In this document: positions 1 to 62,771 of the stretch, piece after piece | How the letters are laid out: the number at the start of each line of letters is the position of its first letter | Numbering within the stretch: position 1 is the stretch's first letter | From: Bacteroidales bacterium | GTDB taxonomy: Bacteria > Bacteroidota > Bacteroidia > Bacteroidales > UBA932 | DNA length: 62,771 nucleotides | Direction of reading: 5' to 3' | NCBI GenBank assembly: GCA_024398295.1 | Contig: JAKSJL010000003.1 | Location: 1 to 62,771 of the forward strand | Program-made: the position numbers and the translations under genes | The notes under the pieces: model-generated | Told to the model about the DNA's origin: nothing | The model's input: only the letters and a program-made list of their open reading frames with translations | Databases searched by the model: none

Positions 1-649
1 AAAGCTTGGTCTTGAGTTCCCATACAATGAGTTCCGCGCGTGCTGGAAGATGGGTGGCCAGCCACTTGTTCAGCGCCTCGGTGACAAGTCGTACAGCTGG
101 AAGGCGGTGGCTAGCCTTGTACCTGATATGATCGCTGCTGGTATGCTTGGACATATCTATACATGCCCAGACATGATTGGAGGTGGAGAGTATGGCAGTT
201 TCCTTAACATCGACCAGACCAAGTTTGATCAGGAGCTTATCGTGCGTTCATGCCAAATCCATTCAATGATGCCAATGATGCAGTTCTCTGTAGCTCCTTG
301 GAGAATCCTCAACAAGGAGAATCTCGCCATCTGCCACAAGTATGCTAAGCTTCATGAGGCTATGGGTGCGTACATTGTCGAGCAGGCAGAGAAGAGCTCA
401 AAGACTGGAGAGCCTATCGTTCGCCCTATGGACTATGCATTCCCTGGCCAGGGATTCGAGACATGCAACGACCAGTATATGCTGGGTGACAAGTATCTCG
501 TGGCTCCTATGCTTACCCGTGGCACTGAGCGCAGCGTGAAGCTCCCTAAGGGCAAGTGGATCGATGAGAATGGCAAGGTATACAAGGGTGGAAAGACTTA
601 TGTCCTCGATGTCCCAATCGATAGACTTCCATATTTCGTACAGAAATAG
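1..649 (+). CDS. Glycoside hydrolase family 31 protein, 3' part only
   Basis: The gene enters from the left edge; the reading frame starts at base 2 and gives the last 215 residues. GH31 enzymes are alpha-glucosidases, alpha-xylosidases and relatives. The piece carries the family's late catalytic-domain blocks: a GDKSYSW segment, where GH31 enzymes place the general acid/base Asp, followed by a CPDMIGGGEYGSF block equivalent to the usual D-I-G-G-F region, then FDQELIVRSCQIHSMMPMMQFS and the C-terminal beta domain (PMDYAFPGQGFE, DKYLVAPMLTRGTERSVKLPKG). The nucleophile Asp lies outside the window. The downstream kinase-like gene follows in the same direction 32 bases later, so the two may act together on a sugar. 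Substrate cannot be told from this part. Confidence 0.9.
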   Translation, partial: KLGLEFPYNEFRACWKMGGQPLVQRLGDKSYSWKAVASLVPDMIAAGMLGHIYTCPDMIGGGEYGSFLNIDQTKFDQELIVRSCQIHSMMPMMQFSVAPWRILNKENLAICHKYAKLHEAMGAYIVEQAEKSSKTGEPIVRPMDYAFPGQGFETCNDQYMLGDKYLVAPMLTRGTERSVKLPKGKWIDENGKVYKGGKTYVLDVPIDRLPYFVQK

Positions 650-681
650 TATCTTTGACTAGATACATAACCACATATCTT

Positions 682-1752
682 ATGAAGCACATAGTCGAAA
701 AATTCGCGATAACAGGTGATGTACTTGAGATCAAGCCATTGGGAAATGGCTTGATCAATGGTACGTTCATCGTCAAGACCACAGGTCCGGATTACGTTCT
801 CCAGTGGGTTAACCACAAGGTTTTCACCGACGTCCCTCTTGTCCAGAGAAACATCGAGAACGCCACATCCCACATCAGGAAGAAGCTGGAGATGAAAGGG
901 GAGACTGGCATCGATAGAAAGGTGCTTACTCTGGTACCTCTCAAGGATGGCAGCGCCACCTTCATCTTCGAGGGCGAGCACTACTGGAGAGTCCTTGAGT
1001 ATGTCACTGATTCTGTAACTCTCGAAACTGTAACTCCAGAGACCTCCTTTCTTACGGGTCTGGCGTTTGGTGAATGGGAAGACATGCTCTCGGACTGCGA
1101 AGCTCCTATAGGTGAGTCGATTCCTGATTTCCATAACATGGAGCTGAGAATCAGGCAGCTTAAGGATGCTGTTGCGAATGATGCAGCTGGAAGAGTGAAT
1201 GACGCGGAAGTCCGCGAGATGATTTCTTTCTTCGCAGAGCACGAGAAGGAGATGTGCAAGGCGGAAGATCTCTACCGCGCAGGTCTGCTGCAGAAGCGCA
1301 TCTGCCACTGCGACACCAAGCTGCCAAACATCCTTTTCGATAAGGATGGCAAGGTGCTTTGCGTCATCGATCTCGACACAATGATGCCGAGCTTCATTTT
1401 CTCCGACTTCGGCGATTTCATGCGCACAGCCGGAAGCACCCTGCCAGAAGATGATCCAGCCATCGAGAAGGTGGCGATCCGCATGGACATCTTCAGGGAG
1501 TTCGCGAGAGGATATGTGAAGTCAGCGAAGTTTCTCACCGACGTGGAGAAGGAGAACCTCCCATACGCGACGCTGAGATTCTCATACATGCAGGGCGTCC
1601 GCTTCTTCGCGGACTACCTGAACGGCGACACCTATTACCACATCGACTATCCAGAGCATAATCTGGTAAGGACAAGAAACCAGATAGCCCTCTTCAAGAG
1701 CCAGCTTGAGCATCTCCCTGAGATGCAAGCCTTCGTGGCCGAGCTGTTATAA
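682..1752 (+). CDS. Phosphotransferase (APH/ N-acetylhexosamine 1-kinase-like)
   Basis: A 356-residue protein of the APH/choline-kinase fold. The catalytic loop HCDTKLPNILFD begins near residue 209 (family pattern H-x-D-x4-N) and the metal-binding segment VIDLDTMMPS follows near residue 228. An N-terminal lobe with a GNGLINGTF glycine loop is present. Proteins of this size in Bacteroidota are usually annotated as aminoglycoside phosphotransferase family; the closest characterised relatives phosphorylate N-acetylhexosamines at C1, so a sugar kinase role is likelier than drug resistance. I place the start at the ATG at 682; an in-frame TTG at 655 is possible but poor. It lies just after the GH31 gene and is closed by a strong terminator. 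A TATCTTTG string at 650-657 could be a promoter element, but no -33 box is clear. Confidence 0.82.
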   Translation: MKHIVEKFAITGDVLEIKPLGNGLINGTFIVKTTGPDYVLQWVNHKVFTDVPLVQRNIENATSHIRKKLEMKGETGIDRKVLTLVPLKDGSATFIFEGEHYWRVLEYVTDSVTLETVTPETSFLTGLAFGEWEDMLSDCEAPIGESIPDFHNMELRIRQLKDAVANDAAGRVNDAEVREMISFFAEHEKEMCKAEDLYRAGLLQKRICHCDTKLPNILFDKDGKVLCVIDLDTMMPSFIFSDFGDFMRTAGSTLPEDDPAIEKVAIRMDIFREFARGYVKSAKFLTDVEKENLPYATLRFSYMQGVRFFADYLNGDTYYHIDYPEHNLVRTRNQIALFKSQLEHLPEMQAFVAELL

Positions 1753-1758
1753 TTGCTA

Positions 1759-1790
1759 GAGAGCAGCGTTTTTCGCTGCTCTCTTTTTTT
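1759..1790 (+). terminator. Intrinsic terminator after the kinase gene
   Basis: A perfect 10-bp stem (GAGAGCAGCG at 1759-1768 with CGCTGCTCTC at 1774-1783) with a T5 loop runs straight into a T tract. It begins 6 bases after the stop codon of the kinase gene. Confidence 0.93.
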
Positions 1791-1819
1791 GTCTGTTTTT
1801 CTTCTTTATTGGCATAAAA

Positions 1820-1850
1820 GTTGTTTTTTTGCGGCAGTCATTTATATTTG
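1820..1850 (+). promoter_or_regulatory. Bacteroidota-type promoter for the 1874 gene
   Basis: The -7 element TATATTTG lies at 1843-1850. A weak -33 element (GTTG, 1820-1823) lies 19 bases upstream. The start codon is at 1874. Confidence 0.65.
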
Positions 1851-1873
1851 CTCGTAATTCAACTAAGTGCTGT

Positions 1874-2713
1874 ATGAGAAGGTTTTTATTTCTTTTGTTT
1901 GCATCCGTTGCCTGTTTGGGATGTTACGCTCAGGATGTATCTACACTCAGCGGAATAGGGTACGCAAAGGTCGTGAATCTGCTGGGAACTCCCGAGAAGT
2001 ATGAAGTGCTTGAGTACGACGGCTATTGGGATGTTTTGGATTATAAAACCAAACATTTGTTGTTTAGCACTGAGAATGGTGAACTCGATGGTTTCATTTG
2101 TTGGGATCCGTCTCTGTGTATGCTTTCCGACCAGATTCCTGGTGGTGTGAGGGTGGGCGACTCGATCAGTAATATTCCTTCCTCTGTGGGTGCGCTTCAT
2201 CGCCTTCAGGATCCATTCTTTTACCATCCCTGCCCACTCATCATGAATTACGTGATGTTTGAGCACAGGTGCACGAATTATCTTCTTTCTGTAGAAAATG
2301 ATGTAATTAAGGCGATTGCAATGACCATCTGTGAGGATAATACCGGTGCTGGAACAGACCGCGATTTTGGCGGCTGGTGGGTCGGTGAGGGACTTCCTGA
2401 AAAGTTCGGTACTTATTATGCATATGTGACAGGCAAGCATATCAGACGCTATCTTTGTATTAACAATGAAGACGGTTCTGTCACTGTCAGTCTGATAATC
2501 AGTGATCTGAATTGGCTATCCCAGCTCTCATCTGTAGGGAGTGGTCGAATGAGCTATAGTTACAGCGTGCCAAATGATCCTCGAACTTTTACAGAAACAT
2601 TCTGCAGAGCGTCCGAACCATTCCCATATGAAATCAGGGAAGAACTGTACGAGAAAAAAGTCGCTCCAGAGACAGGAGTTGTATCCTATACTCTCGTAGT
2701 ACCTGCAAGGTAG
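1874..2713 (+). CDS. Secreted protein of unknown function
   Basis: A 279-residue protein. The ATG at 1874 gives a clean signal peptide (MRRFLFLLFASVACLGCYAQ), cut most likely after the alanine of CYA or possibly lipidated at the cysteine of LGC. An upstream in-frame start at 1829 lies before the promoter's -7 box and is rejected. The mature part (for example GIGYAKVVNLLGTPEKYEVLEYDGYWDVLDYK) has the look of a small globular envelope domain of mixed strands; I recognise no family. It is transcribed alone: a terminator lies upstream and the convergent yidD gene begins 6 bases after its stop. Confidence 0.75.
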   Translation: MRRFLFLLFASVACLGCYAQDVSTLSGIGYAKVVNLLGTPEKYEVLEYDGYWDVLDYKTKHLLFSTENGELDGFICWDPSLCMLSDQIPGGVRVGDSISNIPSSVGALHRLQDPFFYHPCPLIMNYVMFEHRCTNYLLSVENDVIKAIAMTICEDNTGAGTDRDFGGWWVGEGLPEKFGTYYAYVTGKHIRRYLCINNEDGSVTVSLIISDLNWLSQLSSVGSGRMSYSYSVPNDPRTFTETFCRASEPFPYEIREELYEKKVAPETGVVSYTLVVPAR

Positions 2714-2719
2714 CGCTTT

Positions 2720-2983
2720 CTATCTTTTGAAGAAATGAAACTCCTCCGGCACGGGATCGTAGCCGGAGCCGCCCCAAGGGTGGCAGCGTAATATGCGACG
2801 GGCCGTGAGGTAGAAACCCTTCACGAGCCCGTGCTTTTTGAATGCCTCCAGGCCGTACTGCGAGCATGTCGGAGTGAAGCGACAGGTTGCCGGCTTGAGA
2901 GGGGAGATGCAGATCTGATAGAAGCGGATAAGCCCGATGAAAGGAAGGGCGAAGATGCGCTTTATGGTGTCCTTGATGCTCAT
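2720..2983 (-). CDS. yidD: Membrane protein insertion efficiency factor YidD
   Basis: An 87-residue protein with the full YidD signature: an amphipathic N-terminal helix ([17 protein letters not shown]), the cysteine block [20 protein letters not shown] and the [14 protein letters not shown] block. YidD helps YidC insert inner-membrane proteins. The start at 2983 follows the rnpA stop by 4 bases; a longer version starting at 3022 would overlap rnpA and add 13 residues with no family support. The order rnpA-yidD is conserved across bacteria, and in Bacteroidota hemD lies next to them as here. Confidence 0.95.
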
Positions 2984-2987
2984 GGTG

Positions 2988-3404
2988 TCAGGCTTTATCT
3001 GGCTCTGAAGCCACTGTTTCACTGGCCTTGAGCATCTTTGTACGCACCGCCATCAGCACTTCGATGACTGCTGCGCTTATCTGCTCGAAGGACAGGATCT
3101 CCTTCGTGTTATAGAAGAAGAAAAGATCACAGCCCATGCCGGGAACCTCCAGGATGCCCTTGTTCAGACGATAGGACTCGCGCAGAAGTCTCTTGAGGAG
3201 ATTTCTCTTCACTGCTCTCTTGAAGAACTTCTTCGGAGCCGCGACCATGATGCGGTTCGCGCCCTCGGCTCCGCCTGGAATCAGGTAGCAGTATTTCAGA
3301 GGCCCATAGACGCCCCATTTCCCCTTTTCAAGGAGAGTGCTCACTGCGGTCTTGCCGTAGAGATGCTCCTCCTTTCCGAAGGTATGGCCCTTGGTCTCTG
3401 ACAT
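2988..3404 (-). CDS. rnpA: Ribonuclease P protein component
   Basis: A 138-residue basic protein that binds the catalytic RNase P RNA and assists 5' maturation of tRNA precursors. The family's RNR motif is seen as [17 protein letters not shown] around residues 65-81, preceded by the strand [18 protein letters not shown]. The length is normal. The C-terminal tail ([13 protein letters not shown]) is a family-variable extension. It lies 7 bases after hemD and 4 bases before yidD, so the set is one operon. Confidence 0.95.
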
Positions 3405-3411
3405 TTCGATA

Positions 3412-4155
3412 CTAGCTGTTCTGCTTCAGAAGAAGCTCGATAGCGGCTGCTACTGATGAGCAGTCTGGGTTCGGTGCCTTGACAGCTACGCTGTATCCTG
3501 CCTCTTCCATGGCTTTCACCACGCTCTTTCCGTAGGTGATGAAGAGCAGGTCCTTCTGCTCGAACTCAGGATAGTTCTCGTCGAGGGACTTGAGGTCTGA
3601 TGGGTTATATACCACTGCGCAGTCGTAGGCGTGAAGGTCTACATCCTTGAGGTTCTGTGATACGGACTTTACGAATGCAGCTGTCTTATAGTCAAGCCCT
3701 TTCGCATCGAAAAGTGATGTGAGGGACGCTGATGACGAATTATCTGAAGTGGTGATGAGGAACTTCTCTTCCTTGTGCTTAGGGCCGATGAGGTCGATGA
3801 TGGACTGAGGTGTACCTGTGCCGAAGAAGATTTTCCTCTTCCTGTATACGATGTGCTTCTGGAGATACATGGCCACAGCTTCTGTCGAGCAGAAGTACTT
3901 CATAGTTTCAGGAATCTTCACGCGGAGTTCTTCGCTGAGCTGAAAGAACGCATCGATGGCGCTTCGTGATGAGAACACGATGGCTGTATGGTCAAGGATA
4001 TTTATCCTCTGTGCGCGAAATTCTCTGGACGAGAGCGGCTCTATGAGAAAAAATGGCTTGAAGTCTATCTCTACTCCATACTTCTCAGTGAGCGCTGTGT
4101 AGGGGGTCAGGTTTAGCGGTGCACGCTGTGAAATAAGTATCTTTTTGATATCCAT
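3412..4155 (-). CDS. hemD: Uroporphyrinogen-III synthase
   Basis: A 247-residue two-lobed protein of the HemD family, which closes hydroxymethylbilane into uroporphyrinogen III in haem and corrinoid synthesis. Family features are the N-terminal ILISQRAP strand, FSSRSAIDAFF (the usual T/S-S-x-x-A-V-x-x-F element), a mid-protein FCSTEAVAMYL block and the C-terminal ITYGKSVVKAMEEAG block. The sequence is divergent, as is usual for HemD. The setting between DUF4271 and rnpA is the standard Bacteroidota arrangement and supports the call. Other haem genes are not in the window. Confidence 0.85.
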   Translation of the reverse strand: MDIKKILISQRAPLNLTPYTALTEKYGVEIDFKPFFLIEPLSSREFRAQRINILDHTAIVFSSRSAIDAFFQLSEELRVKIPETMKYFCSTEAVAMYLQKHIVYRKRKIFFGTGTPQSIIDLIGPKHKEEKFLITTSDNSSSASLTSLFDAKGLDYKTAAFVKSVSQNLKDVDLHAYDCAVVYNPSDLKSLDENYPEFEQKDLLFITYGKSVVKAMEEAGYSVAVKAPNPDCSSVAAAIELLLKQNS

Positions 4156-4189
4156 TCTTTTACAATGCTGCTGCCGTGGTCACGAATGG

Positions 4190-4918
4190 CTACAGAAGGA
4201 CTGAAGCCGCTATGATCGCGCCGGTAGGCAAAATTTCAAGGGCGCAAAGATACAAAATAGTCTGGATAGGACCACAAAATGAATTGAAAATTTGGAGTTT
4301 GCGCACCAATGCAATGAAATATATCAGCCCTCCAGTGGCGTAAATGACCATTCTTGTGGTGGTTTCATCCACGCTGAGGAACATGCACACGCCCAAGGCG
4401 ATGAAGAGCATGAGGCTGGCTATGATGAAGTAGTTATGCGATGAGTGATGGGCTGCCAGGGCTGTCTCCATCCTTCTGCAGCTAAGTGTGCTTAGGTTAA
4501 ACAGGATCCTTCGTACCAGCACGTACAGCACCACGACGCCCATGGCGACCAGCGTCTGCATGGCAGGGGAGAGGGACTGGCAGAACTCAAGCTGGAAGAG
4601 GTCATAGCGGCTGGCCAGCAGGCTGACCGGCAGCAGCATGACCGCGGCTACCTTGTTCCTGGGATTCGCAAGCTTGAGGCTGGCGTCGATGTTCAGGTTT
4701 CCCTTCCATCTCCACAGGCAGTCCAGAAGTGAGGGGACGATGTCGATCAGGTTCGCGAGGTTAATGAGCGCGAGGATGACGAACGCGATGAGCAGGGACG
4801 AGTTCAGGAGGTTGTCGCTCCAGATCGCGATGTCAGCGATAGCGCTCGTGCCCTGGGTGGGCATGAGCATCCTTCCGCTCACGAATGCGGAGTCTCCAGG
4901 GTGTATCGCCAGAACCAT
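4190..4918 (-). CDS. DUF4271 integral membrane protein
   Basis: A 242-residue multi-pass membrane protein with about six hydrophobic segments (for example LLIAFVILALINLANLI, LVAMGVVVLYVLVRRILF, YFIIASLMLFIALGVCMFL and TILYLCALEILPTGAIIAA near the C terminus). The PTGAI ending is typical of DUF4271, a Bacteroidota family of unknown role that is regularly encoded beside hemD. Its start overlaps the stop of yciH by one base (ATGA), so translation is probably coupled. Confidence 0.85.
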   Translation of the reverse strand: MVLAIHPGDSAFVSGRMLMPTQGTSAIADIAIWSDNLLNSSLLIAFVILALINLANLIDIVPSLLDCLWRWKGNLNIDASLKLANPRNKVAAVMLLPVSLLASRYDLFQLEFCQSLSPAMQTLVAMGVVVLYVLVRRILFNLSTLSCRRMETALAAHHSSHNYFIIASLMLFIALGVCMFLSVDETTTRMVIYATGGLIYFIALVRKLQIFNSFCGPIQTILYLCALEILPTGAIIAASVLL

Positions 4919-5262
4919 CAGTTTCCTCTCTTCGCCTTATATCCCATCCCCAGAAGGAGATTTGTCACTTTTTCGCGCAGGTCGCCCTGGATGGTGATCT
5001 CGCCGTCCTTCGCTGTGCCGCCTACGCCACACTTGACCTTGAGGGCCTTGCCCAATGCAGCCAGATCCTCCTGGGTGCCCACGAAACCCTTCACCAATGT
5101 CACCTGCTTTCCCGCGCGGCCACTTCTGTCAATGGTCACGATGAGCTTCTGCTTGGAAGGCTCGAGGGTCTCGGCTTCCTCTGCTACTTCTTCGTTGAAA
5201 ACGAAGTCGGGATTTGTAGAGTACACTACTCCAAGTCTCTTTTTCCAGTCGTTGTCTGCCAT
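4918..5262 (-). CDS. yciH: SUI1/YciH family translation factor
   Basis: A 114-residue protein related to eukaryotic eIF1 (SUI1). The SUI1 fold is seen in the C-terminal two thirds: KLIVTIDRSGRAGKQVTLVKGF, then the LGKALKVKCGVGGTAKDGEITIQGD block, which holds the conserved C-G-V-G-G-T segment. Bacterial YciH is thought to act in start-codon selection. The start could be 5262 (MADNDWKK) or 5271 (MHAMADN); I use 5262. A -7 promoter element lies only 8 bases before 5271. It is first gene of the minus-strand operon running to yidD. Confidence 0.9.
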   Translation of the reverse strand: MADNDWKKRLGVVYSTNPDFVFNEEVAEEAETLEPSKQKLIVTIDRSGRAGKQVTLVKGFVGTQEDLAALGKALKVKCGVGGTAKDGEITIQGDLREKVTNLLLGMGYKAKRGN

Positions 5263-5275
5263 GGCGTGCATAATT

Positions 5276-5309
5276 TTTGCAAAGATAACGATTTTCGTTT
5301 GTATCTTTG
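5276..5309 (+). promoter_or_regulatory. Promoter for the DUF2723 gene
   Basis: TTTG at 5276-5279, 22 bases, then TATCTTTG at 5302-5309. It lies in the short gap between divergent genes, and its -33 element is interlaced with the opposing -7 box at 5280-5287. Confidence 0.75.
5280..5287 (-). promoter_or_regulatory. -7 promoter element for yciH operon
   Basis: The plus-strand word CAAAGATA reads TATCTTTG on the minus strand, a perfect Bacteroidota -7 element. It lies 8 bases upstream of an ATG at 5271 and 17 upstream of the one at 5262, so the leader would be very short. No clear -33 box was found. Confidence 0.6.
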
Positions 5310-5329
5310 CCTTTCTGAACATGACAAAT

Positions 5330-8300
5330 ATGGATAAGAAAAAATTCAACCTGTGGAACCATGTCACCGCTGCGCTGGTGTTCCTGGTGTCTGCAGTCAC
5401 ATATCTCTGCACCATTGAGCCATCTGCGTCTTTCTGGGATTGTGGAGAGTTCATCGCTTCATCATACAAGCTTGAGGTAGGTCACCCACCGGGGAACCCT
5501 ATGTTCCAGCTCATTGCCCGCATATTCACCATGTTCGGTGATAACATGCATGCGGCGGTGCTCGTGAACTCCATGAGCGCATTGTGCTCAGCTCTCACCA
5601 TCTTCTTCCTCTACCTTACCATTGTCTTTTTCGCAAAGAGGGTAGTAAAGACTGGTGCCGATGGTGAGTATAGCCTTGCCGGCAGCATTGCCGTGCTCGG
5701 CAGTGCAGCTGTGGGCGCGCTTGCATACTGCTTCTCCGACACATTCTGGTTCTCGGCTGTGGAGGGTGAGGTATATGCCATGTCATCCCTTTTCACTGCA
5801 CTCGTGTTCTGGGCCATGACCAAGTGGTATGACCAGGCAGACACGCCATATGCAAATAGATGGATAGTGCTCATCTCGTTCATAATGGGCCTCTCCATCG
5901 GTATCCACCTGCTGAACCTGCTTGCCATCCCTGTCATCGTCTTCATCTACTACTATAAGAAGAATGAGACAGGAACCTATGGCTTCTGGGAGCTGGTGAA
6001 GATAATGGCCATCTCCGTAGTGATACTTGGACTTCTGGTGTTCATCGTGATACCATATTTCCCTAAGATGGCGGCATACTGCGACCTTCTGTTCGTGAAT
6101 GGCTTCCACCTGCCGTATAACACCGGCGCCGCATTCTTCCTTCTGGCAGTGCTTGCACTGTGCTTCTGGGGCCTCTTCGTGACAATGAAGAAGTCACAGG
6201 TGTTCTGGAATACCGTGCTGCTGTGCGCGACCACAGTCATCATCGGATTCTCGGCATTCTCCATCGATGTCATCCGTTCATGTGCAAAGACCCCTACAAA
6301 TGAGTATCAGCCAGATAACGCCTTCACCCTCGTGAGATACCTCTCACGCGAGCAGTATGGCAGCACCCCTCTCATTTACGGACAGTACTATGACGCACCA
6401 TACGATCTCAATTCTTCGAAGTACTGGGCTCCAGTGGATGGCAAGTACAAGAAGGTGGATGGTCCAGTGGATGCCAAGTACCGCTCTGAGGGCAAGATGC
6501 TCTTCCCTCGTATGTGGAGCTCCGATGGCAGACACGTGGCATTCTATGAGTCATATACAGGAGGAAAGGGAAAGGTAGTGCCTGGCGCTTCCCACAGGAA
6601 GCCAAGCATGTTCGCAAATCTCTTCTTCTTCTTCGATTACCAGATGAACTGGATGTACTGGCGTTATTTCATGTGGAATTTCGTCGGCCGTCAGAATGAG
6701 ATCCATAGCCCTTCTCCTGGAGAGGTCTTCTACGGAAACTGGGAGAGTGGAATCAAGCCTCTGGATGACATGCGTCTGGGTGACCAGAGCGACGCTCCAG
6801 CGGTGCTTAAGGAAAACAAGGGAAAGAACCATTACTTCTTCCTTCCTCTCATCCTCGGTCTCATAGGACTCTTCTTCCAGTTCGCCAAGGACAAGAGAGG
6901 CAGCTGGCTGGTATTCCTCATGTTCTTCATGACGGGTATCGCCATCGTGCTTTATCTTAACCAGCCACCTTATCAGGTGAGGGAGCGTGACTACGCGTAC
7001 GCCGGTTCATTCTACTCATTCTGTATCTGGATTGGCCTGGCTGTAGCGGCCCTCTACGAGCTCATCACCGAGCTTACCAAGGGCAAGTCTGAGCTTGTGG
7101 CATCTGCTGCGGCTACCATTACTTGCCTCTTCGTACCTGCTCTCATGTGTGCCCAGAACTGGGATGACCATGACAGGTCAAACAGAGCCACTGCAGTGGA
7201 GATGGCGAAGAACTACCTTAACTCAGTGGGTCCAAACGGTATCCTCATCACCCATGGTGACAATGATACCTTCCCTCTCTGGTACGCCCAGGAGGTGGAG
7301 AATGTCCGCACAGATGTGCGTATATGCAACACCTCGCTTCTCGGTACAGACTGGCATATCGACCAGATGAGATACGCTTGTAACGAGTCTGCTCCTCTTC
7401 CACTTGCAGTGGGTCAGGACCAGTATCTCTATGGTACAAATGAGTACGTATACATCTACGATACCCGCGAGGAGATTACCGACATCTCCGATGTCATGAA
7501 GGTGTTCAGAGACCCTAGGGCGAAGGTTTCGCTCCAGAGTGGAAGAAAGGTGGACTATCTCTGCGCAAAGAAGATAAGGATCCCAGTGAACAAGGAGAAT
7601 GCACTGAAGAGTGGCATCGTGCCAGAGTGCTTCGCCGAGCTTATCCCAGAGTCTATCGTCATCGAGATCCCTCAGGACAAGGATTATCTCACCAAGCCTG
7701 AGCTCTTCATGCTCGACCTCCTGTCGAACTACCAGTGGGACAGACCTATCAATATGCTGAACCAGGGTGGTGACATAAACATTGGCCTGAAGAACTATCT
7801 CATGTATGATGGCTTCTCTGCCCATATCGTTCCGTTCAGAAACAAGATAGGCAGCCTCGACGCAGGCATGGTGGATACAGACCGTCTGTATAAGATGATG
7901 AAGGAGACATTCACCTGGGACGCCCTCAGCAGGACAGACTATTTCGTGGATTATCAGAACATGTTCACCTTCCTCGGCGTGATGTCACAGAGAGGTCTGT
8001 TCGTCACTGCCGCACAGGCTTTCATGGATGCTGGTGAAGAGGATCGCGCCCTTGAGATGCTGGATATGTGCCAGGAGAAGGTGAAGAAGGAGATGTTCCC
8101 TTACGAGACCATCCCTGTGGGATTCTCCGGAAACGACTACATGGTCATAAAGATGGTGAGCATGTACTACCAGATGGGTCAGTCAGACAAGGCTCGTGAC
8201 ATCGCGGTGGATCTGTTTAACTCCCTGCTTGAATCTGCGAGATTCTTCATCGAGTTCTACGATTTCGCGAAGAGCGACTTCGAGCTCTGCGGTACCTATA

Positions 8301-8416
8301 TGTACTATCTGGAGGATGCAGTCAAGGCAGGAGGCGACGAGGAGCTTGCCACGAAGATCCATGACAACTTCGAGTCCCTGCTGGACTACTATTCAAAGGG
8401 TTCGGATGAGTCCTAG
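5330..8416 (+). CDS. DUF2723 giant membrane protein (O-mannosyltransferase-like, GT117 type)
   Basis: A protein of about 1028 residues. The N-terminal half is polytopic, with a first transmembrane helix (HVTAALVFLVSAVTYLCTI) followed by a loop SFWDCGEFIASSYKLEVGHPPGNP. That acidic loop resembles the catalytic first loop of protein O-mannosyltransferases, and DUF2723 is placed with such C-type glycosyltransferases. The C-terminal quarter is soluble and helical with TPR-like segments (AAQAFMDAGEEDRALEMLDM; YYQMGQSDKARDIAVDLF). Bacteroidota glycosylate many exported proteins, so an envelope glycosyltransferase is a fair inference; the substrate is unknown. The start may be 5321 or 5330; upstream in-frame starts lie within yciH and are rejected. 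Its stop shares a CTAG with the next gene's stop. Confidence 0.88.
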   Translation: MDKKKFNLWNHVTAALVFLVSAVTYLCTIEPSASFWDCGEFIASSYKLEVGHPPGNPMFQLIARIFTMFGDNMHAAVLVNSMSALCSALTIFFLYLTIVFFAKRVVKTGADGEYSLAGSIAVLGSAAVGALAYCFSDTFWFSAVEGEVYAMSSLFTALVFWAMTKWYDQADTPYANRWIVLISFIMGLSIGIHLLNLLAIPVIVFIYYYKKNETGTYGFWELVKIMAISVVILGLLVFIVIPYFPKMAAYCDLLFVNGFHLPYNTGAAFFLLAVLALCFWGLFVTMKKSQVFWNTVLLCATTVIIGFSAFSIDVIRSCAKTPTNEYQPDNAFTLVRYLSREQYGSTPLIYGQYYDAPYDLNSSKYWAPVDGKYKKVDGPVDAKYRSEGKMLFPRMWSSDGRHVAFYESYTGGKGKVVPGASHRKPSMFANLFFFFDYQMNWMYWRYFMWNFVGRQNEIHSPSPGEVFYGNWESGIKPLDDMRLGDQSDAPAVLKENKGKNHYFFLPLILGLIGLFFQFAKDKRGSWLVFLMFFMTGIAIVLYLNQPPYQVRERDYAYAGSFYSFCIWIGLAVAALYELITELTKGKSELVASAAATITCLFVPALMCAQNWDDHDRSNRATAVEMAKNYLNSVGPNGILITHGDNDTFPLWYAQEVENVRTDVRICNTSLLGTDWHIDQMRYACNESAPLPLAVGQDQYLYGTNEYVYIYDTREEITDISDVMKVFRDPRAKVSLQSGRKVDYLCAKKIRIPVNKENALKSGIVPECFAELIPESIVIEIPQDKDYLTKPELFMLDLLSNYQWDRPINMLNQGGDINIGLKNYLMYDGFSAHIVPFRNKIGSLDAGMVDTDRLYKMMKETFTWDALSRTDYFVDYQNMFTFLGVMSQRGLFVTAAQAFMDAGEEDRALEMLDMCQEKVKKEMFPYETIPVGFSGNDYMVIKMVSMYYQMGQSDKARDIAVDLFNSLLESARFFIEFYDFAKSDFELCGTYMYYLEDAVKAGGDEELATKIHDNFESLLDYYSKGSDES

Positions 8417-9348
8417 CGCTTGAGGCGCACAAAGATACTGAGTGGGAGAGCTTTCTCGTAGCGGTCAAGCAGAGAGAGCTCTCCGCTTTCTATCTCGTAG
8501 CCACTCTTTCCGGTGAGCCTGAATGCCTCCTTCACAACGGTCTCGCCCAGCATGGCTGAGTAGCCGTTTGAGTAGAGGTTCAGGACCATGAATGAGTCCT
8601 TAGGCGCGAGAATCTGGGCTACGGTCTTCAGCATGTCGTAGAGGCACTCATCGAGCTTCCACTTCTCCCCGTCCGGACCGTGGCCGTATGCAGGAGGGTC
8701 AAGGATGATGCCCTGGTAGAGATTTCCTCTCTTAGCCTCTCTTTTCGCGAACTTCATGGCGTCCTCGACCACCCATCTTACATTGTCCAGGCCGCTGGCT
8801 TCCATGTTTTCCTTGGCCCAGGTCACCACCTGCCTCACTGAGTCGAGGTGTGTGACATCAGCTCCCGCTGCCCTGGCGGCCAATGATGCCGCTCCCGTGT
8901 ATGCGAAAAGGTTCAGGACCTTGGGCTTCGGAGCGCCCTCTGCCTTCGCCTTCTCGACGAGCTTCGAGGTCTCCCTGTAGATGAACTCCCAGTTCGCTGC
9001 CTGCTCGGGGAACACTCCCACGTGCTTGAACGAAGTGAGTCCCAGGCGAAGACGCAGCCTCAGACCTGGCTGAGGGCTCAGGTAGTTTATGTACCACTGG
9101 TCATTCATGGCCTTCATCCTGCTCCAGGTACCACTGTCTTCCTTTCCTGCCTTGCCGAATCCGGCACCAGGAGTGAAGCGGGTATGTATGAGCTTGTTCC
9201 ACTCGGACTCGCTCATCGACTTGTCCCAGAGAGCCTTAGGCTCGGGGCGCGCCATATAGTAGCTTCCGTAGCGCTCAAGCTTCTCTCCTCGTCCAGAATC
9301 GACGACCTCATAGTCCTTCCATGACTCCACAGGGTATTCTACTGCCAT
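8413..9348 (-). CDS. Class I SAM-dependent rRNA methyltransferase (RlmI/COG1092-like)
   Basis: A 311-residue methyltransferase. The SAM-binding motif I is VLNLFAYTGAASLAARAAGADVTHLD and the catalytic-region motif IV is ILDPPAYGHG. A DNVRWVVEDAMKFAKRE block lies between them. This pattern matches the COG1092 group, whose member RlmI makes m5C1962 in 23S rRNA; here the N-terminal PUA domain is missing and replaced by a shorter segment, so the exact target is uncertain. The gene is convergent with the DUF2723 gene, and the two stop codons overlap in CTAG. Confidence 0.85.
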   Translation of the reverse strand: MAVEYPVESWKDYEVVDSGRGEKLERYGSYYMARPEPKALWDKSMSESEWNKLIHTRFTPGAGFGKAGKEDSGTWSRMKAMNDQWYINYLSPQPGLRLRLRLGLTSFKHVGVFPEQAANWEFIYRETSKLVEKAKAEGAPKPKVLNLFAYTGAASLAARAAGADVTHLDSVRQVVTWAKENMEASGLDNVRWVVEDAMKFAKREAKRGNLYQGIILDPPAYGHGPDGEKWKLDECLYDMLKTVAQILAPKDSFMVLNLYSNGYSAMLGETVVKEAFRLTGKSGYEIESGELSLLDRYEKALPLSIFVRLKR

Positions 9349-9370
9349 AAGTTCTAAAGATTTTGTCCTA

Positions 9371-9378
9371 CAAAGATA
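9371..9378 (-). promoter_or_regulatory. -7 element for the methyltransferase gene
   Basis: CAAAGATA on the plus strand is TATCTTTG on the minus strand, 22 bases upstream of the ATG at 9348. No convincing -33 box was seen. Confidence 0.55.
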
Positions 9379-9395
9379 GATAAAATCCTCCCGTT

Positions 9396-9428
9396 TTTGT
9401 AAAAACGAGCTTTTTTTGATTATTTTTG
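9396..9428 (+). promoter_or_regulatory. Promoter for pgk
   Basis: TTTG at 9396-9399, 21 bases, then TATTTTTG at 9421-9428. This gives a leader of about 45 bases before the ATG at 9479. Confidence 0.8.
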
Positions 9429-9478
9429 TGAATCAATCCGTACTAGGGAAATTTTTAAACTAAAAATATTTTATCATT

Positions 9479-10750
9479 ATGGCATCAAACATCAATTCTT
9501 ACGATTTCACCGGTAAGAAGGCTATTGTCAGAGTAGACTTCAACGTTCCTCTCAAGGAGGGTAAGATCACTGACGATACCCGTATCCGTGGCGCACTCCC
9601 TACCCTCAAGCTCATTCTCGAGAAGGGTGGTTCACTCATCATCATGTCTCACATGGGCAAGCCTAAGGGAAAGGTTAAGCCAGAGCTTTCACTCTCTCAG
9701 ATCGTTGACGCAGTGAGCGAGAAGCTCGGCGTTCCTGTACAGTTCGCTCCAGACTGCCAGGCTGCAGACGCTCAGGCTGCTGCCCTCAAGCCAGGTGAGG
9801 TGCTTCTCCTTGAGAACCTCCGCTACTATGCTGAGGAGGAAGGAAAGCCAGTAGGAATCGAGAAGGAAGATCCTGCATACGAGGCTGCAAAGAAGGAGAT
9901 GAAGGCTCGCCAGAAGGATTTCGCTAAGAAGCTCGCTTCTTACGCTGACTGCTGGGTTATGGATGCATTCGGTACCGCACACCGTAAGCATGGCTCTACC
10001 GCTGTCATCGCTGACTACTTCGCACCAGAGGACCGTATGCTCGGTCTGCTCATGGAGAAGGAGGTTAAGGCTGTAGATAACGTACTTAACAATATCCAGC
10101 GTCCATTCATCGCTATCATGGGTGGCTCTAAGGTATCTTCAAAGATCGGTATCATCGAGAACCTTCTCGGTAAGGTAGACAAGCTCATCCTCTGTGGTGG
10201 TATGACCTACACCTTCGCGAAGGCTCACGGTGGCGAGATCGGTACCTCTATCGTGGAGATGGACAAGCTCGATGTAGCTCTCAACGTAGAGAAGATCGCT
10301 AAGGAGAATGGCGTAGAGCTCGTTCTCGCTCCAGATGCTACCTGTACTGACGGTCTCGACTTCGGTACCATGACTGTAAAGCCAGGTTCTAAGGTTGAGG
10401 TTCACCCAGCTACCGCTATCCCAGCTGGTCTCGAGGGTGTTGACGCAGGTCCTGAGGCTCAGAAGCTCTTCGCTGAGGCTATCAAGGGCTGCAAGACCAT
10501 CCTCTGGAACGGTCCTGCAGGCGTATTCGAGTGCGATGACTTCTGCGCAGGCTCAAAGGCTATCGGCGACGCTATCGCTGAGGCTACCGCAGAGGGCGCA
10601 TTCTCTCTCATCGGTGGTGGTGACTCTGTAGCATGCTGTACCAAGTTCGGTCTTACCGACAAGGTATCTTACATCTCTACAGGTGGTGGTGCTCTTCTCG
10701 AGGCTATCGAGGGCAAGGAGCTCCCAGGCGTAGCAGCTGCACTCGCATAA
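9479..10750 (+). CDS. pgk: Phosphoglycerate kinase
   Basis: A 423-residue glycolytic enzyme that transfers phosphate between 1,3-bisphosphoglycerate and ADP. Hallmarks are the N-terminal [28 protein letters not shown], the domain hinge region [29 protein letters not shown] and the nucleotide-binding end [13 protein letters not shown] ... [11 protein letters not shown]. The length is normal for Bacteroidota, which carry a short insertion around residues 115-145. It is transcribed alone between its own promoter and terminator. Its codon use is strongly biased, as expected for a highly expressed gene. Confidence 0.98.
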
Positions 10751-10771
10751 TCATAAAGCGACATATTCATG

Positions 10772-10803
10772 GAGGTCGGCCGAAAGGTCGGCCTCTTATT
10801 TTT
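10772..10803 (+). terminator. pgk terminator
   Basis: A 10-bp stem with two G-T pairs (GAGGTCGGCC with GGTCGGCCTC), a GAAA tetraloop and a following T-rich run. Its tail overlaps the -33 box of the next promoter. Confidence 0.88.
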
Positions 10804-10833
10804 GGTAAAGGTGCCATTTTTGTAGTAACTTTG
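10801..10833 (+). promoter_or_regulatory. Promoter for the GH95-like gene
   Basis: TTTG at 10801-10804, 21 bases, then TAACTTTG at 10826-10833. The -33 box lies inside the T tract of the pgk terminator, and the ATG at 10840 follows the -7 box by only 6 bases. Confidence 0.8.
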
Positions 10834-10839
10834 CGTGTT

Positions 10840-11967
10840 ATGAAAAAGTTTGTGTCCATCATACTGGCTCTTGTGCTGCCTCTGCTTGCCCAGGCACAGG
10901 CTGTGCTTTCTTTCAATGAGCCCGCGCGAGATGAGACGGAGGCATTGCCTTTAGGCGATACCTTCGGGAAGGCTCTCGTGTATGGTGGCGTCACGGACGA
11001 TGTCATCCATCTGGATTATGGAGATATCCACATTCGTCAGGCATTTGCCTGTGACACAGTTACTTCCTATGAGAGAAGGCTGGATGTCACGAAGGCATTG
11101 GCCTCGATGGATATGGGCACCAAGGATGGCGGCATGTTCTCCAGAAAGTATTTCATGTCGCGCACGTCCAGGGCTATGGTGGTCCGTCTCAGGTCCTGGG
11201 AGGAGGGCGCGCTGAACTTCCGCGTGCAGGTGGACTCCACCTGGGTGGGCGCGCAGGTAGACAGCCTTTCGGAGGAGCAGTTCGCGGTGAGTGGACTCAG
11301 TGAGAGTGGCAGACCTTATCGCTATCTCGTGCACCTCGTCTCATGTGATGGATTGTATGACACAGACCCTTGCCTGGCGGTCTCTGATGCTTCAGAGGCC
11401 ACCATCATCATAATGTCAGCGCCTGAGGAGTACATGCTGAAGGCGCAGCGCCAGAGCTATCGCGCGCTGCTGGAAGAGCATGTGCGAGACATGGCTGAGA
11501 GGCTTGCGAAGACCTCGCTGGAGGTGAAGGGGCGCGATGAAGATCTGCTCCGTTTCCACTTCGAGAGGTATCTGCAGGAGAGTGGCTATACCGTGACAGG
11601 AGTTCATCCTCTCGTGGATGGACGTGGCTTCGGTATAGCCGAGACAGGGGAGATGCTTGTCCATTCGGATGGGGGAGAGATGCTCCTGCTCCCGTCCCTG
11701 CCTAAGGCGTGGGCAGATGGATCGTTGAAGGGACTTGCTGTGGATGGAGGCCATATGGTCGACATCGACTGGCAGGCGGGCGCCCTCGAGCGGGCCATCA
11801 TCCGCTGCGGCGGCTCCAGATGCGTCCTGCGTACCCCGCGCCCCGTCGTCGTCGCCCGCTCTGGCCGCGGCCGCCCTGTATCCTCTCACATGGATAGGAT
11901 AGGGGATTGGTATGTCACAGAGGTGACAGCTCATACAGGTGACGTACTACTTGTTGTTTCGAATTAA
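10840..11967 (+). CDS. Condensed GH95-like secreted protein lacking the catalytic barrel
   Basis: A 375-residue protein with a signal peptide (MKKFVSIILALVLPLLAQAQA). Residues about 27-190 match the N-terminal beta domain of GH95 alpha-L-fucosidases (EALPLGDTFGKALVYGG; YERRLDVTKALASM; RKYFMSRTSRAMVVRLRS). Then comes the linker (YRALLEEHVRDMAERLAKTSLEVK) and only the first few residues of the barrel (FHFERYL). The sequence then jumps to the end of the barrel and the C-terminal beta domain (DGRGFGIAETGEMLVHSDGGEMLLLPSLPKAW). Family members are about 800 residues, so some 300 residues of the (alpha/alpha)6 catalytic barrel, including its active-site residues, are missing. The frame is intact. 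It may bind sugars or be a decaying gene. An upstream in-frame start lies in pgk and is rejected. Confidence 0.75.
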   Translation: MKKFVSIILALVLPLLAQAQAVLSFNEPARDETEALPLGDTFGKALVYGGVTDDVIHLDYGDIHIRQAFACDTVTSYERRLDVTKALASMDMGTKDGGMFSRKYFMSRTSRAMVVRLRSWEEGALNFRVQVDSTWVGAQVDSLSEEQFAVSGLSESGRPYRYLVHLVSCDGLYDTDPCLAVSDASEATIIIMSAPEEYMLKAQRQSYRALLEEHVRDMAERLAKTSLEVKGRDEDLLRFHFERYLQESGYTVTGVHPLVDGRGFGIAETGEMLVHSDGGEMLLLPSLPKAWADGSLKGLAVDGGHMVDIDWQAGALERAIIRCGGSRCVLRTPRPVVVARSGRGRPVSSHMDRIGDWYVTEVTAHTGDVLLVVSN

Positions 11968-11976
11968 ATTATACTT

Positions 11977-12858
11977 ATGTTTGATATTCTTGCAGTCAAT
12001 TGGCATGTGAATCCGGTCATCTTCCAGGTAGGAAGCTTCGGCCTTAGATGGTATTCACTTCTTTTCGTTTCGGGATTCATTCTCGGATGGTTCATCTTCA
12101 AGTGGTTCTTCAAGAGGGAAGGAGTCCCAGAGACCCTTCTCGACCCGCTTCTCTATACCCTTCTCATTGCCACCATCGTAGGTGCGAGACTCGGTCATTG
12201 CCTTTTCTACCAGCCTGACTATTACCTGGGCAGCTGGGAGGGCTTCCTTGAGATATTCATGCCTTGGAAGGGTGGACTCGCGAGCCATGGTGGAGCGATA
12301 GCATTGCTGCTGGCCATGTGGTGGTTTGCACGCCATTACGGAAGAAGATACCACTTCGATTTCATGTGGATCATGGATCACCTCTGCATCGCAGTGGCCT
12401 TCGCAGGCTGTTTCATCAGACTCGGAAACCTCTTCAATTCAGAGATTTATGGTGGCCCTACATCACTTCCTTGGGGATTTGTGTTCCTGCTTAACGGTGA
12501 GACTGAGCCTAAGCATCCTACCCAGCTCTATGAGGCATTGTCATACCTCATCCTCGGTATCACCCTCATCTCGCTCTACTGGAAGAAGCTGGACAGCATG
12601 TACCGCGGATTCTTCTTCGGCGCATTCCTCCTCGGCTGCTTCGGCATGAGGTTCATCATCGAGTTCATCAAGAACCCTCAGGTGGAGTTTGAGCAGACCA
12701 TGGCCATCAACATGGGCCAGATCCTCTCCATCCCATTCATTGTCGCCGGCATATGCCTTCTCGTATATGCGTACACGAAGAAAATACCTGCGAAGATAGT
12801 GCCTCCTGCTCCACAGAAGAAGGAGCCTACCCATTACGCGAAGTCGCTTGTGAAATAA
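11977..12858 (+). CDS. lgt: Prolipoprotein diacylglyceryl transferase
   Basis: A 293-residue inner-membrane enzyme that moves a diacylglyceryl group from phosphatidylglycerol to the lipobox cysteine of prolipoproteins. Diagnostic blocks are GGLASHGGAIALLLAMWWF (the essential His), the Lgt signature around GCFIRLGNLFNSEIYGGPTSLPWGF and HPTQLYEALSYL. About seven transmembrane segments are visible. This enzyme would act on all the lipoproteins encoded further right. It follows the GH95-like gene by 9 bases and its TAA overlaps the next ATG by one base. Confidence 0.97.
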   Translation: MFDILAVNWHVNPVIFQVGSFGLRWYSLLFVSGFILGWFIFKWFFKREGVPETLLDPLLYTLLIATIVGARLGHCLFYQPDYYLGSWEGFLEIFMPWKGGLASHGGAIALLLAMWWFARHYGRRYHFDFMWIMDHLCIAVAFAGCFIRLGNLFNSEIYGGPTSLPWGFVFLLNGETEPKHPTQLYEALSYLILGITLISLYWKKLDSMYRGFFFGAFLLGCFGMRFIIEFIKNPQVEFEQTMAINMGQILSIPFIVAGICLLVYAYTKKIPAKIVPPAPQKKEPTHYAKSLVK

Positions 12859-13631
12859 TGATCAAGGCGGTATTTTTCGACATCGACGGCACTCTGGTGC
12901 CTTTCGGCTCGCGCATGTTGGATTCCACGCTGGAGTCTCTTTATGCCCTTCAGCACAGTGGCGTGAAGGTGATTGTTGCAAGTGGGCGCCCTAAGTATCT
13001 GATAGACAATGTAAGAGGCTTCAATTTCGATGCCTGGGTGTGCTGCAATGGAGCTCATGCCACTATAGGAGACCGTACTGTATGCAGCATTCCTATAGCC
13101 CGTGAATCTATCGTCAAGGTGGCTCAGATAGCTGCGTCCAAGCGTATTCCCATTTATCTCTTTGGCGCGGAAAAAGCGGGCGTGAACTACATGAATGAGG
13201 AGGCGGAGCGACTTCGCAAGCTCATAAACCTCCCCATGCAGGAGGTGGTGGATGTAGTGAAGATGGCGGAAAGTGAGCCTATCTACGAGTCGACGGTCTA
13301 TGTGACCCTCGAGGAAGAGCGAAACATACTTCATCCGGAGGTGAGCGACGTCGAGTATACCAGATGGAATCCATACTTCACTGATGTGAATCCCAAGGGC
13401 CTGAGCAAGGCCACGGCGATGAAGGCGGTGCTGGATCATTTCGGCATCAGCATCTCAGAGAGCATGGCTTTCGGCGATGGAGGCAATGATATTCAGATGA
13501 TAGCCGCTGCCGGTGTCGGAGTGGTGATGGCCAATGCTTCCGATGAGGTGAAATCCCATGCCGATTACATCACGCTGGATGTCAATGATGACGGCGTCAC
13601 TGCGGCTTTGAAGCACTTTTCTCTCATTTAA
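12858..13631 (+). CDS. HAD superfamily phosphatase, Cof type
   Basis: A 257-residue hydrolase with all HAD motifs: motif I FFDIDGTLVPFG (nucleophile Asp), motif II IVASGRP, motif III Lys within NPKGLSKATAM and motif IV FGDGGNDIQMI. The large C2-type cap between motifs II and III places it in the Cof/YbiV group, which dephosphorylates small sugar phosphates or cofactors such as PLP and FMN precursors; specificity cannot be read. The start is set by the TAATG overlap with lgt; a longer frame inside lgt is rejected. Confidence 0.9.
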   Translation: MIKAVFFDIDGTLVPFGSRMLDSTLESLYALQHSGVKVIVASGRPKYLIDNVRGFNFDAWVCCNGAHATIGDRTVCSIPIARESIVKVAQIAASKRIPIYLFGAEKAGVNYMNEEAERLRKLINLPMQEVVDVVKMAESEPIYESTVYVTLEEERNILHPEVSDVEYTRWNPYFTDVNPKGLSKATAMKAVLDHFGISISESMAFGDGGNDIQMIAAAGVGVVMANASDEVKSHADYITLDVNDDGVTAALKHFSLI

Positions 13632-13661
13632 CCCAAATTGGTGTATAGGTAAACCGATTTA

Positions 13662-13707
13662 CCCTCTGGGGCCCCTTGAGAAAGGGTCTTCAGAGGGCAA
13701 GATTTTT
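13662..13707 (+). terminator. Compound hairpin, probable terminator
   Basis: An outer stem CCCTCTG (13662-13668) pairs with CAGAGGG (13691-13697), and inside it CCCTT (13673-13677) pairs with AAGGG (13682-13686). A short T run follows at 13703-13707. It lies between the HAD gene and the efflux operon. Confidence 0.6.
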
Positions 13708-13752
13708 GCAGTAGTTTTTGTCCTTTACATTAGATATTAATAGTGAAATAAT

Positions 13753-15240
13753 ATGTCAGTTAGTTCGAAGAAAGCCTTGTTAATAGCAGCGTTTGCGCTC
13801 CTTTTTCAGGGTATTATGTCGGCTCAGTATAAGGATGGACAGGCTCCAGCGGAAGAAAAACCTGCAGTTCTGACCCTTGAGGACGCCTTGAAGGTGGCAC
13901 TGAGCGAGAATGTGTCTGTCAAGGTGGCAGACAAGGAGATTACAAGAGCCCAGTACGCGAAGAAGGGCTCGTATGCAGCACTTTTCCCATCTATTGATGG
14001 CTCTGCATCATATCAGCGTACCATCAAGAAGCAGGTCATGTATATGGATGGAGGTGGTTTCGACATGTCATCCATGATAGGTGATGCTCTGCTCGGATAT
14101 CTCATGCCTCTTTATGCGCAGCATCCAGGAGTGATGCCACCAGTGCCAGAGAAACCAGATCCTAGCGAGGAGACTTCCTCTTCGAACGAAGGCTTCTCAG
14201 TAGGTCGTTGGAACACTTGGTCTACTGGAGTGAGTGCTTCCATGCCTATCGTCAATTTCCAGCTCTGGGAGAGCCTCAAGATTTCTGGCCAGGATGTAGA
14301 GCTTGCAGTTGAAAAGGCTCGCGCAAGCCGTCTGGAGATGGTGACTCAGGTTAAGCAGGCATTCTTCGCAGTTCTTCTCGCCAAGGAGTCACGCTCAGTG
14401 TTCCAGGAAGTGTTTGAAAACGCTGTGAAGAACTTCGAGAAGACAGAGATGAGATACAAGGCTCAGAAAGCCTCGGAGCTCGATTACGCTCGCGCTAAGT
14501 CTACCGTTCAGAATGCTATTCCTAACCTGTACAACGCAGAGAGTCAGGTGGCTCTCGCACTCTGGCAGCTCAAGGCTGTGATGGGTGTGGATCTGGACGA
14601 GAACATCGATGTAGCGGGAGCTTTGGCAGACTATTCGACACGCATGCTCGCAGATATCCACGAGAATGATGATTTCACCCTCGATGGGAACTCAAATATC
14701 CGTCAGCTCGCCATTCAGCTTGAGGAGCTTGCGGGAGCGGTTCGCATGCAGAAGTACGCTACTCTTCCTTCACTCGCAGTATCATTCTCATATATGATGA
14801 ATGCCATGGCCAATGATTTCAAGTTCAGCACATATCAGTGGTCACCGTACTCTTTCGTGGGCCTCAGCCTCCAGATTCCTATTTTCGCAGGTGGCAGACG
14901 TCATAACGCCATCAGGCAGGCTCAGGTGCAGTATGACGAGGTGTATCTGCAGAAGGCAAATGCTGAGCGTCAGCTTCAGATAGCTATCCGCCAGTATCTG
15001 AACCAGATGGAGACATCCATGAAGACAGTCGAGTCTGCAGAGTCTGCAGTGGAGACCGCCGAGAAGGCTTACGGTATCGCAGAGATGTCCTACCAGGTGG
15101 GCCGTAGCACCATCACTGAGCTGAACGATGCACAGCTTGCGCTTACTCAGGCGCGTCTCGGTGTGTCGCAGGCTATCTATAACTTCATCGTAGCCAAGGC
15201 AAACCTCGAGCAGACCTTGGGCGCAGATTTCACAGAATAA
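13753..15240 (+). CDS. TolC-family outer-membrane efflux channel
   Basis: A 495-residue protein with a signal peptide ending near ...GIMSAQ. It has the two tandem OEP repeats of TolC/OprM proteins: ALKVALSENVSVKVADKEITRAQYAKKGSYAALFP near the N terminus, and a second one built around SLQIPIFAGGRRHNAIRQAQVQYDEV and GRSTITELNDAQLALTQARL. It forms the outer-membrane exit duct of the tripartite pump encoded by the next two genes. A residue block of about 40 that is rich in Pro, Glu and Ser (near residues 118-145) is an unusual insertion in the first repeat. Confidence 0.93.
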   Translation: MSVSSKKALLIAAFALLFQGIMSAQYKDGQAPAEEKPAVLTLEDALKVALSENVSVKVADKEITRAQYAKKGSYAALFPSIDGSASYQRTIKKQVMYMDGGGFDMSSMIGDALLGYLMPLYAQHPGVMPPVPEKPDPSEETSSSNEGFSVGRWNTWSTGVSASMPIVNFQLWESLKISGQDVELAVEKARASRLEMVTQVKQAFFAVLLAKESRSVFQEVFENAVKNFEKTEMRYKAQKASELDYARAKSTVQNAIPNLYNAESQVALALWQLKAVMGVDLDENIDVAGALADYSTRMLADIHENDDFTLDGNSNIRQLAIQLEELAGAVRMQKYATLPSLAVSFSYMMNAMANDFKFSTYQWSPYSFVGLSLQIPIFAGGRRHNAIRQAQVQYDEVYLQKANAERQLQIAIRQYLNQMETSMKTVESAESAVETAEKAYGIAEMSYQVGRSTITELNDAQLALTQARLGVSQAIYNFIVAKANLEQTLGADFTE

Positions 15241-15253
15241 AAAAGCAATACAT

Positions 15254-16288
15254 ATGAAAAAGATCGTTTACTCAGCCCTCGTGGTAGCATCGGCTATCGT
15301 GGCAGTTTCTTGTGGATCAAGAAACACAGAGCAGAAAGAAGTGCAGGCCGCTGAGGCCGTAGAGGTGGTGACAAATGTCAATGTTATCTCTGCTGCTATT
15401 CAGGAAGTACCTCAGAATGAGACCTATCCAAGTACAGTACAGGCTTATGTCACAAATAACGTAGTGCCTCAGGCAGGTTCACGTATTAAGAATATCAATG
15501 TCGAGATCGGCGACTTCGTGAAGAAGGGCCAGGTTCTTGCCGAGATGGATATGGCTAACCTTAATCAGACCAAGCTCAAGCTTGCGAACGACTCTACCGA
15601 GCTCGCTCGTCTCAAGAGTCTGTTCGAGCAGGGTGGTCTCTCGAAGTCTGACTATGACAACGTAGTTCTAGCATACAAGGTAAGCAAGACTCAGTATGAG
15701 AACCTTCTCGAAAACACAGTGCTTCGTTCACCTATCACAGGCGTGGTTACTGCTAGAAACTATGACAAGGGTGATATGTACACCATGCAGTCTCCAATTT
15801 TCGTAGTGCAGCAGATTTCTCCAGTGAAGCTCCTCGTAGCCATCTCTGAGAAGGACTACACCAGAGTGAAGAAGGGTGACAGCGTAGGTGTCACTGCAGA
15901 CGCTCTTCCTGGAAGGTCATTCACCGGAAGGGTAAATCGCATCTATCCTACCATCGATCCAGCTTCACATACTTTCAATGCTGAGGTGCTTGTGACAAAC
16001 GGTGACTACTCACTCCGTCCAGGCATGTACGCGAAGGCAAATGTCACCTTCTCTGTAAATCACAGCATAGTGGTTCCAGATATCGCTGTCCTCAAGCAGC
16101 AGGGCTCTGGACAGAGATCTGTGTTTGTGGTAAATCCTGACAACACAGTCACATCGAAGGTCGTTACTCTCGGCCGTCACTTCGACTCAAACTTTGAGAT
16201 TCTCGATGGTATCGACGAGGGCGACAAGGTAGTCATCAAGGGCCACTCTTCACTCAAAAATGGTTCAAAGGTTAACGTAATAGACTAA
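15254..16288 (+). CDS. RND efflux periplasmic adaptor (membrane fusion protein)
   Basis: A 344-residue lipoprotein (signal ending VAVSCGS, Cys 20). It shows the HlyD/AcrA layout: a barrel-sandwich half motif (INVEIGDFVKKGQVLAEMD), an alpha-hairpin (LKLANDSTELARLKSLFEQGGLSKSDYDN), the returning lipoyl half (NTVLRSPITGVVTARNYDKGD) and a beta-barrel domain. It links the TolC-like channel to the pump. It lies 13 bases after the channel gene and 3 bases before the pump gene. Confidence 0.95.
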   Translation: MKKIVYSALVVASAIVAVSCGSRNTEQKEVQAAEAVEVVTNVNVISAAIQEVPQNETYPSTVQAYVTNNVVPQAGSRIKNINVEIGDFVKKGQVLAEMDMANLNQTKLKLANDSTELARLKSLFEQGGLSKSDYDNVVLAYKVSKTQYENLLENTVLRSPITGVVTARNYDKGDMYTMQSPIFVVQQISPVKLLVAISEKDYTRVKKGDSVGVTADALPGRSFTGRVNRIYPTIDPASHTFNAEVLVTNGDYSLRPGMYAKANVTFSVNHSIVVPDIAVLKQQGSGQRSVFVVNPDNTVTSKVVTLGRHFDSNFEILDGIDEGDKVVIKGHSSLKNGSKVNVID

Positions 16289-16291
16289 ACT

Positions 16292-19200
16292 ATGAGCATT
16301 TATAGAACAGCGGTGAATCATCCGGTCACCACGACGCTCCTCTTTGTAGCGTTCGCGGTGTTCGGAATATTCTCCCTTACGAAGACTTCCATCGCTCAGT
16401 TCCCTGAGTTTGATGCGAATGTTATCATGGTCATGTCTTCATATCCAGGTGCCAATGCATCGGATATCGAGAATAACTTGACCAAGGTACTTGAGAACTC
16501 CCTGAATGGTGTGGCCGACCTCAAGAGCCTCACCTCCAGCTCCAAGGAAAATGTATCCATGCTTACCCTGGAGTTCGAATATGGAACTGATATCGACGAG
16601 GCGACAAACAATGTCCGAGACAAGCTGGACATGGTGAATTCCACCTTGCCTGATGGTGCATCCATCCCTGTCATCTTCAAGTTCAGTGCGGATGACATGC
16701 CTATCATGTTCCTCTCAGCCACTGCAGACGAGAGCCTCCCTGGACTTGAAAAGATACTTGACGATAAACTCGCTACCCCTCTTGCACGTGTGTCTGGTGT
16801 GGGTACAGTGTCAGTCATCGGTGCTCCTACCCGTGAGATCCAGGTGTACTGTGATCCGAACAAGCTTGCTGCGTATGGTCTTAGCGTAAGTAATATCGCC
16901 AGCATCATTGCCATGGAGAACAAGAACATCCCTTCCGGAAACATTGACATTGGTTCCAGCACATACTCTCTTCGAGTACAGAAGGAGTTCGAGGATCCGT
17001 CAGACATTCTCGATGTCGTACTTGGCTCTTTCGGCGGCAGGACTGTCTATCTTCGCGATGTGGCTACTGTCTATGATGGTGGCAAGGAGCGTGAGCAGGA
17101 GTCATACACAAATGGTGTACGCGCTGCCCGAATCTCCATTCAGAAGCAGTCAGGTGCAAATACTGTAGACGTAATCCGTAAGATCAAGAAGGAACTCAAG
17201 AAGATTGAGACCACACTCCCTTCTGACATCAAGATTACTACCATTGTGGATTCATCCACAAATATCATCAACACCATCAATACCTTGAAGGAGACCATTC
17301 TCATCACCTTCCTGGTCGTAATGTTTGTGGTGTTCATTTTCCTCGGTAGGTGGAGAGCAACCTTCATCATTGTCCTTTCCATCCCTATCGCGCTCCTCGC
17401 TTCGCTGGTTTACCTGTTTGCGACGGGAAATACCCTGAACATCATCTCCATGTCGGCATTGACCATTGCCATAGGTATGGTCGTCGACGATGCGATCGTG
17501 GTGCTCGAGAACGTCACCACGCACTTGGAGAGGGGAGAGAAGCCTAAGGAGGCTGCGGTCCATGCTACATCGGAGGTGGCGATTTCGGTTATCGCGTCCA
17601 CCCTCACCATGCTCTGCGTGTTCCTTCCTCTTACCATGGTAAATGGTATGGCGGGTATCATGTTCAAGCAGCTTGGATGGATCGTCAGCATCATCATGAT
17701 CGTGTCTACGACGGCAGCGCTCACGCTTGTGCCTATGCTCTGCTCACGCTTCCTCAAGGCGGGACCTAAGACTGGCAAGCTTCACAATGCTATCTTTGGA
17801 CCTATCAACAAATTCCTTGACCTCATCTCACGTGGCTATGCTCGCCTCATCGGATGGGCCACCACTCATAGAACCATCGTGGTGGTGATAAGCATCGTGG
17901 CGTTTGTGGGTACTATCCTTCCTTTGGGATTGAATCTGAAGACGGAGTACTTCCCACGTGGTGACTCTGACCGTGTCAGCATTAATGTAGAACTTCCAAT
18001 GGGTACTGCCCAGGATGTGACAAGAGACTTCGCTGAGAGGTTTTATGCTGAACTCAAGGAGTCTATCCCTGAGATCAAGATCTGCAACGTAACCTTCGGT
18101 CAGGCTGATACAGACAACACCTTCGCAAACATGCAGAGCAACGGTACACATATCGTCTCTGTGAACATGAACATCGGCAGCACCGACTCACGTAAGCGTA
18201 AATGTGCTGATATCGCAGACCAGGTTCGTGACATCCTCAAGAAATATCCAGAGGTGAAGAAGGCGACGGTTACGGAAGGCGGCGGTATGGCCATGGGTGG
18301 TGCTTCATCAGTCAAGGTGGAGGTCTATGGCTTTGACTTTGCTGAGACCGATGCTGTCGCAAAGGCTCTTCAGACAAAGATGATTGCCGATCCTGCATAT
18401 TCTCAGGTAAACCTTAGCCGTGATGCGTATACTCCTGAGTACCAGATGGATTTCGATCGTACTAAGCTTGCTCTCAATGGACTTAACTCATCTACTGCAG
18501 GTGCTGCTTTCAGTGCTGCGATGAGTGGCGCGCTTAGCTCATTCTATCGTGAGGATGGTGATGAGTACAGTATCAGGGTAAGATACGCTCCAGAGTTCAG
18601 AACAAGCATCGAGGACATGGAGAACATCATGGTGTACAACTCCCAGGGTAGAGGTATCAGGATGAAGGAACTTGGAGAAGTAGTGGAGACTTCAGTGCCT
18701 CCTACCATCGAGCGAAAGGACCGTTCTCGTCTCATTACCATCACTGGTGTGGTAGCCCAGAAAGCTACGCTGTCAGATGCTGTCGCAGCCGCAAACAAGG
18801 CCATTGCTGAGACTGAAATCCCTTCAAGCATATCTACAGCGCTTGCCGGAGACTATGAGAACCAGCAGGATATGTTCAAGGATATGTTCACACTCTTCAT
18901 CCTTATCATTATCCTTGTGTACATGGTGATGGCATCGCAGTTCGAGTCGTTCATGGCTCCTCTCGTGATCATGTTCTCTGTTCCATTTGCACTTGTGGGT
19001 GTAGTTCTTGGTCTGTGGACCACTGGAACTGCTCTCGGAGTCATGGCTCTTATCGGAGTCATCATCCTCCTGGGTATCGTTGTGAAGAATGGTATCGTGC
19101 TCATCGACTACACCATCCTTTGCCGTGAGAGGGGAATGGGCATCGTAGAGGCTTCAGTGGAGGCTGCTCGCAGCCGTCTGCGCCCTATTCTCATGACCAC

Positions 19201-19396
19201 CCTTACCACAGTGCTCGGTATGCTGCCTATGGCTATCGGCAAGGGTGAAGGATCAGAGTTGTGGAGAAGCTTGGGTATGACCGTTTGCTGGGGTCTTTCG
19301 ATCTCTACACTCGTCACCCTCGTTCTTATCCCTACACTCTACTGCTCATTCTCAGTGATGCAGGAGAAGAGAAAACAGAAGAAAGCCTTAAAATAG
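16292..19396 (+). CDS. RND-family inner-membrane efflux pump (HAE1/AcrB type)
   Basis: A 1034-residue pump with the two-fold RND repeat: 12 transmembrane helices and two large periplasmic loops. TM4 carries the proton-relay Asp pair in IAIGMVVDDAIVVLENV, and GTAQD/SDRVSINVELPMG begins the second half. The ending VKNGIVLIDYT and RLRPILMTTLTTVLGMLPMA are typical of multidrug exporters of the hydrophobe/amphiphile efflux 1 class. With the flanking adaptor and channel it makes a complete tripartite pump. No local transcriptional regulator is present. Confidence 0.95.
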   Translation: MSIYRTAVNHPVTTTLLFVAFAVFGIFSLTKTSIAQFPEFDANVIMVMSSYPGANASDIENNLTKVLENSLNGVADLKSLTSSSKENVSMLTLEFEYGTDIDEATNNVRDKLDMVNSTLPDGASIPVIFKFSADDMPIMFLSATADESLPGLEKILDDKLATPLARVSGVGTVSVIGAPTREIQVYCDPNKLAAYGLSVSNIASIIAMENKNIPSGNIDIGSSTYSLRVQKEFEDPSDILDVVLGSFGGRTVYLRDVATVYDGGKEREQESYTNGVRAARISIQKQSGANTVDVIRKIKKELKKIETTLPSDIKITTIVDSSTNIINTINTLKETILITFLVVMFVVFIFLGRWRATFIIVLSIPIALLASLVYLFATGNTLNIISMSALTIAIGMVVDDAIVVLENVTTHLERGEKPKEAAVHATSEVAISVIASTLTMLCVFLPLTMVNGMAGIMFKQLGWIVSIIMIVSTTAALTLVPMLCSRFLKAGPKTGKLHNAIFGPINKFLDLISRGYARLIGWATTHRTIVVVISIVAFVGTILPLGLNLKTEYFPRGDSDRVSINVELPMGTAQDVTRDFAERFYAELKESIPEIKICNVTFGQADTDNTFANMQSNGTHIVSVNMNIGSTDSRKRKCADIADQVRDILKKYPEVKKATVTEGGGMAMGGASSVKVEVYGFDFAETDAVAKALQTKMIADPAYSQVNLSRDAYTPEYQMDFDRTKLALNGLNSSTAGAAFSAAMSGALSSFYREDGDEYSIRVRYAPEFRTSIEDMENIMVYNSQGRGIRMKELGEVVETSVPPTIERKDRSRLITITGVVAQKATLSDAVAAANKAIAETEIPSSISTALAGDYENQQDMFKDMFTLFILIIILVYMVMASQFESFMAPLVIMFSVPFALVGVVLGLWTTGTALGVMALIGVIILLGIVVKNGIVLIDYTILCRERGMGIVEASVEAARSRLRPILMTTLTTVLGMLPMAIGKGEGSELWRSLGMTVCWGLSISTLVTLVLIPTLYCSFSVMQEKRKQKKALK

Positions 19397-19402
19397 TAAG
19401 TT

Positions 19403-19696
19403 ATGAAAGCGATTTTTATATCATATAACCAGGCCTATAATCAGGAGATTGTTGAGCTTCTGGAGACTTTCGGACAGAGGGGATTCACCCAGTGGCAGGA
19501 AATCCAGGGTAGAGGAGGCGTCGATGGTGAACCTCACTATGGCGACCATGCATGGCCTACCATGAACCATGCTCTTCTCACCATGGTTCCTGACGACAAG
19601 CTGCAGGGCATCATGGATGCGCTCAAGGCTACCGATGAGGCCAGTCCAAAGCTCGGATTGAGAGCTTTTGCCTGGAACATTGAGGCCGCCATTTAG
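19403..19696 (+). CDS. PG0541-family PII-like transporter-associated protein
   Basis: A 97-residue protein that starts 6 bases after the pump gene. The sequence (MKAIFISYNQAYNQEIVELLETFGQRGFTQWQEIQG, then HAWPTMNHALLTMVPDDKLQGIMDALK) fits the ferredoxin-like PII fold and the family named after Porphyromonas gingivalis PG0541, which is known to be encoded with RND transporters. The GRGGVDGEPHYGDHAWP stretch corresponds to the flexible T-loop. A regulatory or sensing role for the pump is an inference from context and fold. Confidence 0.8.
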   Translation: MKAIFISYNQAYNQEIVELLETFGQRGFTQWQEIQGRGGVDGEPHYGDHAWPTMNHALLTMVPDDKLQGIMDALKATDEASPKLGLRAFAWNIEAAI

Positions 19697-19712
19697 GGCC
19701 TGGATTACAATT

Positions 19713-19742
19713 TTTGAAACCGACTATAAATTATTATATTTG
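19713..19742 (+). promoter_or_regulatory. Promoter for the thioredoxin gene, inside a terminator loop
   Basis: TTTG at 19713-19716, 18 bases, then TATATTTG at 19735-19742. The -7 box occupies the loop of the hairpin at 19717-19752. Confidence 0.7.
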
Positions 19743-19752
19743 TAGTCGGTTT
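19717..19752 (+). terminator. Terminator of the efflux operon
   Basis: A perfect 10-bp stem, AAACCGACTA (19717-19726) with TAGTCGGTTT (19743-19752), has a 16-base loop and is followed by ATTATTTTT. The long loop contains the -7 element of the next promoter. Confidence 0.82.
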
Positions 19753-19775
19753 ATTATTTTTAAATTACGCATATT

Positions 19776-20090
19776 ATGGCCAAAGTAGTAACAAACGCAA
19801 ATATCGATGAGCTGCTCGCATCTGAGCAGCCTGTCCTCATGGACTTCTGGGCTACATGGTGTGGACCGTGCAAGATCCTTTCTCCTGCAGGAGACGAGGG
19901 GGCCGACGAGTACGAAGGCCGCGTGGTTGTCGCTAAGTGCAATGTAGACGATGCAGATGACGTAGCGATGCGCTTCCGCATCAGAAATATCCCTACACTC
20001 ATGTTCTTCAAGGGCGGCGAGATGGTCCAGAGACTTGTGGGCGTCGTTTCCAAGGAAGAGATCGAGGCAGTGTTGAACTCAATGTTGTAG
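19776..20090 (+). CDS. trxA: Thioredoxin
   Basis: A 104-residue cytoplasmic thioredoxin with the redox motif WCGPC (Cys 29 and Cys 32), the buried Asp in FWATW context and the cis-proline loop RNIPTLMFFKGG. The helix after the active site reads PAGDEGADEY instead of the usual P-x-L-D-E-x-A-x-E-Y, so two of its hydrophobic core positions are small residues; the fold should still form. It has its own promoter and is followed 7 bases later by a porin-like gene. Confidence 0.93.
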   Translation: MAKVVTNANIDELLASEQPVLMDFWATWCGPCKILSPAGDEGADEYEGRVVVAKCNVDDADDVAMRFRIRNIPTLMFFKGGEMVQRLVGVVSKEEIEAVLNSML

Positions 20091-20097
20091 TCCAGTT

Positions 20098-20826
20098 ATG
20101 AAAAAGATTCTCGCTATTGCAGTGACCCTGCTTGTCAGTGTGGTCGCAAATGCACAGTTCAGTATGTCTAGGGGCATGGGTGCAGCATCGATGGGCAGTG
20201 CACTCCTCAGCCGTGGCACTGGTGTTGTCGTCGGTCTGAACACGTCAAACATGAGCCTTGGCGAGCTCACGAAGCTGAATTCAAGCTCTATCGCAGGATA
20301 CCGTATCGGCCTGGCGAAGAATATCCCTATAGCTGTGGGCTTCGCCCTCCAGCCAGAGGTGGTAGCATGTACCAAGGGAGCGAAGATTCCTATGAATCTC
20401 GGCGACACCCCGCTTGAGGACTTCCAGAACGGCACTGTGTCCGGAGCTATCACAAATGAGCTCAAGGCAAATGTGACTTTCGTGGAGATCCCTATCCAGC
20501 TTCAGTACGCTGTGGATCTTCTTTTCATCAAGCCTTACGTCTTCCTTGAGCCTTTCGCAGGTCTCGCGGTAGGCGGAAATGTAGACGGAAAGAAGATGAC
20601 CTTCAACGACCTCAAGCAGCGCCTTGAGTATGGTCTCAGCATCGGTGGAGGTATCACCTTCTTCGATCACCTCCAGCTCTCGCTCCGCTATTACTGGAAC
20701 ATGGAGGACGTCCAGAATTTCAAGGATTATGCCTCACAGAGTGGTCATAACATCGGCAGCATGTTCAAGGGCAACGATGCGAAGAGCTTTGATGGTGTAG
20801 CAGTTTCACTCGGTCTTTTCTTCTAG
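20098..20826 (+). CDS. Outer-membrane beta-barrel protein (PorT/OmpW-like size)
   Basis: A 242-residue protein with a signal peptide (MKKILAIAVTLLVSVVANAQ) and alternating strand patterns ending in aromatic residues (VEIPIQLQYAVDLLFIKPYVFLEPFAGLAVGG; LQLSLRYYWNM; VAVSLGLFF with terminal Phe). This is typical of the small outer-membrane barrels annotated as porin family or PorT in Bacteroidota. A Met/Ser/Gly-rich segment after the signal (MSRGMGAASMGSALLSRG) is unusual. No specific function is claimed. Confidence 0.8.
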   Translation: MKKILAIAVTLLVSVVANAQFSMSRGMGAASMGSALLSRGTGVVVGLNTSNMSLGELTKLNSSSIAGYRIGLAKNIPIAVGFALQPEVVACTKGAKIPMNLGDTPLEDFQNGTVSGAITNELKANVTFVEIPIQLQYAVDLLFIKPYVFLEPFAGLAVGGNVDGKKMTFNDLKQRLEYGLSIGGGITFFDHLQLSLRYYWNMEDVQNFKDYASQSGHNIGSMFKGNDAKSFDGVAVSLGLFF

Positions 20827-20829
20827 TCG

Positions 20830-21354
20830 ATGAAGGTTCTCTTTTATTGCTCTGCGAGCTTTGAGATTGATCCCAAGTTCAACCAGGCTGCACATGACAT
20901 AGTCTGCGCAGCGTGTGCATTGGGATATGATATAGTGTCAGGTGGTACCATCAAGGGCACCATGAAGGTAGTGGCAGATGCCGCTGTGGAGTGTGGCGCG
21001 AAGAACATCGGCGTCATCCCTCGTTTCATGGAGCAGTATGTGTACCCAGGCCTTACTGAGTGCACCTGGACAGAGACGATGTCTGAGCGCAAGGAGAAGA
21101 TGCGCGATGGCGTGGACGCCGTCGTGGCACTCCCTGGCGGCATCGGCACGCTGGACGAGCTCATTGAGACATTTGTGCTGGTGAAGCTCGACAGGTACCA
21201 TGGCAAGGTGATCGTGGCAAACATCGATGGATTCTACGAGCCACTCAAGGCCCTTCTCGACCATTATGTGGCTACAGGTATGCTGGATGCGGCTTCGCGC
21301 CAGCTCATTGTCTTCCCAAGCACAGTGGAGGAAGTCACGGAGGCATTGAAATAG
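20830..21354 (+). CDS. LOG-family nucleoside monophosphate phosphoribohydrolase-like protein
   Basis: A 174-residue Rossmann-fold protein with the LOG signature LPGGIGTLDELIETF (residues near 100-114) and the preceding SERKEKMRDGVDAVV segment. LOG proteins split the N-glycosidic bond of cytokinin riboside monophosphates or, in bacteria, AMP and other nucleotides. It begins 3 bases after the barrel gene, so it is part of the same run of genes. Confidence 0.9.
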   Translation: MKVLFYCSASFEIDPKFNQAAHDIVCAACALGYDIVSGGTIKGTMKVVADAAVECGAKNIGVIPRFMEQYVYPGLTECTWTETMSERKEKMRDGVDAVVALPGGIGTLDELIETFVLVKLDRYHGKVIVANIDGFYEPLKALLDHYVATGMLDAASRQLIVFPSTVEEVTEALK

Positions 21355-21361
21355 ACATCAA

Positions 21362-22333
21362 GTGAGAAAGGAAATCATCGGATATCTCGGAGAAGACTGG
21401 AGCAGGGTTCAGAACCTGATCCGGGCTTCGCTGTCCAGTGACATAGAGCTGCTGAACCAGACCAATGACTCCATCCTTGAGAATGGAGGCAAGCAGCTCC
21501 GCCCGCTTCTCGCACTGCTCGTCGCGAGGGCTGTCGGCGGCGCCGTCACTGAGGACTGCGTCCGCATGGCCGCCGCCTCCGAGCTGCTGCATAATGCCAC
21601 CTTGCTGCATGATGATGTCGCAGATGGCAGCAGCGTGCGCCGTGGTCGCCCTACTGTGATGTCGCTGCTCGGAAGCCGTGCGTCTGTGCTCCTGGGTGAC
21701 TATTGGCTCGTGAAGGCTATGGATAACATCCTTGCTTCAAGCGTGAGCGACAGCGTCATGGGACTCTTCTCGAAGACCCTTTCGGATCTCGCTGTAGGTG
21801 AGATGCTTCAGCTTCAGAAAGCGGTGAAGGGAGATACGACGGAGAGCGACTACATCCGCATCATCTATTCGAAGACAGCGTCTCTTTTCGAGACCGCCTG
21901 CACTTCGTCGGCCATCTCTGCGCGCGCATCCCAGGAGGTGGTGGAGGCTATACGCCGATATGCGGTGAGCCTCGGCATTGCCTTCCAGATCAAGGATGAC
22001 ATCCTTGACTACGCTGGCACGCAGATAGGCAAGCCAGTAGGCGTGGACATCCGCGAGCAGAAGATTACCCTGCCGCTGCTGGGCGCTTTCGCTGCCTCGA
22101 CAGAGCAGGAGGTACAGCATGCGAGGGAAATGATGCGTGAGGTGGAGAATCATCCACAGTTCTGCGAGGACCTGATGGAATATGTAAAGCAGAAGGGTGG
22201 TATCAGATATGCTGAGACCCGCCTTGACGAATATGTAAACGAGGCCATCGAGGCGCTCTCCGTACTGGAGGATAGCCAGGCGAAGGAGTACCTGGTGCTG
22301 CTGGCCAAGTATACAGCAAATAGAAACAAATGA
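21362..22333 (+). CDS. Polyprenyl diphosphate synthase
   Basis: A 323-residue trans-isoprenyl diphosphate synthase. The first Asp-rich motif is LHDDVADGSSVRRGRPT and the second is QIKDDILDYAG; the substrate-binding NGGKQLRPLL block is also present. Product chain length (for quinone side chains or carrier lipids) is not readable; the two residues preceding the first motif (Leu-His) leave a chain of C30-C40 possible. The start is GTG at 21362, 7 bases after the previous stop; no ATG upstream fits. Its end overlaps holB in ATGA. Confidence 0.92.
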   Translation: MRKEIIGYLGEDWSRVQNLIRASLSSDIELLNQTNDSILENGGKQLRPLLALLVARAVGGAVTEDCVRMAAASELLHNATLLHDDVADGSSVRRGRPTVMSLLGSRASVLLGDYWLVKAMDNILASSVSDSVMGLFSKTLSDLAVGEMLQLQKAVKGDTTESDYIRIIYSKTASLFETACTSSAISARASQEVVEAIRRYAVSLGIAFQIKDDILDYAGTQIGKPVGVDIREQKITLPLLGAFAASTEQEVQHAREMMREVENHPQFCEDLMEYVKQKGGIRYAETRLDEYVNEAIEALSVLEDSQAKEYLVLLAKYTANRNK

Positions 22334-23457
22334 GATTTTCAGATATAAAGGGAAACCAGGAGGTCAAGAATGCACTTGCCAGCATGGTAGACAGCGGCAA
22401 GGTGCCTCACGCGATCATGTTCCATGAGAACGAGGGTTGCGGTGGCATCGCCATGGCCATGGCTTTCCTCCAGTATCTGATGTGCAGTGTGCGTGGCGGT
22501 GAGGATTCATGCGGCACATGCCCTACCTGCAACAAAATCAACAAGCTCATTCACCCAGACATCCACTTCATCTTCCCGGTGGCGAGTGGATCGAAGGTGT
22601 CGACGGACAAGCCGACATCTGAGTCTTACGCCAAGTATTGGCGCGAGCTGGTGGTGGAGAATCCATTCTTCCTGGAGAATGAGCTCAATGCTGCCCTGGG
22701 AATAGAGAGCAAGTCGTCCGTCATAGCAGTGGCGGAGGCGAAGGGAGTCATTGACACATTGGCTCTCAGTGCGCTGGAAGGAGGATATCGCTGCATCGTG
22801 GTGTATCTCCCTGAGAAGATGAACGCAGAGACGGCGAACCGTCTGCTGAAGTCCATCGAGGAGCCGCCAGCGCTCACTCAGTTTGTGTTTATCACCCACG
22901 CACCGGAGAAGGTGCTGGTGACCATCTCGTCCCGCTGCCTAGCGATAAGGCTCCTCCCGCTCAGTCGCGAGGAGGTCGCAGAAGTGCTCGTTGAGCGCTT
23001 CGGGAAGGCTCCGGAGGAGGCGGCAGACGCATCAGCGATGAGCGGCGGAAGCGTAGGCAAGGCGCTTGCGTACCTGGCCGAAGCGGAGGAGGCTGAGGCT
23101 GATTTCCAGCTGCTGTCGTCGCTGCTGAGAGCATTGGCATCCAAGGATCTCTCGGCTGCGCTTGATGCAGGTGAGGCCATGGCTGCGCTGCCGTCGAGGG
23201 AGAAGCAGAAGGCGTTCTGCAAATACATGTCGGAGGCCTTCAGAAGCATCTTCATGCTGCAGCAGAACCTGCCTCAGATGGTGTCGGCTCCTGAGAGGGA
23301 AATGTCTCTGTTCAAGGAGGTTGCGCCTCGCGTGCGTCGCACTTTTGCGCGTCAGGCAGAGGAGCACATGAACAGAGTGTACATGCTCATTGAAAGAAAC
23401 GTTAATCAGAAAATCCTGTTCTGCGACTTGGTAGACAGGCTTTATACAATGGTATGA
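22330..23457 (+). CDS. holB: DNA polymerase III subunit delta'
   Basis: A 375-residue clamp-loader subunit. It opens with FSDIKGNQEVKNALASMVDSGKVPHAIMF, as in HolB/DnaX proteins. The nucleotide loop ENEGCGGIAMA lacks the P-loop lysine, as expected for the non-ATPase delta' subunit. Zinc ligands C52, C61, C64 and C67 are seen. A long middle insertion (HPDIHFIFPVASGSKVSTDKPTSESYAKYW) is typical of Bacteroidota. The SRC-type block reads ISSRCLAIRLLPL. Both ends overlap neighbours in ATGA, giving tight coupling. Confidence 0.93.
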   Translation: MRFSDIKGNQEVKNALASMVDSGKVPHAIMFHENEGCGGIAMAMAFLQYLMCSVRGGEDSCGTCPTCNKINKLIHPDIHFIFPVASGSKVSTDKPTSESYAKYWRELVVENPFFLENELNAALGIESKSSVIAVAEAKGVIDTLALSALEGGYRCIVVYLPEKMNAETANRLLKSIEEPPALTQFVFITHAPEKVLVTISSRCLAIRLLPLSREEVAEVLVERFGKAPEEAADASAMSGGSVGKALAYLAEAEEAEADFQLLSSLLRALASKDLSAALDAGEAMAALPSREKQKAFCKYMSEAFRSIFMLQQNLPQMVSAPEREMSLFKEVAPRVRRTFARQAEEHMNRVYMLIERNVNQKILFCDLVDRLYTMV

Positions 23458-24692
23458 CAGATAATAAGGAATCTATAAAGTTTGACTGTTTTCGCGGTTG
23501 CACCGTCTCGCTTGATGAGACCAGCGGCGAGGTGAACTGCACCTACCGCCAGGGATGCTGCAAGCTGGAGGACTATGACTGGCTCCACGGCGTGGGCAGC
23601 AAGTCCGATGTCTTCGAGGTGCGCTTCAAGAATACCCGCAAGGGATTCTATGTCAATGCTTCCGGCCAGAACGTCAAGGTAGGAGACATGGTGATAGTCG
23701 AGGCTGCCACCGGTCATGATCTCGGTATCGTGACACTCGAGGGAGCCATCGTGGCGAAGCAGATGGCCTGCAAGGGCGTAGACCCTAAGCAGACAGAGCT
23801 CAAGAAGATATACAGGAAGGCGAAGCAGAACGATATCGTGAAGTGGCAGGAGGCCATTGCGCGTGAGCAGGAGACCATGATCAAGTCTCGCCGCATCGCG
23901 GCTGAGATGGGTCTGGACATGAAGATCGGTGATGTGGAGTTCCAGGGCGATGGCACCAAGGCCATCTTCTACTACATCGCAGATGGCCGTGTGGACTTCC
24001 GTCAGCTCATCAAGGTGTTTGCCGAGGAGTTCCGCATCCGCATCGAGATGAAGCAGATCGGCGCTCGTCAGGAGGCCGGCCTCATCGGAGGCCTCGGAGT
24101 CTGTGGACGCGAGCTCTGCTGTGCAAACTATATCAGCAGCTTCCAGTCCATCACCACCTCTGCTGCGCGTGTGCAGGATCTCTCCCTTAACCCGCAGAAG
24201 CTCGCTGGCCAGTGCGGCAAGCTCAAGTGCTGCCTTAACTATGAGGTGGCCAACTATCTGGATGCACAGTCTCGCATCCCACGCGTGAGCGAGCCTCTGG
24301 AGTTTGAGGATGGATTCGCTTATCTCATGAAGACTGATATCCTCAAGGAGACGATGTATTTCTCATACGACAAGTCATCCATGGCGGAGCTCTTCCCTCT
24401 GGATGCCTATGACGTGGCGGAGATCATCAAGATGAACAGGAATGGCATCAAGCCTGAGTCGCTCAAGTCTGATCCTGAGCCTCATGTCCCTGAGTTTGTG
24501 ACTGCCGTAGGTGACGACAGCATCACACGTTTCGATAACCTCGACAAGAAGCGTAAGAAAAATAGGAACAACAGATCCCAGAACCACGGTCAGAGAGACG
24601 ACCGTAGACGTGACAGAGGTCCACGTCAGGGTGGCGGACATCAGAACAATCACAAGAAGCATAACGGAGGAGAGCAGAAGAAGGATGCGTAA
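23454..24692 (+). CDS. PSP1-domain protein (YaaT/RicT-like)
   Basis: A 412-residue protein. Residues about 45-290 form the PSP1 C-terminal domain family (KVGDMVIVEAATGHDLGIV; DGRVDFRQLIKVFAEEFRIRIEMKQIGARQEAGLIGGLG) with the cysteine blocks CGRELCCANY and CGKLKCCLNY. In Bacillus subtilis RicT (YaaT), these cysteines help hold Fe-S clusters in a complex that promotes mRNA processing by RNase Y. The last 45 residues are a basic, Asn/Arg/His-rich, disordered tail, which suggests RNA binding. The neighbours holB and gldH are the usual Bacteroidota setting. Confidence 0.9.
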   Translation: MTDNKESIKFDCFRGCTVSLDETSGEVNCTYRQGCCKLEDYDWLHGVGSKSDVFEVRFKNTRKGFYVNASGQNVKVGDMVIVEAATGHDLGIVTLEGAIVAKQMACKGVDPKQTELKKIYRKAKQNDIVKWQEAIAREQETMIKSRRIAAEMGLDMKIGDVEFQGDGTKAIFYYIADGRVDFRQLIKVFAEEFRIRIEMKQIGARQEAGLIGGLGVCGRELCCANYISSFQSITTSAARVQDLSLNPQKLAGQCGKLKCCLNYEVANYLDAQSRIPRVSEPLEFEDGFAYLMKTDILKETMYFSYDKSSMAELFPLDAYDVAEIIKMNRNGIKPESLKSDPEPHVPEFVTAVGDDSITRFDNLDKKRKKNRNNRSQNHGQRDDRRRDRGPRQGGGHQNNHKKHNGGEQKKDA

Positions 24693-25143
24693 TCTCGTTC
24701 ATATTCTCTTCTGGGGCATGTGCGTTCTGGCTGTGGCTTCGTGTAGGAAGCCATCGGCCATGGAGTTCTTTGTGCTGAATGAGGACAGGGGAGAAGATGG
24801 GCTGTATCGCTATGAGCTGGATCTTTCAGACTCGCTGGCGACCTACGATGTGTATCTGTACTCGAGGATAGACGAGCAGAGCTCTACGCTTTCGCAGCTG
24901 GATGACATACCGATGGCGGCGTACTGGACGGCGCCTGATGGCGAAGTCTACAAGGACAGTTTCTATTTCCCTGTCAGGGATGCGAAGAAAGGCTTCTTCT
25001 CGTCAGAGTATAAGCTGCTGTATCGCGAGGGCATTGCCCCGGTACAGCGTGGCAAGTGGCGCCTTCACATAGATGTGGCGCAGTATGAGGGTGTGCCGGT
25101 CCTGAGGGGATTGGGCGTGGCTTATAAAACAATCAAAGACTAA
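24685..25143 (+). CDS. gldH: GldH-like lipoprotein
   Basis: A 152-residue lipoprotein (signal MRNLVHILFWGMCVLAVASC, Cys 20) whose start overlaps the PSP1 gene by 8 bases. The strand pattern (FFVLNEDRGEDGLYRYELDLSDSLATYDVYLYSRID; APVQRGKWRLHIDVAQYEGVPVLRGLGVAYKTI) and its position directly after the PSP1 gene fit GldH, a lipoprotein needed for gliding in Flavobacterium and kept in non-gliding Bacteroidales with an unknown role. Sequence similarity is weak by eye; context carries much of the call. Other gld genes are not in the window. Confidence 0.62.
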   Translation: MRNLVHILFWGMCVLAVASCRKPSAMEFFVLNEDRGEDGLYRYELDLSDSLATYDVYLYSRIDEQSSTLSQLDDIPMAAYWTAPDGEVYKDSFYFPVRDAKKGFFSSEYKLLYREGIAPVQRGKWRLHIDVAQYEGVPVLRGLGVAYKTIKD

Positions 25144-25144
25144 G

Positions 25145-25930
25145 ATGGGACACGATAAACTTAGAAAATTTGCTGAGAACGAGACATTTTCATGCCTCGT
25201 GCAGCCTTCTTCGCAGGATCTTCTCGCAGATGGCTACTTTTCACTCAAGGACCATGAGATCAAGGGGCAGTGGAACGCCCAGATGTTCAGGCAGCCTCAG
25301 CCTATAGTGCTTGAGCTGGGCTGCGGAAAGGGAGAGTATACCATTGACCTTGCAGAGCGTATCCCTGAGAGAAACTACATCGGCGTGGACATCAAGGGAG
25401 CCCGCTTGTGGAAGGGCGCCAAGTATGCCCACGAGCATCAGCTTCCCAATGTAGCCTTCCTGCGCACCAGGATAGAGTTCATCAAGTCCTTCTTCGCGCC
25501 TGGCGAGGTGTCGGAGGTGTGGCTGACCTTCTCGGATCCGCAGATGAAAAGCGAGAACAGCCGCCTCACGTCTCCACTCTTCCTTGACAGGTACCGCTCA
25601 TTCATGAAGCCTGGCGGCGTGGTGCACCTGAAGACGGACAGCGTGTTCCTGCATCAGTACTCAAAGGCCATGTGTGAGGCCAATGGTCTCAAGATTCTCG
25701 CATGTACAGAGGACCTGTATGGCTCCGAGAGGCTCGATGTGCCGTCTCTTTATGAGGTGCAGACCTTCTATGAGAAGATGTTCCTTCAGCAGGGATATAA
25801 GATCACATACCTCTCCTTCGTGATAGATCACGAGGGTGACTATGTGTATCCTGAGTTTGATGATGAGTACTGGCGCAGCGTAGAGGGACCTCGCAGGTCA
25901 TTCTCGCACCAGCCGCATAAGAAGGCCTAG
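25145..25930 (+). CDS. trmB: tRNA (guanine-N7-)-methyltransferase
   Basis: A 261-residue enzyme that makes m7G46 in the tRNA variable loop. SAM motif I is [35 protein letters not shown], and the catalytic block [37 protein letters not shown] replaces the common FPDPWPKKRH form, as in Bacteroidota members. It begins one base after the gldH-like stop. Its TAG shares a CTAG with the smpB stop on the other strand. Confidence 0.93.
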
Positions 25931-26376
25931 CCTCTCTCCATCTCTCTTCGGAGATCCTTCTCCTTGATGGACTCTCTCTTGTCGTACTCCTTCTTACCCT
26001 TCGCCAGGGCTATGTGGAGCTTCGCGTAACCATTTTCCGCAATATAGAGCCTTACCGCTACGATGGTGAGGCCTTTCTGTTTTACGGCCTGCTGGAGGTG
26101 ACGCAGCTCTTTCTTGTTTAGCAGGAGCTTTCTGTCGCGTGCAGGCTCGTGGCCATTCCACGTGCCCCAGAAATAGGTGGAGATGTTCATTCCCTTCACG
26201 TAGAGCTCGCCATTCACGAAATAGCAGAATGCCTCTGAGAGGGATGCCTTGCCCATGCGCAGAGACTTGATCTCTGTGCCGACCAGCACGATACCGGCCT
26301 CGTATGTCTCCAGGAACTGGTAGTCAAACGAAGCTCTGCGGTTGTTTATCTGTATTTTGCTCTTTGCTTTAGGCAT
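25927..26376 (-). CDS. smpB: SsrA-binding protein SmpB
   Basis: A 149-residue protein that binds tmRNA and delivers it to stalled ribosomes. Hallmarks are [41 protein letters not shown], the [16 protein letters not shown] block and the C-terminal [25 protein letters not shown] tail that enters the decoding centre. The ATG at 26376 gives the usual length; the in-frame extension to 26487 lies in the opposing miaA gene. A -7 promoter element sits 6 bases upstream of the start. Confidence 0.96.
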
Positions 26377-26382
26377 AGGCTG

Positions 26383-26390
26383 CAAATGTA
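26383..26390 (-). promoter_or_regulatory. -7 element for smpB
   Basis: CAAATGTA on the plus strand is TACATTTG on the minus strand. It ends 6 bases before the smpB ATG, so the mRNA would be almost leaderless. Confidence 0.6.
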
Positions 26391-26403
26391 CGATATTTTT
26401 CGT

Positions 26404-26411
26404 TAACTTTG
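26404..26411 (+). promoter_or_regulatory. -7 element for miaA
   Basis: TAACTTTG lies 8 bases before the miaA ATG at 26420. No clear -33 box is visible. It faces away from the smpB element 13 bases to the left. Confidence 0.55.
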
Positions 26412-26419
26412 AGGACGAT

Positions 26420-27235
26420 ATGCCAAAAATCAAGCTGACCATACCGGCTGAGCTCCCTGCGGCGGAGTTCATTGATGTAGAAGCCATCTCTTCTGCCTTC
26501 GACAGGGGAGAGACAGACCTCGTGTGTGTTCTGGGCCCGACAGCGTCTGGAAAGACGCGTTATGCTGTGGCGCTCGCGGGTAAGCTGGATGCGCTGGCGC
26601 AGGAGGCAGGGTCGTCACGCCGCTGTGAGATCATCTCTGCCGACTCCCGCCAGGTGTACAGGGGCATGGACATTGGCACAGGAAAGGACCTCTGTGAGTA
26701 TGGGGATGTGCCTTATTGGATGATAGACATACGCCCTGCCGGCGATAGGTACAATGTTTACGAGTATCAGAAGGATTTCGTGAAGGTCTATCAGGATATA
26801 GTGTCACGTGGGAACCTTCCTATACTGTGTGGCGGCACCGGCTTGTATATAGAGGCTGCAGTCTGTCGCTATGACTTCAACAAGGAGACACCGACGGTGG
26901 ATCCGTCACTGCTGCCCCAGAAGACCTATTTCATAGGTACATTGGTGGATCGTGAGACCAGGAACGCCCGCATAGATGCTCGTCTTCGCGCTCGTCTCGA
27001 GGAGGGCATGGTGGATGAGGTGAAGCGTCTGATCTCGGAGGGTGTAGACTCGGAAACGCTTATCTATTACGGACTTGAGTACAAGTTTGTCACCCAGTAT
27101 ATCCTGGGCATCCTCTCTTATGAGGATATGTTCACCCTGCTGTCAAATGCCATCCATCAGTTCGCGAAGCGTCAGATGACGTGGTTCCGCGGCATGGAGA
27201 GGAAGGGCATGCTGATTCATTGGACAGAGGTATAG
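26420..27235 (+). CDS. miaA: tRNA dimethylallyltransferase (short MiaA-type)
   Basis: A 271-residue enzyme that prenylates A37 of tRNAs reading U-starting codons. It has the P-loop GPTASGKT (residues 39-46), the signature [19 protein letters not shown] and [12 protein letters not shown], then a shortened C-terminal part ([18 protein letters not shown] ... [16 protein letters not shown]). Usual MiaA proteins have about 300 residues; many Bacteroidota carry a second, shorter one of this kind, and this may be that copy. About 30 residues precede the P-loop, more than in E. coli. Confidence 0.88.
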
Positions 27236-27260
27236 TCTTCGCTCGGCAATATTGCCAAAG

Positions 27261-27292
27261 TTTGCTTTTTTTATTTTCGACCCCTACATTTG
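27261..27292 (+). promoter_or_regulatory. Promoter for the 27318 gene
   Basis: TTTG at 27261-27264, exactly 20 bases, then TACATTTG at 27285-27292; this is one of the best matches to the Bacteroidota consensus in the window. Confidence 0.85.
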
Positions 27293-27317
27293 TCCCAGAC
27301 AAAAGACGAAAGTTTTT

Positions 27318-27662
27318 ATGAGAACATCTGGGATTTATTTTGATTCGTCGAGGTTTGACGAGGTAGTACCTTGTCAGCTTCGTTGTGTAGAGGGTTTGAC
27401 CCTTGATGAGGGGGAGTGGGTATGTGCCCGCCTTCGCTGCAGGCTCCGCCCTTCTTTCTTCAGGAAGATTATGGGGCAGAGGGACGCCTATGGACTCGTT
27501 TTCATAGGACATACTCCACCTCCCGCAGACCTAATGACCTTCATCACGCCATATCTGGCCGACGGGGTCTGCATCACTCTGCGCTGTGGGGATAAGAAAA
27601 TCCCCAAGCGCATCGCTCACTGCGACCCGCTCGGGGAATTCACTGTACTGTATGAGGCCTAG
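27318..27662 (+). CDS. Conserved-looking small protein of unknown function
   Basis: A 114-residue protein with no signal peptide, starting at the ATG at 27318, 25 bases after a consensus promoter. It is rich in Arg, Cys and Phe (VPCQLRCVEGLTLDEGEWVCARLRCRLRPSFFRKIMGQRDAYGLVF). Four of its cysteines fall in C-x3-C and C-x4-C spacing, which hints at metal binding but is not diagnostic. I recognise no family. The stop overlaps that of metK in a CTAG. A good promoter and full frame argue that it is real. Confidence 0.6.
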   Translation: MRTSGIYFDSSRFDEVVPCQLRCVEGLTLDEGEWVCARLRCRLRPSFFRKIMGQRDAYGLVFIGHTPPPADLMTFITPYLADGVCITLRCGDKKIPKRIAHCDPLGEFTVLYEA

Positions 27663-28984
27663 AGGCCGAATGCTTCCTTGATCCTGTCCACTGAGTCGAG
27701 AAGCTCCCAGCCGAAGAACTGGAGCTCTTTCTCTACCTTCTTTCCGTTGCGGATCAGAGGCATCACCTTGGTGTATGGCTTCTTTCCGAAGTGGCCATAG
27801 GTGGCGGTAGCCTCGAAGATAGGGTTCTTGAGTCCGAACTTGCTGATGATCTTCGCTGGTCTGAGGTCGAAGAGCTTTTTGACCATGTCAGCGATGTAAG
27901 CGTCGGTGGCCTCTCCGTGCTTGTCAGAGATGTTTGCTGAAGCAGGTGCGCTGACATGTGCTGAGCCATAGGTGTCGACATAGACGCTGACTGGCTCAGG
28001 CACGCCGATGGCGTATGCCACCTGCACGAGGCACTCGTCCGCTACGCCGGCGGCTACGAGGTTCTTCGCGATGTAGCGAGCTGCGTAAGCTGCAGAGCGG
28101 TCTACCTTCGATGGGTCCTTGCCAGAGAACGCGCCGCCGCCGTGTGCTCCGCGTCCGCCGTAGGTGTCCACGATGATCTTTCTTCCGGTCAGGCCGGTAT
28201 CGCCTGCAGGACCTCCGATCACGAACTTTCCGGTAGGGTTCACGTGGAGGATGAACTTGTCGTCGAAGAGTTTCGCGGTCTTCTCAGGAAGGGATGCGAT
28301 GAGTCTAGGGATGACGATGTTTCGTACATCTTCCTCGATCTTTGCCCTCATGGCGTCATCGTCGTCATCGAAAGGATCGTGCTGGGTGCTGAGGACGATG
28401 GTGTGTACTCTGAGAGGCTGGTGCTTTCCGGAAAACTCGATGGTGAACTGAGACTTGGAGTCTGGACGGAGGTAAGGCATGGTCGCAGGCTCATTGTGAC
28501 GTATGTCGGCGAGGATCTCAAGCATCCTGTGCGAGAGAGACAGGGCGAGAGGCATGTACTCCTCTGTGTCTGTGCAGGCATAGCCAAACATCATGCCCTG
28601 GTCGCCGGCGCCCTGTGCGTCGTCGCTGTCCTTGGTCTTCTGTCCGGTGATGGCGTTTGTCACGCCTCTGTTTATGTCTACGCTCTGGCCGTGGATCCTG
28701 TTTATAATCTCACATGTGGCTGCGTCGAACTCATACTCTGGCTTGTTATAGCCGATGTGGTCGATCACCCTGCGTATGGTGCTCTCCACATCTATCTTTG
28801 TGCCCTCTATCGCGCTGGTCTCACCTCCTACGAGGACTAGGTCAGTGGTGCAGAATGTCTCGCATGCGACCTTCGCATCTGGGTCCTGGCTGAGATATGC
28901 GTCGAGGATGGCGTCTGAAATCTGGTCGGCTACCTTGTCTGGATGTCCTTCAGAGACCGACTCGCTGGTAAATAAATAATTCAT
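27659..28984 (-). CDS. metK: S-adenosylmethionine synthetase
   Basis: A 441-residue enzyme that makes SAM from methionine and ATP. It has the family landmarks TSESVSEGHPDKVADQISDAILDAYL at the N terminus, the hexapeptide GAGDQG and the P-loop-like GGGAFSGKDPSKVDRSAAY. An acidic insertion (DPFDDDDDAMRAK) and a length above the E. coli 384 residues are usual in Bacteroidota. Its leader carries a consensus promoter, a SAM-II-like aptamer and an intrinsic terminator that ends 9 bases before the ATG, so expression is probably shut off by its own product. Confidence 0.98.
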   Translation of the reverse strand: MNYLFTSESVSEGHPDKVADQISDAILDAYLSQDPDAKVACETFCTTDLVLVGGETSAIEGTKIDVESTIRRVIDHIGYNKPEYEFDAATCEIINRIHGQSVDINRGVTNAITGQKTKDSDDAQGAGDQGMMFGYACTDTEEYMPLALSLSHRMLEILADIRHNEPATMPYLRPDSKSQFTIEFSGKHQPLRVHTIVLSTQHDPFDDDDDAMRAKIEEDVRNIVIPRLIASLPEKTAKLFDDKFILHVNPTGKFVIGGPAGDTGLTGRKIIVDTYGGRGAHGGGAFSGKDPSKVDRSAAYAARYIAKNLVAAGVADECLVQVAYAIGVPEPVSVYVDTYGSAHVSAPASANISDKHGEATDAYIADMVKKLFDLRPAKIISKFGLKNPIFEATATYGHFGKKPYTKVMPLIRNGKKVEKELQFFGWELLDSVDRIKEAFGL

Positions 28985-28992
28985 GTCCTAAT

Positions 28993-29025
28993 AAAAAAAA
29001 AACTCCGGCATAGGGATATGCGGAG
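28993..29025 (-). terminator. Intrinsic terminator in the metK leader
   Basis: On the minus strand CTCCGCATA pairs with TATGCCGGAG (one bulged base, four-base loop) and runs straight into ten T residues. It stands between promoter and start codon of the same gene, so it must act as an attenuator, since any constant termination would silence metK. Confidence 0.88.
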
Positions 29026-29059
29026 CTGCTTGATGCGACTATAAATGCAAACAATATAT

Positions 29060-29113
29060 GTAGAATTTTAGCATTTTTTAGTGTGGTTGCAAGCAGGCAA
29101 ATCTGTCCACATT
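29060..29113 (-). promoter_or_regulatory. SAM-II-like riboswitch aptamer upstream of metK
   Basis: On the minus strand, a 5-bp P1 helix (TGTGG at 29107-29111 with CCACA at 29082-29086) encloses a loop with GATTT (29099-29103) and TTGCAA (29087-29092). It is followed by AAAAAATGCTAAAA ending near 29065. These blocks, in this order and spacing, are the conserved core of SAM-II (SAM_alpha): GAUUU, UUGCAA, P1, then the A-rich GCUAAA. TTGC can pair with GCTAA to form pseudoknot helix P2a. The second pseudoknot helix, P2b, is not obvious. The related SAM-V class is the main alternative. Confidence 0.72.
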
Positions 29114-29131
29114 CCGTATGTTTTGGGAGTG

Positions 29132-29162
29132 CAAAATTAGCACAAAGAATTGGATTGTCAAA
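29132..29162 (-). promoter_or_regulatory. Promoter for metK
   Basis: Reading the minus strand: TTTG (29159-29162), 19 bases, then TAATTTTG (29132-29139). The RNA would start near 29126, giving a leader of about 140 bases that contains the whole aptamer and terminator. Confidence 0.8.
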
Positions 29163-29242
29163 ATTTTCCGCTCGTTTTTGTAAATAATGCATAGTGTTGA
29201 CTGTTAAATCGTTAAATATTTTAAGAGACGCTTTTTTTGAAG

Positions 29243-29250
29243 TATATTTG
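29243..29250 (+). promoter_or_regulatory. -7 element for the first Oar-like receptor
   Basis: TATATTTG lies 40 bases before the ATG at 29291. No good -33 box is present, which may mean that an activator is needed. Confidence 0.5.
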
Positions 29251-29290
29251 TCGCTTTGAAGGAAACATTTAGTATCAATTCAAAATATTT

Positions 29291-32200
29291 ATGGGAAATT
29301 TTAAAAAAGTATTCCTTACCATCGCAGCGCTTCTCGCAAGCGTAGTGATGTTTGCACAGGGCACTACATCATCGATGACAGGTGCCGTTACAGACCAGAA
29401 TGGTGAGCCTCTCGTAGGCGCTACCGTAGTGGCTGTTCACACTCCTTCAGGCTCACAGTACTTCTCTGTAGCCGGTAACAATGGTTACTATACCATCAAC
29501 GGTATGCGTCCAGGTGGTCCATACGTGGTTACAGTATCCCTGATCGGCTGCAAGTCTGTAAGATTCGAGAACCTCACCCTTCAGCTTGGTGAGACCTCTA
29601 CTCTCGACGCCGCTCTCGAGGAGGACACCCAGATGCTCAATGAGGTCGTTGTGATCGCTGACGCTGCTTCTCGCTTCGCTACTGAGAAGACCGGTGCATC
29701 AACCAACGTCTCAAACCAGCAGATGATGAACCTTCCAAACACCAGCCGTAGCATCTCTGCTATCGCTAAGCTTTCTCCTTATTCAAATGGCATGAGCTTC
29801 GCCGGTGGTGATGGTCGTTCAACAAACTTCACTGTGGATGGTGCGAACTTCAACAACAACTTCGGTCTTTCATCAAGCCTTCCTGGTGGCGGTACCCCTA
29901 TCTCACTCGACGCTCTCGAGGAGATGCAGATCGTCATCGCTCCTTTCGACGTTCGTCAGTCAAACTTCGTAGGTGGTGGTATCAACGCTATCACCAAGTC
30001 TGGTACAAACTCATTCGCAGGTACCGCATACACCTATTACTCAGATGAGAATTTCCGTGGTAACAAGGTTATGGGTGAGGACCTCGGCGAGCGCAAGCCA
30101 GAGCAGAACAAGATCTATGGTCTCACACTCGGTGGCCCTATCGTAAAGGACAAGCTCTTCTTCTTCGTAAACTTCGAGATGCAGAAGAAGCCTGAGCAGG
30201 CTATCAAGTATCAGCCATCTGCTGACAAGCAGAATGTTCTCCAGAAGATCAGCGACAAGCTCCAGAATGACTACGGTTACAATGCTGGTTCATACACTGA
30301 CTTCCCTGGTGGTACCGACAACATGAAGATGCTCGCCCGTCTCGACTGGAACATCTCTGACGCTCACAAGCTCAGCCTCCGTTTCAACAAGACAAACAAC
30401 CAGTACTGGTACGAGCCAAACGGAAACTCTTGTGATGACAAGTTCCGTAACAAGAGCTACAACCGTTCAAGCGAGCAGGCTCATCCTTTCTCAAACAACA
30501 TGTACTCTCAGATGAGTAATGTTACCTCTTTCGCAGGTGAGCTTAACAGCCGTTTCGGCTCTAAGGTGGCTAACCGTTTCCTTGCTACCTATACAAACAT
30601 CAACGATCAGCGTGGAAGCAACTCATCTTTCTTCCCACATGTCGATATCATGGACAGCGCTGACTACTCTTCAGGTAACTTCAAGCCTTACACCTCATTC
30701 GGTTATGAGCTCTTCACCTATAACAATGGTGTGAAGAATAACAACCTCCAGATCCAGGATGATGTTACTCTCTACCTTGGCGAGCATACCGTTACCGCTG
30801 GTGCGCGTTTCGAGTACATGAAGGCTCACAACTCTTACATGCGTAATGGTACTGGCTACTATCGCTATGCAAGTGCTGAGGACTTCCTCAATGGTGCCCT
30901 CCCTCTTTCATTCTGTCTTACCTATGGTTACGACGGAAATGATAATCCTGCAGGTGTTGTAGAGTACACTCAGTCAGCTGCTTACGCTCAGGATGAGTGG
31001 AAGATCGCCCGTAACTTCAAGCTTACCTATGGTGTACGTGCCGAGCTCGTTGCATTCGACGACAAGGCTATCGTGACAAACCCTAACATCGCTGCTATCG
31101 ACTACGGCGGAAAGCACATCGATACCGGTGTATGGCCTAAGACTCGCATCCAGGTTTCTCCACGTGTAGGTTTCAACTGGGATGTTAATTCTGACAAGAG
31201 TCTCATCGTTCGTGGTGGTCTCGGTATGTTCCAGGGTCGTCTCCCTCTCGTATTCTTCACCAACATGCCTCAGAACTCAGGTATGATCCAGGGTAGCTAC
31301 ACTGCTTCTGCACAGATCAAGGAAGGCGTGCTCGTTTATGATGATTCTGTAAAGGAGGTTCTCGGCAAGCTTACCGCAGGTGGCAAGATGATGACCGACA
31401 CCAAGGAGATCGTGAAGCTTCTTGGTCTCCCTACCACAGCAGATCCTGCAAAGGCAGGTCTCGGTGGCCAGAGCTATATCGGTGGTGTGGATTCAAACTT
31501 CCGCATGCCTCAGATCTTCAAGACCTCTCTCGCAGTTGATTACACCGTTCCTGTTAACTTCCCATTCACTATCACAGCTGAGGGTATGTTCAACAAGACC
31601 ATCTACGGTGTGATGATCCAGGACTGGTCACTCAAGGATGATGCAAGCGTGCTCAAGCACTTCGCTGGTCCAGATAAGCGTCTCATGAATATCAATGATT
31701 CACGTTATCACAATACCAATGCATACGTGATGACAAATACAAACAAGGGTTACGGTTACTCTGCAAACGTTACTCTCAACGCAGAGCCTGTAAAGAACCT
31801 CAAGTTGATGGCAGCTTACACTCACATCGAGTCTAAGGAGCTCTCAGGTATGCCAGGTTCAGCTGCGAACTCAGTGTTCACAGGTCTCCCAACCATCAGC
31901 GGTGCAAACAACACAGATCTTCAGAGAAGCCAGTATGTAGTTCCTAACAAGGTTATGGCTAGTGTTAACTACGCTATCTGGGGCTTCAACTTCAACCTCT
32001 ACTACACAGCTTCTTCAGCTGCAGGTAACAGCTACATCTACACCAACGATATGAATGGTGATGGCAATGCTACCGACCTTATCTACATCCCTGCTACCAA
32101 GGACGAGATCAACTTCAAGACCCCTGCAGATGCAGACGCATTCTGGGCATTCCTTGAGGCTGACAAGTACCTCAGCAGCCACAAGGGTCAGTACGCAGAG

Positions 32201-32551
32201 GCTTATGCAGCTCGTTCACCTTGGCTCCACAGATTTGATTTCAGCGTAAGCAAGGACTTCAGCTTCAAGATCGCAGGCAAGACCCACGGCTTCCAGCTCA
32301 GCGCTTCTATCGACAACATTGGCAACCTTCTCAACTCTAACTGGGGCGTTACCAAGATGTCTGCTTACCAGACTTCACTCAACGGCACCATCGCTCCTCT
32401 CAAGTATGAGGGTGTAAATGCAAGCAACGAGCCTATCTTCTCAATGGTTAAGGCTGGTGAGGTTTACCCTGTACAGAACTACATCAAGTCTTTCATCGAC
32501 AACACTCAGTGCTGGCATGCTCTCGTAGGCATCAAGTACTTCTTCAAGTAG
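29291..32551 (+). CDS. Oar-like TonB-dependent receptor 1
   Basis: A 1086-residue outer-membrane protein. After a signal peptide (MGNFKKVFLTIAALLASVVMFAQ) comes a carboxypeptidase-regulatory-like beta domain (residues about 25-110: MTGAVTDQNGEPLVGATVVAVHTPSG), a plug (residues about 115-240, with FTVDGANFNNNFGLSS and GGGINAITKSGTNSF) and a large barrel ending in aromatic residues (VGIKYFFK). Oar-type receptors have no SusD partner, and none is encoded here. The cargo is unknown; Myxococcus Oar exports or handles a protein, while other members take up nutrients. It is a single-gene unit closed by a strong terminator and is paralogous to the next gene. Confidence 0.93.
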   Translation: MGNFKKVFLTIAALLASVVMFAQGTTSSMTGAVTDQNGEPLVGATVVAVHTPSGSQYFSVAGNNGYYTINGMRPGGPYVVTVSLIGCKSVRFENLTLQLGETSTLDAALEEDTQMLNEVVVIADAASRFATEKTGASTNVSNQQMMNLPNTSRSISAIAKLSPYSNGMSFAGGDGRSTNFTVDGANFNNNFGLSSSLPGGGTPISLDALEEMQIVIAPFDVRQSNFVGGGINAITKSGTNSFAGTAYTYYSDENFRGNKVMGEDLGERKPEQNKIYGLTLGGPIVKDKLFFFVNFEMQKKPEQAIKYQPSADKQNVLQKISDKLQNDYGYNAGSYTDFPGGTDNMKMLARLDWNISDAHKLSLRFNKTNNQYWYEPNGNSCDDKFRNKSYNRSSEQAHPFSNNMYSQMSNVTSFAGELNSRFGSKVANRFLATYTNINDQRGSNSSFFPHVDIMDSADYSSGNFKPYTSFGYELFTYNNGVKNNNLQIQDDVTLYLGEHTVTAGARFEYMKAHNSYMRNGTGYYRYASAEDFLNGALPLSFCLTYGYDGNDNPAGVVEYTQSAAYAQDEWKIARNFKLTYGVRAELVAFDDKAIVTNPNIAAIDYGGKHIDTGVWPKTRIQVSPRVGFNWDVNSDKSLIVRGGLGMFQGRLPLVFFTNMPQNSGMIQGSYTASAQIKEGVLVYDDSVKEVLGKLTAGGKMMTDTKEIVKLLGLPTTADPAKAGLGGQSYIGGVDSNFRMPQIFKTSLAVDYTVPVNFPFTITAEGMFNKTIYGVMIQDWSLKDDASVLKHFAGPDKRLMNINDSRYHNTNAYVMTNTNKGYGYSANVTLNAEPVKNLKLMAAYTHIESKELSGMPGSAANSVFTGLPTISGANNTDLQRSQYVVPNKVMASVNYAIWGFNFNLYYTASSAAGNSYIYTNDMNGDGNATDLIYIPATKDEINFKTPADADAFWAFLEADKYLSSHKGQYAEAYAARSPWLHRFDFSVSKDFSFKIAGKTHGFQLSASIDNIGNLLNSNWGVTKMSAYQTSLNGTIAPLKYEGVNASNEPIFSMVKAGEVYPVQNYIKSFIDNTQCWHALVGIKYFFK

Positions 32552-32577
32552 TCTATCCTACAAACTACATGATACTG

Positions 32578-32608
32578 GGGCCGCTCCATTTGGGGGCGGC
32601 CCTTTTTT
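32578..32608 (+). terminator. Terminator of receptor 1
   Basis: A G+C-rich stem (GGGCCGCTCC with GGGGCGGCCC, one G-T pair) with a short loop is followed by six T residues. Confidence 0.92.
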
Positions 32609-32656
32609 GCTATCAAATTAGTACATAAAGAAATACGATAGTTGCAAATTATATAG

Positions 32657-32664
32657 TATATTTG
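32657..32664 (+). promoter_or_regulatory. -7 element for the second Oar-like receptor
   Basis: TATATTTG, the same word as before receptor 1, lies 34 bases before the ATG at 32699. The -33 region again lacks TTTG. Confidence 0.5.
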
Positions 32665-32698
32665 TGGTTTAAAAGATATGTTTAACTTTTCAGCATTT

Positions 32699-35600
32699 AT
32701 GAAAAAATCAATCAAGGTTGTGTTGTCGCTCATCGCGATGATGCTCATGAGTGTGTCTGCCTTCGCTCAGGTGACCACTTCATCTTTGAACGGTAAGATC
32801 ACCGATGCAAATGGTGCTCCTGTGGCAGGAGCTGCAGTGATCGCCGTCCACACTCCTTCTGGTACCCAGTACTATGCAGTGGCTGACAATGATGGTAGCT
32901 ACTACATCAACGGTATGCGTGCCGGTGGTCCTTACACAGTTCAGGCTACTTGCCTCGGCTACAAGGATGTAACTTTTACAGATGTTACCCTTCAGCTCGC
33001 AGAGCCTTTCGTGCTCAATTACAATCTTCCAGATGACTCTGAGGTCCTTTCTGAGGCCATCGTCATCTCGACAGCATCCACCAAGTTCTCTTCAGAGAAG
33101 ACAGGTGCTGCGACAAACATCAGCAGTAACCAGATCATGACACTTCCTTCTATCAGCAGAAGTGTGACTGACATCACCAAGCTTTCTCCTTACGGAGGAA
33201 ACGGTATGAACTTCTCTGGTACCTCTGGTCGTTCAGCGAACTTCACTGTCGATGGTGCGAACTTCAACAACAACTTCGGTCTTTCTACCAGCCTTCCTGG
33301 TGGTGGCAACCCTATCTCTATCGATGCTATCGAGGAGCTCCAGGTCGTTATCTCACCTTACGATGTACGTCAGTCAAACTTCATCGGTGGTGGTATCAAC
33401 GCTATCACAAAGTCAGGTACAAACACCTTCAAGGGTTCAGCTTACACATACCATCGTAACGAGAACATGCGTGGTAACCGTGTGAATGGCAAGGAGCTCG
33501 CAGAGCGTACCATTGACCGCACCACTACTTACGGTTTCACTCTCGGTGGCCCTATCATCAAGAACAAGCTCTTCTTCTTCGTGAACGGTGAATACTCAGT
33601 GATCCCTTCTACCATGAACAAGTGGAGACCATCTGAGGACGGTGTCGCTGATCCTGACAAGAACATCAGCCGTGTGACCATGAAGGAGGCTCAGGACATG
33701 AGAGATTTCCTTATCAGCAAGTACGGCTATGATCCAGGTTCTTTCACAGAGTATCCTGCAGACAAGAAGAACTACAAGATGCTCGCTCGTCTCGACTGGA
33801 ATATCTCAGACAAGCATCACCTTGCACTCAGATTCAACCACACAAACAGTGTGACCTGGTCTATGCCTTCTTCTTCACGTGATATCGCAGCATTCGCAAA
33901 CAGCTCACAGAGCCAGTACGCTATCACATTTGCGAACTCTGCATACTCGATGAACAACAAGATCTCGACTGTTTCATTTGACTTGAACAGCCGTATCTCA
34001 AATAACCTTTCAAACCAGTTCCTCGTGACATATTCTGATATCGAGGATGTACGTGGCAGTAACTCAGACCTCTTCCCTATGGTGGAGATCGCTGCAGGTG
34101 ACCTCGGCGAGACCGATATGCCTTATATGCTCTTCGGCTATGAGCTCTTCACCCTCTATAACAGAGTGGGTAACCAGACTCTTACCGTAAAGGATGACCT
34201 CACATACTACAAGGGTGCTCACAAGCTCACCGCAGGTATCAGCTACGAGGGCCAGGTCGCTCTCAACTGCTACATGCGTAATGGTACCGGTATGTTCCGT
34301 TACGACTCTATCTCAGCATTCAAGGAGGGCAAGGCTCCTGTAGCCATGGCATTCGACTGGGGTTACAACGGCGCTGACGACCCTTCTGCTACAGTACGCT
34401 TCTCTCAGATCGGCGCATACGCTCAGGACGAGTGGAAGCCTGTTGACAACTTCAAGCTCACTGCTGGTGTGCGTTTCGATACCATCGCATTCAACAATGC
34501 TGACGTGATGACAAACAACGCCATCCTCGAGGCTGATTACGGCGGACGTCACATCGACACTGGTATGTGGCCTAAGACCAACATCCAGATCTCTCCACGT
34601 GTAGGTTTCTCTTGGGATGTACTCAGCGACAAGACTCTCACCGTTCGTGGTGGTACCGGTCTCTTCGCTGGTCGTCTCCCTCTCGTGTTCTTCACCAACA
34701 TGCCTACAAACTCAGGTATGGTTAAGGGCCGTGCTACACGTATCACCGACAAGGCCCTTCTCGAGAAGTTCGCAGGCGGTCTCGTTACCGACAGAAAGGA
34801 GATTCTTAACATCCTGAACTCACACGATCCTAAGAAGTATCCTACCACCATCACTCCAGAGGATGGTACCATGCCTTCAGAGATCGCAGGTGTGGATCCA
34901 AACTTCAAGATGCCTCAGGTATGGAAGTCTTCTATCGCTATCGACTACAGACCTAACGTCTCATTCCCTCTCTCATTCACCGCTGAGTATATCTTCAACA
35001 AGACCATCAACGGAGTGATGCTTTCGAACTGGAACATCAAGGACGAGAATGCAGGCTGGGCTACATTCAATGGTGCTGACGGACGTCACATCTATCCATC
35101 ATCTTACAAGTACACAAAGACTGATGCTTTCGTGCTTACAAACACAAACAAGGGTTATGGTTCAGTGCTCGCACTCTCTATGAACGCAGAGCCTGTGAAG
35201 AACCTCCGCGTGACTGCTTCTGCTACCCACACTGTGGCTAAGGAGCTTACCGGTATGCCTGGCTCAAATGCATCTGCAGCATGGCAGTACATCCCTTCAG
35301 TTGAGGGTCCTAACTTCATGACTCTCCACAACTCTTCATACAACAACCCATTCCGTGGCATGGTGTCTCTCTCTTACACCACAAAGAATGATGTCTACAG
35401 CCTCTTCTATGAGGCAAATCAGTACGGCGGAAACAGCTACATGTACTTCAACGACATTAACGGTGATGGCTATCAGTATGACCTCATGTACATCCCTAGA
35501 GATGAGTCTGAGATCAGCTTCGTTTCACCTGCTGATGCAGCTCGTTACTGGGCTTTCGCAGACCAGGACGAGTACCTCACAGCTCACAAGGGTGAGTACG

Positions 35601-35935
35601 CTGAGGCTTATGCAGTGACACAGCCTATCGTTCAGACCATTGATTTCCACTACGCACATAACTTCAGAATCAAGGTCGGCAAGAGCACAAACACTCTCCA
35701 GCTTAACTTCGATATCAACAACCTCCTTAACCTCTTCAACTCTTCTTGGGGTGTAGCTAAGACTTTCTCTCCAGAGGCTATGTCAGGCCGTCTGCTCAAG
35801 TATGAGTACACAAACAACGAGGGTAAGCCAGTATTCTCTACCAGAGTTCCTGAAGGTGCAAAGACTTGGGATTACACATACTCAAGCGGCAACTGCTGGT
35901 ACATGCAGATTGGTCTCAGATACATGTTCAACTAA
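32699..35935 (+). CDS. Oar-like TonB-dependent receptor 2
   Basis: A 1078-residue paralogue of receptor 1 with the same layout: signal peptide (MKKSIKVVLSLIAMMLMSVSAFAQ), regulatory-like domain (LNGKITDANGAPVAGAAVIAVHTPSG), plug (FTVDGANFNNNFGLSTSLPGGG) and barrel. I choose the ATG at 32699 because it gives a typical signal peptide; 32678 is possible. The plug is close to identical with that of receptor 1, while extracellular loops differ (for example residues 640-700), as expected if they bind different cargo. The lipoprotein gene 18 bases downstream probably encodes its surface partner. Confidence 0.93.
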   Translation: MKKSIKVVLSLIAMMLMSVSAFAQVTTSSLNGKITDANGAPVAGAAVIAVHTPSGTQYYAVADNDGSYYINGMRAGGPYTVQATCLGYKDVTFTDVTLQLAEPFVLNYNLPDDSEVLSEAIVISTASTKFSSEKTGAATNISSNQIMTLPSISRSVTDITKLSPYGGNGMNFSGTSGRSANFTVDGANFNNNFGLSTSLPGGGNPISIDAIEELQVVISPYDVRQSNFIGGGINAITKSGTNTFKGSAYTYHRNENMRGNRVNGKELAERTIDRTTTYGFTLGGPIIKNKLFFFVNGEYSVIPSTMNKWRPSEDGVADPDKNISRVTMKEAQDMRDFLISKYGYDPGSFTEYPADKKNYKMLARLDWNISDKHHLALRFNHTNSVTWSMPSSSRDIAAFANSSQSQYAITFANSAYSMNNKISTVSFDLNSRISNNLSNQFLVTYSDIEDVRGSNSDLFPMVEIAAGDLGETDMPYMLFGYELFTLYNRVGNQTLTVKDDLTYYKGAHKLTAGISYEGQVALNCYMRNGTGMFRYDSISAFKEGKAPVAMAFDWGYNGADDPSATVRFSQIGAYAQDEWKPVDNFKLTAGVRFDTIAFNNADVMTNNAILEADYGGRHIDTGMWPKTNIQISPRVGFSWDVLSDKTLTVRGGTGLFAGRLPLVFFTNMPTNSGMVKGRATRITDKALLEKFAGGLVTDRKEILNILNSHDPKKYPTTITPEDGTMPSEIAGVDPNFKMPQVWKSSIAIDYRPNVSFPLSFTAEYIFNKTINGVMLSNWNIKDENAGWATFNGADGRHIYPSSYKYTKTDAFVLTNTNKGYGSVLALSMNAEPVKNLRVTASATHTVAKELTGMPGSNASAAWQYIPSVEGPNFMTLHNSSYNNPFRGMVSLSYTTKNDVYSLFYEANQYGGNSYMYFNDINGDGYQYDLMYIPRDESEISFVSPADAARYWAFADQDEYLTAHKGEYAEAYAVTQPIVQTIDFHYAHNFRIKVGKSTNTLQLNFDINNLLNLFNSSWGVAKTFSPEAMSGRLLKYEYTNNEGKPVFSTRVPEGAKTWDYTYSSGNCWYMQIGLRYMFN

Positions 35936-35953
35936 TCTAATCCGCAAGCAATC

Positions 35954-37939
35954 ATGAAATTCAAGTATATTCTTACAGCTCTCGTAGCAGCTTCACTTGG
36001 TTTTGTAGGCTGTAATGAGAAATTCGAGATCTCATCTCTCGAAGGCGTAGAGATTTCAAGCTCTGTGGTTGGTTTCGCCACTGAAGGTGGCACCAAGAGC
36101 ATTACTCTCAACGCAGACCAGGCATGGCAGATCAAGGACGAGGATGTTCCAGCATGGCTCAGCATCCAGCCTGTATCTGGCGGCGCTGGCCAGACTACCA
36201 TTTCGCTCACTGCGACCGCAAATACAGGTGCGCAGAAGAACGACCAGACTGTCATCACCTTCGCTGATGGCAAGACCCAGATCGTCAAGCTCCTCCAGGA
36301 TGGTGGCGAGCCTACAGCTTCTACCTGTGCTCAGGTAATCGCTGGCGATGACGGTGTCGCTTTCAAGGTTACTGGTACAGTCACAGGCATTGCCAATACC
36401 CATTATGGAAACTTCTACATCAACGATGGTACTGGTGAGGTCTACATCTATGGTACCATGGACAAGAAGGGCAACACAAACTCAAGCTCTAACTCGTACG
36501 ATAACCTCAACGACCCTAACAATGCAAACAGCTGGGATATTTCAGTAGGTGATGTTGTCACCGTACAGGGTCCTAAGAAGAAGTACAACGACACTCACGA
36601 GCTCGTGGATGTGGCCATTCTCGGCATCACCAAGTCTCTTCTCACCATCGTCGGCGAGACTGAGTACAAGGTGGACAAGGAGGACAATACCATTGACGTG
36701 AAGGTTGTCTACAAGGGCAATGACCTCCAGGTGAACACTGACGCTTGCTGGCTCACACTCGCTGGCATCGACGTCCAGAAGGATACCACTTTTGTGAAGC
36801 TCCATGTAGCTGCAAATGCTGAGGATACCCGTACCGCAGAGGTGACATTCTCTTCAAATATCCCTGGCCAGGCTTCTTCAGCTAGCATCACCGTTACCCA
36901 GGCTACAGGTCTTTCTATGTACACTCTTCCATTTGCTGAGGACTTCCAGGCAGGTCAGGGTGCATTTGAGATCAATGATATCGTGGCTCGCGCAGACGGC
37001 AAGGACATCTGGGCATTCGCTTCAGGCTATGGTATGAAGGCTACAGGTGGCTCTAAGGTAGATACCAAGTCTATGCTCATCTCTCCAAAGATCAGCCTCG
37101 CAGGCGTCGCTTCTCCAGTTCTCACATTCGAGCACTGTGGTAAGTACTGTGGCGATCAGGCTGAGGAGCTCACTGTATGGGCTTCTACCGATGGCGGTGA
37201 GACCTGGGCACAGCTCCTCATCCCTAATGAGCATCCAAACAACTGGGGTTGGGTTAATTCTGGTGAGATCAGCCTCGCTAAGTTCGTGGGCAAGGATTAC
37301 ATTCAGGTAGCATTCCAGTACATCTCAAATACCGCATTCTACGGCACCTGGGAGGTGAAGAACCTCAAGATCGAGGACAGAGCCCTCCAGATGACAAGCC
37401 TCGCAGAGCTCTCAAATGCCGCTACTTCAGCAAGCGTTGAGTACACTGTGAACCTCAAGGATGCCATTGTCACTTATGTGAATGGTTCGAATGCCTTCAT
37501 CCAGGATGCTACAGGTGCAGTTCAGGTTTACTCAAAGACCCATGGTCTTGTGGCTGGTGACGTATTCAATGGCCCAGTCAAGTTCACCCAGACTCTCTAC
37601 AGCGGCTACCAGGAGGCTACAGCCATCGATTTCTCTGCTGCCACCAAGACCACTGGCACAGTGGAGCCTATCGTACTCACTGTAGACAAGCTCAACAAGG
37701 ATTACACAAGATACACCTGCTGCCTGGTGAAGATCGAGGGCGCTACCTTCGCTACCGGTTCAGCTGGTACCGCCAAGGTAAATGACACCATGAGCCAGGA
37801 TGGCGCTTCTGTCGCTACCCGTACTCAGGTCAATGCTGTCGCTTACGAGGCAGGCAAGGCTTACGATGTAGTCTGCGTTCCTGTAAGATACAACTCAGCT
37901 CCTCAGGTTTCTATCTACGAGAATCCTATCGCTAAGTAA
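35954..37939 (+). CDS. BACON / OB-fold multidomain lipoprotein
   Basis: A 661-residue lipoprotein (lipobox FVGC, Cys 20). Visible parts in order: a BACON-type domain (residues about 32-113, FATEGGTKSITLNADQAWQI ... AWLSIQPVSGG), an OB-fold-like domain (about 118-225, with HYGNFYINDGTGEVYIYGTMD), a second BACON-like domain (about 228-315, CWLTLAGIDV), a jelly-roll of the choice-of-anchor type (about 320-480, FAEDFQAGQGAFEIND and STDGGETWAQLL) and a last OB-like domain (about 485-605, NAFIQDATGAVQVYSK). BACON domains are linked with surface carbohydrate or mucin binding. It shares an operon with receptor 2, closed by the terminator at 37959. Confidence 0.8.
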   Translation: MKFKYILTALVAASLGFVGCNEKFEISSLEGVEISSSVVGFATEGGTKSITLNADQAWQIKDEDVPAWLSIQPVSGGAGQTTISLTATANTGAQKNDQTVITFADGKTQIVKLLQDGGEPTASTCAQVIAGDDGVAFKVTGTVTGIANTHYGNFYINDGTGEVYIYGTMDKKGNTNSSSNSYDNLNDPNNANSWDISVGDVVTVQGPKKKYNDTHELVDVAILGITKSLLTIVGETEYKVDKEDNTIDVKVVYKGNDLQVNTDACWLTLAGIDVQKDTTFVKLHVAANAEDTRTAEVTFSSNIPGQASSASITVTQATGLSMYTLPFAEDFQAGQGAFEINDIVARADGKDIWAFASGYGMKATGGSKVDTKSMLISPKISLAGVASPVLTFEHCGKYCGDQAEELTVWASTDGGETWAQLLIPNEHPNNWGWVNSGEISLAKFVGKDYIQVAFQYISNTAFYGTWEVKNLKIEDRALQMTSLAELSNAATSASVEYTVNLKDAIVTYVNGSNAFIQDATGAVQVYSKTHGLVAGDVFNGPVKFTQTLYSGYQEATAIDFSAATKTTGTVEPIVLTVDKLNKDYTRYTCCLVKIEGATFATGSAGTAKVNDTMSQDGASVATRTQVNAVAYEAGKAYDVVCVPVRYNSAPQVSIYENPIAK

Positions 37940-37958
37940 TCACTTCTTCTGCATATGG

Positions 37959-37988
37959 AAGGGCTGCGAGAAATCGCAGCCCTTTTTT
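37959..37988 (+). terminator. Terminator of the receptor 2 operon
   Basis: A perfect stem, AAGGGCTGCGA with TCGCAGCCCTT, and a GAAA tetraloop, followed by T residues. Confidence 0.95.
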
Positions 37989-38020
37989 GTGCCCACGTGG
38001 CGAGGTCTGGCCTTAATCGT

Positions 38021-38051
38021 TTTGATAAAAGGATAAAAAGTGCTATATTCG
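38021..38051 (+). promoter_or_regulatory. Promoter for the nuclease/receptor operon
   Basis: TTTG at 38021-38024, 19 bases, then TATATTCG at 38044-38051 (one mismatch to TAnnTTTG). The ATG follows at 38093. No other promoter or terminator was seen before 49235. Confidence 0.65.
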
Positions 38052-38092
38052 TAAGTTAAATTGCATAAATAGCAACTAATCAGAATAATTAT

Positions 38093-40567
38093 ATGAAAAT
38101 TAAGACATTAGCCTTATCAATGCTTGCATTTCTGGGCATCGCGACAGCGTGCCAGAACAAGCCTGAGGACCTCGGTCCTGCCGGTATCAAGGTAGACCAG
38201 ACCGAGCTTACATTTACCTCTGCTGCGGGTACTCAGACCGTCACTCTCCTTGCGACACGTGACTGGACTGTATCCAGCGATGCTGAGTGGGTGATCTGCA
38301 CTCCTAGCGAGGGTGAAGCTTCAAAGGAGAACAAGAAGATCGAGGTTTCAGTCCTCGCGAATCCAAACTATGACCGCACCACCACACTCGTGTTCTCTAT
38401 CGGCCTTGCAGATCAGATCGTGACTGTGAAGCAGTCAGGCGACCTGGGCGAGAAGAAGGCTCTCTCCGTTTCTGAGTTCAATGCTACAGATGCAGACGAG
38501 ACCACCGTATACGAGGTTCAGGGAGTTGTGACCGGCTCTATCAACACTCAGTACGGAAACTTCTACCTCACAGATGGTAAGGAGCAGATGCAGGTCTATG
38601 GCACCACAAACTGGGCGGATTACTCTGATAAGCTTGCCGTTGGTGATACAGTCATAGCAAAGGGCGCTCACACTCTCTTCAATACGACCCACGAGATCAA
38701 GAATGCAGAGATCATCTATTATGCGAAGGGTCAGGGTGGCAATGTAAATCCAGGTCCTACCGATGCTATCTATTATAACAATTTCGATAAGTCAGTAGCT
38801 GAGAAGACCTACGGTTCAGGTAGCAGCTATCCTTATCTCGATCAGTCTGACTGCTGGCAGAATGCTACCGGTTCAGGTGCAGCAAATGTTACCTACGACT
38901 ACAAGGCCATGTCTGCTAGAAGCAACTCAAATTCAGACAGTAACTACTCAGACTATGCTGGATCGGGTGCAAACAACCTCTTCTTCGGTGCCAGCGCACA
39001 CTTCGCAGTGAAGGGCATCACTCTCGGTGGTGCAAAGAACCTTACCGTAAGCTTCGGTTCTGAGAGATATGTGAATGGTGCGGACAACACCTTCAACCCA
39101 TCAGAGTTCCACGTCTACGTAAGTGAGGATGACAAGAAGTGGGTAGAGCTTTCATACTCATTCCCTAATGGCCTCAAGGATGGCCGCTGGGACATGGCTT
39201 CTTCTACATTCACCGTCCCTGCATCTACAAGCAAGCTCTCTATCTATATCTCGACCGATATAGCAAGTGCATACAGACTCGATGACCTTACCCTCGTGGC
39301 TGCATCTGCTGCGGGTACCGCTATCGACTTCAGCAAGGGCATTGACATCGACGCAGGCGGCAGCACTGGTGGCGGCGACAACCCTGGCGGTGGCGATTCT
39401 GCTGAGGCCAAGGCAGTGACTGTAGCCGATTTCATTGCGGCAGCAGAGTCAAGCACTCAGCCTTACAAGCTCACTGGTATCGTAGGTGGCAGCATCAACG
39501 CGACTTACGGAAACTTCGACCTTACTGATGCTACTGGTACAGTATACGTTTACGGCCTTACGAAGACAAACCTCGGCTATGGCGCGACAAACGACAAGTC
39601 ATACGCTTCGCTTGGCATCAACGCTGGTGACGAGGTGACCCTCATCGGTTTCCGTGGCTCATACAATGATAAGATAGAGGTTATGTACGCTTACTATGTA
39701 AGCCACAAGCCTGCTGGCGGCAGCGGTGACAACCCTGGCGGTGGCGAAAACCCTGGCGGTGGCGACACCGCTGAGGCCAAGACTGTGACTGTGGCCGATT
39801 TCATTGCGGCAGCAGAGTCAAGCACCCAGCCTTACAAGCTCACTGGCGTGATCGGTGGCAGCATAAACACCACTTACGGAAACTTCGACCTCACAGATGC
39901 TACTGGTACAGTATACGTCTATGGCCTTACGAAGACAAACCTTGGCTATGGCGCGACAAATGACAAGTCATACGCTTCGCTTGGCCTCAAGGCTGGCGAC
40001 GAGGTGACCCTTATCGGCTACCGTGGCTCATATGGCGACAAGGTCGAGGTGCTGTCTGCATACTATGTAAGCCACAAGCCAGCAGCTGGTGGCGACAACC
40101 CAGGCGGTGAGAATCCACCTGCAGGTGACGCTGGTGAGTATGCATCAAATGTGACTTGGACCCTGGGTGCCAATGCTTACGATGCCACAAGTTCAGGCAC
40201 ATCTGCCCAGTCTGCTACCGTAAACGGTGTGGCTGTGTCCAATCTTCTCAAGCTTGGAAAGAGCTCTGCAGCGGGTACTGCTACCATCACTCTCCCTAAG
40301 GGTACCTCTAAGGTAAGTTTCTACGGTCTCTCATGGGCAGGCAAGGAAGCTACTCTTTCTATCTCAATGGGCTCTACTGAGGTCATGTCACAGCCTCTTG
40401 CAGTAAATTCTGGAGTGACCGGAAATGCACCTTACACCATCACTGTGAGCGCATCAGACAAGTACACAAAGTCTTTCGATGCTCCACTTGCAGCTGATAC
40501 CCAGATCACGGTGACAACCACTGGTACAAACTATCGTGTCATCCTCTTCGGTATCAAGGCAGAGTAA
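38093..40567 (+). CDS. BACON lipoprotein with repeated OB-fold-like modules
   Basis: An 824-residue lipoprotein (signal ending IATAC, Cys 20). Order: BACON domain (residues about 32-117, FTSAAGTQTVTLLATRDWTVSSDAEWV), OB-fold-like module (about 120-215, QYGNFYLTDGKEQMQVYGT), a jelly-roll domain (about 225-405, YYNNFDKSVAEKTYG), then two nearly identical 123-residue modules joined by Gly/Asn/Pro linkers (about 437-682, YGNFDLTDATGTVYVYGL in each), and a C-terminal beta domain. The OB-like modules resemble the YhcR-type OB folds found next to nucleases. The acidic residues after Lys close to the lipid Cys (CQNKPED) fit a surface-export signal; that is an inference. First gene of the operon. Confidence 0.78.
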   Translation: MKIKTLALSMLAFLGIATACQNKPEDLGPAGIKVDQTELTFTSAAGTQTVTLLATRDWTVSSDAEWVICTPSEGEASKENKKIEVSVLANPNYDRTTTLVFSIGLADQIVTVKQSGDLGEKKALSVSEFNATDADETTVYEVQGVVTGSINTQYGNFYLTDGKEQMQVYGTTNWADYSDKLAVGDTVIAKGAHTLFNTTHEIKNAEIIYYAKGQGGNVNPGPTDAIYYNNFDKSVAEKTYGSGSSYPYLDQSDCWQNATGSGAANVTYDYKAMSARSNSNSDSNYSDYAGSGANNLFFGASAHFAVKGITLGGAKNLTVSFGSERYVNGADNTFNPSEFHVYVSEDDKKWVELSYSFPNGLKDGRWDMASSTFTVPASTSKLSIYISTDIASAYRLDDLTLVAASAAGTAIDFSKGIDIDAGGSTGGGDNPGGGDSAEAKAVTVADFIAAAESSTQPYKLTGIVGGSINATYGNFDLTDATGTVYVYGLTKTNLGYGATNDKSYASLGINAGDEVTLIGFRGSYNDKIEVMYAYYVSHKPAGGSGDNPGGGENPGGGDTAEAKTVTVADFIAAAESSTQPYKLTGVIGGSINTTYGNFDLTDATGTVYVYGLTKTNLGYGATNDKSYASLGLKAGDEVTLIGYRGSYGDKVEVLSAYYVSHKPAAGGDNPGGENPPAGDAGEYASNVTWTLGANAYDATSSGTSAQSATVNGVAVSNLLKLGKSSAAGTATITLPKGTSKVSFYGLSWAGKEATLSISMGSTEVMSQPLAVNSGVTGNAPYTITVSASDKYTKSFDAPLAADTQITVTTTGTNYRVILFGIKAE
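39401..40138 (+). repeat. Two tandem 369-base repeats in the lipoprotein gene
   Basis: Unit 1 is 39401-39769 and unit 2 is 39770-40138, each encoding one 123-residue OB-like module plus a linker. The units are almost identical, apart from scattered third-position and a few amino-acid changes. Short linker repeats (CCTGGCGGTGGCG) occur at 39382, 39733 and 39751. Confidence 0.9.
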
Positions 40568-40573
40568 TATTTG

Positions 40574-41794
40574 ATGTTTGGACGTAGTAAAATACTCTTC
40601 GCGCTTGCTGCGCTGGCAGCTTTCTTCGTGGTAGCATCGTGTGAGCCAAAGACTCCGGATGTTCCAGAGGAGGAAGGGGAGACTTCTGTCGCTATCTACA
40701 AGGGAAAGGCCCTTGTGGATAGCAAGGCAGGAAGCCAGTTCATCATCGTGCAGGCACCGGGAGCGTGGATGCTTTCTGTGGAGTGTGCTGATGGTGGGAA
40801 ATGGGCGACACTGTCCCAGACCAGCGGTGAAGGCTCGAAGAACAACATTATCCTTTCTTACGAGGAAAATAAGTCAGAGGACGCCCGCGTCGTGACCGTG
40901 ACCCTGAGGTATAGGAGCGACGAGGCCGTGTGCTCCCTTACACAGGCAGGCGTGAACCAGAGTGGAAACAAGAACAATGGAGTCTCAAGCACCCAGAAGG
41001 GATGGATGGAACTTCCTGCTACATCTGAGAATGATGGACTGGATTTCTTCACCCACATCATGAAGGTGGGCAGTTCTGACTTCAGAAACTTCTCGTATTA
41101 CTGGGACTACACAAACTTCGTGTCTCACTGGGTGGCTTATCCATTGAACAAGACCCTGAGAGGCTCAGGAGGCCGCTCGGATGCGTGGGCGCTTGACCCA
41201 AATCTCCCTGAGGCTGAGCAGTCAAACATCACCATGCGCGGCTTCAGACCTTATGGTTATGACCGTGGCCATCAGTGCCCTTCAGCGGATAGACTCACAA
41301 ATGTGGCTGCAAACATGCAGACCTTCTATGGCACGAACATGACTCCGCAGCTCTCCGACTTCAACCAGAATCTCTGGGCGAGCCTTGAGGGCAGGGTGAG
41401 AAGCTGGGGCGACGCCTGTGACACACTTTACGTGGTCACCGGCTGCGTGGTGGCTCCGAACTCGACTTCAGGTGCAGAGGGCGCCATAGGCGGATATGCC
41501 TGGGACAATGTCCAGAACAAGGTGGCCATCCCTAAGGCATACTACAAGGCGGTTCTTCGTTACTCGAAGACCTCGAATGTAGGCTGGGGCGGCTATGCTG
41601 CCTGCGCCATCTACCTTGAGCATAAGAACTATGGCTCCTCGGCTTTCATAAACAAGTCGATGTCAATGTCCATCGACGAGCTTGAGAAGCTTACGGGCGT
41701 GGACTTCTTCGTGAATCTTCCTGCCGCCATCGGCAAGGAAGATGCAGACAAGGTGGAAGCCCAGAATCCTCAGAATGTGGGACTTTGGTGGTAA
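40574..41794 (+). CDS. Secreted DNA/RNA non-specific endonuclease with BACON-like domain
   Basis: A 406-residue lipoprotein (lipobox VVASC). Residues about 38-125 form a BACON-like beta domain. The catalytic domain (about 145-390) has the NUC-type core YDRGHQCPSADR, with the general-base His, and the metal-binding NQNLWASLEGRVRSW helix. Such beta-beta-alpha metal nucleases cut both DNA and RNA. I use the ATG at 40574; the TTG three bases earlier is not needed. The gene starts 6 bases after the previous stop. It probably works at the cell surface, cutting nucleic acid. Confidence 0.9.
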   Translation: MFGRSKILFALAALAAFFVVASCEPKTPDVPEEEGETSVAIYKGKALVDSKAGSQFIIVQAPGAWMLSVECADGGKWATLSQTSGEGSKNNIILSYEENKSEDARVVTVTLRYRSDEAVCSLTQAGVNQSGNKNNGVSSTQKGWMELPATSENDGLDFFTHIMKVGSSDFRNFSYYWDYTNFVSHWVAYPLNKTLRGSGGRSDAWALDPNLPEAEQSNITMRGFRPYGYDRGHQCPSADRLTNVAANMQTFYGTNMTPQLSDFNQNLWASLEGRVRSWGDACDTLYVVTGCVVAPNSTSGAEGAIGGYAWDNVQNKVAIPKAYYKAVLRYSKTSNVGWGGYAACAIYLEHKNYGSSAFINKSMSMSIDELEKLTGVDFFVNLPAAIGKEDADKVEAQNPQNVGLWW

Positions 41795-41811
41795 AACAGA
41801 AAATTGACGAT

Positions 41812-42882
41812 ATGAAAAGAATAGTTGCATTGGCATTCTGCCTCACTCTCTGCCTGGGTGCTCTCGCCCAGACAAAGACACAGCAGAACTATGTGATAGG
41901 TTTCTATAACCTTGAGAATCTCTTCGACATCTACGATGACCCTGTCAAGAATGATGCTGAGTATCTTCCTGACGGCGCGAACCAGTGGACAGAGGTCAAG
42001 TATAACAAGAAACTCCACAACATGGCTACCGTCATCGCTGAGATGGCGAAGAACAATGGCCGTTTCCACACCATTCTCGGTGTGAGTGAGATCGAGAACC
42101 GCCTGGTGCTTGAGGATCTCGTGAGCCAGCCGGAGCTCGCTCCTGCGAACTTCCAGATCGTTCACTACGACAGCCCTGACAGACGTGGTGTGGATGTGGC
42201 TCTTCTGTATAGGCCTGACTCATTTGAATATCTTGACAGTGAGGCGATTCCGTATACATTCGACCCTACGAAGACCTATCCTGACACAGATACTTCCTAC
42301 TTCAGGACCAGAGATGTCCTCATGGTGCATGGAAAGATAGCAGGGGAGCATTTCGCTTTCTATGTGCTTCACCTTCCATCACGTGTCGGCGGCAAGGGCG
42401 GCGACCTCCGCAGCCGTGGCGCTGAGATCGCCTATCTCCATTCACTCAAGATGATGGAGCAGTATCCAGGCATCAAGATAGTGGTGATGGGTGATATGAA
42501 CGACAACCCTACTGATGAGAGCATGGCTGTGGTCATGCGTGGTAAGGAGAACATTGAGGATGTCGAGGAACTCGACTATTTCTCTCCTTACACCTCCATG
42601 CTGAAGGCTGGATACAGCTCTCTTTATTATCAGGGAGGAAACAACATTTACGACCTTGAGCTTGTGAATCATGCGTTGGCCAAGGCTCCGGAAGGCACCT
42701 TGCAGATCCAGCCTGTCACTAAGAACAAGAAGAAGTGGTATTATGGCGTCATCTTCAAGCGCCCATTCATGACCTCGCAGAGTGGCCCGTACAAGGGCTA
42801 TCCTATGCGTACCTTCTCGAACGGCGCGTTCATGAATGGCTACAGCGACCACTATCCTACTTACATTGTAGTCGGAAAATAA
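41812..42882 (+). CDS. Secreted endonuclease/exonuclease/phosphatase family enzyme
   Basis: A 356-residue EEP-fold enzyme with a signal peptide (MKRIVALAFCLTLCLGALAQ). The active site looks complete: YNLENLFD (Asn), GVSEIENR (Glu), VMGDMNDNPTDES (Asp and Asn) and the closing YSDHYPTY (Asp-His pair). The family includes DNases, sphingomyelinases and inositol phosphatases; with a NUC nuclease next door, a nucleic-acid or nucleotide substrate is the best inference. The start at 41812 gives the signal peptide; the in-frame start at 41785 lies in the previous gene. Confidence 0.88.
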   Translation: MKRIVALAFCLTLCLGALAQTKTQQNYVIGFYNLENLFDIYDDPVKNDAEYLPDGANQWTEVKYNKKLHNMATVIAEMAKNNGRFHTILGVSEIENRLVLEDLVSQPELAPANFQIVHYDSPDRRGVDVALLYRPDSFEYLDSEAIPYTFDPTKTYPDTDTSYFRTRDVLMVHGKIAGEHFAFYVLHLPSRVGGKGGDLRSRGAEIAYLHSLKMMEQYPGIKIVVMGDMNDNPTDESMAVVMRGKENIEDVEELDYFSPYTSMLKAGYSSLYYQGGNNIYDLELVNHALAKAPEGTLQIQPVTKNKKKWYYGVIFKRPFMTSQSGPYKGYPMRTFSNGAFMNGYSDHYPTYIVVGK

Positions 42883-42897
42883 AAAATTGAGATAGAT

Positions 42898-45800
42898 ATG
42901 TCTAAGAAAATCTTTTTGGCACTCGCGGCTTTCCTTTGCTCGGTGGCGCTCTTCGCACAGGGTCTCCCTGGCGGCGTGACCGCGAAGGTGGTGAACCGTG
43001 CGGGAAGGGTTCCTGTACAGGGTGCTGCCGTGACTCTCTCCAAGGGAGGCGAGACAGTGGCGACTGCCGTTTCTGATCAGGAGGGTAAGTTCCTGATCGA
43101 GTTCCTCCAGAATGGAACCTATCAGCTCGCAGTCAGCGCAGAGGGTTTCCTTCCAGTGAATGTCAATGTTTCCGTGGAAGGTTTCGTGCGCGACCTCATC
43201 TTCGTGTCTCTCGTCGCAGAGAGTGTGGTGGCTGAGGTAGATGACTCGAACTTCGCTGAGTTTGACATGGAGGATTCGGGTTATTCGGACAACCCAGCCA
43301 TCCTCTATGGCTCGAATGACCCATACAACAACATTGTCGGTTACGGATTCAGCGACATCCGTTTCAAGAACCGTGGTTTCAACAGCGAGAACCAGGATGT
43401 GCTCCTCGCTGGCATCAAGCTTAACGATGCCATCACAGGTTACTCTCCATATTCGCTGTGGAGCGGCCTTAATGAGGCGATGCGCGCGAAGGACACGACC
43501 ATTGGCCTTGAGGCGCATGATGGCAGTTTCGGTGGCTACAATGGTGTGACAAACATCCTCGCGAACCCTTCATCTGTCCGCAAGGGCTGGCGCTTCAGCG
43601 TGCTCTCAAACAGCGCACTCTATCGCCTCCGCCTCATGGCGAACTATGCTTCAGGTGAGCTCGACAACGGCCTTTCATACGCCGTGAACGTGTCGGCTCG
43701 TCTGGGCGGAAATGATTGGGTACAAGGAATTTACTACAAGTCTCTTTCTTACTACCTCGGTGTGGAGAAGAAGTTTGACGACGTGCATCGTCTCGCTTTC
43801 ATGACCTTCGCTGCCCCAGGTGAGAGAGGCGCTCAGAACTCTTCTACCCAGGAGGTTTACGATCTCATGGGCGACAACATGTATAACTCGAACTGGGGTT
43901 ATCAGGATGGCAAGCTCCGCAATGCTCGCGTACGTACTACCTTCGAGCCTGTGTTTGTGCTCAAGTACACTGCTACCCCTACGGAGAAGCTCACAGCGAA
44001 CGCAGCCATCCTCTTCCGTACCGGTATGAACGGATACTCTGCGCTTGACTGGTATGACGCAGCTGATCCTAGACCTGACTATTACAGGAATCTCCCAAGC
44101 TATTTCTGGCTTGATGACGAGGTCCTCCGTCAGGATATGAACAGGGACAACCCATTCAAGTATGCCGCTGCGAAGGAGGCTTGGACATACAATCCAAATG
44201 TCCAGCACATCGATTGGGATCACCTTTACAATGTGAACTATGCATCTGAGGGTGGCCGCTCGAAGTATGTTCAGCAGGAGCGCCGCACCGACCAGAATGA
44301 CCTCAACTTCGCTGCTTCAGCCAAGTGGCTTACAAACAGCTGGCTCTCAGTGACAGGTGGCGTGAATGCGCGCATGAACCGCACGGAGTTCTTCCAGACT
44401 GTAAGGGATATGCTCGGTGGACAGTATTTCGTGAACATCGACAACTTCGCAGAGCGCGATTTCGCCTTCTCGGAGGCCAAGGTGCAGAATGACCTTGACT
44501 ATTGGATGGCCAATGGTTCCGCTGAGAAGATCACCAAGGGTGGCAAGTATGGCTACGACTACTATGCACACGTGCGCAACGCGAACATCTGGTCAAATGT
44601 GAAGTTCGACCTCGGCATGTTCAAGGCGTTCGCTGCAGGCCAGCTCGGCTACTCTACCTTCTGGAGAGAGGGACTTCTCAGAAAGGGTCTCTTCGCAGGT
44701 CTTGATGACAATGGCCGCGAGATCGTGGTGGACGGCATCAAGCTCACCACCTACGATGCTGATGGCAATGTGATCAGCTCAAAGGGTAAGTCAGAGGCTC
44801 CTAAGTTCATCACCGGCTCAGTGAAGGCTGGTTTCGAGTTTGACTTCACCGGTGGTCACAGAGTATATGCAAATGCAGGTTACTTCCAGGATGCGCCTAA
44901 GTTCAACCAGGCGTTCCTCTCACCAAGGACCCGCAACTCCCTGATCCCTGACCTCAAGAACGTGAAGACCACTGCTGCAGATATCAACTATCAGCTCTCG
45001 AACAATGGTTACGAGGTGCGTCTCACCGGATTCTGGGCATTCATCAAGGATCAGACCGACATGATGAGCTTCTATGATGACTCACATAACTCATTCTCAA
45101 ACATGGCCCTCAGTGGCATCAATGAGCGCCACATGGGCATTGAGCTCGGCTTCAAGATCCCTATGATCGTGAGTGGACTCAACCTCCAGGGCGCGTTGAG
45201 CGCAGGTGAGTATGTGTATACCTCTACCCCTACCATGACCGAGACCATTGACAATTCAGCGGAAGTGGTGGTTTCAGGTGCCCCTGTGACTTACTGGGCT
45301 GCACATCCTGTCTATGCCAAGGGCGCAGATGGCAAGTACATCACCGATGAGTTCGGCAACTACCAGGTCGAGAAGGTCCAGAAGCACTATGTGCCTTCTA
45401 CCCCTCAGCTTGCCGCAAACCTCGCCCTCAACTACAGGACCAGCTCATACTGGTTCTTCACATTCGGCGCTAACTGCTACGCTCACTCATACCTCGACAT
45501 GAACCCTCTCTATCGTACAGAGCTTGCTGTGGTAGGTCCAGACGACCACCTCACAAACGCTGTGAGAAAGGAGCACCGCATGAACTGGTATATGAATGAG
45601 ACTGTCATTAACCAGGGTCTTTCTCCAGATGAGATCAGCTACATGGCATCGCAGGAGGAGTTCGCTCCAGCATGCGTGCTGAACCTCAGCATCGGAAAGA
45701 GCTGGTACATACAGCGTAAGTACAACTTCGGCTTCTCTCTCGAGGTCAAGAACATGCTCAACAACCGTGGCATCAAGACCGGTGGTTACGAGCAGACCCG

Positions 45801-45903
45801 TCTCGTGAGCAGCCAGAGCTATGAGCGTTACTATAGGTTCGATTCCAAGTATTTCTACATGCCAGGAACGAACTATATGTTGAACCTTTATTATAGATTC
45901 TAA
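42898..45903 (+). CDS. TonB-dependent receptor 3 (operon with nucleases)
   Basis: A 1001-residue outer-membrane receptor with a signal peptide (MSKKIFLALAAFLCSVALFAQ), a short regulatory-like beta domain (residues about 26-105, GAAVTLSKGGETVATAVSDQEGKFLIEFLQNGTY), a divergent plug (about 130-235, GFSDIRFKNRGFNSENQDVLLAGIKLND) and a barrel ending LNLYYRF. It is not closely related to the two Oar-like receptors. Nucleases are encoded just before it and a DUF5689 lipoprotein just after it. The likely role is uptake of a nucleic-acid-derived or phosphate-containing product, but that is inference from context. Confidence 0.9.
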   Translation: MSKKIFLALAAFLCSVALFAQGLPGGVTAKVVNRAGRVPVQGAAVTLSKGGETVATAVSDQEGKFLIEFLQNGTYQLAVSAEGFLPVNVNVSVEGFVRDLIFVSLVAESVVAEVDDSNFAEFDMEDSGYSDNPAILYGSNDPYNNIVGYGFSDIRFKNRGFNSENQDVLLAGIKLNDAITGYSPYSLWSGLNEAMRAKDTTIGLEAHDGSFGGYNGVTNILANPSSVRKGWRFSVLSNSALYRLRLMANYASGELDNGLSYAVNVSARLGGNDWVQGIYYKSLSYYLGVEKKFDDVHRLAFMTFAAPGERGAQNSSTQEVYDLMGDNMYNSNWGYQDGKLRNARVRTTFEPVFVLKYTATPTEKLTANAAILFRTGMNGYSALDWYDAADPRPDYYRNLPSYFWLDDEVLRQDMNRDNPFKYAAAKEAWTYNPNVQHIDWDHLYNVNYASEGGRSKYVQQERRTDQNDLNFAASAKWLTNSWLSVTGGVNARMNRTEFFQTVRDMLGGQYFVNIDNFAERDFAFSEAKVQNDLDYWMANGSAEKITKGGKYGYDYYAHVRNANIWSNVKFDLGMFKAFAAGQLGYSTFWREGLLRKGLFAGLDDNGREIVVDGIKLTTYDADGNVISSKGKSEAPKFITGSVKAGFEFDFTGGHRVYANAGYFQDAPKFNQAFLSPRTRNSLIPDLKNVKTTAADINYQLSNNGYEVRLTGFWAFIKDQTDMMSFYDDSHNSFSNMALSGINERHMGIELGFKIPMIVSGLNLQGALSAGEYVYTSTPTMTETIDNSAEVVVSGAPVTYWAAHPVYAKGADGKYITDEFGNYQVEKVQKHYVPSTPQLAANLALNYRTSSYWFFTFGANCYAHSYLDMNPLYRTELAVVGPDDHLTNAVRKEHRMNWYMNETVINQGLSPDEISYMASQEEFAPACVLNLSIGKSWYIQRKYNFGFSLEVKNMLNNRGIKTGGYEQTRLVSSQSYERYYRFDSKYFYMPGTNYMLNLYYRF

Positions 45904-45908
45904 GGAGG
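45902..45908 (+). promoter_or_regulatory. Shine-Dalgarno sequence before the DUF5689 gene
   Basis: AAGGAGG overlaps the stop codon of receptor 3 and lies 7 bases before the ATG at 45916. Strong Shine-Dalgarno sites are rare in this window. Confidence 0.65.
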
Positions 45909-45915
45909 CACGGAT

Positions 45916-47208
45916 ATGAAAAGAACATTCATTGCTATCGCTGCCATCGCGGCATTCCTCACTTCTTGCCAGGAGTTTGAGCCAGTCGTGACCTTCAAGT
46001 ATGATGACCCTGCAAACTACGGCACTTCCCTTGCCGGAAACGTGGTGAAGCCAGGCGTGATCACACCGAACTGCACCATTGCAGAGCTTGCTGCACTCTA
46101 TAAGAATGGCCAGCCTATGGAGATCACCGACGACATAATCATTGCCGGTCGCGTGTCTACCACAGACAAGCCAGGAAACTTCTACAAGAGTCTCTATATC
46201 CAGGATGAGTCCGGAGCCATTGAGCTCAAGCTCGGAAAGAACAGCCTCTATAATGACTACGCTCCAGGTTCGCTCGTATATGTGAAGTGTGGACCGGTGA
46301 TTGACGCTGCCACAGGCTACAAGACCCTCAAGGGCCTCTATCTCGGCAGCTACGGCTACAAGACAGGAAACTATGGCGGAAACGGCATGGTGCAGCTCGG
46401 CTGCGAGGATCCTACCGGAAGCTACGAGACCTCATACATGGAGCTTGACTACATCATCAAGTCACATGTGTTCCGTGGCCTTCCTACTGATATCCAGCCA
46501 GTGGAGCCTGTGGTAATCGGAGAGTCTGACCTCCCAGCGGCCACAGCCACCCTCGCTAAGTGCCCTTATCTCGGTAAGCTCGTGACTCTCAAGGGTTTGA
46601 CCTATGCAAATGAGAGCTTCACCCTTCTCTATATCAATGGTAATGAGTCGAACAAGAACTCAAAGAACCGTGTGTTCCTCTCTGACAAGGCCTGGAATAT
46701 CTACACTTGGGCTATGAGCAAGACAAACTTCCTCGCTCACCTCACTGCAGGTGACTGGGATGAGGCTACCATCGGAAACTCAGGTGATACGAACTATGGT
46801 ACAGTGGGAAGCACAAAGATCGACTATGTGAAGGAGACCGACCCAGTGTATATCGAGAATCTCGAGAAGTCGGCAGACTATGTGGCTCAGGTGTACAGGA
46901 CTGTCTACGGTACATCGATGCCAGCTACCGCTGACTGGAAGGCCGAGGGCGAGAAACTCAAGGAGAAGTGGTGTCGCTACTGCCTCGTGAACAATGCGAA
47001 TGGTTACAGCGTGAGCCAGTACTTCAACCTTGGATCTAAGGAGATCCAGCTCCGCACCAGTGGCTTCTCGAAGTTCTGCGATGCAGACATCCCTCAGTCC
47101 GTCCTCGACGGCAAGGCTACAGTGGACCTCACCGGAATCCTCACCCTCTATCAGGGAAGCATCCAGTTTGTGGTGAACTCCCTTGATGACATCAAGATAA
47201 ACGAATAA
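45916..47208 (+). CDS. DUF5689 OB-fold lipoprotein
   Basis: A 430-residue lipoprotein (signal MKRTFIAIAAIAAFLTSC, Cys 18). The N-terminal 200 residues match DUF5689, a Bacteroidota domain with an OB-like strand pattern (IIIAGRVSTTDKPGNFYKSLYIQDESGAIELKLG; GSLVYVKCGPVIDAATGYKTLKGLYLG). The rest resembles further OB-like elements (CRYCLVNNANGYSVSQYFNLGSKEIQLRTSGF). DUF5689 proteins are typically encoded beside TonB receptors, and this one follows receptor 3 by 12 bases. It is a candidate surface partner or ligand-binding lid of that receptor. Its TAA overlaps the next ATG. Confidence 0.85.
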   Translation: MKRTFIAIAAIAAFLTSCQEFEPVVTFKYDDPANYGTSLAGNVVKPGVITPNCTIAELAALYKNGQPMEITDDIIIAGRVSTTDKPGNFYKSLYIQDESGAIELKLGKNSLYNDYAPGSLVYVKCGPVIDAATGYKTLKGLYLGSYGYKTGNYGGNGMVQLGCEDPTGSYETSYMELDYIIKSHVFRGLPTDIQPVEPVVIGESDLPAATATLAKCPYLGKLVTLKGLTYANESFTLLYINGNESNKNSKNRVFLSDKAWNIYTWAMSKTNFLAHLTAGDWDEATIGNSGDTNYGTVGSTKIDYVKETDPVYIENLEKSADYVAQVYRTVYGTSMPATADWKAEGEKLKEKWCRYCLVNNANGYSVSQYFNLGSKEIQLRTSGFSKFCDADIPQSVLDGKATVDLTGILTLYQGSIQFVVNSLDDIKINE

Positions 47209-49235
47209 TGACAATGAAAAAGACTATCGTAATAGTTGCAGCGGCTATGGCACTTTCAGCTTGCGCATCACATCAGAACCCATTCCTCACCGAGTGGGAC
47301 ACCCCATACGGCATCCCTCCATTCGACAAGATCGAGTATGCTGACTATATCCCAGCCATCAAGGAGGGTATCAAGCAGCAGCAGGCAGAGGTGGACGCTA
47401 TCATCGCGAATCCAGAGCCTGCCACCTTCGAGAACACCATTGCGGCTTATGAGCTCACTGGTGAGCTTCTCGCGAAGGTGACCGGCGTCCTCTACAATGT
47501 CTCTGAGACCGACAACTGTCCAGAGCTCGAGGCCATCATCGAGGAGGCCACCCCTCTTATGAGCGAGCACAGCTCGAATCTCGGTCTTAACAAGGCCCTC
47601 TACGAGAGAGTGGCTGCAGTGTACAATGCTGACCAGTCTGCCCTCACAGAGGAGCAGAAGACTGTCCTCAAGAAGATGTACGACGATTTCGTGCAGGGAG
47701 GTATCGCCCTTGACGAGGCGTCTCAGGCGCGCATCCGTGAGATCGACGCTGAGATGGCTGCAAAGACAAACAAGATAGGAAACAACATCCTTGCGGAGTC
47801 AAACGCCTTCAAGGCTAAGTTCGGCATCTCAGTGTCTGCTTATCCTACAGCGATGACCACCACAGAGGACCGTGCGCTGCGCGAGGAGATGTTCAAGGCT
47901 TATTCTTCACGTGGACATAATGCCAATGAAAACGATAACCGCAAGCTCGCGCTTGAGGTGCTCCGCCTCCGTCTTGAGAAGGCGAAGATCATGGGTTTCT
48001 CAAACTCAGCTGACTTCATTCTCCAGAACAAGATGGCTCACGACCATGAGACTGTGGACGCTTTCCTCGATGGCATCATCAAGGCATCTGTAGCCAAGGC
48101 CAAGGAGGAGATCGTGGACATGCAGGCCATCATGGATGAGGATATCAAGGCAGGCCTTCTCCCAGAGGGCACCAAGATCCAGCCATGGGACTGGTGGTAC
48201 TACGCAGAGAAGGTACGCAAGGCTAAGTACGACCTCGATGAGGACATCACCAAGCCTTATTTCGAGGCTGGAAATGTGCGCAAGGGTATCTTCGAGGCAG
48301 CACACAGGCTCTACGGCATCAGCTTCGAGGAGCTTGCAGACGTCCCTTCATATAACAAGGATTTCGTGCAGACCTTCAAGATCACAGACGCAGATGGCTC
48401 GCTCATCGGTATCTTCACCACTGACTACTTCCCTCGCGATTCGAAGAGAGGTGGCGCGTGGATGAACAACATCCGTGAGCAGAAGGTAGATGCCGAGGGC
48501 AATGATATCCGCCCTATCATCGTGAATGTAGGAAACTTCACATCTCCAGACGAGAATGGAGTGTCACTCCTCACTGTCGACAATGTAGAGACCGCATTCC
48601 ATGAGTTCGGACATGCACTTCACGGACTTCTGACCAAGTGTCACTATCCATCAGTCAGCGGTACAAACGTGGCTCGCGACTTCGTGGAGACCTTCTCTCA
48701 GTTCAACGAGAACTGGGCATTCCAGCCAGAGCTTCTCTCTTTCTACGCCAAGCATTACCAGACCGGTGAGGTAATCCCTCAGGAACTTGTGGAGAAGATC
48801 ATCGCTGCGTCCAAGTTCAACCAGGGATTCATGACCACAGAGCTCTGTGCGGCATCTATCCTCGATATGAAGTGGCATGAACTTACCGAGATTCCTGACG
48901 ACGAGAACTTCGTGGATGAGTTCGAGGCAAAGGTATGCGCGGAGATGGGTCTTATCGACGAGATCATCCCTCGCTATCGTACTACATACTTCAACCATAT
49001 CTTCTCCAGCGGCTATGCTGCAGGTTACTATGGTTACCTCTGGGCAGAGGTGATCGACAAGGATGCGTTCGACTACTTCGAGCAGAATGGCACCTGGAAT
49101 GTCGAGCTTGCGAAGTCATTCCGCGAGACCTTCCTCGAGAAGGGTGGTAGCGTAGAGCCGATGAAGCTCTACACTGGCTGGAGAGGTCAGGAGCCAGACT
49201 CCAAGCCATTCCTCAAGGGAAGAGGCCTTCTTTAG
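47208..49235 (+). CDS. dcp: M3-family peptidyl-dipeptidase lipoprotein (Dcp-like)
   Basis: A 675-residue zinc peptidase. The catalytic motif HEFGHALHG starts near residue 465, and the third ligand Glu lies in RDFVETFSQF about 25 residues later. The architecture (helical N-terminal half, WDWWYYAEKVRK, and C-terminal GYAAGYYGYLWAEV) fits Dcp/oligopeptidase A. A lipobox (ALSAC) suggests anchoring in the envelope, where it would remove dipeptides from short peptides. The start is 47208 (TAATG overlap) or the second ATG at 47214, which gives a more typical signal peptide. Confidence 0.93.
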   Translation: MTMKKTIVIVAAAMALSACASHQNPFLTEWDTPYGIPPFDKIEYADYIPAIKEGIKQQQAEVDAIIANPEPATFENTIAAYELTGELLAKVTGVLYNVSETDNCPELEAIIEEATPLMSEHSSNLGLNKALYERVAAVYNADQSALTEEQKTVLKKMYDDFVQGGIALDEASQARIREIDAEMAAKTNKIGNNILAESNAFKAKFGISVSAYPTAMTTTEDRALREEMFKAYSSRGHNANENDNRKLALEVLRLRLEKAKIMGFSNSADFILQNKMAHDHETVDAFLDGIIKASVAKAKEEIVDMQAIMDEDIKAGLLPEGTKIQPWDWWYYAEKVRKAKYDLDEDITKPYFEAGNVRKGIFEAAHRLYGISFEELADVPSYNKDFVQTFKITDADGSLIGIFTTDYFPRDSKRGGAWMNNIREQKVDAEGNDIRPIIVNVGNFTSPDENGVSLLTVDNVETAFHEFGHALHGLLTKCHYPSVSGTNVARDFVETFSQFNENWAFQPELLSFYAKHYQTGEVIPQELVEKIIAASKFNQGFMTTELCAASILDMKWHELTEIPDDENFVDEFEAKVCAEMGLIDEIIPRYRTTYFNHIFSSGYAAGYYGYLWAEVIDKDAFDYFEQNGTWNVELAKSFRETFLEKGGSVEPMKLYTGWRGQEPDSKPFLKGRGLL

Positions 49236-49260
49236 AAACTATTAAAATACAGAATATAAA

Positions 49261-50769
49261 ATGAACAGAAAAGTACTTCTTATGATCCTCGACGGTTGGG
49301 GAGAGGGTCAGAAAAATTGGACAAATGCAATTTACACCCAGGGCGCACCATATATCGAGTCACTCCGTGCCAAGTATCCTTTCGGACACCTTAAGGCATG
49401 TGGTGAGGCCGTAGGTCTCCCAGAGGGCCAGATGGGTAACTCTGAGGTAGGTCACCTTAACCTCGGTGCAGGCCGCGTGGTATATCAGGACCTCGTGAAG
49501 ATCAACATAGCTTGTCGTGAGCACAAGCTCCTCGAGAATGCTGAGATCAAGGCTGCATACGATTATGTAGCAAAGACAGGAAAGAAGCTCCATCTCATGG
49601 GCCTCGCTTCAATGGGTGGTGTGCACTCTTCACTTAATCATGTATACGAGTTCCTCGCAGTGGCTAAGGAGTATGGCCTTGAGGATGTATACGTACACTG
49701 CTTCATGGACGGTCGTGATACCGATCCTAAGAGCGGAAAGGGCTTTGTGGAGGGCCTTGAGGCAGAGATGGCGAAGACCACCGGTAAGGTGGCTACCGTC
49801 TGCGGCCGCTTCTATGCCATGGACCGTGACAAGAGATGGGACCGTATCCAGCTCGCATACAACATGCTCGTGAAGGGCGAGGGCGAGAAGGCAGCATCTG
49901 CTACCGCCGGTATCGAGGCCTCTTACGCTGAGGGTGTGACCGACGAGTTCATCAAGCCTACCATCATCGAGGGTGTCAATGGTAAGGTAGAGGAAGGCGA
50001 TGCCATCATCTTCTTCAACTTCCGTAACGACCGTGCGCGTGAGATCACTTCAGTGCTCACCCAGCAGGATATGCCAGAGATGGGCATGAAGACCCTTCCT
50101 CTCTACTACTGCTGTCTTACTCCATACGATGCATCATTCAAGGGTGTGCACATCCTCTTCGACAAGGAAAATGTAGCTGATACCCTCGGCGAGACCGTTT
50201 CCAAGGCAGGCAAGAGCCAGCTCCGTATCGCTGAGACCGAGAAGTATGCTCACGTAACCTTCTTCTTCAACGGTGGCCGCGAGGCTCAGTTCGAGGGCGA
50301 GGACCGCGTGCTTGTAGCATCACCTAAGGTGCCTACATACGACATCATCCCTGAGATGAGTGCACCAGAAGTGACAGAGAAGCTCGTTGAGGTGCTCAAG
50401 AGCGGCGAGAAGGACATGGTGATCCTTAACTATGCGAATGGCGATATGATCGGCCATACAGGTGTGTACAGCGCTATCTGCCGCGCGGTTGCGAAGGTTG
50501 ACCAGTGCGTGAAGGAAGTGGTGGAGACTGCTATTGCCAATGATTACGTAGTCCTTATCACCGCAGACCACGGTAATGCAGACAACGCAGTGAACGTGGA
50601 CGGAACACCAAACACCGCTCACTCACTTAACGACGTGCAGTTCCTCGTGATCAACGAGCCTTCAGTGAAGGAGGTGAAGGACGGTGCCCTCTGCAACGTA
50701 GCACCTACCATTCTTAAACTCATGGGCATTCCGCAGCCAGCTGCGATGACCGCAGAACCTCTCATCTAA
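49261..50769 (+). CDS. gpmI: 2,3-bisphosphoglycerate-independent phosphoglycerate mutase
   Basis: A 502-residue two-domain manganese enzyme of glycolysis. Landmarks are [10 protein letters not shown], the phosphoserine motif [29 protein letters not shown] and the metal site [12 protein letters not shown]. It lies 25 bases after the peptidase gene, with no terminator between, and its TAA overlaps the manA ATG by one base. It is the second glycolysis gene in the window (after pgk), but the two are far apart and not co-transcribed. Confidence 0.97.
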
Positions 50770-51746
50770 TGCCTATCTTCAAGTTTACACCATGGCTCCG
50801 TACAATGGTCTGGGGAGGTGCGCTTATCGCACCTTACAAGGGCATTGTCACGGACCAGGCAAATATCGGCGAAAGCTGGGAAATCTCTGCCTTCAAGGGT
50901 CACGAGACAGTGGTCTCTGAAGGGGAGTACGCAGGCATGACCATCACCGAGCTCGTCTCTCTGAAGAAGGGCGAGCTCGTGGGTGAGAAGGTCTATGCCG
51001 AGTACGGCGACAAGTTCCCGCTTCTGATCAAGTTCATCGACGCTCGCGCTGACCTCTCCATCCAGGTGCATCCAGATGACGAGATGGCTGCGAGAGTCCA
51101 TGGAGACAAGGGCAAGACAGAGATGTGGTATGTCGTGGATGCAGAGGAGGGAGCTTCCCTCTATTCTGGACTCTCTGAGGCCATCACCCCGGAAGAGTAC
51201 GAGAAGCGCATCGCGGACAGTAGCATCACCGACGTGCTTGCACGCTTCCAGGTGAAGGAGGGAGATGTGTTCTTCCTGCCTGCTGGCCGCATCCACGCTA
51301 TCTGCTCAGGCTGTTTCATTGCCGAGATACAGCAGACCTCAGATTTAACCTACCGTATCTATGACTATGGCCGCCTCGGATTGGACGGCAAGCCTCGCGA
51401 GCTGCATACTGAGCTCGCCAAGCAGGCTATAGACTACAAGGTATATGATAACTATAAGACTGACTACATCTCCAAGCCAAACGAGGAGAATGTGGTAGTC
51501 AGCTGCAGCTATTTCACCACATCGCTCTATGAGCTCACGGAGCAGGTCACCAAGGACCTCAGCTCCCTGGATTCATTCGTTGTGGTGATGTGTGTACGCG
51601 GAGAAGGCACTCTCTGTCTTCCTGGCGAGGCTCCTGTGGCCGTTCGCCAGGGCGAGACAGTCCTCGTGCCTGCAAGTGCGTCAGCACTCACCATCACCCC
51701 ATCTGGCGACTCGCCTATGAAGGTGCTGACCAGCTGCATTGAGTAG
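50769..51746 (+). CDS. manA: Mannose-6-phosphate isomerase, class I
   Basis: A 325-residue cupin enzyme that converts mannose 6-phosphate and fructose 6-phosphate. Zinc ligands are seen in SIQVHPDDEMA (Gln and His), KTEMWYV (Glu) and AGRIHAICSG (His). The length is typical of the short type-I proteins of Firmicutes and Bacteroidota. It is translationally coupled to gpmI, which puts two hexose/triose phosphate enzymes in one transcript, and is followed 15 bases later by rnr. Confidence 0.93.
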   Translation: MPIFKFTPWLRTMVWGGALIAPYKGIVTDQANIGESWEISAFKGHETVVSEGEYAGMTITELVSLKKGELVGEKVYAEYGDKFPLLIKFIDARADLSIQVHPDDEMAARVHGDKGKTEMWYVVDAEEGASLYSGLSEAITPEEYEKRIADSSITDVLARFQVKEGDVFFLPAGRIHAICSGCFIAEIQQTSDLTYRIYDYGRLGLDGKPRELHTELAKQAIDYKVYDNYKTDYISKPNEENVVVSCSYFTTSLYELTEQVTKDLSSLDSFVVVMCVRGEGTLCLPGEAPVAVRQGETVLVPASASALTITPSGDSPMKVLTSCIE

Positions 51747-51761
51747 AAAAATACATTCAAG

Positions 51762-53906
51762 ATGTCTAGACAGAAATCAAGCAGGGACTTGCGCAGGAGC
51801 TTGCGCAATGCAGGAAACAAGAACCGTAAGGCTCAGAGGGACCTCCCTCGTCTTACTGGTAAGGTGCTCATGTCACGCGAAGGACATATCTTCGTGAGGG
51901 TTGAGGGCGATCCTGACGATATCTATGTAAAGTCAGGGAAGACCAAGAATGCCCTTCACGGCGATACCGTGCTTGTGGCATTGACCAAGGAGAAGATAGG
52001 AAACAAGAGCCGCGAGGGCGAGGTGCTGAGCATCATCGAGCGCTCGGCGAAGCCATTCGTGGGCGTCCTTCACTTCGTGGGTAGTCAGGCCTGGCTTCTC
52101 ATGCAGTCGAAGACCATGCCTTACGACATCGAGCTTGACCAGCAGCAGGCCTTGCAGATGGGTGGCAAGACAGGCATGAAGGCCGCAGTCGTGGTGGACA
52201 GGTTCGAGAAGTTCGACATGTCTCCTAAGGGACATGTGGTGGATGTGCTCGGCATGCCTGGTGAGAATGACACCGAGATGCATGCCATCCTCTCTGAGTT
52301 TGGCCTGCCATATAGGTTCGAGCCTGAGGTGGAGAATGCCGCTGACAAGATTTCTGAGGAGATCACGAAGAAGGACCTGAAGGGAAGAAAGGACTTCAGG
52401 GATACATTGACCTTCACCATCGACCCATTCGATGCGAAGGATTTCGATGATGCGCTCTCCTTCAGGCCGCTTCCGAATGGAAACTACGAGGTGGGTGTGC
52501 ACATCGCGGATGTGTCATATTATGTGACGCCGGGGACCGCTGTGGACAAGGAAGCCCAGGAGCGCGGTACATCCGTGTACCTTGTGGACAGGACTGTGCC
52601 AATGCTTCCGGAGAAGCTCTGCAACAAGCTCTGCTCGCTGCGTCAGGATGAGGACAAGCTCACTTTCTCCACCGTCTTCGAGATTACTCCGCAGGCCAAG
52701 GTCGAGAGCCAGTGGATAGGCCGCACCGTCATCTGCTCGAACCGAAGGATGGACTATGAGCAGGCTCAGGCCGTCATCGATGCCGGCAAGGCAAATGATG
52801 ATGTGGAAGAGGCTATACTCAAGCTCAATGAGCTCGCTCTCATATTCAGGAAGAAGCGCTTCTCCGCAGGCGCGATGAGCTTTGACCGCCCAGAGATGAA
52901 GGTCATCTGCGACGAGAAGGGAAAGCCTATCGATGTGCGTCAGACCGAGTCCACGGAGTCTCACTGGCTCATCGAGGAGTTCATGCTCCTTGCAAACCGC
53001 ACTGTGGCCGAGTTCATTGCCACTGACGGAAAGATGAATGGCACCGCTTCGAAGAAGGCGAAGACCTTCGTATATCGTATCCATGACGAACCGAACATGG
53101 AGAAGGTGTCAAACCTTCGTGAGTATGCGGCAGGTTTCGGCTACCAGATGGCAGAGGCGGAAGGCGGCAAGAGCGTGGCTAAGGCCCTGAATGGCCTTCT
53201 CTCGTCTGCCAAGGACCGTCCTGAGTTCAGTGCGCTCCAGATCATGGCGCTCCGCTCAATGGCCAAGGCTAAGTACTCTACCGAGAACATTGGCCATTAT
53301 GGCCTGGCTTTCAGGTTCTATACCCATTTCACCTCGCCTATCCGCCGCTACCCTGATACCATGGTTCACCGTCTTTTGGCCATGTATCTTGATGGCGCAG
53401 ACTCGCAGAGCCGTGACTATTTTGAGCAGCAGTGCGTGCATGCTACGGAACGCGAGATACTCGCTGCGGAGGCGGAGCGCGCTTCCATCAAGTACAAGCT
53501 TGTGGAGTTCATGCAGGACAAGATAGGTCAGGAGTTTGATGGACATGTATCAGGCTGCACCGAATGGGGCATGTATGTCGAGGTCGAGCCTACGAAGATC
53601 GAGGGCATGGTGCCGCTCAGGACCATCAAGCAGGACTTCTTCGATTTCGATGAGGCTCATTGCAGACTCATTGGACGCCGTACCGGAAAGGTGTTCAATC
53701 TCGGCGATCCTGTGCGTATCAGGGTTAAGTCTACCAGCCTTGAGCAGAAGCTTCTCGATTACGAACTTGTCGAGACTGCCCAGGAGGCTATGCCAGAGCC
53801 TCAGGCTGATATGAAGTATTCAAGCCGCAAGGCTATGGTTAAGGAGGCTATAAGGAAATCAAAGAAGATAGCCGAAGCAAAGAATTCACGAAAAAAAAGA
53901 AAATAG
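51762..53906 (+). CDS. rnr: Ribonuclease R
   Basis: A 714-residue 3'-5' exoribonuclease. Order: basic N terminus, cold-shock domains (GHIFVRVEGDPDDIYVKSG; SKTMPYDIEL), the RNB catalytic domain with the Asp cluster DPFDAKDFDDAL near residue 225, HFTSPIRRYPDTMVHRLL late in RNB, and an S1 domain (FDGHVSGCTEWGMYVEVE). A Lys/Arg-rich tail (MVKEAIRKSKKIAEAKNSRKKRK) ends the protein. It degrades structured RNA and works with SmpB/tmRNA in trans-translation; smpB is also in this window, but far away. Confidence 0.97.
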   Translation: MSRQKSSRDLRRSLRNAGNKNRKAQRDLPRLTGKVLMSREGHIFVRVEGDPDDIYVKSGKTKNALHGDTVLVALTKEKIGNKSREGEVLSIIERSAKPFVGVLHFVGSQAWLLMQSKTMPYDIELDQQQALQMGGKTGMKAAVVVDRFEKFDMSPKGHVVDVLGMPGENDTEMHAILSEFGLPYRFEPEVENAADKISEEITKKDLKGRKDFRDTLTFTIDPFDAKDFDDALSFRPLPNGNYEVGVHIADVSYYVTPGTAVDKEAQERGTSVYLVDRTVPMLPEKLCNKLCSLRQDEDKLTFSTVFEITPQAKVESQWIGRTVICSNRRMDYEQAQAVIDAGKANDDVEEAILKLNELALIFRKKRFSAGAMSFDRPEMKVICDEKGKPIDVRQTESTESHWLIEEFMLLANRTVAEFIATDGKMNGTASKKAKTFVYRIHDEPNMEKVSNLREYAAGFGYQMAEAEGGKSVAKALNGLLSSAKDRPEFSALQIMALRSMAKAKYSTENIGHYGLAFRFYTHFTSPIRRYPDTMVHRLLAMYLDGADSQSRDYFEQQCVHATEREILAAEAERASIKYKLVEFMQDKIGQEFDGHVSGCTEWGMYVEVEPTKIEGMVPLRTIKQDFFDFDEAHCRLIGRRTGKVFNLGDPVRIRVKSTSLEQKLLDYELVETAQEAMPEPQADMKYSSRKAMVKEAIRKSKKIAEAKNSRKKRK

Positions 53907-53909
53907 ACT

Positions 53910-55457
53910 ATGAAAAGAGTATTTATCACATCCCTCATTGCCCTTGCTGTGGCTTTTTCTGTCAGCGCTCAGGACAAGGTGGTAAAGAAGGTCCTCGAGC
54001 TCGGAAAGGAGGATAACAGGACCATGGAGCACGCTGACTTCCTCGCGAACAGGATCGGCGGACGCGTAGTGGGTTCGCATGCACTTCAGGACGCAGAAGC
54101 CTGGGTGGCTGAGCAGTTCAAGTCCTGGGGACTGGAGGTCATGATCCAGGAAGTGGGCGAGATCCCTGTGGGATTCACCCGTGGGCATTGGACTGGAAGG
54201 ATGATAGGCGAGGGCGGTGAGATGCACCTGCATTTCGCGACTCCTTCATACACGGCAGGCACCAAGGGACCTCAGAAGGGACGCGTGTTCATGGAGCCTC
54301 GCACTCGCGCTGAGTTTGAGAGGATGAAGGGCGTGCTCAAGGGCTCATGGGTACTCATAGGTGGCACTTCAAATGGCTTCCCTACGGACTGGAGCGCCCA
54401 GGGCGACTCTATCCGTCGCGAGAAGATTGCGAAGAATGAGGAAATTACGAAAAGGAACAATGAGTTGATGAGATGGGTGCTGGCGCACCCTGGCGAGGAG
54501 AAGGAGTTTGAGGAGCTCGACGAGACTCCGTGCCTATTCTACCGCGAGATGGTGGATGCTGGCGTACTCGGATTCATCCAGTCTTCGGGTCTTCCTATCC
54601 AGGCACATTATGACAGGAAGGGCTGCTATAACATCACCATGGAGAACCTTCCTACCGTGTGCGAGATCAAGCTCGACAGGGAGCAGTACGATATCATTGC
54701 CCAGAAGGTGAAGGATAAGAGAGACATTCAGCTGGAGTTTGACATCAGGAACTATTTCTTCCGCGGGCCTGTGAAGTATCACAATGTCATCGGTATCATC
54801 CGTGGTGCCAAGTATCCTAAGGAGTATGTGCTTCTCGGTGGGCATCTGGATGCCTATGATTCAGCTACAGGTGCCGTGGATGATGGACATGGCGTCGCAG
54901 TGACCATGGAGGCAGCCCGCCTTCTCGCTGCCGCTGGCGCCAAGCCTGCCCGCACCATGATGTTCTGCGTGTGGACTGGTGAGGAGTATGGTCTTCTCGG
55001 CTCGAAGTACTTCGTGGAGAACAAGACTGTGCCTTACGAGAAGATCGCCAATTACTTCAATAGAGATGGTGGTCCTCTTGCATCAGTGGGTATCGATGTG
55101 CCTTCGGCAATGTATCAGGACTTCGTGAAGATTTGCAAGCCTCTTGAGAATTATGACGAGAGCATGCCGTTCTCTGTCACCGAGCGCAAGGGCGAGCCTC
55201 GCCCACGCCCTAAGTCTGCCGGTGGTTCTGATCATGCCTATTTCGCGATGAACGGCGTGCCAACTATCTCGTTCGCCGAAAGAGATGTAAAGGGTTATAA
55301 CTTCAACTATCGTGACATCTGGCATACCGACCAGGATCTCTACTATCGTCTTTATCCTGACTATATCGAGTACTCAGCAGTCGTGGAGGCCGTCACCGCC
55401 TATGGCGTGGCGAACCTTGACCACCTTCTGAGCCGAGAAGGGCTGTATAAGGAGTAA
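53910..55457 (+). CDS. Secreted M28-family metallopeptidase
   Basis: A 515-residue exported peptidase (signal MKRVFITSLIALAVAFSVSAQ). The two-zinc site is complete: GGHLDAYDSATGAVDDGHG (His and bridging Asp), WTGEEYGLLGSKYF (catalytic Glu and ligand Glu), NRDGGPL (Asp) and GGSDHAYF (His). A PA-like insertion lies between residues about 95 and 260. It resembles carboxypeptidase-Q-type aminopeptidases. The gene follows rnr by 3 bases and ends the long plus-strand run. A relic-derived hairpin at 55511-55541 may terminate it. Confidence 0.92.
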   Translation: MKRVFITSLIALAVAFSVSAQDKVVKKVLELGKEDNRTMEHADFLANRIGGRVVGSHALQDAEAWVAEQFKSWGLEVMIQEVGEIPVGFTRGHWTGRMIGEGGEMHLHFATPSYTAGTKGPQKGRVFMEPRTRAEFERMKGVLKGSWVLIGGTSNGFPTDWSAQGDSIRREKIAKNEEITKRNNELMRWVLAHPGEEKEFEELDETPCLFYREMVDAGVLGFIQSSGLPIQAHYDRKGCYNITMENLPTVCEIKLDREQYDIIAQKVKDKRDIQLEFDIRNYFFRGPVKYHNVIGIIRGAKYPKEYVLLGGHLDAYDSATGAVDDGHGVAVTMEAARLLAAAGAKPARTMMFCVWTGEEYGLLGSKYFVENKTVPYEKIANYFNRDGGPLASVGIDVPSAMYQDFVKICKPLENYDESMPFSVTERKGEPRPRPKSAGGSDHAYFAMNGVPTISFAERDVKGYNFNYRDIWHTDQDLYYRLYPDYIEYSAVVEAVTAYGVANLDHLLSREGLYKE

Positions 55458-55615
55458 GCAGTACTGCCTTTAGAGGAGAAATACTTAGGTCGTTGTTGCA
55501 ACGAAGTTTTGTGGATATGCCCATTATCAAAGCATATCCACTTATTATTTGTGTATTGAGAAGTTTATGGAATGAGGTGCTTACATCATTATCATATTGT
55601 TCGTTGTATTAGTAT
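55458..55615 (-). pseudogene. Decayed fragment of an AraC-family regulator gene
   Basis: Read on the minus strand, this stretch encodes about 50 residues that line up with the middle of the intact AraC protein encoded at 58494-59378. The clearest block is SGYALIMGISTK (intact copy SGYAQIMGISTK), preceded by STSFHKLLNTQI and followed by LSISPLKAVL (intact LGIPPQRAVV). About 27 of 34 bases match around 55511-55544. The N-terminal cupin domain and the second helix-turn-helix are missing, a stop codon lies just upstream, and the frame runs into the M28 gene. It is a remnant, not a gene. Confidence 0.72.
55511..55541 (+). repeat. Inverted repeat, possible terminator of the M28 gene
   Basis: GTGGATATGC (55511-55520) and GCATATCCAC (55532-55541) form perfect 10-bp arms with an 11-base loop, followed by a modest T-rich stretch. 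The repeat comes from the coding sequence of the araC relic, where the same arms occur in the intact gene, and may now serve as a weak terminator. Confidence 0.6.
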
Positions 55616-55637
55616 AAACATGTATACACACTGGAAA

Positions 55638-55681
55638 ATTTATTATCTATTTATGGCCAGGGTCGCATACAGATAATAAAT
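55638..55681 (+). promoter_or_regulatory. Palindrome upstream of the lipase operon, candidate AraC operator
   Basis: ATTTATTATCT (55638-55648) and AGATAATAAAT (55671-55681) are perfect 11-bp inverted arms 22 bases apart. The left arm plus flank, ATTTATTATCTATTT, recurs exactly in the palindrome upstream of the intact araC gene (59397-59411). It lies about 50 bases before the lipase -7 box. The rest of the gap up to 55814 shows no gene. Confidence 0.6.
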
Positions 55682-55729
55682 AGTTGCTTATGTGTAATTT
55701 GTTCTATGCTGTTTTTGTGGATAATCAGC

Positions 55730-55737
55730 TATATTTG
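55730..55737 (+). promoter_or_regulatory. -7 element for the lipase operon
   Basis: TATATTTG lies 77 bases before the ATG at 55815. TTTG words upstream are at wrong distances (12 or 28 bases), which fits a promoter that depends on an activator. Confidence 0.5.
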
Positions 55738-55814
55738 TTTGCGATGAATGCTCTGTATGCGTTTTCTAGACCATTCTATGGTAGGCGGTGAAGTTAAGTA
55801 AACAATAGAATAAA

Positions 55815-57065
55815 ATGAGCAAGTACTTTTTACCAGTTATCTTTATGTGCGCGCTAACTGTATGTGTCAATGCGCAGAATCCCACTCATGTTTATTGGCT
55901 CCATGGATTAAATGACAATTGGATGTTTTGGGATAAATACCAGAAAACCATTACACCGCTATACTGGGATAACCAACAATATGACAGCAATGATAGTGCA
56001 TACATTACAGCTAGTGCCATTTCTAATAGGATGGCCTCGCCTGCGATTCTTGTCGGACATAGTGCAGGAGGTGTTATTGCAAGAGAAGTTGCAGAGGTTG
56101 ACCAAGGAGCAAATACTATCAAGGGAATCATTACATTTGGAACACCAAACTCAGGCGCTGGAATAGTTCGATCTGTGTTGAATCATGATTACTATAACGT
56201 AATTGACAGAGCCGGTGAAAAAGTCGCCTCTGCAATTAATGGTACGCTGTCAACTATTAGTATATTACCATTTCCGGCCATTGTCAGCATTGTGCTATAT
56301 TTGCAGAATTCGCTCGCGGTTGGCGGCCTAGAAATGTTGGGCCTAGAAATGTGTAAAGATATTGCAGATTCATATGTTAATGAGAACTATTTGAGTTGTC
56401 AACTCTTTCGCGATTTGAGCCCAGATTCAAATACGATTAACTCACTGCCTCAGATTAATCAAACTATTCCTATCATTAATTACTATGGAGAGGAAGATAC
56501 ATGGCCATTGATAAGACTGCTAGGCTCCTTAAGTCACTCAAATGATATTAGGACACAGCATTTCAGTAGTAACGTAACATATGATGATGCCTTTCTTGGT
56601 TATATGAGGACGGCCGAAAGCGTCTGTAATGGTTTTATCGCCGGCCATGCAGCTATTTCAGCTGCATTAGGTGTGATTTCTTTCTACAATCCGTCATTCC
56701 TACCAGCATCTGTAATGTCTGCCTATGCTGTTACCCAGTGGAACTCACTTAAACGGTATATTGACTATGATATGCATAACGATTACTCAGAACTCATAGG
56801 AGCATATCATTATGTGGTCAAAGAAGAAACTACTGGCTGGTGGCTATGGAGGCGTGTTACATACACAACGGTGAAAGTATATGAGGGACATGATGGACTT
56901 GTGGCAAAGAAACAATCGATGATGGACACTTCTTCTGGGAATGTTATTAACATATCGCTCCCCGGAGTCAACCATATGGAGATGAATGGTCACCCTTTGG
57001 CTAAAGTCGCAATAATACAATCTTTGAATGGTTTAGTAGATAGCAGAATAAACATGAACAATTAG
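55815..57065 (+). CDS. Secreted alpha/beta hydrolase, lipase-like
   Basis: A 416-residue protein with a signal peptide (MSKYFLPVIFMCALTVCVNAQ). The hydrolase fold shows an oxyanion-region WLHGLND near residue 28, the nucleophile elbow GHSAGG (Ser 83) and, near the C terminus, EGHDGLV (acid) and GVNHMEM (His). This is a full catalytic triad. The PGAP1/lipase-2 kind of core suggests an esterase or lipase; the substrate is unknown. The gene is clearly richer in A+T than its left neighbours and uses different codons, which suggests acquisition. It leads an operon with two lipoprotein genes. Confidence 0.82.
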   Translation: MSKYFLPVIFMCALTVCVNAQNPTHVYWLHGLNDNWMFWDKYQKTITPLYWDNQQYDSNDSAYITASAISNRMASPAILVGHSAGGVIAREVAEVDQGANTIKGIITFGTPNSGAGIVRSVLNHDYYNVIDRAGEKVASAINGTLSTISILPFPAIVSIVLYLQNSLAVGGLEMLGLEMCKDIADSYVNENYLSCQLFRDLSPDSNTINSLPQINQTIPIINYYGEEDTWPLIRLLGSLSHSNDIRTQHFSSNVTYDDAFLGYMRTAESVCNGFIAGHAAISAALGVISFYNPSFLPASVMSAYAVTQWNSLKRYIDYDMHNDYSELIGAYHYVVKEETTGWWLWRRVTYTTVKVYEGHDGLVAKKQSMMDTSSGNVINISLPGVNHMEMNGHPLAKVAIIQSLNGLVDSRINMNN

Positions 57066-57075
57066 AAGATAAATT

Positions 57076-58086
57076 ATGAAAACATATCTGAATGTCGCAA
57101 TCATAAGTCTCAGCCTTAGCGTACTGTTTTCCTGCAACAGGGCAGAGAATAGAGTGGAAAATCCTGATAATAACGACTTAGAATCAAGAGAAATAGCAAT
57201 TATTCAGAGCCAAAAGTATAGGCATTTGAGCCGGAGTAGAAGAATTATACCTTCAAAAGATAATGAATTTCTCTCTGACGACATAACTTCATCGATGATG
57301 TCTTCATCTAGATATAAGAATAATTGGACAAAGAGTGGTAGCGATAGCGAGGATGAGTACGATTCTTCTGAAGAGATACCTATTGATGAGGAAGTGTATG
57401 AGAATCTTGTTATTTACTACGATGGTGGCATAGAGTTCACTCAGGAAACAGTTTTAGATACTACATCGAATCCAATTCTAGCCGTATATGACTACCCGCT
57501 TGATTTGTCTCACTATGTCTCGAGGGTTGAGATTGTGGACGGAATCTGTTGCAGCTATAGCAGAGACGGTGAACTCCTTTACGAAGGACCGACGAATGTG
57601 CCAGATATGCATGAACTCATACTAGAAATGGAAGCGTATTCGGAAGGACTATATGAGGAGGAGGAAGGAGATACGAGAAGCGCTCCACTAAAGGGTAGGG
57701 ATAGACTGGAAAACATCCTTTCGAGGCAACTTCGTGGTTTGTCAAAGGCAGACTACCTGATAACAGAGACACACGAAGGTATTGAGGTGTCGATTAAGGT
57801 TGGAGATTCCATGGAGACAAATGCACTATATGATGATGGTTCATTATCTGTCACTAAGATGGACTTGATTGTTGGTGGGCAACTTGTGGAGCGTCAGGTT
57901 TTTGGGTATGACAATAATTCGATGATGCAAGCGATAACAGGAGATAAGTTACTGAAACATAATCCTAGCGTGATGAAGACTATGAAAATTGGCATTTTTG
58001 CAGATGGGAGCCCTTGCATGATCGAAGATACGAGAGTTTATTCAGAAAATAGAATGACATACATACCAAGAAAAATGAGAAAATGA
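57076..58086 (+). CDS. Lipoprotein of unknown function
   Basis: A 336-residue lipoprotein (signal ending SVLFSC, Cys 20) starting 10 bases after the lipase gene. Residues about 25-110 are low-complexity and charged, rich in Ser, Asp and Glu (KSGSDSEDEYDSSEEIPIDEE). The C-terminal 220 residues look folded and end in a beta-rich part (KMDLIVGGQLVERQVFGYDN; MKIGIFADGSPCMIEDTRV). I recognise no domain. Its stop overlaps the next start in ATGA. A partner or surface anchor for the lipase is possible from context only. Confidence 0.7.
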   Translation: MKTYLNVAIISLSLSVLFSCNRAENRVENPDNNDLESREIAIIQSQKYRHLSRSRRIIPSKDNEFLSDDITSSMMSSSRYKNNWTKSGSDSEDEYDSSEEIPIDEEVYENLVIYYDGGIEFTQETVLDTTSNPILAVYDYPLDLSHYVSRVEIVDGICCSYSRDGELLYEGPTNVPDMHELILEMEAYSEGLYEEEEGDTRSAPLKGRDRLENILSRQLRGLSKADYLITETHEGIEVSIKVGDSMETNALYDDGSLSVTKMDLIVGGQLVERQVFGYDNNSMMQAITGDKLLKHNPSVMKTMKIGIFADGSPCMIEDTRVYSENRMTYIPRKMRK

Positions 58087-58490
58087 AAAGATTGGCTTTG
58101 CTCTTGATACTATTTGTTGCGGTGACGGGATGCGACTTTTTGAAAGCGCTAAACGATGAAATACACACCTTTGTGATACCGCTTTATGACTATCCTGAAA
58201 TCATAGATGCACCTCCTGAAGGAGGTTTTGTTAATCTGTGCTTTCGCACAAATGCAAGGGATCTTGATATGTACCCGTTACGTGATACTACTCTAGCTGA
58301 ATACTGTACTATGGCGAAGGAAGTCAATGGAAATGTGTATAGTTTCACTTTTTCTTTAGACGAAAACGAAACAGAGGAAGAGCGAATGCAATGTTTAGTG
58401 GTCTGCTATACGAAATTCTCTGGCTTTTTTTGGGATAAAAGGTATACGATAAGACAATTAGGTCGTGGTCTCTCCAGTCGAAGAGATTGA
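58083..58490 (+). CDS. Small BACON-like lipoprotein
   Basis: A 135-residue lipoprotein (signal ending AVTGC, Cys 17). The mature part has the strand order and key features of a single BACON-like beta domain: PPEGGFVNLCFRTNA near the start and a closing YTIRQLG, comparable with the usual V-x-I-x-Q-x-G ending. It is coupled to the preceding gene by ATGA and ends 3 bases before the convergent araC gene. Its role is unknown. Confidence 0.65.
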   Translation: MKRLALLLILFVAVTGCDFLKALNDEIHTFVIPLYDYPEIIDAPPEGGFVNLCFRTNARDLDMYPLRDTTLAEYCTMAKEVNGNVYSFTFSLDENETEEERMQCLVVCYTKFSGFFWDKRYTIRQLGRGLSSRRD

Positions 58491-58493
58491 CCT

Positions 58494-59378
58494 TCAAAGT
58501 TTGCCTGCCTGCTTTGCCTTTCTGTACTCTGCTGGAGTTTGTCCTGTCTCTTTTTTGAAGAATTTCTGGAAATGAGGCGCCGTTTTGAACCCCAGATGGA
58601 AACCTATCTCTTTAACGGAGAGGGATGTGTATTGCAGCATACGTTTGGCTTCATAGATGACTCTTCTTACTACTGCTCTTTGCGGTGGTATGCCTAAGTA
58701 GTCGATAGAGCTTAGTGTAAGTGTTTTAGTGGATATGCCCATAATTTGGGCGTATCCACTAATGGGTATGTGCTCAAGATAGTGTTGTTCTATTAGCTCT
58801 TTGAACTGTAGCCCATAGTTGTTGTTATTCTCAGTCAATACTAACGCTGAATCCCTATTTATGATATATAGAATGGATAATAGAAGACTACATAATATTT
58901 GATGTTTAGCCCCTTTATCTTCGTTTTGATGTTCGAGTGAAAATGCCTTCAGGATACTCTCCAATGCTGATTCCGATGATACATTGATGCATTTCGGCGA
59001 TGGGCCAAAGAGGTTATACTTGATGTATTTTTGTTGCCTGTTATCTAAGATTGAAAGGAATTGTTCTGTAAATGCAATTATATATCCCTTCATACTCTTC
59101 ACTTCTGTCGTATTGTGAACACAATGTGGTGGCAGTATAAATACGCATCCTGCATGAAGGGGTATAGATGCTCCGTCAATTTCATAAATGCCAGACCCAG
59201 ATGTGACGATATGAATGAAGAAATATGAGTGGGTATGTGGTTGAACAATAGCTCTACCGACTGTCATTGGTATTTCTCCAATCTCTTCGATTATTATCTG
59301 AGTGCCGGTGGGGAGATCCTCATTAATTGTAATATTGGGCACTTTCTTCTCGTAATCTTGTAACTGCATCTTTTCCAT
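58494..59378 (-). CDS. AraC-family transcriptional regulator
   Basis: A 294-residue regulator. The N-terminal half is a cupin (HTHSYFFIHIVTSGSGIYEIDG ... VFILPPHCVHNT) that would bind a small ligand. The C-terminal half has two helix-turn-helix units: FKELIEQHYLEHIPISGYAQIMGISTKTLT and SVKEIGFHLGFKTAPHFQKFFKKETGQTPAEYRK, the second being the AraC signature. It is A+T-rich like the lipase operon that converges on it. A -7 box sits 5 bases before the ATG, and a large palindrome covers the -33 region, so it is probably autoregulated and needs an activator. A second ATG (59369) is possible. Confidence 0.92.
   Translation of the reverse strand: MEKMQLQDYEKKVPNITINEDLPTGTQIIIEEIGEIPMTVGRAIVQPHTHSYFFIHIVTSGSGIYEIDGASIPLHAGCVFILPPHCVHNTTEVKSMKGYIIAFTEQFLSILDNRQQKYIKYNLFGPSPKCINVSSESALESILKAFSLEHQNEDKGAKHQILCSLLLSILYIINRDSALVLTENNNNYGLQFKELIEQHYLEHIPISGYAQIMGISTKTLTLSSIDYLGIPPQRAVVRRVIYEAKRMLQYTSLSVKEIGFHLGFKTAPHFQKFFKKETGQTPAEYRKAKQAGKL
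58726..58762 (+). repeat. Long inverted repeat inside the araC coding region
   Basis: Arms at 58726-58741 and 58747-58762 (16 bp with one G-T pair, 5-base loop) encode the first HTH residues ISGYAQIMGISTK. The araC relic retains a 10-bp version at 55511-55541. Confidence 0.75.
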
Positions 59379-59383
59379 AAATG

Positions 59384-59391
59384 CAAATATA
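59384..59391 (-). promoter_or_regulatory. -7 element for araC
   Basis: CAAATATA on the plus strand is TATATTTG on the minus strand, ending 5 bases before the araC ATG. There is no TTTG in the -33 region; the palindrome at 59394-59443 lies there instead. Confidence 0.6.
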
Positions 59392-59393
59392 GG

Positions 59394-59443
59394 ACGATTT
59401 ATTATCTATTTGTTACCTATGTAATAAATGGATAATAAATCGT
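59394..59443 (-). promoter_or_regulatory. Large palindrome upstream of araC, candidate operator
   Basis: Arms 59394-59411 and 59426-59443 match over 18 bp with one mismatch around a 14-base centre. It covers the -33 region of the araC promoter and also lies upstream of the divergent lipoprotein/lipase operon. It shares ATTTATTATCTATTT with the palindrome at 55638. Confidence 0.68.
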
Positions 59444-59521
59444 AATGAATGTATAAGATGCCCGGAGTTGTCGCATTGGTTTATTGGTTATATTCACTTG
59501 AATTATAAATGTTTTGTCTCT

Positions 59522-59836
59522 ATGAATACGAAATTTGCTATGCGTTTTGCTCAAGTGCTCATGCTTGGGCTCATGACATCCTGTGCGGTGATACAGGAAG
59601 AACCTGTTCCCGTGCAAGTCGAGAAACCATCGAGGGGTAGAGTCGTCAGGATCTCTAACCCATCGCGATTCCAGTCGTCGCCAGATATTACTCTCATAAA
59701 CAGCGTGGAGCGTAATACGGACGGGACCTATTGCCTGGCTATCGACAAAGATGAGGCGAAGGAGATAGGTATCCCTACCGAAATCTTTGAGAAGTATGTA
59801 AAGATTGTCGAACTCATGAACACGCACAGAAAATGA
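59522..59836 (+). CDS. Small lipoprotein of unknown function
   Basis: A 104-residue lipoprotein. The ATG at 59522 (or 59540, MRFAQVLML) gives a lipoprotein signal ending LMTSC. A longer in-frame start at 59468 would spoil the signal. The mature part is short and charged (VEKPSRGRVVRISNPSRFQSS; DKDEAKEIGIPTEIFEKYVKIVEL) with no domain I recognise. Its stop overlaps the start of the following large hydrolase gene in ATGA, so the two are made together. Confidence 0.68.
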   Translation: MNTKFAMRFAQVLMLGLMTSCAVIQEEPVPVQVEKPSRGRVVRISNPSRFQSSPDITLINSVERNTDGTYCLAIDKDEAKEIGIPTEIFEKYVKIVELMNTHRK

Positions 59837-62771
59837 AAAAGGCAGCATCTATCATACTGGCGTTGTTCGTGTCAGTATCCATGTTCTCCCAGAATATTGA
59901 GGACACACCTGCTATCCGTACTGCGATAGAGAACCTCTTTGAGAATCTAGACTTCACCCATGTGTCATCAGGCTATCTGCGTGACTACGCCACAGACCTG
60001 GTCGACCTTGACATGTATAACGGCATCCGTATGGATGACAGCAGTTATGTCGACATATCCACGCTGGAGTCGATCATGAGGAGCATTCGTTCAGCTAGAG
60101 TAGGTGGTCAGACCTTCCCTGATATTACGACTCTTATGAGTTCGATGTCCGAACAGACAAACTGCGCCACGATACCGGTAGGCAGTGCCCTGTACAGATA
60201 TGATTACATACGCGAGGATGCCATAACAGGAGGATATCTGTCTTATACTGGCGGTCAGGTGATTGACAGGACAGACGCTGGAGGCAACTGGATAGATCCG
60301 TATCTGCAGGAGTATGTCTTCGCCCTTTCCCCAGCGTCGAACGTTGTCGGCCTCAGCTCCACATTCACTTTTGGACAGTTCATGCTTTCAAACATAGAGG
60401 GAGTTCAGATCGAGGTCGATCTCGGCGATGGCAGTGGATATCACACATTATCTTCAACAGGTGGCACCTCATTGACGGCATCATATCCAAGAATTGGCAC
60501 TTACGAGATGAGGGCGAGGGTGACTGTCGGAGGACGTACACTTCAGACGCACAGTGAAGTGTATGCAGTAGATTACATCCGTAGCTCTCCGAGTAGCAAT
60601 GACAGTAGATACACGTCCCAGACTTTTTCAACGAACTATAATGGCGCAACTGTCTCAGCCATACTCTACTATCTTAGAGGTTATACTTCCATATCACGGC
60701 CATTTATCATGGTGGAGGGGTTCCAGCCTAAAGACTTGATGGCGGCCAAAGAATTAGAAGATACCCGAGATAGTAGGTTTACTGACCTTGGCCCTGATAT
60801 CCTCACTGATTATGAACCGTTCTATGTCGAATGGAATAATGTCGAGGCTGATATCAGAGCCAATGCCAAGTTGCTGGAGGATATAATTGATTATGTCAAC
60901 TCCATGAAGGTCGGAAACGAGCGCAATGTTATGGTGGGATATAGTATGGGTGGTCTTATCGCAAGGTATGCACTGAGGACAATGGAAATGGAAGGACGAC
61001 CCCATGAAGTGTCCTCATATATAAGCTACGACTCGCCACATTTCGGAGTCAATGTCCCACTGGGCGCACAGTATGCTATCAATGACCTCCTATATGGTAC
61101 TTATGTTATGGGCGTGAGCGCCAACAACATATGGCGTGTGGTCGGCTCGATGATGAATTTCTTTGGGAGTGGAGATGCTATTGAATATTACGACTTGCTG
61201 CACAAGTACATAAATGCGACATCAGTCAAGCAGATGCTGATAAATTATGTGGGTCCAGACATGAGGATAGACAACTCAGTCCATGAGGCATGGCAGGCTG
61301 AACTTGAGAATATAGGATTCCCGACAGGAGACCCAGGTTTTCCTATGGTGAAACTTGCAGTGTCAAATGGAGGAACGAACGAGCTTGATCCCTCGCAAAA
61401 CTTTGTTGATGGTAATCTTGATGTACAGTCAAGTATAATAGGCAGTCTATTGTATAGTGCTATATGTTCTGGGTTATTGAGTATGGCTTCCTCTCTTGTG
61501 GCGTCTGAATCCATGATATTGTTATCGTCACCTGGAAAATTGAATTTACATGGCTCAATCGCTGTTTCTCCATATTGCCGTCATAATCAAACAATATACT
61601 CTTCGAGTTTGACATATACGAAGAAGCTCCTTTGGCTTGTAAATCTTGAAACGAATCTGCATAGTTGTGAGGTGTATTCTCCGTCTTCGGGAGTTATCTG
61701 GGATACGGCAAATGGCTCATATTATGACCTCCCTCTTTCTACCTCTGACTATGATCATGATTATTCTAATGTCTTCCTGGGGGATCTCAACTACTCGCTT
61801 CATCTCAGGAAAAGGTTCATGTTCGTCCCAACTGCCAGCTCTATTGCTCTCGGAGGAGATTATTCGTCGCTGTCAAACTCTGATTGCCGGAGAATAGATT
61901 ATACCAGCTCGGAGACCCCGTTCGATGGAATCTATATGAATGACACGTGGTCATATCATACATTCGAGCTCTCCGATAGCCTGCAGTATGAGTGGATATA
62001 CAATTCCCTGCAGACCTTCTTAAGGCTTGACGGACCACGAACGCCAGTGACGGGACAGGGTTATTCAGTCACAGGATTCCTCGCAAATCCAGCATGGTCA
62101 ACGACCGACCCATCAGTAGCTACGGTCGATGCAGATGGCGTGATAACAGTCATCTCCACAGGCTTCACGACTGTGCAGGTCACGGGCGTCGATCAGCTCG
62201 GAGAATCCAGAACGCTGTCCATGAGGATCATGACTGGCATTCCAGAGTTTGTTATAACTCAAGGTGACGACGTTCTGAGGCTAACTAATTATGAGGCTGT
62301 GTGCGCGGACAACGAGTTCTTTGACTTTGCCGATGAAATCGGAGCTGTATATAAGTGGGGCGTGAAAAACTCTACCAATTTGACGACCTGGACGTCAGGT
62401 TCATCGCTGAACACAACAGTCAATAGGTACTCCGTGAAGTGGCTGTATTTCAAGGTCGAATCATCTTTCGCGAACAGTGAAACATACTCTCTCTTTGTGA
62501 GCCGACCTATCGAATTTGACCCAATAGTTGTCACGAGTGACTCCACTATGTTCGCAAATGGCAGCGACGGAGAGTATGTCGGTGTCAAAAGCTCTTCTGA
62601 TAAGGTGGTCACATACTTGGTTGAGAATAGATTTTTACTTACCTTTGACCATATCCCAGATGCTGTGGAGTTCTGTCGCGAACTTATCAAGGATGATGAG
62701 TTCGAGAGGCTGCTCAGATCGATGAGGCCATGGGGAGAGGAAGACTGCCTCATACTAGGAATGACCATAGA
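59833..62771 (+). CDS. Large secreted alpha/beta hydrolase with Ig-like domain, 3' end cut by the window
   Basis: An open frame of 979 codons that runs off the right edge without a stop. It starts with a signal peptide (MKKAASIILALFVSVSMFSQ). Residues about 295-480 form a lipase-like hydrolase: FIMVEGFQPKD near 299, then the nucleophile elbow VGYSMGGLIARYAL (Ser 371), and SYISYDSPHFGVNVPLG. A PKD-like beta segment lies before it (VQIEVDLGDGSGYHTL). A BIG2-type Ig-like domain lies near 737-800 (PAWSTTDPSVATVDADGVITVISTGFTTVQVTG). The rest is beta-rich. It follows the small lipoprotein gene in ATGA and is the second lipase-like enzyme of the island. The substrate is unknown. Confidence 0.8.
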   Translation, partial: MKKAASIILALFVSVSMFSQNIEDTPAIRTAIENLFENLDFTHVSSGYLRDYATDLVDLDMYNGIRMDDSSYVDISTLESIMRSIRSARVGGQTFPDITTLMSSMSEQTNCATIPVGSALYRYDYIREDAITGGYLSYTGGQVIDRTDAGGNWIDPYLQEYVFALSPASNVVGLSSTFTFGQFMLSNIEGVQIEVDLGDGSGYHTLSSTGGTSLTASYPRIGTYEMRARVTVGGRTLQTHSEVYAVDYIRSSPSSNDSRYTSQTFSTNYNGATVSAILYYLRGYTSISRPFIMVEGFQPKDLMAAKELEDTRDSRFTDLGPDILTDYEPFYVEWNNVEADIRANAKLLEDIIDYVNSMKVGNERNVMVGYSMGGLIARYALRTMEMEGRPHEVSSYISYDSPHFGVNVPLGAQYAINDLLYGTYVMGVSANNIWRVVGSMMNFFGSGDAIEYYDLLHKYINATSVKQMLINYVGPDMRIDNSVHEAWQAELENIGFPTGDPGFPMVKLAVSNGGTNELDPSQNFVDGNLDVQSSIIGSLLYSAICSGLLSMASSLVASESMILLSSPGKLNLHGSIAVSPYCRHNQTIYSSSLTYTKKLLWLVNLETNLHSCEVYSPSSGVIWDTANGSYYDLPLSTSDYDHDYSNVFLGDLNYSLHLRKRFMFVPTASSIALGGDYSSLSNSDCRRIDYTSSETPFDGIYMNDTWSYHTFELSDSLQYEWIYNSLQTFLRLDGPRTPVTGQGYSVTGFLANPAWSTTDPSVATVDADGVITVISTGFTTVQVTGVDQLGESRTLSMRIMTGIPEFVITQGDDVLRLTNYEAVCADNEFFDFADEIGAVYKWGVKNSTNLTTWTSGSSLNTTVNRYSVKWLYFKVESSFANSETYSLFVSRPIEFDPIVVTSDSTMFANGSDGEYVGVKSSSDKVVTYLVENRFLLTFDHIPDAVEFCRELIKDDEFERLLRSMRPWGEEDCLILGMTI

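Follow-up and report, generated by a model that had tools for sequence, protein, structure and literature searches.

The metK leader on a 62,771-nucleotide stretch of a Bacteroidales contig (JAKSJL010000003.1, assembly GCA_024398295.1; hereafter the window) probably works as a SAM-off switch of transcription, and a strand of aptamer helix P1 is predicted to double as the antiterminator. A SAM-II aptamer followed by a terminator, which would give product feedback on metK, is the best-supported reading. The aptamer itself is not new, as Bacteroidetes have stood on the RF01726 family listing since 2010. What is newly predicted here is the mechanism, in which the pairing of the P1 strand would overlap the terminator arm.

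Candidate SAM-II riboswitch upstream of metK

The whole window was scanned with Rfam covariance models; the initial annotation of this DNA had proposed such a search for 28980-29170 on the minus strand. The sole match at gathering threshold was RF01726 (SAM-II long loop), located at 29058-29116 on the minus strand with a score of 59.9 bits, 16 bits above the cut-off of 44 (E 5.1e-9). Table 1 of PMC2864571 assigns this family, "SAM-II long loops", to Bacteroidetes and marine sequences, and SAM-II in Bacteroidetes is also recorded in PMC2258182. The alphaproteobacterial family RF00521 (SAM_alpha) was rejected, as it reached just 17.3 of the 36 bits needed. SAM-V was likewise dismissed, being absent among the six Rfam matches listed at E<=10. 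The genome containing the window, which is 76% complete, held one RF01726 match.

The ordered SAM-II blocks described earlier were each found in place in the sequence and the Rfam alignment, all on the minus strand. These are the P1 strands TGTGG (29107-29111), the one predicted to double as an antiterminator strand, and CCACA (29082-29086), and the core blocks GATTT (29099-29103), TTGCAA (the P2 5' strand, 29087-29092) and GCTAAAA (the P2 3' strand, 29066-29072). The GCTAAA strand lies 3' of P1 at 29072-29067, as SAM-II requires. P1 covaries in the genus, with 47/54 cells paired at pairs 3-5 compared to 34.0 +/- 2.7 expected (0/5000 shuffles), and a single P1 pair occurs as T-A, A-T and G-C. 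Covariation therefore upholds a P1 that encloses GATTT...TTGCAA, as in RF01726 members.

On the minus strand, a Bacteroidetes-type promoter is followed by the RF01726 aptamer, a spacer, a hairpin with ten T residues, and metK. The promoter (29132-29162) had already been recognized; it consists of TTTG (29162-29159), a 19-nt spacer and TAATTTTG (29139-29132), matching the sigma-ABfr consensus TTTG / TAnnTTTG as quoted in PMC7366714. The arrangement TTTG-N17-21-TAnnTTTG was present in 75/184 leaders with enough upstream sequence but in only 0.24% of mononucleotide shuffles. The terminator stem-loop (29003-29025) has its 5' arm at 29025-29018 and its 3' arm at 29011-29003 with C29008 bulged (-11.6 kcal/mol; also obtained in forced folds). 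It is followed by a U-tract of ten T (28993-29002), the last of which lies nine bases ahead of the A of the metK ATG (28984), as first described. This stable GC-rich hairpin and U-tract have the form of an intrinsic terminator. A simple terminator scan of the metK leader found none, and we think that the one-base bulge at C29008 likely breaks the stem-and-loop rule of that scan, so that the hairpin was missed.

The gene downstream, metK (27659-28984, minus), encodes a methionine adenosyltransferase of 441 aa that matched TIGR01034 with 480.8 bits (cut-off 309.4). The aptamer thus stands upstream of a SAM/methionine gene, as expected of an RF01726 member. Taken together, the metK leader is a riboswitch candidate that reaches the score of a known family at the expected place.

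Neighboring DNA

The metK promoter sits in a 306-base gap between metK and an ORF at 29291-32551. This ORF and a similar one in tandem (32678-35935; 1086 and 1085 aa, both on the plus strand) are transcribed away from metK, and the former had a weak match to a SusC/RagA outer-membrane model (50.6 bits, cut-off 368). The ORFs of smpB (25927-26487, minus) and miaA (26342-27235, plus) overlap as listed. The SmpB start is probably internal, as the better profile match begins at residue 40, and MiaA scored 142.1 bits in two stretches, just below the cut-off of 148.65. GC content was 0.41 at 55001-60000 and 0.49-0.55 in the remaining 5-kb blocks.

Conservation in relatives

The initial annotation had staked its claim on a covariance-model hit and on conservation in the metK leaders of relatives, and both were found. 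RF01726 matches were present in 175/199 family genomes, all above the cut-off, in 112/121 genus genomes (111 above the cut-off), and in 12/99 genomes of a phylum sample. At the 111 family loci examined (L001, 30 further loci and 80 fetched regions), metK was present in every case. The aptamer motif was located upstream of metK by pattern at 109 of these and could be seen in the sequence itself at the remaining two. Genus loci comprised 30 matches with a locus and 60 fetched regions; the 113 loci labeled as genus include eight named ones (L112-L119) assigned by likeness.

Across all 279 loci, 3 were without a metK match; among the remaining 276, 47 fell outside the motif pattern, which itself demands the GCTAAA strand in parsed relatives. 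Fourteen of these 47 come from the family and match RF01726 but have AATTT in place of GATTT; the GATTT core is therefore not invariant. These loci (L043, L056, L061, L074, L083, L085, L090, L092, L094, L098, L103, L106, L108 and L111) stand outside the counts. The nearest named MetK records are from Bacteroidales MAGs, several of them from rumen or gut samples, with L112 originating from yak omasum. One genome (G004) carries the same leader and metK twice, on different contigs (L081 and L082).

The outer P2 helix is missing

By inspection, the window has no outer P2 helix, in which the loop that follows GATTT would pair with the bases 3' of GCTAAA. The initial annotation had called this helix P2b (P2a in PMC6061858) and noted that it was not evident, which is true at the level of sequence and is common to the family. 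A 4-bp outer P2 occurred in 2/86 genus leaders and in 2/63 leaders from other genera of the family, not above the chance level of about 4%; the Rfam RF01726 model does not score this helix. Some RF01726 relatives elsewhere in Bacteroidota carry CAG, the outer P2 strand, right after GCTAAA. This was the case for 10/43 parsed metK leaders from other named Bacteroidota, a set that includes at least two (L121 and L122) from family genomes, and 8 of the 10 have Flavobacteriia names. In contrast, CAG at this position was found in 0/86 leaders of the window's genus and 0/63 in the rest of the family.

Predicted antiterminator fold

The minimum-free-energy fold of the leader is a nested antiterminator of three predicted helices, all on the minus strand. 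In the outer helix, 29106-29115 pairs with 29014-29024 (A29017 bulged), and the latter side overlaps the 5' arm of the terminator. The middle helix joins 29090-29098 with 29025-29032, leaving C29096 unpaired, and the inner helix joins AAATGC (29071-29076) with GCATTT (29043-29048). Additional pairing in this fold is between 29082-29079 and 29041-29038. Two competing pairings had been pointed out at the start (29090-29096 with 29026-29032, and 29071-29076 with 29043-29048); both are perfect as given and are contained in the middle and inner helices. The accompanying statement that the competing fold abuts the terminator without overlapping it needs correction, as a third helix, in which 29115-29106 pairs with 29024-29014, occupies the terminator 5' arm. 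There the P1 5' strand (29112-29106) pairs with the arm at 29018-29024, and the outer helix together with C29025 covers the arm entirely. Bases 29111-29107 consequently have mutually exclusive partners, the P1 3' strand and the terminator arm.

When the leader was cut at 29013, the fold was the antiterminator, with a z of -2.2, compared to just -0.65 for the full-length leader. Four 3' ends between 29016 and 29007 were tried without ligand; the probability of the antiterminator was 0.97-0.99 at these, and that of P1 was 0.0. The folding program models neither the pseudoknot nor SAM. Bound SAM was represented by a stand-in in which P1 was forced and the core was barred from other pairs. With the aptamer held closed in this way, the antiterminator fell to 0.0 and the terminator reached 0.93. 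At full length, the antiterminator and terminator folds are equal in energy at -24.4 kcal/mol each, and therefore the choice between them would be kinetic. The full-length ligand-free ensemble gave about 0.75 for the terminator and 0.13 for the antiterminator, which counts against the scheme; the scheme therefore needs kinetic trapping.

We propose that, without SAM, the P1 5' strand would quit P1 and pair with the terminator 5' arm (29018-29024) as the arm emerges. The two inner helices, built from the P2 strands of the aptamer, are predicted to hold this fold together, and polymerase would then read through into metK. With SAM, P1 and the pseudoknot would close and leave the terminator arm free; the hairpin could then form, and transcription would stop before metK.

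Apparent fit between the terminator arm and the aptamer

In the window, the aptamer pairs with the terminator arm at -15.4 kcal/mol. This value was reached by 17/589 arms of other terminators, and by none of the 18 among them that lie in the window, in a control matched for arm length, which contains the reverse strand of one aptamer and so errs against the antiterminator reading. In the unfiltered control set, 48/768 arms reached the window's energy.

We also replaced the 5' arm of each leader with 60 arms of unrelated terminators. In the window, sequestration of the native arm was 0.89, a value reached by 0/60 swaps. Among genus leaders, 49/53 were at 0.5 or above, with four below; 29/53 beat at least 95% of swaps and 24/53 did not. 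Of 37 other leaders, three of which are from outside the family (L156, L157 and L176), 35 were at 0.5 or above, two were below, and 24 beat at least 95% of swaps. By script, 4 genus leaders and 70 further ones had no terminator. As 2380/5400 swaps reached 0.5, arms of foreign origin are frequently sequestered too. Overall, the swaps suggest that the terminator arm is fitted to the aptamer.

Two leader arrangements in the genus

GCTAA lies 1-12 bases from the metK ATG in 40/97 distinct genus leaders and more than 40 bases away in 57/97, with none between; the 57 include L236, which was misparsed through a motif that occurs by chance 41 bases upstream of metK. A terminator was detected by script in 53 of the 57 long leaders. 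The short form often reads GCTAAAATG. The 76 leaders from other genera divided into 10 short and 66 long.

On a tree of MetK from 99 genus members, many of them fragments, 11 changes of arrangement were needed; well-supported branches enforce 5 of these changes, and 48/96 inner branches are weak. Placement of all long leaders in one clade was rejected (AU 3.5e-38). The window and its sister L221 are long leaders within a clade that holds 24 short ones (SH-aLRT 97), and therefore the terminator was either regained there or kept while the neighbors lost theirs.

In the short form, A was present at -3, -6, -12 and -13 in 0.75, 0.70, 0.80 and 0.90 of 20 distinct starts, versus 0.39, 0.35, 0.63 and 0.58 of the 57 long leaders. 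PMC6847099 reports that initiation in Flavobacterium johnsoniae is promoted by A at these four positions, and that the phylum is without Shine-Dalgarno sequences. In the leaders that abut the AUG, SAM would block initiation. A start codon near the pseudoknot has a precedent in SAM-V (PMC2704228).

Covariation within the genus and in sister genera

Alignment of relatives' metK leaders in search of covariation, as recommended in the initial annotation, had a mixed outcome: P1 covaries in the genus and the signal in sister genera is clear, while that between the P1 strand and the terminator arm within the genus is weak. For the latter, 221/290 cells were paired (29 distinct pairs) versus 215.8 after shuffling, a value reached by 263/5000 shuffles when relatedness is ignored; seven of 113 genus loci did not parse, and 3 duplicates had been taken out. 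Slid registers of the strand against the arm gave at most 62% paired, compared to 76%, and in L251 and L258 both sides of the pairing have changed, from U-A to C-G. The signal is modest because long leaders have a nearly constant P1 strand. The P1 5' strand reads GTGGA in 54/55 long leaders (L236 again counted) versus 16/44 AUG-abutting ones (Fisher 2.6e-12); by independent pairs on the tree, which are too few, this association was not significant.

In L221, the window's sister, the outer helix is kept and the inner helix is different. Six genus leaders (L039, L202, L209, L214, L255 and L259) carry another terminator, GCCGCAG...CGGC; its arm, together with the bases upstream of it, pairs with GGCTGCTTGCA of the aptamer and not with the P1 strand.

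Among the sister genera of the family, GTCAAATC was found in 32/68 parsed long leaders with one mismatch allowed, versus 4% of shuffled leaders, and is complementary to the aptamer core GATTTGAC. Six positions flanking GTCAAATC and GATTTGAC covary, with 79/126 cells paired (21 distinct pairs) versus 70.0 +/- 2.9 (0/5000, relatedness ignored). Four of the 32 leaders (L002, L049, L059 and L095) were without a terminator by script. In L048, L013 and L007, the 3' arm of the terminator has the sequence of the core itself, GATTTGAC. From these sequences, the sister genera appear to set the core strand GATTTGAC against the terminator arm, the same logic with another strand.

Six long leaders from other genera (L002, L019, L049, L058, L059 and L065), in which the script detected no terminator, have an AT-rich hairpin directly before the metK ATG, for example CTAAATAATT...AATTATTTAG. 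These are perhaps a third, translational arrangement.

Alternative explanations and comparison with known systems

The terminator may not be gated through P1, with SAM acting via the two inner helices alone, or with a constant attenuator combined with an effect of SAM on metK translation. We regard this as unlikely. It would agree with the full-length ligand-free ensemble, which already favors the terminator (about 0.75 to 0.13), and with a hairpin that stops 9 bases short of the ATG, close enough to bear on initiation; likewise, PMC9373788 describes a terminator downstream of SAM-II in S. meliloti metA on which no effect of SAM is predicted. However, the outer helix takes the whole arm at a probability of at least 0.97 during arm synthesis, the swaps suggest an arm fitted to the aptamer, and the sister genera covary.

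The missing outer P2 raises the prospect of a SAM-II descendant whose ligand was lost or changed, which we consider quite improbable. The 4-bp helix is no more frequent than chance in the genus (2/86) and the other genera (2/63), and an A. tumefaciens metA mutant with disrupted P2 showed a cleavage pattern unchanged by SAM (PMC1273637); judging by the numbering, the mutated positions would be the outer pairs. Against this, RF01726 matches above the cut-off persist in 175/199 family genomes with metK at 111/111 loci, and SAM-V, said to be without the final 3' pairing element, nevertheless binds SAM (PMC2704228, PMC6061858). Least credible, to the point of being nearly negligible, is an ordinary 5' leader that resembles SAM-II by chance or a leader-peptide attenuator. 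An ORF of 80 aa (29192-28950) does overlap the leader, but it begins upstream of the promoter and was dismissed, and a chance likeness would have to score 16 bits above the RF01726 cut-off and be kept with metK across the family.

The preferred reading is that of a SAM-off switch with a P1-strand antiterminator. In the SAM-I terminator riboswitches of Firmicutes, a strand of an aptamer stem is traded for the antiterminator. The strand trade predicted in the window is of this kind, although the aptamer is unrelated and no SAM-I match was found at gathering threshold. With RF01726 the leader shares an above-cut-off match, the core blocks and the phylum. Classical SAM-II (RF00521; A. tumefaciens metA and S. 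meliloti metZ) also has a terminator after the aptamer and is predicted to be SAM-off (PMC1273637, PMC9373788). The leader resembles SAM-V in that neither has a final 3' pairing element, and in the AUG-abutting relatives the aptamer ends no more than about ten bases from a start codon, as is reported for SAM-V (PMC2704228). SAM-V is described as translational (PMC6061858), whereas the window's leader has a terminator.

No account of the RF01726 expression platform was found in the literature searched, in which PMC2864571 keeps its SAM-II details in an additional file, and the accessible part of PMC12121620 has nothing on Bacteroidetes metK. The predicted P1-strand antiterminator, repeated change of arrangement and lost outer helix go beyond this literature, the additional files of PMC2864571 and of the SAM-V discovery paper aside. 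According to PMC2258182, SAM-II reaches its expression platform through a distal pseudoknot; in the window, the P1 5' strand is predicted to do so instead.

It is an evenly balanced question whether the genus aptamer, without its outer P2, is a portable SAM-gated module. In such a module, the P1 strand would imitate the 3' arm of the terminator, and the leader would have switched repeatedly between two outputs, termination of transcription and a SAM-bound fold that buries the start codon of metK (GCUAAAAUG). Initiation would take place at the A-rich SAM-binding strand, Shine-Dalgarno sequences not being used in this phylum. Similar aptamers in two arrangements among related species offer a natural experiment on the evolution of riboswitch outputs.
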